Origin: a virus
Length of the DNA: 27,835 bases
Strand: one strand, 5' to 3'
IMG/VR virus record: IMGVR_UViG_3300023170_003561
Location: 1-27,835 of that record
The notes beneath the pieces were generated by a model. It saw only the letters and a program-made list of their open reading frames with translations, did no database searches and had not been told where the DNA came from. How positions within the stretch are numbered: the stretch's first letter is position 1; every line of letters begins with the position of its first letter. Of the stretch, positions 1 through 27,835 are shown piece by piece. Both the position numbers and the translations under genes were made by a program.

Positions 1-377
1 TCTATTGAGTGTCTGTCGTCTCTGAATGATCCATGAGGGATGCAGTTGAGTGGAATTGGGTAATCACCATAGCCGCCTTGTCCATAAACAAAAATGTCTA
101 GATCCTTAAGGTCTTGGAGAATACCATCATCCCATTGACAAATGGTGAAATACGACTTGTCTCTTGGTAAAGCATCTAGCTCTGCCTGTAGTTTAGACAT
201 ATCATCATTGCCGTAGTCTTTGGAAATGTAATAATTAGTCCAATAAACAGGAAGATAAATTCTGTCGTTAGGTTTTCTTTTTGAATCGTTATATTTAATC
301 CCAAAATACTCTTCAAAAATTATGGCTGAGTCGGGAGGATTCTCATGGTTAGTTGGGACTTGAAATTTTCCAGTCAT
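1..377 (-). CDS. Exostosin-like glycosyltransferase, N-terminal part (runs off the window)
   Basis: Open frame of 125 codons from an ATG at 377 to the left edge, where the 3' end is missing. GGAA lies 4-8 nt before the ATG. I see a conserved block RIYLPVYWTNYYISKDYG (about residues 43-60), then LQAELDALPRDKSYFTICQWDDG and a GGYG...IPLNCIPHG segment. This pattern of a YLPVYWT block followed by a 'YFTICQWDDG' block matches phage and environmental proteins usually annotated as exostosin-type (GT47-like) glycosyltransferases. That family link is from memory of the motifs, not a search. It overlaps the 3' end of the HNH remnant by 29 nt and continues the glycosyltransferase run upstream of it, which supports the role. 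The catalytic C-terminal half is not visible, so activity cannot be judged. Confidence 0.55.
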   Translation of the reverse strand, partial: MTGKFQVPTNHENPPDSAIIFEEYFGIKYNDSKRKPNDRIYLPVYWTNYYISKDYGNDDMSKLQAELDALPRDKSYFTICQWDDGILQDLKDLDIFVYGQGGYGDYPIPLNCIPHGSFRDDRHSI

Positions 378-606
378 TTTCTTCCATCCAATATTCAAAA
401 AAGTCTTCTTTTGTAGTACCTCCACGCCCATATATAAAGTGAAAATCATTATGACACTCTATGCAGGTTGTGGCTCCATTATTGATATCAAATCTTTTTT
501 CTGTACACCAGTCATGTCCGTCAAGATGGTGTGCGTTTAATTTCCCACCACGCTTACCGCACACAACGCATGTGTAATCATCTCTCTCAAAAACGGCTTT
601 AGACCA
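349..606 (-). pseudogene. HNH endonuclease remnant, 5'-truncated
   Basis: The reading frame contains a typical phage HNH endonuclease core: ERDDYTCVVCGKRGGKLNAH, then HLDG, an NGATTCIECHNDFH block and a final FIYGRGGTTKEDFFEYW segment. The paired CxxC motifs and His residues are those of the zinc-stabilised HNH fold. The homologous frame opens immediately after an in-frame TAA at 607-609, only 2 nt past the stop of the GT32 gene. It has no ATG, and the only plausible start is a GTG at 564 that lies inside the first CxxC and has no ribosome binding site. Starting there gives 71 aa and loses one zinc-ligand cysteine. HNH proteins of this kind normally have a longer N-terminus, often a DNA-binding region. 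I therefore read it as a decayed homing-type endonuclease. A functional 71-aa product from the GTG is possible but unlikely. Confidence 0.6.
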
Positions 607-610
607 TTAT

Positions 611-1402
611 TTACTTCTGCCAACTACAGTGCCAAAGGTGGCAAGCAAGACTATAGTCCTTTACGTAATCTTCCCAATTTCCATCGTGACGTTCAGCGGC
701 TGGAAACGGATGAAAGTAATTTGGTGGCCAAAACATGACATCATTAGGACACTCTGTACACTCGAAAATATATTTATTAACTGAGTCGGTTAATGCCCAA
801 GGTCCAGTTTGGTAAAGAGTCCTAGTATGTGGACACTCTATTTCTTCATAACCATCAATAGTTATTCTCTCCAGTATATTTTCTAAGATCTTGTGCTTTG
901 GTGAACACGCCATAAGGCCGTTGTTCAATTGAAAATCCCTCTCCAGACAAATACCGGCAAAGAAATTTACATTTTCAAGATCGGAAAAATCACCAAGACA
1001 TATAAAATCGATATCTGAATAAATTCCACCAAAATTATAGAGAATGACATACCTAAGTATATCGGACTTCTGACCAAAATTTTTAGCAGATTCAAACATG
1101 TCCTTAATTCTATCCTCTTGGACATCCATTATTTTATCAACTTCATCATCGGTCCATACAAATACTTCATGCTTAGGATTGTGTTCTATCCAAGTATCTA
1201 TATTTGCTTGATATTCTGTTGGTAATTCGCTTCCTAACCATATGAAATGTAGCCTTTTGGGAATGTATCCCTCTTTTTCCTCTTGATTATATATCTTATT
1301 GGCTATGAGCCATTTTGTATTTAGTTTTGCATATCTCTCATCGTAGAGTGATGTTGGAACCCAACACGCCTCATAAAAATCAACTTTTTTCATATATCGC
1401 AT
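611..1402 (-). CDS. GT32-family glycosyltransferase (DXD sugar-binding, OCH1-like)
   Basis: 263 aa. IPKRLHFIWLG at about residues 47-57 and the block DILRYVILYNFGGIYSDIDF at 114-133 are the hallmarks of the Gly_transf_sug (GT32) family. The DXD metal/nucleotide-sugar motif is D130-I-D132. A conserved tail with the WHCSW motif closes the domain. Family members transfer a sugar, often a hexose, from a nucleotide-sugar donor; the acceptor cannot be read from sequence. The first ATG (1402) overlaps the upstream FkbM methyltransferase by 23 nt. A second ATG at 1393 is equally plausible, because GGGG lies too close to the first and about 11 nt from the second. Tight coupling to the methyltransferase suggests both act on the same glycan. 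Confidence 0.88.
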   Translation of the reverse strand: MRYMKKVDFYEACWVPTSLYDERYAKLNTKWLIANKIYNQEEKEGYIPKRLHFIWLGSELPTEYQANIDTWIEHNPKHEVFVWTDDEVDKIMDVQEDRIKDMFESAKNFGQKSDILRYVILYNFGGIYSDIDFICLGDFSDLENVNFFAGICLERDFQLNNGLMACSPKHKILENILERITIDGYEEIECPHTRTLYQTGPWALTDSVNKYIFECTECPNDVMFWPPNYFHPFPAAERHDGNWEDYVKDYSLACHLWHCSWQK

Positions 1403-2021
1403 CGCCCCATGATTCTGTTTGCCAAGCTATCTCTGTTCTTTCAAATCCTCTATGCTCCAAGAAATCATCAATTTCCCATATCTTCGCACAATCCTTGTAG
1501 ATTTCATCTCTGTTTACTTCAACTATCATTCCCTTGATATGCTCAAGATGCTTCTCAGCCCCCTTTAGAACTTCTAATTCATAACCTTGAACATCTATGT
1601 TTAAGAAGTTGTATACTGGAAGTTCTCTTATTTCAAGGTTCTCATCAATCCAATCATCAAGTCTCATCACATTGACGTTAATCTTCTCAGTAAACTTTAT
1701 TTGGGGATGCTCTGTTAGGTGCTTATAAGGTGCCAATAAAGAACTAGAAGCACCAGATCCATTCTCTATACCACCCGGAGATTCTGAAATATACATCTCC
1801 ATACTACCCTCTATATTTCCAAGTGCATAGTTTACACACTGTTCACCATCAACCATTTTAGCATCTATTATATTGAATAGATTAGGTTGTGGTTCAAATA
1901 TTATTGTGTTATAAAGATCACAAGCTCTATATTGAGATAATTCTTCACCGACAAATCCACCAATGTGAATTACTCCAGTGACTCCAACTTTGTTTACTAT
2001 TTTTTGAAAATCAAATATCAT
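1380..2021 (-). CDS. FkbM-family SAM-dependent methyltransferase
   Basis: 213 aa from the ATG at 2021. GGAGAAG lies 6-7 nt ahead of this ATG. An upstream in-frame ATG at 2057 would overlap the previous gene by 47 nt and lacks a good ribosome binding site, so I reject it. The SAM-binding loop is seen as VIHIGGFVGEE (17-27), followed by IFEPQP (41-46) and LNIDVQGYELEVLKGA (140-155); the last is the characteristic FkbM (Methyltransf_21) signature. These enzymes O-methylate sugars or related small molecules. Placed between glycosyltransferase genes, it probably caps or decorates the glycan made by the cluster. The stop of the preceding gene overlaps this gene's start. Confidence 0.88.
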   Translation of the reverse strand: MIFDFQKIVNKVGVTGVIHIGGFVGEELSQYRACDLYNTIIFEPQPNLFNIIDAKMVDGEQCVNYALGNIEGSMEMYISESPGGIENGSGASSSLLAPYKHLTEHPQIKFTEKINVNVMRLDDWIDENLEIRELPVYNFLNIDVQGYELEVLKGAEKHLEHIKGMIVEVNRDEIYKDCAKIWEIDDFLEHRGFERTEIAWQTESWGDAIYEKS

Positions 2022-2340
2022 CGATATCTTCTCCATTTGGGAAGTTAACCCCAACACCTAAAGCTTCCATAACGTATGCCGTAGATACAGTTGCCCCATA
2101 AATAAAACCATTAGCGACTTGCTTGTTATCAAATAATATACAGCTCCAACCATCTCTATAGTTTTGCATAACTAACACATTGGAGTCGCTATATTCTTCG
2201 ATTGTCTCATCCGGTATGTCAACCTCTTGTGGAGTCCTAGACATTCTGTAAAAAGAGTGGCCACTTCTCAGATCTTCAAGTGTTATCTCTTTACTGTCGT
2301 CTTTTTTCATTGACTTTAAATCAACTTTATAGTAAATCAT
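2011..2340 (-). CDS. Uncharacterised phage protein (109 aa)
   Basis: No family recognised. The 109-aa protein is acidic at both ends, with KKDDSKEITLEDL near residue 12 and a C-terminal GEDIDDI. The centre is a hydrophobic-aromatic segment (NVLVMQNYRDGWSCILFDN, 54-72) that could form a small beta-rich domain. No signal peptide, membrane helix or metal motif is visible. The start ATG overlaps the stop of the upstream glycosyltransferase as ATGA and is preceded by GGAGAAA, so the two are translationally coupled. Its position inside the glycan cassette suggests an accessory role, but nothing in the sequence proves that. Confidence 0.7.
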   Translation of the reverse strand: MIYYKVDLKSMKKDDSKEITLEDLRSGHSFYRMSRTPQEVDIPDETIEEYSDSNVLVMQNYRDGWSCILFDNKQVANGFIYGATVSTAYVMEALGVGVNFPNGEDIDDI

Positions 2341-3200
2341 ATTTTCTCCACATAAGAAAGAAGGTCTAGCTCTTGGTGGGGTGATACTATATCGGGCATA
2401 TCTTTTACTAAATTATCTAGGTTAATTCTGTACCCATCCTCAAATAATAGTAGAGCTTTTTCTGGGGATATCGGATATTTATCACCGCTTCTGTTTTTTG
2501 CAACATTCTGAACCCTGTTGTTTGGGCTATTAACTACGTGACTATATTTATCACAAGCCATGATTGCTGGAACTTCAAACCAAAATCTTTGCAATATACT
2601 CTCCAAATCATTAGGAGTATGCTTACATCTAAATGTTAAGTCAGTTTTGCAATTCTTTAACCAAGATGTTATTTCTTCCATGATGGGTTTTATGAGTTCT
2701 TTTCGGAACATGTGACCATCTACAGACAAGGCATAAGAAAAATATCCACCAGTAGGGATTGATGTTCTATTCCACTTAAATATGTTGTTTGAGCAAGGAA
2801 AAAAGTTGGGGATATTGTCATCTACCAGCTTTCCGTCACCTCGGTCTCTTTTGGATATATTAAGCCCCAACCTCAGAGATAAGCAGCATGAGTCACCAAA
2901 TACGTCATTGATTATTTCTTCCTTAAAAAGATGCCCAGCATAACTAAAAACGATATCATCATCAGTAAAGAAAGTGATATAATCAGAGGTAAAAGCATCA
3001 ATAACTTCATCAAAAAGACTCCCTTTTTGTTGTATGAACTGTACTTTTGGGTGGTATTGCTTAAGTTGTTCATACGCCTCTCTATATGGTTTTTCAGCTT
3101 TGTATATTACTGAGCTATTATTTACCCAGTTTTTCTCAATACTTTTAAGTGTGAGATCGAGTTGTAGTGGTCTATCTTTTGAAAATATTATGTTTTGCAT
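2337..3200 (-). CDS. GT-A-type glycosyltransferase-like protein
   Basis: 287 aa from the ATG at 3200; a longer reading from a TTG at 3218 adds six residues. The N-terminus MQNIIFSKDRPLQLDLTLKS resembles the first beta-strand/helix unit of GT-A glycosyltransferases. FFTDDDIVF (77-85) holds an acidic cluster D80-D81-D82 in the place of the DXD metal motif. The central SIPTGGYFSYALSVDGHMF and the ESILQRFW segment match the acceptor/ED region in layout only. Donor and acceptor are unknown. It overlaps the GDP-fucose synthase gene by about 29 nt, so fucose transfer is a tempting but unproven job. Confidence 0.7.
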   Translation of the reverse strand: MQNIIFSKDRPLQLDLTLKSIEKNWVNNSSVIYKAEKPYREAYEQLKQYHPKVQFIQQKGSLFDEVIDAFTSDYITFFTDDDIVFSYAGHLFKEEIINDVFGDSCCLSLRLGLNISKRDRGDGKLVDDNIPNFFPCSNNIFKWNRTSIPTGGYFSYALSVDGHMFRKELIKPIMEEITSWLKNCKTDLTFRCKHTPNDLESILQRFWFEVPAIMACDKYSHVVNSPNNRVQNVAKNRSGDKYPISPEKALLLFEDGYRINLDNLVKDMPDIVSPHQELDLLSYVEKI

Positions 3201-4095
3201 ATTCAATGGTTTTCTCAAGTCCCTGCTCCAGTGTTATTTTTGGGTCAAAATTAAGATAGTACTTAGCCTTGGATATATCGAGAACTCGCCTTGGCTGTCC
3301 ATCTGGCTCACTTGAATTATAGAAGATTGACCCTTGATAATCCATTTTTTTACAGATAATTTCAGATAATTCCACAATTTTTGTCTCAACACCTGTACCG
3401 ATGTTTATTGGCTCTGGCGGCAGTTCCGCATCTAACGCTGAAATAATAGCATCAACCAAGTCATCCACATAGAGAAAGTCTCTGGTTGCCTCTCCGGTTC
3501 CCCAAAGTTCTATTTTGTGGTCTCCACTCCCTTTTGCTTGCTCAACTTTTCTGATTATTGCAGGAATAACGTGTGAAGATTGCAGATCAAAATTGTCATG
3601 AGGTCCATATAAATTGGTAGGAACTAAATTATAAAATTCAAATCCATATTGCTTGTGGTATGCGAATCCCAATTCTGCAAGTGTCTTTTTTGCGATTCCA
3701 TATGGAGCATTGGTTTCTTCTGGATACCCGTTCCAAATATCAGATTCACTAAATGGGGTTGGAGTGAATTTTGGGTATGAGCATACGGTTCCCAGCATAA
3801 TAAAACGTTTACAAGATCCATGACGATATGCTGCATCAATGAGATTCATACCCATACAAAGATTGTCAAACATGAACTTTGCTGGATTTTTTTGGTTAGC
3901 CCCTATTCCTCCAACGGACGCAGCAAGATGAATAATCGTATGTGGCTCTGTAGTGTTGAGTAGATATTCTACATGCTGTTGCTTTAGGAGATTATAATCT
4001 TTACCGCTAAAAGAGGCAAAGCTATAATCTTTTTCTTCAAGTCTTTTTATTAGGTTAGTGCCAACGAATCCTGTACCACCTGTTACTAAAATCAT
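3172..4095 (-). CDS. fcl: GDP-L-fucose synthase (GDP-4-keto-6-deoxymannose 3,5-epimerase/4-reductase)
   Basis: 307 aa, close to the family's usual length. It converts GDP-4-keto-6-deoxy-D-mannose to GDP-L-fucose using NADPH. The Rossmann motif GGTGFVG is at 6-12. The SDR catalytic residues are Y132 and K136 (PYGIAKK). LGTVCSYP (101-108) gives T103 where many members have Ser, and C105 matches the epimerase cysteine; H175 matches the epimerase histidine. These fall at a constant offset of four from the E. coli enzyme (S107, C109, Y136, K140, H179). VPTNLYGPHDNF (158-169) is diagnostic of this family. It overlaps the next upstream small gene by 4 nt. No GDP-mannose 4,6-dehydratase (gmd) is in the window, so the substrate must come from the host or from a gene elsewhere. 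Confidence 0.9.
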   Translation of the reverse strand: MILVTGGTGFVGTNLIKRLEEKDYSFASFSGKDYNLLKQQHVEYLLNTTEPHTIIHLAASVGGIGANQKNPAKFMFDNLCMGMNLIDAAYRHGSCKRFIMLGTVCSYPKFTPTPFSESDIWNGYPEETNAPYGIAKKTLAELGFAYHKQYGFEFYNLVPTNLYGPHDNFDLQSSHVIPAIIRKVEQAKGSGDHKIELWGTGEATRDFLYVDDLVDAIISALDAELPPEPINIGTGVETKIVELSEIICKKMDYQGSIFYNSSEPDGQPRRVLDISKAKYYLNFDPKITLEQGLEKTIEYAKHNIFKR

Positions 4096-4349
4096 GCTCT
4101 TTCCTTGATGTTCATCTTCTTAAGTTCTATCTCACAACACTTCAACCATAATTCATCTCTTCCTATTTCATTAGCTAAAGAGATAAATCCTTTTATGTTG
4201 CACTCTACATGAACTCCAACTTCTTTTCCATTTCTTTCTTGAAGGACACAAAGCTTATCATCGATTAAACAATACTCCATATTTTTCGAATCTTTAACCG
4301 TCCCACCGTTCATCATTATTTTCATCAGCATCTCTGGTGCGGTTTTCAT
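4092..4349 (-). CDS. Uncharacterised small protein (85 aa)
   Basis: No family recognised. The 85-aa product starts with MKTAPEMLMKIMMNGGTVKD, has a short beta-like stretch (NMEYCLIDDKLCVLQER) and ends in a charged helix (ELWLKCCEIELKKMNIKER). There is no signal peptide and no clear metal site, although two cysteines are adjacent near residue 71. It overlaps both neighbours by 4 nt (ATGA), so it belongs to the same translational chain as the GDP-fucose synthase. The pattern resembles small phage proteins that follow an 'MKTAPEMLMKIM' opening, but I cannot give a function. Confidence 0.7.
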   Translation of the reverse strand: MKTAPEMLMKIMMNGGTVKDSKNMEYCLIDDKLCVLQERNGKEVGVHVECNIKGFISLANEIGRDELWLKCCEIELKKMNIKERA

Positions 4350-4552
4350 AATACCTCTTTATAAGATTTGTTTACCGATTCAATAATTTGATCAATATTG
4401 TCATTTTCTTCAAATTGTTTTTCTCCATAGTATGGCCCCATCCAATGCATTAGGGTATACCATTTTCCGAATAGTGTTTTTTCGGTTTTTAAGGCAAATC
4501 CAACTTTTATTCTAGACCTTATATATTCATAAAGAGGACTACTTGATTGCAT
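4346..4552 (-). CDS. Uncharacterised small protein (68 aa)
   Basis: No family recognised. The 68-aa protein is rich in aromatic residues (LYEYIRSR, FGKWYTLMHWMGPYYGEKQF) and ends with a helix-prone DQIIESVNKSYKEVL. It overlaps the upstream CgeB-like glycosyltransferase by 14 nt and the downstream gene by 4 nt, which fits a real coupled gene rather than a chance frame. No membrane span or signal peptide is seen. Confidence 0.65.
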   Translation of the reverse strand: MQSSSPLYEYIRSRIKVGFALKTEKTLFGKWYTLMHWMGPYYGEKQFEENDNIDQIIESVNKSYKEVL

Positions 4553-5585
4553 CCTGATACTCCTTAATCTTCGGTTCTTTAATCCCGAAACCGTCTAATA
4601 TTTCTTCGATACGGTGAAAATTGGTATGGTTATCACACACCAACTTTCTTCCCGCCTCTGAAATAGACTTTCTGGCATGTTCATCTTCAAGGTATGTATA
4701 TATTAAATCCTTAAATTGATCAGGTGTTTTTGCATAAAGACACCCCCTCATATCTCCAACTTTTAATTCGCCATGTAGTGTTTTTTCCAGACCTTCAACA
4801 TAATCAGAAATAACAAAACCACCACAAAACAACACTTTGAATACACGCTCATTCACATCATATCCGTATTCTTGGGCGTGTGGCTCAGACAAGTTTGGAC
4901 AGATCTTAGATGAAGCAAACAAGTGTCTTACATTCTGATCTTCGATTGTTCCGCAATATCTATCCGTTTCAGTCCAAGGTTGATTTCCAAAAATCTTAAT
5001 ATTCAAACACCTATCATTACAGATAGGTAATAGATATTTATCAATCACTTGCCCCTTGTAGGGCCAGTAACCCCCAACAAAACCAATATCGCAAGCAAGT
5101 TCTGGAACATATTTAGCGTGTGCGTATGAGTTTATGTCAGCACACATCATAATTGATTTGACCGAGACTCCGGTTTCAGCCCATTTGTTGTGAGTATTTT
5201 GTAGTGCGTACTCTGGATAATGAATATGTAGAAACACTGGTTGACCAGTCTTTTCTTTCAACTCTTCTACAGCTCTCTTTTCTTCGTCTGTAGCTTTAAG
5301 AATACGAAATCTTTCATCTGTTTCCTGAGATCCCCAATCTGGAGCACGTAACCCAACCTTAAGGTGAGGTCTCTCTTTAATACACTCGATCACCGATTTA
5401 CTAAGATTGTATGTTTGCCCAAGGAAAATATCTGGCTCATACATATCAAAGGCGTCGTAAGCAGGAGTTTGTCCACTCCACCATAGTTTGGCTTCGTATC
5501 CGGGGATGGAATTAAAGGCGTTAGCCCAAGCTAGACGTTGATAATAGTGAGCATTTCCGTTATCGGATTGAATCATTATTTTCAT
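4539..5585 (-). CDS. CgeB-like glycosyltransferase (Glyco_trans_1_2 type)
   Basis: 348 aa, GT-B architecture. The N-terminal half begins MKIMIQSDNGNAHYYQRLAW. The C-terminal half contains ICPNLSEPHAQEYGYDVNER (228-247) and then FKVLFCGGFVISDYVEGLEK. That arrangement, with an N-E-R followed by FKVL.CGGF.ISDY, is the signature of the CgeB/Glyco_trans_1_2 domain. The final segment (YLEDEHARKSISEAGRKLV) is the usual C-terminal helix of the family. Such enzymes transfer sugars from nucleotide donors, and phages often carry them in glycan cassettes. It overlaps the nucleotidylyltransferase-like gene by 4 nt. Confidence 0.85.
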   Translation of the reverse strand: MKIMIQSDNGNAHYYQRLAWANAFNSIPGYEAKLWWSGQTPAYDAFDMYEPDIFLGQTYNLSKSVIECIKERPHLKVGLRAPDWGSQETDERFRILKATDEEKRAVEELKEKTGQPVFLHIHYPEYALQNTHNKWAETGVSVKSIMMCADINSYAHAKYVPELACDIGFVGGYWPYKGQVIDKYLLPICNDRCLNIKIFGNQPWTETDRYCGTIEDQNVRHLFASSKICPNLSEPHAQEYGYDVNERVFKVLFCGGFVISDYVEGLEKTLHGELKVGDMRGCLYAKTPDQFKDLIYTYLEDEHARKSISEAGRKLVCDNHTNFHRIEEILDGFGIKEPKIKEYQDAIK

Positions 5586-6301
5586 ATATTTACCTGTTCT
5601 TCTAAAAATTCCCTCATTGAATCGAGTTCAAATATTTTCATGTTTTTTGGCTCGTAACACTTGAACTCTCCTCCACATGAAATTATAGTATTCAAGAACT
5701 CGAAAGTCAATTGTTTCTTATTGAAATCAGAGTTGATATTGATATTTTTTTTCGCCGCTTTTAATTCATCACCAGTAAGATAAGCGATTTGACACCACCT
5801 CGGCTGATCTTTAAGTCCAAAAGAAAGATTTGAGGCAAGTTTATTGTCTTTGATCACAACTCCAACCTCTCTCTCATTCATCATTCCTAATGAATCAATA
5901 GCCAAGAAAGATCTTGAATAATCAGCGTTTCTTATCGTTTCCCCATTAAATATAATGTCTCCATGAATAAAAAGAACTTTATCATTCTTCGTATTGTTCA
6001 AAGCTAATCTCAGACTAGACGCAGCCCCCGTTTTTTCATAGAGTTCGTTTTCAACAATGCGAACATTTTTATACTTTTCAGTACGCTTGCTGATTCTGTG
6101 AGAATCGTACCCACAAACAACGATTATCTCACATCCATTGAAAGAATTATCAATAGTCTTGATTTGATGATCTATAATGCAGGAATTCTTGTATTTTATC
6201 AACGCTCTAGGTTCGTTTGTCTTTATACGATTTCCAACACCAGCAGATAACAAAACTACTGTTGGGTTAAGTCCCTGTCTCTTAATCTGAACTGTTGTCA
6301 T
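5582..6301 (-). CDS. Sugar-phosphate nucleotidylyltransferase-like protein (MobA/LicC-like fold)
   Basis: 239 aa. VVLLSAGVGNRIKTNEPRAL (15-34) is the NTP-binding loop of the nucleotidylyltransferase family, normally LxAGxGxR....PK.L. VLFIHGDIIF holds the Mg-binding Asp. The C-terminal MKIFELDSMREFLE resembles the second metal motif and closing helix of sugar-1-phosphate or choline-phosphate nucleotidylyltransferases. The consensus Lys in 'PK.L' is Arg here (EPRAL), which may alter or weaken catalysis. The likely role is activation of a sugar-phosphate or similar group for the surrounding glycosyltransferases. The start ATG lies directly after the stop of the upstream GT2 gene, and the two are coupled. 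Substrate not predictable. Confidence 0.75.
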   Translation of the reverse strand: MTTVQIKRQGLNPTVVLLSAGVGNRIKTNEPRALIKYKNSCIIDHQIKTIDNSFNGCEIIVVCGYDSHRISKRTEKYKNVRIVENELYEKTGAASSLRLALNNTKNDKVLFIHGDIIFNGETIRNADYSRSFLAIDSLGMMNEREVGVVIKDNKLASNLSFGLKDQPRWCQIAYLTGDELKAAKKNININSDFNKKQLTFEFLNTIISCGGEFKCYEPKNMKIFELDSMREFLEEQVNI

Positions 6302-7123
6302 TTAGCCACCCATGATTATTTGTGCATTCTGCTGAAAAATCTCTGGAGTCATTTGAAGACTTTGGTTGTCTCCGTGTTCTTTAGCCAGTGAAAGAGTTTC
6401 TGGCACATGAACCATAATACAATGATTAGACAATCTCAACCATAGATCGTAATCTTCGGTACATCCAATGAATCCCTCAGATTTTGGTCCGTGAAGCTTT
6501 GGATTATAGTACTCTTTTTCTTTTGCTACTTTCTTCAAGAATTCAACCTTGACAAGAGATCCGCTAGAGACTATGCATTTATTTCTAAGGCCCAACGCTG
6601 AATAAGGCTCTTTATGCTCTCTTTTTGTATAAAACTTATCGTCATATGTTTTCAGAATATCGTAGTCAGAATAAGCGACACCAATTTCCTTATGCTCCAT
6701 AAGTTTTTCGACAAGTCTAGATACTTTATTTGCATAGTATTCATCATCAGCGTCAATGATTCCTATAATCTTAGTCTTAGGAAACTTTCGTAGACCATAA
6801 TTTATTCCGACATTACGAGCAACACTAGCCCCTCTATTCTCTGTCATGATAAAGAGGAGGTTGACAGAATCAATGACTGTTTCTTCCATAGAAATTTTAC
6901 CACTATAGAAGGATTGATTTGTCTCCTTAGTTTCATAGCTGTCCTCATCGGCAAAGAACTCGTAATCAATCAGTTCTTGCGAACGATCTGTAGAACCATC
7001 ATCAACGATAACAAGATTAAGCTGACCTTTGTAATCCTGTTCTATAATGCTCTTTATTGCACTACGAACATAGTTCTCGTAATTATAGTTTGTGAGTATG
7101 ATTGTTACTTCTGGTTTTTTCAT
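6302..7123 (-). CDS. GT2-family glycosyltransferase
   Basis: 273 aa, a single GT-A domain. VTIILTNYNYENYVRSAIKS (6-25) is the classic GT2 N-terminus, followed by VIVDDGSTD (38-46). ENRGASVARNVGI (95-107) and the metal motif IIDADDEYY (122-130, D124-A-D126-D127) come next. The ED motif is CTEDYDLWLR (221-230) with the catalytic base around E223/D224. All key positions are intact, so it is probably active. An insertion of about 35 residues after the DDGS motif (about 57-90, acidic and Ser/Thr-rich) is longer than in compact GT2 enzymes. It overlaps the upstream Tat-signal gene by 4 nt. Confidence 0.92.
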   Translation of the reverse strand: MKKPEVTIILTNYNYENYVRSAIKSIIEQDYKGQLNLVIVDDGSTDRSQELIDYEFFADEDSYETKETNQSFYSGKISMEETVIDSVNLLFIMTENRGASVARNVGINYGLRKFPKTKIIGIIDADDEYYANKVSRLVEKLMEHKEIGVAYSDYDILKTYDDKFYTKREHKEPYSALGLRNKCIVSSGSLVKVEFLKKVAKEKEYYNPKLHGPKSEGFIGCTEDYDLWLRLSNHCIMVHVPETLSLAKEHGDNQSLQMTPEIFQQNAQIIMGG

Positions 7124-7377
7124 AGTTTTGTGTTACATCCTTCATTGGGTCCGAATAGACTAGAAGAGAAAGTTATATTTCCACTACTAGATCTAAAAGC
7201 ACCACCACTACATGTCGTAATAAAACCAGAACAGGGGATCGTATTAATATCAGGAGAATCCAAGGGTGGATACGATAAAACTTCCGGCTTTTTTTCAAAT
7301 TCTTCTGAGGCTTTAATTGCAGCAGGACCACCAACTACAGCACCAATCAATCCCCCTAAAAAGCTTCTTCTCTTCAT
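7120..7377 (-). CDS. Small exported protein with predicted Tat signal peptide
   Basis: 85 aa. The N-terminus MKRRSFLGGLIGAVVGGPAA fits a twin-arginine signal: RRSFLGG motif, a glycine/alanine-rich hydrophobic core and a small-residue region ending around IKA/SEEF (residues 21-27). The remaining ~60 residues are Pro/Ser/Gly-rich with three cysteines (C49, C56, C80) and no recognised domain. If exported it would act in the periplasm or on the cell surface. It could also be a virion or host-takeover factor whose N-terminus only resembles a signal. It lies in the middle of the glycosyltransferase run, overlapping the GT2 gene by 4 nt and with 1 nt between it and the previous gene. Confidence 0.65.
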   Translation of the reverse strand: MKRRSFLGGLIGAVVGGPAAIKASEEFEKKPEVLSYPPLDSPDINTIPCSGFITTCSGGAFRSSSGNITFSSSLFGPNEGCNTKL

Positions 7378-7378
7378 T

Positions 7379-7921
7379 TCACACAGCCCCCTTAACTTCT
7401 GAAAGTTCTCTTATTCTTTCCGCAAAAGTTCTTTTATCGACAGTTCCATCTGGATGAATTACAGGCTTGTTGCCATATAATTTCTCAAAAGCACGACAGT
7501 GGATCGTCATGCCGTGTAGTTCTTCGCCTTTATATGGGTCGATATAGAAAACTCCGTTACCAGTTTGAAGCAATTCGTTTAATTGGGAAAAAGCATTTTT
7601 AGGAATTTCCTTATTACTTTCAAATATCATAAGATATCCCATATTGTAACGATAGCATTCATCAACAATTTCAAGATCACGATGAACAAAGTCAAAGAGT
7701 TGAACGATATTGTATTCTATATTGGTCTTCTCTTTATTCTCTGAAAGAATCTTCATTGTTTCTTCTACAAACTCAGGTCTCTTAACACAAGAAATGATTC
7801 TCGTAGGTTTGAATTCCTGTTGTTCGAGATCTTTGATTCTATCTAGAATTAGACTTGGCTCTCGGTCTCTACTAATAAGTAAAACACCAATATTTGGAGT
7901 ACTATTCATTGGAATATTCAT
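7379..7921 (-). CDS. Small GT-A-like protein, possible degenerate glycosyltransferase
   Basis: 180 aa. The opening NIGVLLISRDREPSLILDRIKDLEQQEFKPTRI has the strand-helix-strand layout of a GT2 N-terminus, and MGYLMIFESNKEIPKNAFSQ sits where GT-A enzymes carry the DXD region. The expected aspartates are missing (FESN in place of D.D), and the protein is shorter than a full enzyme. It could be a lectin-like or regulatory relative. Function uncertain. It overlaps the next upstream gene by 4 nt. Confidence 0.6.
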   Translation of the reverse strand: MNIPMNSTPNIGVLLISRDREPSLILDRIKDLEQQEFKPTRIISCVKRPEFVEETMKILSENKEKTNIEYNIVQLFDFVHRDLEIVDECYRYNMGYLMIFESNKEIPKNAFSQLNELLQTGNGVFYIDPYKGEELHGMTIHCRAFEKLYGNKPVIHPDGTVDKRTFAERIRELSEVKGAV

Positions 7922-8325
7922 CGTTTTGTCACCATATATCCTTTAAAGTTTGCATTATATCCAGTATTTACAATCTTAAGTCCATTTTGAGAAACAAGGT
8001 TTGCAACAACATCTTCATTTAAAATGCTTTCTCTATTTCTGAGTAGTTCATTTACCTTTTCTATTTGAATTTCATCTCTCTCGTATTGAGGACAAATCAG
8101 AGACATATCAGTGTAATAAATGACAATCTGCCCCCCCATTCTCAATTTAGAGCATAGCAAAGAAAAAACATTAGGGAGTTGGTCGAACGAAATCGTCGAA
8201 AGAGTATCGTTAACAATAATCTCTTCTGCCTGTGCGTCGTCTACCAACAAATCCATCATCTTAAAATCAGAGACATGAACATATCCGTTCATCTCTGGTT
8301 CTGTTTTAGAGAAGTATACTTTCAT
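7918..8325 (-). CDS. Methyltransferase-like fragment (C-terminal half of class I fold)
   Basis: 135 aa. AEEIIVNDTLSTISFDQLPN followed by VFSLLCSKLRMGGQIVIYYT (55-75) matches motifs IV to VI of class I SAM methyltransferases: an acidic strand, a linking helix and the 'L+.GG.ivi' strand. The last ~35 residues fit the closing strands (NGLKIVNTGYNANFKGYMVTKR). No glycine-rich SAM-binding loop is present, and the protein is about half the usual size. Either it is a non-catalytic relative or it works with a partner. It overlaps the downstream gene by 4 nt and the upstream GT4 gene by 20 nt. Confidence 0.6.
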   Translation of the reverse strand: MKVYFSKTEPEMNGYVHVSDFKMMDLLVDDAQAEEIIVNDTLSTISFDQLPNVFSLLCSKLRMGGQIVIYYTDMSLICPQYERDEIQIEKVNELLRNRESILNEDVVANLVSQNGLKIVNTGYNANFKGYMVTKR

Positions 8326-9340
8326 AATCTTCTATTGTCCTATATAATAAGTTGTTCCACTGTTTTGAGAAGTTTTCAAGATTGTATTCTTGAATTGTTT
8401 CCTTTCCTTTTTGGCCTATTTCCTCGCACATTTCTGGGTCATGTATCAGTTTTTCAAGGTGAAATCTAAGAGTTTCTGGGTCGTTTGAAATGATTCCATT
8501 GACTCCATTTTCTATAATTTCTGGGATCATACATGTTTCAGTTGAGACAACTGCACAACCACAAGCCATTGCTTCCATGAGGGACATAGGGACCGGAGAA
8601 TGGAGAGAGCTATTAAAGAAAATCAACGACTCGTGGTACTTCTTTCGAAGATCCTGAGTTGAGTGAGCAGCCGTTGAATAGGGAGGGTTATTCCCTACTA
8701 GCTCTAACGGGAAATCGCATTCTCCAGTTTCCCTATTAAACCCTAAAGTTTCACACCAAAGATTCCAACCTAAACACCAATCTCTTTCGGGGAATAGATT
8801 AGCGACTGAGATTATTCGTTTCTTGCGATCTCTCTTGTAATCCCCCCAAAATTCAGTATCTAAACCATGTTTAATAACTACTGCATTATTTGCATCTGTC
8901 ATTCCCCACTGATTTCGGTTATAGTCCGATATGAAAACATATTTATCCGCGTCCGTAGCGATTAAATTAGCTCTTTGCTTATTAACGTCGTACCTAACAT
9001 CTGGCAAGACATGTACTAACATAATAATCGGTATATTATAGATGTTTGCAATTTTTTTAGCTTCGTGATATCTACCGCTGTCCTGACAGAGAACAAGGTC
9101 ATAATTGATATGCTCTGGAAGACTACTCATTTGGTGGTAGTTATTTGGTTGTATCCCATAGTCACTATTCCAAGTTTTTCCAACCTTGAGAGAGTAAAAA
9201 TTATGTCCAGTGTTCGACAATGACTGCTCATATCTCTCATGTGTGCAGAATGTGATTACATTTAGCGGAGTATCCTCATTCAACGAAGCTCGTCTAAGAA
9301 TTGTCCCAATTACAAAGTTATTTGCGTTAGCTACTCTCAT
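8306..9340 (-). CDS. GT4-family glycosyltransferase
   Basis: 344 aa, GT-B fold. The N-terminal domain contains DLVLCQDSGRYHEAKKIANI, and YVFISDYNRNQWG then VVIKHGLDTEFW (154-165) mark the interdomain hinge. RIISVANLFPERDW opens the C-terminal domain. SPVPMSLMEAMACGCAVVST (248-267) is the nucleotide-sugar-binding region. The second Glu of the EX7E motif is E256, but the first position (S248) is Ser instead of Glu. Other features are conserved (MIPEIIENGVNGII). Retaining GT4 enzymes usually use UDP- or GDP-sugars; the donor cannot be assigned. It overlaps the upstream GT4 gene by 4 nt. Confidence 0.87.
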   Translation of the reverse strand: MRVANANNFVIGTILRRASLNEDTPLNVITFCTHERYEQSLSNTGHNFYSLKVGKTWNSDYGIQPNNYHQMSSLPEHINYDLVLCQDSGRYHEAKKIANIYNIPIIMLVHVLPDVRYDVNKQRANLIATDADKYVFISDYNRNQWGMTDANNAVVIKHGLDTEFWGDYKRDRKKRIISVANLFPERDWCLGWNLWCETLGFNRETGECDFPLELVGNNPPYSTAAHSTQDLRKKYHESLIFFNSSLHSPVPMSLMEAMACGCAVVSTETCMIPEIIENGVNGIISNDPETLRFHLEKLIHDPEMCEEIGQKGKETIQEYNLENFSKQWNNLLYRTIEDYESILL

Positions 9341-10446
9341 GATAATTTTTCCTTGATGATTTCACCGACTTTTTCGTGACTAAATTCCATAGCCTTTTTC
9401 TTTTGCTCATCACACCTTTTGTCATATTCGTGAATTGATAGAATATGCTCACTATAGATCTCTCTCATTTTATCCCTTAAAGCGGAAACTGAAATTTCTC
9501 TCCAATATCCTCTTCCGGTATGCAGTTCAGGAGGTGAAGACATTGAATTATAGCACGGTTCCCAACTGGCAGCTACTGAATTATTACCAGTATCAACATA
9601 GTCTTCCATTCCATTATCGCTAGTATAAATTACAGGAATACCCATAACTCCAGCCTCAACAGCAGGTATACAACAGGCTTCCCCTCTTGAGGGCATCACA
9701 AAACAATGAGCGTTTTTCAAAAGTCCAATATAGTCGATTCTATCTAGTCTATCTGCAACTATAACATCGCCACCATATCTCTTTCTAATTTTTAACCTAT
9801 CCTTGATCTGGTTCGTATAATCATTAAGAATTTGGAACTGGTCTCCCCTGCTAACGTTTGGCATACTAGTTTTAATAACTAGCTTCACATTTTCTTTTGG
9901 ATGAAATTCTGTATGAAAAGCCTTTAGTAAAGCCTCTATATTTTTTCGTTCGACACATTCCCCAACAAAGATAAAATTGAAGCTTTTTTGTAGCTCAAAA
10001 ACCTCGGTCTTTCTATCTCCAATATCATATTCGTCCACATTAATACAATGAGGAACAATTTCGATTGGGATTTTTACCTTACTAAGTAATGAGGTCTCTT
10101 TACCCTTTTGATTTGGAACCCATGCTTCATCAAGTTGATTAATGAATTTAGGCCACATAGCTTGAGTAATATCTGTAGTCTCTGTTTCGTAAAGACAGAT
10201 GTTTTTAAAATTACTGTTATAGCTAAATAGCGGAGGTAAAGTATGCTGAATAACGGTATCAGCCCCTCTTGAACTTTTAGACTCTAATTCAAGAATTCTT
10301 TCTGGAACCGTTACCGGCTGATTATTAAAGGTTATACATCTGGGAACAACGTCTATTCCAACCTTGTCCATAGCGAGAATATTATTGAGTGCAGCATTGC
10401 CCCAACCAGTCCCGTCTTTGTAGTTACCTATGTAGATTACTTTCAT
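9337..10446 (-). CDS. GT4-family glycosyltransferase
   Basis: 369 aa, GT-B fold. The N-terminal MKVIYIGNYKDGTGWGNAAL carries the glycine-rich acceptor loop. EAWVPNQKGKET and EIVPHCINVDEYD lead into the C-terminal Rossmann half (FNFIFVGECVERKNIEALLK, 156-175). The EX7E motif is intact as E256-ACCIPAV-E264 within MPSRGEACCIPAVEAG, and GIPVIYTSDNGMEDYV follows. It is a probable active retaining glycosyltransferase. It overlaps the next gene upstream by 23 nt and the one downstream by 4 nt, so the GT4 genes form a coupled run. Confidence 0.9.
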   Translation of the reverse strand: MKVIYIGNYKDGTGWGNAALNNILAMDKVGIDVVPRCITFNNQPVTVPERILELESKSSRGADTVIQHTLPPLFSYNSNFKNICLYETETTDITQAMWPKFINQLDEAWVPNQKGKETSLLSKVKIPIEIVPHCINVDEYDIGDRKTEVFELQKSFNFIFVGECVERKNIEALLKAFHTEFHPKENVKLVIKTSMPNVSRGDQFQILNDYTNQIKDRLKIRKRYGGDVIVADRLDRIDYIGLLKNAHCFVMPSRGEACCIPAVEAGVMGIPVIYTSDNGMEDYVDTGNNSVAASWEPCYNSMSSPPELHTGRGYWREISVSALRDKMREIYSEHILSIHEYDKRCDEQKKKAMEFSHEKVGEIIKEKLS

Positions 10447-12097
10447 TATTTACCTGTTCCCATCTTGCTTGTTCTAGCTTATTGAATTGATCCCTACTGT
10501 GAGAAAGCTGTTCGTAGGCTTTATGCTTATCATAATCAACAAAATTATTTTTGTTATCCCTAACGTGACTTTCATTGAAGAAGTAAATTTCGTTTGTAGT
10601 ACTCTTCAAGTGTCCTCGATAAGTCAAGTCTCTAACCAATTTTCTCCAGTGGAAACCATGAACCCAACTTGGCTTACGCAGTACCTTATCAAACAAATAA
10701 GTCGCCTGATCCTTTGGCGAGGTGATATTGCTCGGAACTGGTGGACCCGCATCTAAAATCTCTGGTGGGGATAGCCAAGTTGTACTCATATCTTCCGAGA
10801 TAACAGGCTCATTCATGAAGAAATTCATCCACTTATTGGCTGTCCTATCCCAATTATAGTGCTTAAGGGCGAGTTCTCTTGATCTTTCTCCATATTTTTT
10901 CCTTTTTTCTGAAGACATGTTGTATATCTCTCTAAAAAGTCTAACTGCTTCAGCGTTATTAGGTAATGCCTTTTTCAAGCCAGTTTCCGATTCGTATGGC
11001 TTATGCAATACAGGAATCATAAAGGCTTCAATATTGTGTCCTACAGAACTCATTGCGGAATAGTCAACTGTCATGACTGGAATACCACAATACGCTGCTT
11101 CGACCTGAGGCATACCAAACCCTTCATTTGTCGCATATTGGATATAGCAATCAAAAAGGTTATAGATATGAGCTAGTTCTTCATCGTTTATTGGATTATG
11201 AGTGCCAATCAAACTTAGCTTAAAGTTTCCACACCCTCTACAGAAGTTGTTTACGTCGTGGAAGAAATTACACGTTAAATATCCACAATTAGTACACTTA
11301 TACGTGAATAAAACCCTGTCAGTTAGCCCATATTCTATTAATAGCTTAGGAATATCCCATCCAAGGTCAGGATAATAAGTATGACAGTAAAGATAAGCGT
11401 TTTTGTTGTCCTTGCTTCTTGAGATAAAATCTTTGAATGTTCGGAAAAGTTCTGGATATAGCTTACGCTTTTGGTTACGCATTACCGTTCCAAAGATTAC
11501 GCTATCGTCAATAACTCCAAACTTTTCTCTAGATTCAGGGATTGGCCTAAAAGAATCTGAGGCGGCGGGAGATGCAACATCAATGATTCTAATGTGATCA
11601 CTTTGAGATTCGAGAACCTGTTTTCCATACTCCGAGTATGTAAACACCGCATCAGCATCAATATATGATTCAATCCACATTTCGTGCTGCGGTTCCGAAT
11701 CAACCGTTGGCATTGGAACCCACTTATAGTAATCTCTAAAGGCCGACCTTGATTTCTGCTGATATTCATGCATCCACCAGTCTCGAATATCCATAACAAA
11801 ATCAGGCTTCACTTTAATCAGGGCGGCATTAAAGTTGTATTCTCCAAACTCAAATGCATCGTAGGAATTATATTCCTCTAAAAGAACTGGATCAGTAGGC
11901 TTGTTGATAATTACATCCCAAGGAGTGTTATCGATAGCCTCTCTATCCTCATTTGCATCACAAAAACAAGCTAATTCAGCAACATAGAAAAGACCAGATT
12001 CATAGAATCTTCTTAAGATCTCTCGACTATATACTGAATAACCTGTTGATTTTGTTGTCGATTCTGTGACAAAGAGGATTCTTTTTTTTCTGTCCAT
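10424..12097 (-). CDS. GT4-family glycosyltransferase with inserted zinc ribbon
   Basis: 557 aa, the largest transferase in the cluster. The N-terminal half opens RILFVTESTTKSTGYSVYSR. FTYSEYGKQVLESQ and VIFGTVMRNQKRKLYPELFR (200-219) mark the hinge and the start of the C-terminal Rossmann half. The EX7E motif is E325-GFGMPQV-E333. Between them lies a four-cysteine ribbon, C268-x2-C271 and C286-x2-C289 (extra C276), directly after YGLTDRVLFTYK. About 130 residues follow the GT domain (430-557) and have no recognised fold. The start ATG has GAGGT 8 nt upstream and lies only 14 nt after the ssb terminator. It is the first gene of the glycan block. Catalytic residues look intact. Confidence 0.88.
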   Translation of the reverse strand: MDRKKRILFVTESTTKSTGYSVYSREILRRFYESGLFYVAELACFCDANEDREAIDNTPWDVIINKPTDPVLLEEYNSYDAFEFGEYNFNAALIKVKPDFVMDIRDWWMHEYQQKSRSAFRDYYKWVPMPTVDSEPQHEMWIESYIDADAVFTYSEYGKQVLESQSDHIRIIDVASPAASDSFRPIPESREKFGVIDDSVIFGTVMRNQKRKLYPELFRTFKDFISRSKDNKNAYLYCHTYYPDLGWDIPKLLIEYGLTDRVLFTYKCTNCGYLTCNFFHDVNNFCRGCGNFKLSLIGTHNPINDEELAHIYNLFDCYIQYATNEGFGMPQVEAAYCGIPVMTVDYSAMSSVGHNIEAFMIPVLHKPYESETGLKKALPNNAEAVRLFREIYNMSSEKRKKYGERSRELALKHYNWDRTANKWMNFFMNEPVISEDMSTTWLSPPEILDAGPPVPSNITSPKDQATYLFDKVLRKPSWVHGFHWRKLVRDLTYRGHLKSTTNEIYFFNESHVRDNKNNFVDYDKHKAYEQLSHSRDQFNKLEQARWEQVNNESNLHR

Positions 12098-12111
12098 AGT
12101 ATTACCTCAAA

Positions 12112-12150
12112 TAAAAAAGCCTACGAAGATACAGAATATCTCCGTAAGCT
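12112..12150 (-). terminator. Factor-independent terminator after ssb
   Basis: On the minus strand a 14-bp stem (arms 12137-12150 and 12118-12131, all paired, two of them G-U) with a 5-nt loop is followed directly by TTTTTTA. It begins 10 nt past the ssb stop codon. Stem, short loop and U-tract are all as expected for an intrinsic terminator. Confidence 0.85.
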
Positions 12151-12160
12151 ATCGTAAACT

Positions 12161-12502
12161 TTATGCCGTTTCAGCGGCAGCTCTCTTCTTCGCACCAAAG
12201 TAGAAGTTCTTGACTTTGAAGACGGTCTTTTTACGTGTTGTACCGTCATTCTTGTCTTCCCAAGTTTCAGGCTTTGCTCTAGACTCAACAATAAGTTGAT
12301 CGCCCTTTTTTGCATAGGTAGAGAGCACATTGCCCATGTTACCCCAACAATCGAAATCGAAATAATCAACATCGATCTTATCTTCGCCATTAGATCTATA
12401 ACGATCCTCAACAGCGAGACTAAACTTGGTGACACTACTTGTGCCAACATCACGACTTTCTGGATCTCCAGTAAGTCTTCCTACAAACGTACAATGATTC
12501 AT
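12161..12502 (-). CDS. ssb: Single-stranded DNA-binding protein
   Basis: 113 aa with a single OB-fold. MNHCTFVGRLTGDPESR is the canonical SSB opening, followed by VTKFSLAVEDRYR, YFDFDCWGNMGNVLSTYAKK (47-66) and GDQLIVESRAKPETWEDKNDG. It coats single-stranded DNA during replication and recombination. The length is close to the bare OB domain. The C-terminus ends KKRAAAETA and lacks the acidic tail with a DDDIPF-type tip that cellular SSBs use to dock partner proteins, so partner recruitment must differ. GAGGA lies about 10 nt before the ATG. An upstream ATGATG in another frame opens a 20-codon frame that does not look coding. The gene is flanked by a hairpin upstream and a terminator downstream. 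Confidence 0.92.
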   Translation of the reverse strand: MNHCTFVGRLTGDPESRDVGTSSVTKFSLAVEDRYRSNGEDKIDVDYFDFDCWGNMGNVLSTYAKKGDQLIVESRAKPETWEDKNDGTTRKKTVFKVKNFYFGAKKRAAAETA

Positions 12503-12536
12503 AATTCATCATTCCTCTAAAAAAGTTACTATTTTT

Positions 12537-12551
12537 AGCCGACAGTCGGCT
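12537..12551 (-). promoter_or_regulatory. Perfect inverted repeat in the ssb leader
   Basis: The 15-nt sequence AGCCGACTGTCGGCT forms a 6-bp GC-rich stem with a CTG loop (7 bp if the central C-G is counted). It begins the base after the TAA stop of the OB-fold gene and lies 35 nt before the ssb start. It is followed by AAAAATAG, not a U-tract, so on this strand it is not an intrinsic terminator. It may be an RNA processing or stability hairpin, or a protein-binding site. Confidence 0.5.
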
Positions 12552-13061
12552 TTATCCTTGTTTTAATTCATCGATTATGAAAAGTTGCCTATTTTTAGAA
12601 ACAGCACCTTTCACAATCACAACACTTCCTTCATAAAGAAAAGCCTTGTTTTTTCTATGGTATTGATCGGGAAAAAGAACGGCATTATCAAGTCTTCCGC
12701 TTGAGTCTTCAAGTTTTACGAATGCCATTAGTTGTCCGGGGTTTTTACCATTCTTTGTCTTAATCTCATTATAGCTCGAAACTGAAGCACATAAAATTAA
12801 ATCTTTGTTAATTGGAGCATTTTCCAAAACTGTTCTACATTCGTACTGAGTATTGATTCCAACAATGTCAGAAATAGAATATGAAAGAGAAACACCAAAA
12901 TAAATTTCTTCTTGCTCACAGATATACCTTATATCATCTTCGAGAGTTTGCATCGGGTTATCGAGAGATCTTTTAATCTCTGTAACCTTTTTCAATCTAT
13001 TTGCCGTAGTTCTTCTATCGGTATTTATGAGTTTTCTTATATGATCACTCAGTGTCTGCAT
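12552..13061 (-). CDS. OB-fold protein, separate C-terminal part of DNA polymerase III alpha
   Basis: 169 aa from the ATG at 13061; a GTG at 13079 would add six residues. After a helical N-terminus, IRYICEQEEIYFGVSLSYSI (44-63) matches the DnaE segment just before the OB domain (the 'E.E.LG..LS.HP' region). Residues 85-165 read as its OB-fold (tRNA_anti): ILCASVSSYNEIKTKNGKNP, then AFVKLEDSSGRLDNAVLFPD and YEGSVVIVKGAVS. The 854-aa polymerase upstream ends exactly before this region, so the pair looks like one polymerase alpha subunit split into two genes. The OB domain of DnaE contacts single-stranded template. It overlaps the next upstream gene by 17 nt. An independent OB-fold nucleic-acid-binding protein is the alternative. 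Confidence 0.75.
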   Translation of the reverse strand: MQTLSDHIRKLINTDRRTTANRLKKVTEIKRSLDNPMQTLEDDIRYICEQEEIYFGVSLSYSISDIVGINTQYECRTVLENAPINKDLILCASVSSYNEIKTKNGKNPGQLMAFVKLEDSSGRLDNAVLFPDQYHRKNKAFLYEGSVVIVKGAVSKNRQLFIIDELKQG

Positions 13062-13329
13062 ATTTATTTTTACCTTCACAACAGTCTCTATAAGGAGCGG
13101 GAATAGCGGAAGTCTTTATGGTTGGTTTTCCATTTTCGTCCAGATCCATATACTCTATATCCACCGATGGTTTACCGCAAGGACAAGGATCTATCCTTTT
13201 AGGGAGCATCTTCATAATCGGATACCCCTCCTGAACAGCAGTGCTTCTCTTACCAGAATGAGGCCAAGTTTGCCGTCTCATATCGTATTTTGTAATATCA
13301 CCGTAATAATCGTGTTGTTTACTTCTCAT
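13045..13329 (-). CDS. Uncharacterised protein with cysteine pairs (94 aa)
   Basis: No family recognised. The 94-aa protein has a basic, aromatic N-terminus (MRSKQHDYYGDITKYDMRRQ) and a CPCG motif (C49, C51) followed by a second cysteine pair (C83, C84). The spacing PCPCGKP...YRDCCEG could bind zinc, as in other small phage proteins with 'CPCG...CC' endings. It overlaps the next upstream gene by 11 nt and the OB-fold gene by 17 nt, so it is part of the replication chain. Confidence 0.65.
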   Translation of the reverse strand: MRSKQHDYYGDITKYDMRRQTWPHSGKRSTAVQEGYPIMKMLPKRIDPCPCGKPSVDIEYMDLDENGKPTIKTSAIPAPYRDCCEGKNKYADTE

Positions 13330-13681
13330 CTTTTCTCCAAACTGTATGAGGGTTTCTTTCTAAATGATTAAAGATACCGCTTTCTTCTATATACTCATCC
13401 AATTTACTCATATTGAGTTTATGTCCGCTAACCTTAAACTCTCTATAGCATGGAACATGACCCTCTTTTAATTTTCGGTAATAATGTAAGGTCAAGCAGT
13501 TGTCATTACATAGTCTTTTTAGTTCTTCTTCAATTATGTAGTGTTCTGCTTCAGTTAGGTTCAAACACCCATAAAATTCACCATTCTTAAAATATGAGAA
13601 TTTGGAAACATCTATTGGATCTCCAACAATGGCTTTTTCTGGTATTCTCTTGCCTCTAGGTATCGGTAGCTTCTCTCCCAT
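13319..13681 (-). CDS. Uncharacterised phage protein (120 aa)
   Basis: No family recognised. I place the start at the ATG at 13681, which has GAGGG five to six bases upstream; a TTG at 13693 is the longer alternative and carries that same GAGGG inside its coding sequence. The protein has a basic N-terminus, a segment FKNGEFYGCLNLTEAEHYII (about 31-50) and a cysteine-containing NDNCLTLHYYRKLKEGHVPC (about 59-78). No signal peptide or membrane span is seen. Its leader contains half of a 28-bp tandem repeat derived from the end of the previous gene. Confidence 0.65.
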   Translation of the reverse strand: MGEKLPIPRGKRIPEKAIVGDPIDVSKFSYFKNGEFYGCLNLTEAEHYIIEEELKRLCNDNCLTLHYYRKLKEGHVPCYREFKVSGHKLNMSKLDEYIEESGIFNHLERNPHTVWRKDEK

Positions 13682-13697
13682 TTTTTCCCTCAATAAA

Positions 13698-13753
13698 TAG
13701 CTGGTGGTACATACTTAGGATAAACTAGGTGGTGGCACATCCTTAGGATAAAC
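13698..13753. repeat. 28-bp imperfect tandem duplication at a gene 3' end
   Basis: Two adjacent 28-bp units, 13726-13753 and 13698-13725, agree at 25 of 28 positions by my alignment. Both read GTTTATCCTAAG at their minus-strand 5' ends. The first unit encodes the current C-terminus (VYPKDVPPP then SLS and stop). The second would encode VYPKYVPPAIY and stop in the shifted frame. Confidence 0.85.
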
Positions 13754-14059
13754 ACATTGTGGATAATTATCTTCAAGCGTATGCTCAAAAGTATAATTAG
13801 GGTTCAAGGGGGTAGATCCGTCAGTTAATGTTGCAGTTGTGGGGAATATATCATAATTTTTATTCGGCTTATCCGTCATAATCACGCTATTGTAATAAGC
13901 TGGTGGCTTTTCAATTTCGTGAGTGAAAACCAAATCAAGCTGCTTTTTTACTTTTTCAACTTGATAGCTATCTAACATGACATAATCTCCATTTACGTCA
14001 TTATTTCCCGTTATTTCAAAAAAACCCTGTAACCAATAACAAAAATCTCTAGGCGTCAT
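13715..14059 (-). CDS. Conserved phage protein with FCYWLQGFFE motif (114 aa)
   Basis: The N-terminus MTPRDFCYWLQGFFEITGNN resembles a short motif I know from many phage hypothetical proteins, where it forms an N-terminal helical element; its function is not known to me. The middle (VEKVKKQLDLVFTHEIEKP) is a charged helix, and the C-terminal third is Pro/Asn-rich and probably disordered. The gene ends inside a 28-bp tandem duplication that shifted the frame, so the last three residues (SLS) are probably a new ending. The start overlaps the exonuclease stop by 4 nt. Confidence 0.7.
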   Translation of the reverse strand: MTPRDFCYWLQGFFEITGNNDVNGDYVMLDSYQVEKVKKQLDLVFTHEIEKPPAYYNSVIMTDKPNKNYDIFPTTATLTDGSTPLNPNYTFEHTLEDNYPQCVYPKDVPPPSLS

Positions 14060-14775
14060 ACGTACATCCCCGTTTTAGCAAAAGCATTTTCAAAGTTAGT
14101 TTTGTTAGCAATATTTCTATGATATTTAAGAAACTTGATAAAGATGTTCGCCGTATCTTTAACGTCCTGCAATGCGTCGTGAGCCTTGTCGAAACTTTCT
14201 TCTGGAAAACCTAACCATCTACGATTATTATCCATTGAGATAGATTTAACATCAGGATTTGATTCAGTCCACATCCAAACGTTCTGCATTACATCTACAC
14301 TCCTGATTTTATTGAATAGGTTAGGATTTCCATCCTCTCCAACCTGTTTACCTCTCACTCCAACAGAACTGAATTCTCCACGACACAATCTATCTATGAT
14401 TGGAAGGTCGAATCCAACTATATTATAGCCAACAGGAATAGCAGCGTTAAAAGAATTACTAGTTTTATTGAATTTTTTTACCCATTTTACAAAATTATTC
14501 CAGACAATATCTAGTTCCGGTGCTTGATCTATTTGCTCTCTCGTTTTTCCTGTGACTTTTAGAGCACCATCTTCAAGTGGGTCAAGACCTAGTTCAATAG
14601 CTTTTTCATCATCAATAACGGCACGAATTTCACTGTTAAACTCTCCCCCAGACTTGATTTCAAGCGTTCTAGGGTCAAGCATTACAGCGGCAAGCTGCGT
14701 TGGTTGGGTCTTGTGCGGATTACGGCTCCCTGTTTCGAAATCGAAGACACAATATGGCGTAAAATTAAGTGGCAT
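14056..14775 (-). CDS. DnaQ-like DEDDh 3'-5' exonuclease (proofreading type)
   Basis: 239 aa. Exo I is VFDFETG (10-16, D12 and E14). Exo II is YNIVGFDLPIID (117-128, D123). Exo III is AHDALQDVKDT (198-208) with H199 and D204, so all four acidic residues and the histidine of the DEDDh family are present. Such enzymes remove mismatched 3' nucleotides. The polymerase III alpha-type enzyme nearby has no exonuclease domain, so this is the natural candidate for its proofreading subunit (an epsilon analogue). AAGGA lies about 7 nt before the ATG. A second role as a general nuclease cannot be excluded. Confidence 0.9.
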   Translation of the reverse strand: MPLNFTPYCVFDFETGSRNPHKTQPTQLAAVMLDPRTLEIKSGGEFNSEIRAVIDDEKAIELGLDPLEDGALKVTGKTREQIDQAPELDIVWNNFVKWVKKFNKTSNSFNAAIPVGYNIVGFDLPIIDRLCRGEFSSVGVRGKQVGEDGNPNLFNKIRSVDVMQNVWMWTESNPDVKSISMDNNRRWLGFPEESFDKAHDALQDVKDTANIFIKFLKYHRNIANKTNFENAFAKTGMYV

Positions 14776-14777
14776 AT

Positions 14778-15077
14778 TTATTCCTTTTCTCTTTCGTAAA
14801 TTTCATTTAAAATCATCTCTATATCTTCTAGTTCACGATATATATTATCTATTTTTGACCTAATTGATCTAATATTACCTCTCGTGACAGTATCCTCAAG
14901 AACATTCTGTGTTGCTTCCTCACTTCCACACATTCTTAATTGTTCAATAGCCTCTGGAGATATCCATAGATCATTCGTTTTTGGATCATTATTTAAAAAC
15001 ATGGTTTCAAAATGACCATTGGGACACTTGAATTCTTCGGTGATTTTTTCTTCACATTGAATGCACCATTTATTCAA
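14778..15077 (-). CDS. Small zinc-finger plus coiled-coil protein (99 aa)
   Basis: No family recognised. The N-terminus MNKWCIQCEEKITEEFKCPN has a C5-x2-C8...C18-x3-H22 arrangement suited to one zinc ion. The C-terminal 40 residues (RSIRSKIDNIYRELEDIEMI) form a strongly helical, heptad-like region likely to oligomerise. A DNA- or protein-binding adaptor is plausible in this replication context but is inference. It overlaps the SLOG gene by 4 nt, and 2 nt separate it from the exonuclease start. Confidence 0.65.
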   Translation of the reverse strand: MNKWCIQCEEKITEEFKCPNGHFETMFLNNDPKTNDLWISPEAIEQLRMCGSEEATQNVLEDTVTRGNIRSIRSKIDNIYRELEDIEMILNEIYEREKE

Positions 15078-15499
15078 AACTCTACCTCCGCAGCCGCATC
15101 CAAGATATCACTCTCATAAGGAGCGTGACAATACAGTTCAAGCTCTTTTTCCTTTGCCTTACGAATCATGTCGGCACTATCATTAGACCCTGTATCAATA
15201 GCGATACAAGCTTCGGCGTACATAGTCATTTTTTCGTTACGAATAGGTCCAGCTTTAGCATTGTACTTACCATAAGCATTCTCTTTAACAATAGCTTCTG
15301 GATGATCAATATCCTTCCATTCAGCTTTGAACTTTACGCACTTAACTCCGTTCTCTCTAGCCCATCTTTCACCGAGAGCATCAGCACCTTTGGCAGCACC
15401 GATAACTACTTCCGTAATTTCTATGCCACTTTTTTCTATTGCTAAACACAACTCCTCATAATCAGTAAAATCACGAGGTCCACAAATAATCGTTTTCAT
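15074..15499 (-). CDS. SLOG-fold protein (DUF2493/YspA-like)
   Basis: 141 aa from the ATG at 15499, which has AAGGA about 8 nt upstream; the longer frame to 15535 adds 12 residues without a good ribosome binding site. MKTIICGPRDFTDYEELCLA is the signature of the DUF2493/YspA family. VVIGAAKGADALGERWAREN (31-50) is the nucleotide-binding G.a.GaD loop, and GPIRNEKM (84-91) is the third conserved block. These Rossmann-like proteins are thought to bind nucleotides or nucleotide-derived ligands and are common in phages, but their biochemical role is unknown. Here it sits between the polymerase and exonuclease genes. Confidence 0.85.
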   Translation of the reverse strand: MKTIICGPRDFTDYEELCLAIEKSGIEITEVVIGAAKGADALGERWARENGVKCVKFKAEWKDIDHPEAIVKENAYGKYNAKAGPIRNEKMTMYAEACIAIDTGSNDSADMIRKAKEKELELYCHAPYESDILDAAAEVEF

Positions 15500-15500
15500 T

Positions 15501-15755
15501 CTATTTATCCTTCCTATCGTATTTCCTGCACTCATCTATAAAAAACCTTACTGCCTTATTCAAATCATTGAACAAAACATCTCCTTCATACATCTTTGTT
15601 TCCTTATTGTATTTGGAGCCAGATAAATTTACCTGATATGGCTTATTCGTCTTAAATGGATACCTGAGTACTTTCGAAAGATCACAGATAGTGTTACCTC
15701 TGTATTCGACAGCTCCACCAAACATTACAATTCCCTTTATATTCTCAAACTTCAT
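15501..15755 (-). CDS. Uncharacterised small protein (84 aa)
   Basis: No family recognised. The 84-aa protein has a beta-rich first half (KGIVMFGGAVEYRGNTICDL) and ends with a basic helix (AVRFFIDECRKYDRKDK). It overlaps the 3' end of the polymerase gene by 11 nt, and its stop is 1 nt from the SLOG start, so it is co-translated with replication genes. Function not inferable. Confidence 0.65.
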   Translation of the reverse strand: MKFENIKGIVMFGGAVEYRGNTICDLSKVLRYPFKTNKPYQVNLSGSKYNKETKMYEGDVLFNDLNKAVRFFIDECRKYDRKDK

Positions 15756-18309
15756 AATTATCCACCATCCAGACTACCTCATTTTTGTTTAGGCTTTTCA
15801 AAGTTTCATATTCATAGAGCATTCTATTTCTGCTCACATTACTATTTTTCCCTAATAGCGATCCTGTGCATATCAAAGGAACACTAGCTCTCTTGTTGAG
15901 GCCAGAAAGAATCAACATGAGAATTTCGATCCAAGTAAAATCCTCTACCTTCTTACCTAATTTTAGCTCGGCTTCATCGATTTTTCGAAAAAAATCATCA
16001 CAATCTTTATCTCCGACGCTTTTTATTCTAGAAAGACCGTAGAAAATAGAGTTCTTTTCTTCATCATAATGAAAATCACGGTAGAGATTAGAAAGATTTG
16101 GGGGATTAATATCAATTGAGAATGTTCTACAATCCATAACAAGATCGCGAACCTCATCTTTCCACATTGGTTTTTTGTGTGCATGGTTCAGATATTTCTC
16201 AAAAAATATAGGAGTATCGTGAACCTTACAATAGGCCGACCAATAAGCATTTACAGCATAAACCACACTATGGCTAGCGTTGAACGAATATCTGTTTGCC
16301 TTTTCGATATTATCAAAAATATCCATAGCGATTTTAGCGTCTACAAGTCCAACCTCTTCACAACCATCAATGAATTTTTGCTTTAGCTCTTTCATAAGCT
16401 TTGCATTTTTCTTACCAATAGCTTTTCTCAAGTCATCAGAAAGTTCTTCGGAAAATCCCGCAAGCTTAGTTGCGATTTTCATCGCCTGTTCTTGATATAC
16501 AATAATCCCATAAGTATCTTTTAGGATAGGTTCAAGAGAAGGGTGAAGATAATCAAAACTAGCACCAAATTTACGATCAACGTAGTGCTGTGTCATACTC
16601 TTACCTTCGAGAGAAGCACCTAACGCCCCCGGTCTTAATAAAGCAGAGAGGTCTGACAATTCCTTGATACTTCTAGGTTTAACTTTTGCTGACCAAGTTT
16701 GACCAGTATCTGAGTCTAATTGAAATACTCCCTTAGTTCTTCCTTCACACATCAGATCCCAAACCTCTTCATCATCAAAATTATTCAACTCAGAAAGTGT
16801 TTTAATCTTTTTGCTCTTGTTTACGATCCCCAAGATTTTACTGAGAATATCTACCCCAAGAATATCGAGTTTAAGTCCACCCATATACTCGACTTCTTTC
16901 ATAGTGATCGTACTTACAATATCGCCGTCATCATCAATACGAACTGGCATAAAGTTCTTAATTGGATCTGGAGAAATAACAACAGCAGCAGCATGTTTTC
17001 CGTGCTGTCTATAGATTCCTTCAATTTCTACAGCAAGCTTGAATACTTCCGCATAATCACCAACATAATGAAATTCACCGTCATCATTAGATACTACTCG
17101 ACAATATTTGTCCATTATTTTTGGACGATGTTTTAGAGTCCATAGTAGCAGAGAAGTCTCTTCTACATCTTCCATCTGGTCTTCGACCTTTGCCTTTTCT
17201 GGCATCATCTTAGTGATTTCCTTAATCTCACCAAATGGAAGATCGGTTTTTTGCTTGAACGCAATCTCTAGAGCAGAACGAGCCTGAAATGTACCAAACG
17301 TTCCAATATGACACACATTCTCATTACCATACCTCTGTTTAATATATTCTAGAACATCTGCTCTGTTTTCAGACGGAATATCCACATCAATATCTGGAAG
17401 CTCAACTCTCGTAGCGGTGTTTCTTGATTTATTATAGAAACGACCGAACAGAAGGTTGTATTCGATAGGATCTGTTTGAGTGACCCCAATTAGATACGAG
17501 ACAAGGCAACCGGCAGCACTCCCTCTCCCCGGTCCCGGCAACCACCCTTGATCGCGAACGTAATTCACAATGTCCCACACGATCAGAAAATATGAAGAAA
17601 GTCCAGCACCTTGCAGTACCTCAAGTTCATATTTTACTCTATCGGCGTACTCCTTTTCTTTTTCAGGGGTGTCTATTTTGTCTGTACCCTTTAGCTTTTC
17701 ACGCCAACCGTCTCTACAAAGCTGTCTTAGAAACTCGTCTGGGGAAAGATTGTTTGGGCAAGAAAAAGAGGGGAGGATAGGTCTAGACGCCAATCCATAA
17801 TCCTCAACGCTATCTGCAAGTTCTTTTGCTCTTAGGTACTCTTCATTAGTTTCATATTCGGAAACAAAATCAGATTCACTAAGAACTTTCCTTTTCTCTT
17901 CAGGGGTTGTTTCTTTATTAGAGTTTACAAGTAGCTCTAGTTCCGCATAGTCTCCATCAAAGTAGTTTGCGGTCTTATCAGAAAAAAGACGAAGGTTTTT
18001 ATTGAGTTGAAGATCAGCAATCTCTGACTCAGAGACGGTTTCTCCAAGTCCCATCTTGGAACAGACAGAGATGAGAGTATTCAGTCCATCTCTATTAAGA
18101 GCATAAAATGGAAGTCCGTCGAGTTCCACTCCAATTACCGGCTTGACTTCTTCATCCTTACACGCCTTGTAGAAGTCTACCATCCCCGATATCGTATTTT
18201 TATCGCAGATCCCAACAAACTTCCACTCTTTTTCTTTTGCTAATTTTGCAAGCTGTTTAGGCTTAATAAAAGAAGAGTGTAACGAATTGTGAGTGTAGTT
18301 TCTTAGCAT
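15745..18309 (-). CDS. DNA polymerase III alpha-type polymerase (PHP-palm-fingers, OB domain absent)
   Basis: 854 aa, a C-family replicative polymerase. A short PHP-like domain (about 1-70) precedes the palm: LPGPGRGSAAGCLVSYLIGV (257-276), then the acidic motif PDIDVD (305-310) and KLDILG with D482, giving the expected three catalytic aspartates. Fingers motifs follow: YRQHGKHAAAVVIS (433-446), GVFQLDSD (527-534), GIIVYQEQAM (601-610) and YSFNASHSVVYA (674-685). The protein ends just past the thumb/finger region at NYEV. The clamp-binding, OB and tau-binding regions of cellular DnaE (about 1160 aa) are missing; an OB part appears in a separate gene at 12552-13061. GGGGAG precedes the start, 5 nt after the previous stop. 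No separate sliding clamp or loader is seen here. Confidence 0.93.
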   Translation of the reverse strand: MLRNYTHNSLHSSFIKPKQLAKLAKEKEWKFVGICDKNTISGMVDFYKACKDEEVKPVIGVELDGLPFYALNRDGLNTLISVCSKMGLGETVSESEIADLQLNKNLRLFSDKTANYFDGDYAELELLVNSNKETTPEEKRKVLSESDFVSEYETNEEYLRAKELADSVEDYGLASRPILPSFSCPNNLSPDEFLRQLCRDGWREKLKGTDKIDTPEKEKEYADRVKYELEVLQGAGLSSYFLIVWDIVNYVRDQGWLPGPGRGSAAGCLVSYLIGVTQTDPIEYNLLFGRFYNKSRNTATRVELPDIDVDIPSENRADVLEYIKQRYGNENVCHIGTFGTFQARSALEIAFKQKTDLPFGEIKEITKMMPEKAKVEDQMEDVEETSLLLWTLKHRPKIMDKYCRVVSNDDGEFHYVGDYAEVFKLAVEIEGIYRQHGKHAAAVVISPDPIKNFMPVRIDDDGDIVSTITMKEVEYMGGLKLDILGVDILSKILGIVNKSKKIKTLSELNNFDDEEVWDLMCEGRTKGVFQLDSDTGQTWSAKVKPRSIKELSDLSALLRPGALGASLEGKSMTQHYVDRKFGASFDYLHPSLEPILKDTYGIIVYQEQAMKIATKLAGFSEELSDDLRKAIGKKNAKLMKELKQKFIDGCEEVGLVDAKIAMDIFDNIEKANRYSFNASHSVVYAVNAYWSAYCKVHDTPIFFEKYLNHAHKKPMWKDEVRDLVMDCRTFSIDINPPNLSNLYRDFHYDEEKNSIFYGLSRIKSVGDKDCDDFFRKIDEAELKLGKKVEDFTWIEILMLILSGLNKRASVPLICTGSLLGKNSNVSRNRMLYEYETLKSLNKNEVVWMVDNYEV

Positions 18310-18314
18310 TATCT

Positions 18315-19358
18315 TTAACTCCCCGGTGCATGATAGTAAGAGATATCGAAGTCATCTCTTTTAAGACTCTTCATTGTTTCATCAAGTCCCACATATTTAA
18401 CACTTGCCTCAACAAAATCACAGATTCTAGTGTTTGTTCCGGGCCAATTTTCCTTACCGTACCTACACATAAAACACTTATTTTTCTCGGGTTTCCCGTC
18501 TGCCATTATCTTGTTTGAATACTTCACGCAACTTGGAAGATCATTCTCCAAAACCTGAGTATACTTCTTTTTCAGTTTTTCCATGAAAATTTCTTCATGT
18601 TCGTCATCAAAGCAGAAACTAAAAGCACCACCATCCCGAATAAAATATATCGTCATGATAATGTTATATTCAGGATACATTTTTCTAAGAGCATAATAAT
18701 AAAGAAGTAGTTGAGGATCTTGATCGAGATATTCGTAATCTTTCTCCTCTCCAGTCGCCCAATTCTTTCTAGCTCCAGTTTTGTAATCTATCACTTGTAA
18801 AGTGTTCTCGTCTTCTTTAACAACTAGATCGATTGTGCCTTTTAGACTCAGATATCCAGTCATCTTAGTTCCGTCTGGTAAGACCTGATCTAATTTTGCC
18901 CAATCCTCTTTAATTTCAATATCAAAGTGTTGTTCTGGCTTGAAAATTTCTTGATTACGAGGATCATAGCGACCATCTTTAAACGTTAAAGCTTCATTAA
19001 GCCACTCTACACAAAATTTCCAGTCTGCATTTGTATAATCTTTCTCACATTTAGAAGTGTAGTATTCGTAACACTCTTCCAACATTCTATCTACAAATTC
19101 TTGAGTTCTTAATTCTGACTTGTTGATTTTGATTTCACCAACAGCATCATCATCTAAGATCAATTTTCTCTTTTTTGGATTTTCCTGCTCGTAGAGTTTG
19201 AGTCCCGCCAAAATTTCCATAACCTTATGAATTACGGTTCCTTTGTTTGCGGCTTTCCCAGATCCTCCATGAATCCCAAGATTGTAAGATATGAAATATT
19301 GCATTTCGCACATATCATATCCGTTCATGCTCGAACTTCTAAAGTAATTAGCATACAT
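18315..19358 (-). CDS. Cas4/RecB-type PD-(D/E)XK nuclease with Fe-S cysteine cluster
   Basis: 347 aa. The nuclease core includes H44 (GTVIHKVMEIL), D177 (GTIDLVV), D191-Y-K193 (VIDYKTG) and a QxxxY motif at Q216...Y220 (QLLLYYYAL); this is the RecB/Cas4 branch of the PD-(D/E)XK superfamily. C17 near the N-terminus together with C295, C298 and C313 near the C-terminus form the four-cysteine cluster that binds [4Fe-4S] in AddB and Cas4. It likely processes DNA ends in replication-linked recombination. No CRISPR array or other Cas gene is present, so I do not call it Cas4. It overlaps the dNMP kinase by 1 nt (TAATG). Confidence 0.88.
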   Translation of the reverse strand: MYANYFRSSSMNGYDMCEMQYFISYNLGIHGGSGKAANKGTVIHKVMEILAGLKLYEQENPKKRKLILDDDAVGEIKINKSELRTQEFVDRMLEECYEYYTSKCEKDYTNADWKFCVEWLNEALTFKDGRYDPRNQEIFKPEQHFDIEIKEDWAKLDQVLPDGTKMTGYLSLKGTIDLVVKEDENTLQVIDYKTGARKNWATGEEKDYEYLDQDPQLLLYYYALRKMYPEYNIIMTIYFIRDGGAFSFCFDDEHEEIFMEKLKKKYTQVLENDLPSCVKYSNKIMADGKPEKNKCFMCRYGKENWPGTNTRICDFVEASVKYVGLDETMKSLKRDDFDISYYHAPGS

Positions 19359-20290
19359 TAAATATTTTTTCCCTCTTTAGCTGGATTGATTTTCATTGTG
19401 GCAGAACTTCTTTTCTGTACCAAGTCTTTTATAGCTATAAAAAAATCCCCTTTTGGGACAAAGGTCTGAATCCATCCCCAATCCTTGAGGATTTTAACAG
19501 CTTCATCGCACATCTCTCTAATGTTCATATCCTGATTATCAATCACAGCATCGCATTTTTCAAGATCGAATGAATTTTCGGACTTGTGTTTATCGTCAAA
19601 TGGATTTCTAGTTAGACCAATTATTTTGCCATTATTTTCTTGTACGGCATCTATTTCATTATTGAAACGACAGTCAGAAATAACAGCAACTCCAGAATTC
19701 TCTGTAAGGATATCCTTCATGCAACGATTGACCCATATCGACTCATACATTTTCCTCATAATATCGCTACCGAAGAATTGTAGAAATTCGCGAATGGTCA
19801 TTGGTCCGGGTTCGTGATACGACAAACACTCATCTAAAAGCATACCGCTCGTTTCCTGTACAGCACGATCATTGTAGACATTATCAGTACATACTCCCGG
19901 CATGTTTTCCCAACGAAGATGCTCCATTACTGTTTTTTTGTCTTTATCAGTACCATATACAAGATTGCGAGGACACTCAAATAAATCGATAGCGATTTCT
20001 TTTAGTGACTCAGCAAAGCTATAATTCTTAATAAAAGGCCACATTGAATCAGCAGCCCATCTTGCAAAACGGAAATCATTAGTTTGATCAACCGTTAACT
20101 TTACTGTTGCAAGCTGTTCCTTACCATCAATTATAGTTGGTAGACCTTCTACAATCAACTCCCCCTCTTCGTCAATTGCGAAGTTTGTAATAATACCATT
20201 CCACTGTAATTGTAAACCATGCAGAAAATTAGAGAGGGTATTTTTACCCGCTTGTTTTTTTCCTGCAATACCTAAAATTTTCTGTTCCAT
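19358..20290 (-). CDS. Deoxynucleoside monophosphate kinase
   Basis: 310 aa. The P-loop is GIAGKKQAGKNTLSNFL (7-23), where GKKQAGKN fits GxxxxGK[ST/N]. Other blocks, FAESLKEIAIDLFECPRNLV and REFLQFFGSDIMRKM, match the phage dNMP kinase fold (the T4 gp1 group). VAVISDCRFNNEIDAVQENN carries the conserved D-C-R-F-x-N-E motif, and GKIIGLTRNPF the nearby strand. It would phosphorylate dNMPs, possibly including modified ones, to dNDPs for replication. It overlaps the primase gene by 1 nt (TAATG) and is followed by the Cas4-like nuclease. The length exceeds T4 gp1 (241 aa), with an insertion around residues 28-75. Confidence 0.88.
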   Translation of the reverse strand: MEQKILGIAGKKQAGKNTLSNFLHGLQLQWNGIITNFAIDEEGELIVEGLPTIIDGKEQLATVKLTVDQTNDFRFARWAADSMWPFIKNYSFAESLKEIAIDLFECPRNLVYGTDKDKKTVMEHLRWENMPGVCTDNVYNDRAVQETSGMLLDECLSYHEPGPMTIREFLQFFGSDIMRKMYESIWVNRCMKDILTENSGVAVISDCRFNNEIDAVQENNGKIIGLTRNPFDDKHKSENSFDLEKCDAVIDNQDMNIREMCDEAVKILKDWGWIQTFVPKGDFFIAIKDLVQKRSSATMKINPAKEGKNI

Positions 20291-21441
20291 TATTTTTCCT
20301 CTTTTAATAACATTGCTTCTTTGAACGTCTTGGGGAGTTTATCTAATATATGCTCCTGAAACTCCTCTTTTGTTAGATCGGCTACATCTGCCTTCTCTTC
20401 TTGTGTTTTATAAAATCTCTGAATGTCTCTCATCAGTGACTTCGGAATAACTGGTCGATGGATATTGTATCTCCTGCCACATTTCTTGGCGATTTTTTCT
20501 GCTGCCTTTTCTCCAGCATCATCAAAATCTGTGAGTATGACCATATTTTGAATCATGGTTTTCTCCAAGACCAATAGTTGACTTTCAGAGAGGTCACACC
20601 CCATCAGCCCAATGCAATTTTCAGCACCGGATTCGTAACAACGCCAAACATCGCCTTGTCCTTCAACTACGAACACAGTCATTATAGTCTCAATTAGCGA
20701 CTTTGATTGATTAAATCCATAAAAAAGTGAAGAAAAGACACCTTTTGAGGTAGAATTCTTCCATTTCGGGTATTCATTATTCTCATAAATCTTTCTTCCA
20801 GTGCAGCCAGCATATCTTCCGTCTTCGGTGTAAACTGGAACCACTGCCCTAAAAGCCATTGGCTTATCCTTGTCCATACAGTCGCCAACATCAAATTTAT
20901 ATAGAGTTTCAGGTTCATAGTATGTCCGTCTCTTTAATATATTTGGATTGGTGAGTTTTCCAGTGTAATACTGAGATGGAATATCCAGCTTATTGATAAT
21001 CGTTTCTCTTGAAATATTTGGTAATTCCAGTTCCTTATTTTTCTTTTCAAAAACATCAAAAAGGTTAGATTTGTTATTATTGTACTTTTTCGAAGACACG
21101 GAAAAATCTATATCTCCAACCAAACTTTTTGCACAGTTGATCACCTGTGGAAAAGCGATTTCTTCATCATTCAGGCAACTTAATATCCCTTGAATAAATC
21201 CGAAAATATTATTGCCGTAGTCGTCATGACATCCACGAGTCCAACATACCCAATTCCCCTTAGCGGAATCTCCATCGGTAAAAATACACGCTCCAGTTGG
21301 ATTATCTCCATTATGGACCGGACAGGGAAACACTAGTCTGTTGTGTTCCTCAGTGTATTCTATATGGAATTTATCTAGAATCTTCTTAGGATCTTCATTA
21401 AGAGATTCAGCTATCTTGAATATCTGTTCCTGAGCTATCAT
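20290..21441 (-). CDS. DnaG-type primase
   Basis: 383 aa from the ATG at 21441; GAGGG is 8 nt upstream, so I prefer it to a TTG at 21447. The zinc-binding module is C40-P-V-H43...C66...C71-H72, in the CHCC/CHC2 style with one extra histidine. The TOPRIM core has E260 (VVEGQGDVW) and D305-F-D307 (ILTDFDDAG), the metal-binding residues for RNA primer synthesis. AGCTGRKIYE (211-220) fits the RNA-polymerase basic domain. The protein is shorter than cellular DnaG (about 580 aa) and lacks a clear DnaB-binding C-domain. It overlaps the helicase gene by 35 nt and is probably co-translated with it. Confidence 0.9.
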   Translation of the reverse strand: MIAQEQIFKIAESLNEDPKKILDKFHIEYTEEHNRLVFPCPVHNGDNPTGACIFTDGDSAKGNWVCWTRGCHDDYGNNIFGFIQGILSCLNDEEIAFPQVINCAKSLVGDIDFSVSSKKYNNNKSNLFDVFEKKNKELELPNISRETIINKLDIPSQYYTGKLTNPNILKRRTYYEPETLYKFDVGDCMDKDKPMAFRAVVPVYTEDGRYAGCTGRKIYENNEYPKWKNSTSKGVFSSLFYGFNQSKSLIETIMTVFVVEGQGDVWRCYESGAENCIGLMGCDLSESQLLVLEKTMIQNMVILTDFDDAGEKAAEKIAKKCGRRYNIHRPVIPKSLMRDIQRFYKTQEEKADVADLTKEEFQEHILDKLPKTFKEAMLLKEEK

Positions 21442-22843
21442 TCTCAAATCCCTCGGAGTTCTTTAAGTAAAAATCTCTTGTTTCCAACTCTTTTACAGTA
21501 GCAATATTAAACTTGTAATTGAAGTTTATGTAATCGCTTCCTTCTAGTCCAGCACCGTGTCTAGCGACAATGGGAACCAATTTCCTATTTCCTCTATCGG
21601 GACCATCATTCGCTACTTCTTCCTCACTCTTTTCCTTTAATATACTGAAACTGGTACAAGTTTTGAGAATACCATCGCTTCCAGCAACAACATCTGTAGA
21701 TTCTCTTGTAATACCATCTCTATTCAATTGAATAAAAGATACGATTGGAACATCATATTTAACAGCAAAGTTGTGAAGGTCCATCATACTAAAGGCTAGT
21801 AACTGGTATTCCTTCATGCTATCATTGATTTCGCCATGATCGGTTACTTTGAAATAGTCATATATGATTACACAATCATTAACTCGACCTGTTTCATCGA
21901 ATCCAACATCACGATAAATAAAGTTTCTAATGATACCTAGAATTGTGGCAAACTTTGTTCCAGAAACGTTAACGTATTTGTAGTTCATTTCTTTGAATTT
22001 TTTAGCTGCCTCTCTGACTCTTCTTGTTTCTTCTGGGTCTTTAATATACTTTCCGGTTGATATCTTCTCAATATCTACACCGCTAAGACAAGAAATCATT
22101 CTGTCATTATGATCATCTTTCCCCATCTCAGTATCGACGATAAGAGTAGGAATGTCGCGAGAAGCTATATTCATGCATAGAGCATCAGCAGTAAAACTTT
22201 TACCGACCTTCATTCTCGCTCCGATAAGATCAACACATTTCCTTCTGAGTCCACCACCAATTGCCTTATCAAACCACTTCCATCCGGTGGAGATACCAAT
22301 CATATCTACCGGATTAGCTTCTTTTTCGGCAAGGTATTCATCGATACTATCTGCGGGACGGATAGCCTTATTATCAGATTCTTTATATATTTGCGAAGTA
22401 AAATCAAGAACTGGAGTCTCAATCAAATTAATGATATCGAGAATTGGCTCGCTACCGCTAACGTCAGATAAAGCCTGCTTAATTCTATCTGCTAAAACAG
22501 CACCCTTATTCGCAAAGAGTAGCTTTGTTAGTTTAGATGCTTGAACTTCTGCATTTGCACGAGTGATTGGCATAGAAAAAAGAGATCGGATAAAACCAAT
22601 CTCTTCATCATTTGCAATCTCTTCATAAAAGCCAAGTTCTGTTGCAGTAGATAATATAGACGTTAAATCAATCTCTTCTGAATTTTGAAAAATCTTATCA
22701 AAACATTTGAATAGCCTTTGGTTATTAACGTCATAAAAGGCTTGTGGTTCTATATAATCTATCTCATAGAAGAAATCTACCCCGTACTGGCATAGTCCAG
22801 CCAATACTGCATTTTCTGCTGCTGTGTTTTTCAACTCTGTCAT
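21407..22843 (-). CDS. DnaB-family replicative helicase
   Basis: 478 aa from the ATG at 22843; a TTG at 22858 would overlap the previous gene. GGGGTGA lies 3-9 nt before the ATG. The N-terminal domain (about 1-110) resembles the DnaB N-terminal helical domain (ENAVLAGLCQYGVDFFYEID). The RecA-like C-domain has Walker A GARMKVGKS (208-216), the adjacent VDTEM (236-240), Walker B VIIYDYFK (325-332) and the IQLNRDGI arginine-finger/DnaB-H4 region (371-378). The C-terminal tail SSGTDIQDS is short and acidic. It would unwind the replication fork as a hexamer and work with the primase downstream. Confidence 0.93.
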   Translation of the reverse strand: MTELKNTAAENAVLAGLCQYGVDFFYEIDYIEPQAFYDVNNQRLFKCFDKIFQNSEEIDLTSILSTATELGFYEEIANDEEIGFIRSLFSMPITRANAEVQASKLTKLLFANKGAVLADRIKQALSDVSGSEPILDIINLIETPVLDFTSQIYKESDNKAIRPADSIDEYLAEKEANPVDMIGISTGWKWFDKAIGGGLRRKCVDLIGARMKVGKSFTADALCMNIASRDIPTLIVDTEMGKDDHNDRMISCLSGVDIEKISTGKYIKDPEETRRVREAAKKFKEMNYKYVNVSGTKFATILGIIRNFIYRDVGFDETGRVNDCVIIYDYFKVTDHGEINDSMKEYQLLAFSMMDLHNFAVKYDVPIVSFIQLNRDGITRESTDVVAGSDGILKTCTSFSILKEKSEEEVANDGPDRGNRKLVPIVARHGAGLEGSDYINFNYKFNIATVKELETRDFYLKNSEGFENDSSGTDIQDS

Positions 22844-22845
22844 TT

Positions 22846-23376
22846 TCACCCCAAACAATCATTACACTTCGTTCCGTAATCTTCACCAATATAAAGTTCC
22901 TGAGGAATCTCAAAAGGACTTCCACAATCGGTACATTTTACTCTAATATTTTTTGCCTTCGGTTTTTTAATCGGCTTGCTTTCAGCTTTATGCTTTTGAT
23001 GATCCTCGTCCCTTCCTATAGAATTATAGTCTTTAGGATTGAACATATTTGGTCTATTTTCAGAAATTACCGATCTTGATTCCCTTGTTCTGATGGGGTC
23101 GTTGAAATCATTTGCGTAATAATCGGTATCGACTTCATCAGTTTCGACTCTCATTTCATGATAGACTTTTTTATCAACAAGAAGATCTTCCAGAATTGAT
23201 AATAGGTCATCATCCGGTTCTCCACCATCTTCAGGAATTAGCTTAAAAATCTTATTGCAGATTTTGCTAGCCTGTTCTCTTGACTCTTCCGGCACTAGCG
23301 AGATTCCGATATCAATGAATTCATTATCGCCTAGTTTACACCCTTTTTTTATCAAATTAAGTATCTTCTCTTTCAT
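22846..23376 (-). CDS. Zinc-ribbon protein upstream of the helicase (176 aa)
   Basis: No family recognised. The N-terminal ~75 residues are helical (MKEKILNLIKKGCKLGDNEF, then SREQASKICNKIFKLI), the centre is acidic and low-complexity, and a basic patch (KPIKKPKAKNIRVK) precedes a C-terminal ribbon: C148-x2-C151 and C171-x2-C174. The product ends immediately after the last cysteine pair (LG). The helicase ATG lies 2 nt beyond its stop. A helicase-loading or single-stranded-DNA-binding accessory is a reasonable guess from position and composition only. Confidence 0.7.
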   Translation of the reverse strand: MKEKILNLIKKGCKLGDNEFIDIGISLVPEESREQASKICNKIFKLIPEDGGEPDDDLLSILEDLLVDKKVYHEMRVETDEVDTDYYANDFNDPIRTRESRSVISENRPNMFNPKDYNSIGRDEDHQKHKAESKPIKKPKAKNIRVKCTDCGSPFEIPQELYIGEDYGTKCNDCLG

Positions 23377-23897
23377 GATTTATTTCTTCCTATTTGTTCT
23401 AATGTATTTGCCATTTTCTCTATCGGATAAATTGTTTTCTCAATACTTTTTACCCTACTCAAAGAATTTGTCTTGAGCTTGAAAATTTCCTTAGCAAGTG
23501 GATTTTCTTTAACCGCAGAATAAAACTTCTGCTCCCATTTAGTATATCCATCGCCATAGTCATTAATTTTATCACTAACTATGTAGTAGATGCTCTCGTT
23601 TGCCCAATCCAAAATAGACTGCTCTTTCCCTAGTATACCATAGAGATATTGAACGTACCTATGGAGAAAATATGCGGCATAATTAACTTCGTTAGAGTTC
23701 ATGCTACGAATTTTATCGTAAGGCATATTCATGTATCTCTTAACTTCGTCTTTATTTTTATCGTTGAAGTCACAGTTGTATACATTGTTTAGGTCTTTCC
23801 ACTCTTGTATCTTTAAGAGGAATTCCTTGACCGTTTCGTTGTCAGTATAGTCTTCATATTTAATGTTCGGATCTATTATCAAAATTTTCCTCTCCAA
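23373..23897 (-). CDS. Possible UvsY-like recombination mediator (174 aa)
   Basis: A helical 174-aa protein with no strong signature. The middle segment AAYFLHRYVQYLYGILGKEQ and the C-terminal SRVKSIEKTIYPIEKMANTL are amphipathic helices whose layout resembles phage UvsY-like mediators, which load RecA/UvsX onto SSB-coated DNA. Its neighbours, a UvsX/RecA gene one ORF upstream and SSB-related replication genes downstream, support that. The similarity is to overall pattern, not to a fixed motif, so this is tentative. It overlaps the nuclease gene by 19 nt and the following gene by 4 nt. Confidence 0.45.
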   Translation of the reverse strand: MERKILIIDPNIKYEDYTDNETVKEFLLKIQEWKDLNNVYNCDFNDKNKDEVKRYMNMPYDKIRSMNSNEVNYAAYFLHRYVQYLYGILGKEQSILDWANESIYYIVSDKINDYGDGYTKWEQKFYSAVKENPLAKEIFKLKTNSLSRVKSIEKTIYPIEKMANTLEQIGRNKS

Positions 23898-24280
23898 TCT
23901 TCCTCATCTTCATTGTAGGCAAACTCAATAAAGGTTATTCCATTATTTTCGCACCATTCCTTTTTTTTCTTATCTCTAGCCTGTGCTAAAAGAAAATCCT
24001 TTTTGGAATCGAAGAAATGAGAATTAAATTTGAAATGTTGTTCCCCATGTGCTTCTACTACAATTCTCTCTACCGGCAAAAAGAAGTCTGCCGTTAAGCA
24101 TTTTATTCTACCAGTTTTTGATCCGGGTAAAGTAACCTCTTGGAGAATATTTGAGTATGGAAAAATTTCCCTTAAAAAGTCGTAAGCTTTTTCATGTAAC
24201 TTGGACCTCTTTGAAACTGAGGATTGCTTGCTTGATGGAGTAAAAGAATATTCACGACCGTCAAATCCTACAACCTTCAT
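23879..24280 (-). CDS. PD-(D/E)XK-like nuclease (DUF559/VSR-like)
   Basis: 133 aa. Residues SKLHEKAYDFLREIFPYSNI (26-45) supply the first helix with E30. D65 (LTADFFLP) and E76-A-H-G (VVEAHGEQHF) align with the metal-binding Asp and Glu of the VSR/DUF559 branch. DFLLAQARDKKKKEWCENNG and ITFIEF give the closing helix and strand. The consensus Lys of ExK is not obvious; the motif reads E-A-H. It would cleave or nick DNA, possibly in recombination or repair. It overlaps the recA-like gene by 4 nt. Confidence 0.75.
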   Translation of the reverse strand: MKVVGFDGREYSFTPSSKQSSVSKRSKLHEKAYDFLREIFPYSNILQEVTLPGSKTGRIKCLTADFFLPVERIVVEAHGEQHFKFNSHFFDSKKDFLLAQARDKKKKEWCENNGITFIEFAYNEDEEDWRGKF

Positions 24281-25341
24281 ACTAATTCCTTAATTTGAGA
24301 TTTTATGTTCTCTATGTAGTCTGGGTTTTCATCAATCCAGTCGAGAAAATTGGAGAGACCTTGAATCTTCTCCCCTTCTTCGCCAAATGGTTTGTACCAA
24401 CTCCCAGAAATATCTATTATACCAAAATCTGCGGCAATGTCAATAGCTTCTTTGGTTTCATCCATTCCAATTCCATATCTCAGCCAATTATCGGTCTTTT
24501 TAATGGTAGATGCCATCGATGACTTATCTATTGACCAGTGAATTTGTTGTCCGATATGGTCTGGATCTGAATCGCTCTTTTTCCATCTGGTAATATAATC
24601 TGCCTTGAGAATAGTATCGGCAGCGTACCTGATCTTTTTACCGCAATCTGGTATCTTCCTACCTCTACCATTTGGACTGGTATCGGTAATCAAGTGGGTA
24701 ATAATAATCAATGTGATATTGTTATCTGGAATTATTTGACAAAACTTCTTGCACCATAAAGCCAGTAATCGCGGAAGAGAATTTCGAGTTGCCTTAATAT
24801 CCTCATCCAACTCCCCTTGAGGAATAAGCGTTGAACTGGAATCCAAGATTACCATAGCCCCCTTATTGGCAGGATCACCCATAATTGATATACTGGAATC
24901 CAAAAAAACTTCTGCTGGAATAATTTTGCCTTCAGGATCTTTTTGAATAACCTTTAGCTTGTCTGGGATAAGACCCTTGATTCCCGAAAAATGCTTCTCA
25001 TCAAGTCTAGCTTCCGAATTAAAGTAAAATACTGGTCTACCAGTAGTTCCATCGGACTGAATAAAAGTTTCATCATTCTGATGCTTCGCTGCCATGTGTA
25101 AAGCGAGGGTCGTCTTTCCGCATCCCTCATCTCCACTAATAATAGTAACGGTTCCTTCTTTTATTCCACCTCCAAGTGCCATATCTAACGATGGAGTGAT
25201 ACTAAGTAACTTATGATTTCTTCTCGTCTCTAATACGTCTAGTCCAGAATAAATTATCTTACCATATTCCTTTTTATACTTATCATCCAACACCTTCAAG
25301 TAAGCAGGTAGTGGTATACTCTTTGACTTCTTTTTCGCCAT
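24277..25341 (-). CDS. RecA/UvsX-family recombinase
   Basis: 354 aa. Walker A is G70-DEGCGKTT-78 after TVTIISG, preceded by ITPSLDMALGGGIKEGT (48-64), the typical RecA/UvsX entry. YFNSEARLD (106-114) carries the catalytic Glu (E110), and VILDSSS (164-170) is Walker B. IRYAADTILKADYITRWKKS (238-257) is a later core segment. The C-terminal segment (GIIDISGSWYKPFGEEGEKI) is the usual RecA C-terminal region, and no KDNN-type acidic tail is seen. It would form filaments on single-stranded DNA and drive strand exchange. The ATG directly follows the stop of the upstream gene, so the two are coupled. I do not choose between the recA and uvsX names. Confidence 0.92.
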   Translation of the reverse strand: MAKKKSKSIPLPAYLKVLDDKYKKEYGKIIYSGLDVLETRRNHKLLSITPSLDMALGGGIKEGTVTIISGDEGCGKTTLALHMAAKHQNDETFIQSDGTTGRPVFYFNSEARLDEKHFSGIKGLIPDKLKVIQKDPEGKIIPAEVFLDSSISIMGDPANKGAMVILDSSSTLIPQGELDEDIKATRNSLPRLLALWCKKFCQIIPDNNITLIIITHLITDTSPNGRGRKIPDCGKKIRYAADTILKADYITRWKKSDSDPDHIGQQIHWSIDKSSMASTIKKTDNWLRYGIGMDETKEAIDIAADFGIIDISGSWYKPFGEEGEKIQGLSNFLDWIDENPDYIENIKSQIKELV

Positions 25342-25776
25342 TTATTTTAGCCTCGAAAAAACTGATTTATTTTTCCTCTTTACGTTGCTAGCGTCTGTCT
25401 CTGCCTCTTTTGGTTTTTCAACCTTTTCTAAACTCTTTTTTTCTTGCTCAATCTCTTTATCGACAAACCACTTATGCTTTTTCAATTTATCAGGAAGAGT
25501 CTTAATCCCTAAAGACGGAATCCATTTGTTCTTCTTAATATAGGATATTACAGTTCTCTCGCCAAACTTTTTTATTAAACGATTAGCACAAACGACTTGC
25601 CAACTATAGGTTTTTTTCCACTTTTTTGTGTTCCAAAACTTATGAGCAAGTGACCCCTCGTTATTCTTTTCTGCCATCCTAAAGCACATAGTTTCAGCCA
25701 GCCATTGTGCTGCGGTACAGTATTCTCCAGACGAGGGGGATTTATATTTAGATTTTTCAGATCGCTCTTTAGCCAT
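25342..25776 (-). CDS. Uncharacterised basic phage protein (144 aa)
   Basis: No family recognised. The conserved-looking core EYCTAAQWLAETMCFRMAEK (18-37) is followed by AHKFWNTKKWKKTYSWQVVC and ANRLIKKFGERTVISYIKKN. The C-terminal third is highly charged and probably disordered or coiled. The protein is strongly basic overall, so nucleic-acid binding is plausible. It directly abuts the recA-like gene and overlaps its upstream neighbour by 8 nt. Confidence 0.7.
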   Translation of the reverse strand: MAKERSEKSKYKSPSSGEYCTAAQWLAETMCFRMAEKNNEGSLAHKFWNTKKWKKTYSWQVVCANRLIKKFGERTVISYIKKNKWIPSLGIKTLPDKLKKHKWFVDKEIEQEKKSLEKVEKPKEAETDASNVKRKNKSVFSRLK

Positions 25777-26290
25777 TAAGGAGTTCTTTCACTTTCTCTT
25801 TCTTTTTGCTTCCAACTTTGAAAAGCATTTCACTAACGTTTTCCTCAGTAGGAATCCTTTTCTGCTCGAAATCTTCAAATTGATTATGGGGCCAAGAATA
25901 TTTGACAACATCTATCTCATTTCCTTCTTCGTTCAAAACCCCTACTAATAGGTTTTGGAAAGCTTGAGAATGTCCAGTTTCCATATCTTGACTTCTTGAA
26001 AATCCTCTCTTTACAAATATTCCGTCTGCCCCATCTGGATCTTCAAATAAAACATCCTCAGGAGCACCCATGCAAATCACTTGAACCTTTGTAACTGATA
26101 GATTTTTTTCGTTACAATATTCTCTCAAGCGATTCCAAGGCTTTTTATCCTCAGGTTCTTCTCCATTGACACTATACCTATCAGGATCTCCCCAAACAAT
26201 TGTTCCATCAGTAAGAGTTATCTTCCAAGTCATCTTTGTACTTCTGATTAACTCTCTGATATACTCGTCCTTTTCGACACATACGTTCAT
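25769..26290 (-). CDS. Conserved phage protein with ITLTDGTIVWGDPDRY motif (173 aa)
   Basis: No function known to me. The protein has an ordered core: TWKITLTDGTIVWGDPDRYS (21-40), then KPWNRLREYCNEKNLSVTKV (49-68) and VICMGAPEDVLFEDPDGADG (71-90), with KRGFSRSQDM after it. Near-identical motif orders are, as far as I recall, common in phages next to recombination genes. The start ATG forms an ATGA overlap with the previous stop. A second in-frame ATG at residue 20 could also be used. Confidence 0.7.
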   Translation of the reverse strand: MNVCVEKDEYIRELIRSTKMTWKITLTDGTIVWGDPDRYSVNGEEPEDKKPWNRLREYCNEKNLSVTKVQVICMGAPEDVLFEDPDGADGIFVKRGFSRSQDMETGHSQAFQNLLVGVLNEEGNEIDVVKYSWPHNQFEDFEQKRIPTEENVSEMLFKVGSKKKEKVKELLNG

Positions 26291-26676
26291 TGATCTTTCC
26301 TTATTTTTTGTACGTTAGCAGCATATTTTCCCATTTTAGGTTTAGAAGATCTTTTCTTATTAATCTCATCGGTGTACTGCGATGCCATAGGAGTTCCAAC
26401 AGTCGCTCCCTTCTGAGAAGGATAAATCTGTTGCATATGATCTCTTTTGATCTTTTCCATTTCTTGATTTACCTGCGAAACTTCTTCAACTTCATCCTCA
26501 GAAGAAACTACAAGTCCAAGATCTTTGAGTTCTTGATAATACTTAAGTAGGATATCTTCTGTACGATCCATATCCTCTGCCAACGCTGAAGCCTGATCTT
26601 CGAAATCTTCGGAAGATTTAACAGTGTCTAATACCTGCTGTTTCTCTTCAATTGATAATGCACCTCTTTTAGCCAT
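26287..26676 (-). CDS. Small helical protein, possible HTH (129 aa)
   Basis: I take the ATG at 26676 because AGGAG is six bases upstream; the ATG at 26682 sits directly on that site. MAKRGALSIEEKQQVLDTVK and ALAEDMDRTEDILLKYYQEL look like a short helix-turn-helix-type unit. The rest is a charged linker and a basic tail (NKKRSSKPKMGKYAANVQKI). A DNA-binding or transcription-related role is possible. No homolog recognised with confidence. Confidence 0.65.
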   Translation of the reverse strand: MAKRGALSIEEKQQVLDTVKSSEDFEDQASALAEDMDRTEDILLKYYQELKDLGLVVSSEDEVEEVSQVNQEMEKIKRDHMQQIYPSQKGATVGTPMASQYTDEINKKRSSKPKMGKYAANVQKIRKDQ

Positions 26677-26678
26677 AT

Positions 26679-27029
26679 TCATCTCCTCTGGTTAATATCT
26701 TCTCTTTTTGCTTTAATTAAATAGATATCTTTTCTTGTTTTAAGATATTCAAAATACAAATCAAACACTTCCTTATCTACCTTTTTGTAAGGATATAGTT
26801 GAATTGTTGACTTGGTAATTTGTCTGACCCCGTAGGGATCATAGATATCTCCTTCACTTTTTCTCAAATAAAATGTATACTTTTCTTCTCCATCCTTTTT
26901 AACTGCTGACAATTTAGCTACAGCAGTAAAATCGTCATCAACGATCTCTCTGTTTTTATTATAGTAAAAAACGGCAGACTCTTCATCAGGACGGAAAGAT
27001 TTTGCCTTTTCTGACACAGATTCACTCAT
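26679..27029 (-). CDS. Uncharacterised phage protein (116 aa)
   Basis: No family recognised. The 116-aa product has an acidic N-terminus and a beta-rich middle (FTAVAKLSAVKKDGEEKYTF, then YLRKSEGDIYDPYGV). The C-terminal segment KVDKEVFDLYFEYLKTRKDI is helical and ends in a basic KREDINQRR. It overlaps the upstream gene by 8 nt. Confidence 0.65.
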   Translation of the reverse strand: MSESVSEKAKSFRPDEESAVFYYNKNREIVDDDFTAVAKLSAVKKDGEEKYTFYLRKSEGDIYDPYGVRQITKSTIQLYPYKKVDKEVFDLYFEYLKTRKDIYLIKAKREDINQRR

Positions 27030-27237
27030 TTAGTTTCTCCAATTTTTCTTTTAGGTTCTCAATACACTTTTTCTGGTTGAATCCCTCAACTTTCATGGAA
27101 GCTTTTGTTGTGATTCCATGTTCCCTCATCTCGTCCATTGTCATTATAGTAGGATGAAGAGATCCATCAGAAAGTTTTTGGTGTATTTTGATGTCAAACG
27201 TAATAATTGCACAATGCGGTGCGGTTGTATCTGTCAT
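27022..27237 (-). CDS. Uncharacterised small protein (71 aa)
   Basis: No family recognised. The 71-aa protein has a strand-rich start (APHCAIITFDIKIHQKLSDG) and a C-terminal helix (NQKKCIENLKEKLEKLNE). Its ribosome binding site lies in the loop and 3' arm of a small hairpin (27242-27255). It follows a 57-nt spacer that holds a terminator-like hairpin, so its expression may be set separately from the two upstream zinc-ribbon genes. Confidence 0.65.
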   Translation of the reverse strand: MTDTTAPHCAIITFDIKIHQKLSDGSLHPTIMTMDEMREHGITTKASMKVEGFNQKKCIENLKEKLEKLNE

Positions 27238-27241
27238 TTTC

Positions 27242-27255
27242 GTACTCCTTAGTAC
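27242..27255 (-). promoter_or_regulatory. Inverted repeat overlapping the ribosome binding site of the 71-aa gene
   Basis: The minus-strand sequence GTACTAAGGAGTAC forms a 5-bp stem with an AAGG loop. The Shine-Dalgarno AAGGAG spans the loop and the first two stem bases, ending 6-8 nt before the ATG at 27237. Pairing could lower initiation. Confidence 0.4.
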
Positions 27256-27279
27256 ACATTTAAAATAGGTTTAGCAAGT

Positions 27280-27307
27280 AAAAAAGGGGGAATTTTAGAA
27301 ATCACCC
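27280..27307 (-). terminator. Weak intrinsic-terminator-like hairpin
   Basis: On the minus strand, arms 27299-27307 and 27287-27295 form a 9-bp stem with one mismatch and one G-U pair around a 3-nt loop. It is followed by one C and then TTTTTT. It overlaps the stop codon of the 64-aa gene. The 57-nt intergenic stretch (27238-27294) has no convincing promoter by eye. Confidence 0.4.
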
Positions 27308-27489
27308 ATAAAATCGTACCTCATATCCCAAGAAACGCAACATTTTGTGCATGTAAGTACTTGATAGGGTGTTCCTCCTAATTTTATTCCTTTATCTGCT
27401 GTAATATGCTTTGTATCGTTACAATGGGGGCAAATAGGTAGTTGAGTAGATAAACAACTAGGAGGGAGATTAAGGTAATTTTCCTTCAT
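27295..27489 (-). CDS. Small zinc-ribbon protein (64 aa)
   Basis: 64 aa. C20-x2-C23 (PICPHCNDT) and C47-x2-C50 (LTCTKC, then C51) form a zinc ribbon of about 30 residues, with the family otherwise unassigned. The tail SWDMRYDFMGDF is aromatic and acidic. It overlaps the FmdB-like gene by 20 nt. The role may be DNA or RNA binding, or protein contact. Confidence 0.65.
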   Translation of the reverse strand: MKENYLNLPPSCLSTQLPICPHCNDTKHITADKGIKLGGTPYQVLTCTKCCVSWDMRYDFMGDF

Positions 27490-27802
27490 GGATATACGTT
27501 TCCTTCTGTTTTGGGGTAAGGCTTGCTAATTTATATTGATGCCTCATTTCCTCTCTCGCTTGATTCTTAGCGGCACTTCCATCAGCAATCATTCTATCTT
27601 CTTTTTCATATCTACCCATTTTTTTCGTATTAGCGTCTGCAAGAGCACCGATAGTCGATGGATCTCCCTTTACTGAATTAGCAGATAAAAGCAACGTCGC
27701 TTTTTTGTTACATTCAGGACACTTGACTTTATTTCTCTCATTTATTTTGGCGAGTTCTTCAAAGTCTCCACAATTCTCGCATCTGTAATCATAAAAAGGC
27801 AT
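27470..27802 (-). CDS. FmdB-family zinc-ribbon protein
   Basis: 110 aa. MPFYDYRCENCGDFEELAKI with a second pair KCPECNKKATLLLS gives C8-x2-C11 and C28-x2-C31, the CxxC-CxxC-SSSS (FmdB/putative regulatory protein) domain that also opens many phage proteins. The rest is a helical, charged tail (KKMGRYEKEDRMIADG, then AREEMRHQY). FmdB proteins are described as putative regulators, but this is from family naming only. AAGGAG about 10 nt upstream supports the start at 27802. This is the first complete gene in the transcription direction. Confidence 0.8.
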   Translation of the reverse strand: MPFYDYRCENCGDFEELAKINERNKVKCPECNKKATLLLSANSVKGDPSTIGALADANTKKMGRYEKEDRMIADGSAAKNQAREEMRHQYKLASLTPKQKETYIHEGKLP

Positions 27803-27835
27803 CAGGATATTTCTCCTTTACAACTTTATCTTCAA

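Follow-up and report, generated by a model that had tools for sequence, protein, structure and literature searches.

In the window analysed here, a stretch of 27,835 nucleotides from the IMG/VR virus record IMGVR_UViG_3300023170_003561, two minus-strand genes about 2.7 kb apart probably encode a single DnaE-type replicative polymerase in two polypeptides, most likely assembling non-covalently, in a lineage that may have healed an older break between palm and fingers (Table 1). The two parts, a catalytic protein of 854 residues and a detached protein of 175 residues that carries the OB fold, are homologous to DnaE, complement each other exactly and lie in a conserved synteny.

The larger protein is, judging from its domain matches, a DnaE-type polymerase of the C family. 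In Pfam it matches PF07733 (1.6e-69) and, in the fingers, PF17657 (1e-43), while in NCBIfam the model TIGR00594 is matched at 7e-161 but reached only to position 894 of 1022, and the matches to PDB chains of the Taq and E. coli Pol III alpha, with values down to 6e-90, end near residue 770. All three catalytic aspartates of the palm are kept in the alignment, D306, D308 and D482 corresponding to D401, D403 and D555 of E. coli. The PHP domain is shortened, the match to PF02811 (3.8e-11) covering residues 2-85 only, and at the two ligand positions checked, H12 and D14 of E. coli, the window polymerase has Y and H, respectively. The match to HHH_6 in Pfam is just 0.048, below the cut-off, and the ORF ends after the HhH region with no OB domain, its C-terminal end corresponding to positions 6-69 of the 241 in a profile built from the C-terminus of related phage polymerases.

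For the smaller protein two starts are available: a GTG at 13079, which gives 175 aa and an overlap with the gene upstream, and an ATG at 13061, which gives 169 aa. It is at the ATG that homology to the relatives begins. Placing this protein required profiles, because single-sequence searches came back empty (no DnaE nor any sensible match in the PDB, and 0 matches in 50,697 phage records) and the Pfam match to PF01336 was under the curated cut-off. Positions 67-236 of the 241 in the C-terminal profile of the relatives match it with E=1.8e-40, and a profile of 44 phage C-terminal segments finds residues 947-1057 of E. coli Pol III alpha (3e-7) as the best among all PDB chains. Likewise, the top NCBIfam model is a DnaE (PRK07373, residues 98-171, 1.1e-7), and a Foldseek search with the AlphaFold2 model (mean pLDDT 88.8) places DnaE of M. 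tuberculosis first (156 columns, 1.3e-5), generic OB folds following at 1e-3. Since the profile is spanned from 6 to 69 by the end of the polymerase and from 67 to 236 by the OB protein, the two are exact complements, with no gap or real overlap, and by these alignments the 175-aa protein is the missing C-terminus of the 854-aa polymerase. The sequence-only reading had located both ORFs correctly, and its description of a polymerase with palm and fingers that stops before the OB, of a pre-OB segment and DnaE-like OB fold in a product starting at the ATG, of exonuclease, SLOG and small genes lying in between, and of ends devoid of intein residues agrees with the matches reported here.

Table 1. 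Predicted features of the polymerase region in the window, in order from the upstream nuclease to the downstream SSB gene.
Feature	Position	Strand	Basis
PD-(D/E)XK nuclease, directly upstream of polymerase	18315..19358	-	PF12705 3e-21
DnaE-type polymerase, 854 aa: PHP (short/degenerate), palm, fingers, HhH	15745..18309	-	Pfam, NCBIfam, PDB matches
Palm-fingers junction within polymerase, residues ~486-512	16774..16854	-	alignment with L114 and others
84-aa protein	15501..15755	-	start overlaps polymerase stop by 11 bases
SLOG (YspA-like) protein, between polymerase parts	15074..15535	-	PF10686 9.7e-15
DEDDh 3'-5' exonuclease lying between polymerase parts, putative proofreading subunit	14056..14775	-	RNase_T 3.8e-8
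Three small genes separating the exonuclease gene from the OB gene (114, 124 and 94 aa)	13045..14059	-	ORF list
Detached DnaE C-terminal part, 175 aa: pre-OB helices, OB fold	12552..13079	-	profile, PRK07373, AF2/Foldseek
Single-strand DNA-binding protein (SSB), directly downstream of OB gene	12161..12502	-	PF00436 5.1e-20

IMG/VR was scanned with the polymerase, the OB protein, the nuclease and the exonuclease, which gave at least several hundred loci, with overlap from one scan to the next. One gene order is common to nearly all close relatives: PDDEXK nuclease, an ORF for PHP and palm (about 525-640 aa), a small gene, a DEDDh exonuclease, an ORF for fingers, HhH and OB (about 520-560 aa), SSB and a glycosyltransferase. 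The window keeps this order, but palm, fingers and HhH form one ORF and the OB stands alone past the exonuclease; the SLOG gene is an addition, as are several small genes. When architectures were tallied among the matches listed, c-P-x-FHO was the state of the close relatives and c-PFH-x-O was confined to the window virus, any further instances of the latter being copies of that same virus. Clustering at 92% identity gave, also among the matches listed, at least 97 palm-split polymerases, 1 cluster for the window virus and 9 fused polymerases; the 97 palm-split clusters belong to uncultivated phages with contigs of up to 231 kb. Over the whole polymerase the window is 44-46% identical to the nearest palm-split members, and these phages (L114, L102, L026 and others) have the same domains and likewise carry the exonuclease between the two parts, yet their break lies between palm and fingers and they have the OB fused to the fingers. 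Genome contigs scanned for clues to the host gave two MAG contigs, neither of them informative for assigning one.

The correspondence extends to single genes and single residues. The exonuclease is 57% identical to that of L114 and matches the PHROG family 'DNA polymerase exonuclease subunit' (5.6e-21), the 84-aa protein is 37% identical to the product of L114 6036-6260 and has its homologue just after the palm ORF in the relatives, the PD-(D/E)XK nuclease is 41% identical to the L026 and L023 versions and occupies the same place, and the SSB gene directly follows the OB-carrying gene in the relatives too. By the ORF lists, the SLOG gene is not found between the polymerase parts in L114 or L101, nor are the three small genes of the window in L114; the 124-aa product of one of these has no Pfam match. 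Among the matches listed, the gene break of all close relatives falls at the palm-fingers junction of the window polymerase, where the linker counts 26 residues as against 14+12 across the L114 break. Conversely, the fingers ORF of the relatives terminates in exactly the segment that the window encodes as an OB protein. Mapped on L114, in which fingers, HhH and OB are one ORF (model pLDDT 89.3), the window break lies at about residues 353-356, in the loop between helices 341-353 and 357-367; the window polymerase ends in ...MVDNYEV and the OB protein starts with MQTLSDHIRKLIN, the L114 counterpart reads ...LQENYDSS HNFVQSLDNMIN, and zero residues are missing.

The reading from the sequence alone is modified by these comparisons. 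The idea that a DnaE contiguous elsewhere is here carried by two genes is upheld by profile, fold and synteny, but a moved breakpoint is most likely, rather than a simple split of a cellular DnaE; the related phages are split as a group, but between palm and fingers, and it is again the exonuclease gene that occupies the gap. Among the matches listed, a full-length DnaE beside a separate OB gene was seen in none of the close relatives. The relatives of 201-231 kb have one PF07733 match each, and PolA, PolB and the beta clamp gave no match in ten related contigs of up to 231 kb, which are possibly incomplete; the split enzyme therefore looks like the replicase of these phages. The genome of the window virus is a fragment, the longest copy being 54 kb, and so a second polymerase may be encoded elsewhere in it.

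In a tree of palm plus fingers, the window groups with a 16-member palm-split subgroup that includes L114 and L102 (99/97), and both together join the other palm-split phages, apart from the fused DnaE (100/99). The window goes with the same subgroup when palm (96/88) or fingers (99/97) are analysed alone, and as these two trees agree the fused ORF is not a patchwork from distant sources. The exonuclease tree contains a three-row set made up of the window and two members of the palm-split subgroup (97/96). Based on this placement, we hypothesize that the palm-fingers split is old in the group, and that it was probably healed in the window lineage, the cut being relocated to the HhH-OB junction. 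This history is not settled, because the window sits on a long branch (1.4-1.8) and a constraint that unites all palm-split rows in one clade without the window is rejected at most at the borderline (AU test, p=0.046 with palm plus fingers) and is not rejected with palm or fingers alone (0.34 and 0.13, respectively) or with the nuclease (0.19). The long branch and the single-part values of 0.13-0.34 are compatible with a rather unlikely, although possible, course of events in which the state of the window is the older one, the ancestor was PFH / O or unsplit, and the relatives acquired the palm-fingers break later, on more than one occasion. Such a course would require that this break, enclosing in each case the same small gene and the exonuclease, originated at least twice, and both the combined AU value and the exonuclease tree speak against it. 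On balance we favour a split replicative C-family polymerase that was rejoined at palm-fingers and recut before the OB, the exonuclease gene staying in the gap, in which modules would have shifting boundaries and each version would be a multi-subunit enzyme.

How such an enzyme might work can be outlined from its parts. The 854-aa protein would hold everything required for nucleotide transfer and would bind primer-template and nucleotide. The OB domain of DnaE, C-terminal to the core, is taken to hold or guide the single-stranded template, and the 175-aa protein, with its pre-OB helices and OB fold, would supply this guidance after joining the catalytic protein non-covalently at the loop between the two helices. 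The pair is expected to operate with the phage SSB and with the separately encoded DEDDh exonuclease, which would probably do the proofreading, since the PHP domain is degenerate and its ligands are lost. As proposed from the sequence alone, this exonuclease may be a physical third subunit. In the ancestor of the group the polymerase would already have been split into palm and fingers around the exonuclease gene, and in the window lineage palm and fingers, with HhH, would have become one ORF again, leaving the OB alone downstream of the exonuclease. In the palm-split relatives, the two parts would have to assemble for any activity. It seems improbable to us that the OB protein, although of DnaE descent, now acts alone as an extra ssDNA-binding or recruitment factor beside the SSB, with the polymerase working without an OB. 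Its gene does adjoin that of the SSB, and bacteria are viable with a DnaE that has no recognisable OB domain (some DnaE3, Thermotogae; PMC3919608), but the protein retains the pre-OB helices together with the OB fold, its homology spans the whole segment up to the break, and the relatives keep this segment joined to the fingers.

Among the matches listed the break is unique to one virus, as might be expected of a decaying or mis-assembled gene, yet a broken polymerase is very unlikely, given that both ORFs are open with full homology and no segment missing, that the catalytic residues are intact and that no frameshift was detected between the two parts. The region occurs in five near-identical IMG contigs, of which one spans the polymerase half only, with 6-15 substitutions and 0 indels over up to 5,758 bases, and their differences are mostly spaced by multiples of three bases; on the agreement of these five contigs mis-assembly and frameshift were rejected. 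Covalent joining through a split intein or a trans-spliced intron is likewise very unlikely. Split inteins are present in the same polymerase of some relatives (L134, L155, L170, L041, L148 and L160), but there they are plainly visible, whereas in the window no intein or other extra sequence lies on either side of the break, both proteins stop or start at the homology boundary, and an Rfam search of the locus found no intron, so that an intein or intron origin was discarded. That the small protein comes from an unrelated OB family is hardly credible, for its generic PF01336 match and the numerous OB folds that score alike below the top Foldseek entry weigh little against the profile match to the phage DnaE C-terminus, pre-OB region included, and against DnaE ranking top in the NCBIfam, PDB-profile and Foldseek searches.

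In cyanobacteria DnaE is likewise encoded by two genes, but the halves become a single chain through the action of an intein; the window has no such intein. The fused DnaE of Moorella phage MTATph1 and Geobacillus phage GBK1 show the same domain order and, having no CTD, end just after the OB, but are one unbroken ORF. Closer in kind is the split minimal DNA polymerase III alpha of the group 2.2 jumbo phages (Iyer et al. 2021, PMC7824862), also a phage C-family polymerase made as two proteins from separate genes and thought to reassemble. The jumbo phage enzyme comprises only nucleotidyltransferase and template-binding parts and stands beside a family B polymerase (PMC7824862), whereas the window has a degenerate PHP as well as palm, fingers, HhH and OB, the break precedes the OB, and the ten related contigs gave no PolB, the genome of the window virus itself being incomplete. 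A replicative phage polymerase in two polypeptides is also known from the T4-like gp43A/gp43B, which co-purify and are active, a precedent for the proposed assembly, but these are of the B family and their break is tied to a homing endonuclease or an untranslated insert (PMC2988022). Split C-family polymerases of phages are thus already known from the jumbo phages, and the window adds a variant with a free OB part. In the open-access literature searched, we came across no description of a free-standing OB subunit of DnaE, nor of the palm-split phage group.

Replicative polymerases are usually regarded as strongly constrained single chains. Here a marine phage appears to make its main replication enzyme as a catalytic protein and a detached OB tail, while close relatives cut theirs elsewhere, which suggests that this enzyme is separable and rejoinable in evolution. 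An uncultivated phage group of at least 97 clusters at 92% identity appears to rely on a DnaE divided at a domain boundary, with one lineage divided at a different one, and the two natural cut points would mark DnaE domain junctions that tolerate separation. As an independent protein in the window virus, the OB could be added or omitted, providing a direct test of its contribution. If the proposal is true, the core replicase would consist of detachable modules, and the borders between them would move within a single group of phages.

The DnaE polymerase is split between a palm and a fingers ORF, with a DEDDh exonuclease gene inside the gap, throughout a large group of uncultivated phages comprising 97 clusters in all, whose contigs reach 231 kb. 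This arrangement was not found among the top INPHARED matches. In the cultured Alicyclobacillus phage MMB025 (L016 5104-9466), an endonuclease gene cuts DnaE into products of 735 and 286 aa, at another place in the fingers.

In several of the palm-split phages (L134, L155, L170, L041, L148 and L160) split inteins are also seen in the polymerase, inserted in the palm at GPGRG|S and in the fingers at SFNK|S/H, and since they are added to the palm-fingers split, some polymerases are made from three ORFs. The fingers ORF of L170 (3634-6018), with 795 aa, carries an insertion of about 240 aa within the fingers, which is perhaps an intact intein.

Positions of the polymerase ORFs in some palm-split phages
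Feature	Locus	First piece	Second piece
Palm-split DnaE	L026	5975-7849	8706-10328
Palm-split DnaE	L114	4454-6046	6930-8492
Split-intein polymerase pieces	L134	2931-4316	5068-5991
Split-intein polymerase pieces	L041	13916-14839	15675-16835

In the window, the polymerase stop (15745) and the start of the 84-aa gene (15755) overlap by 11 bases, and in its near relative L114 the palm ORF and its small gene likewise share 11 bases. The fingers ORF of the deeper palm-split branch opens with a conserved extension bearing the motif YxCGCxF (L026 8706-8840 and many others). This extension is missing from the window's subgroup, and it could serve as a zinc element or as a point of contact with the palm protein.

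Two phage-labelled records hold DnaE genes of chromosomal bacterial appearance, namely OR844993.1 (L013, Staphylococcus phage), in which a pyruvate-kinase-like ORF follows, and OQ572403.1 (L015, Pseudomonas phage); both are probably bacterial DNA filed under a phage name.

Directly downstream of the replication block, a long stretch of glycosyltransferase, sugar-nucleotide and methyltransferase-like genes occupies 611-12097 of the window, and this run extends further in L255, the 54-kb copy of the same virus. In the compared locus L023, a putative pilin-like gene (11960-12943) and a ThyX-like gene sit between the exonuclease and the fingers ORF. The former appears to resemble a DUF1559-type pilin of Planctomycetes, and may offer a hint to the host.
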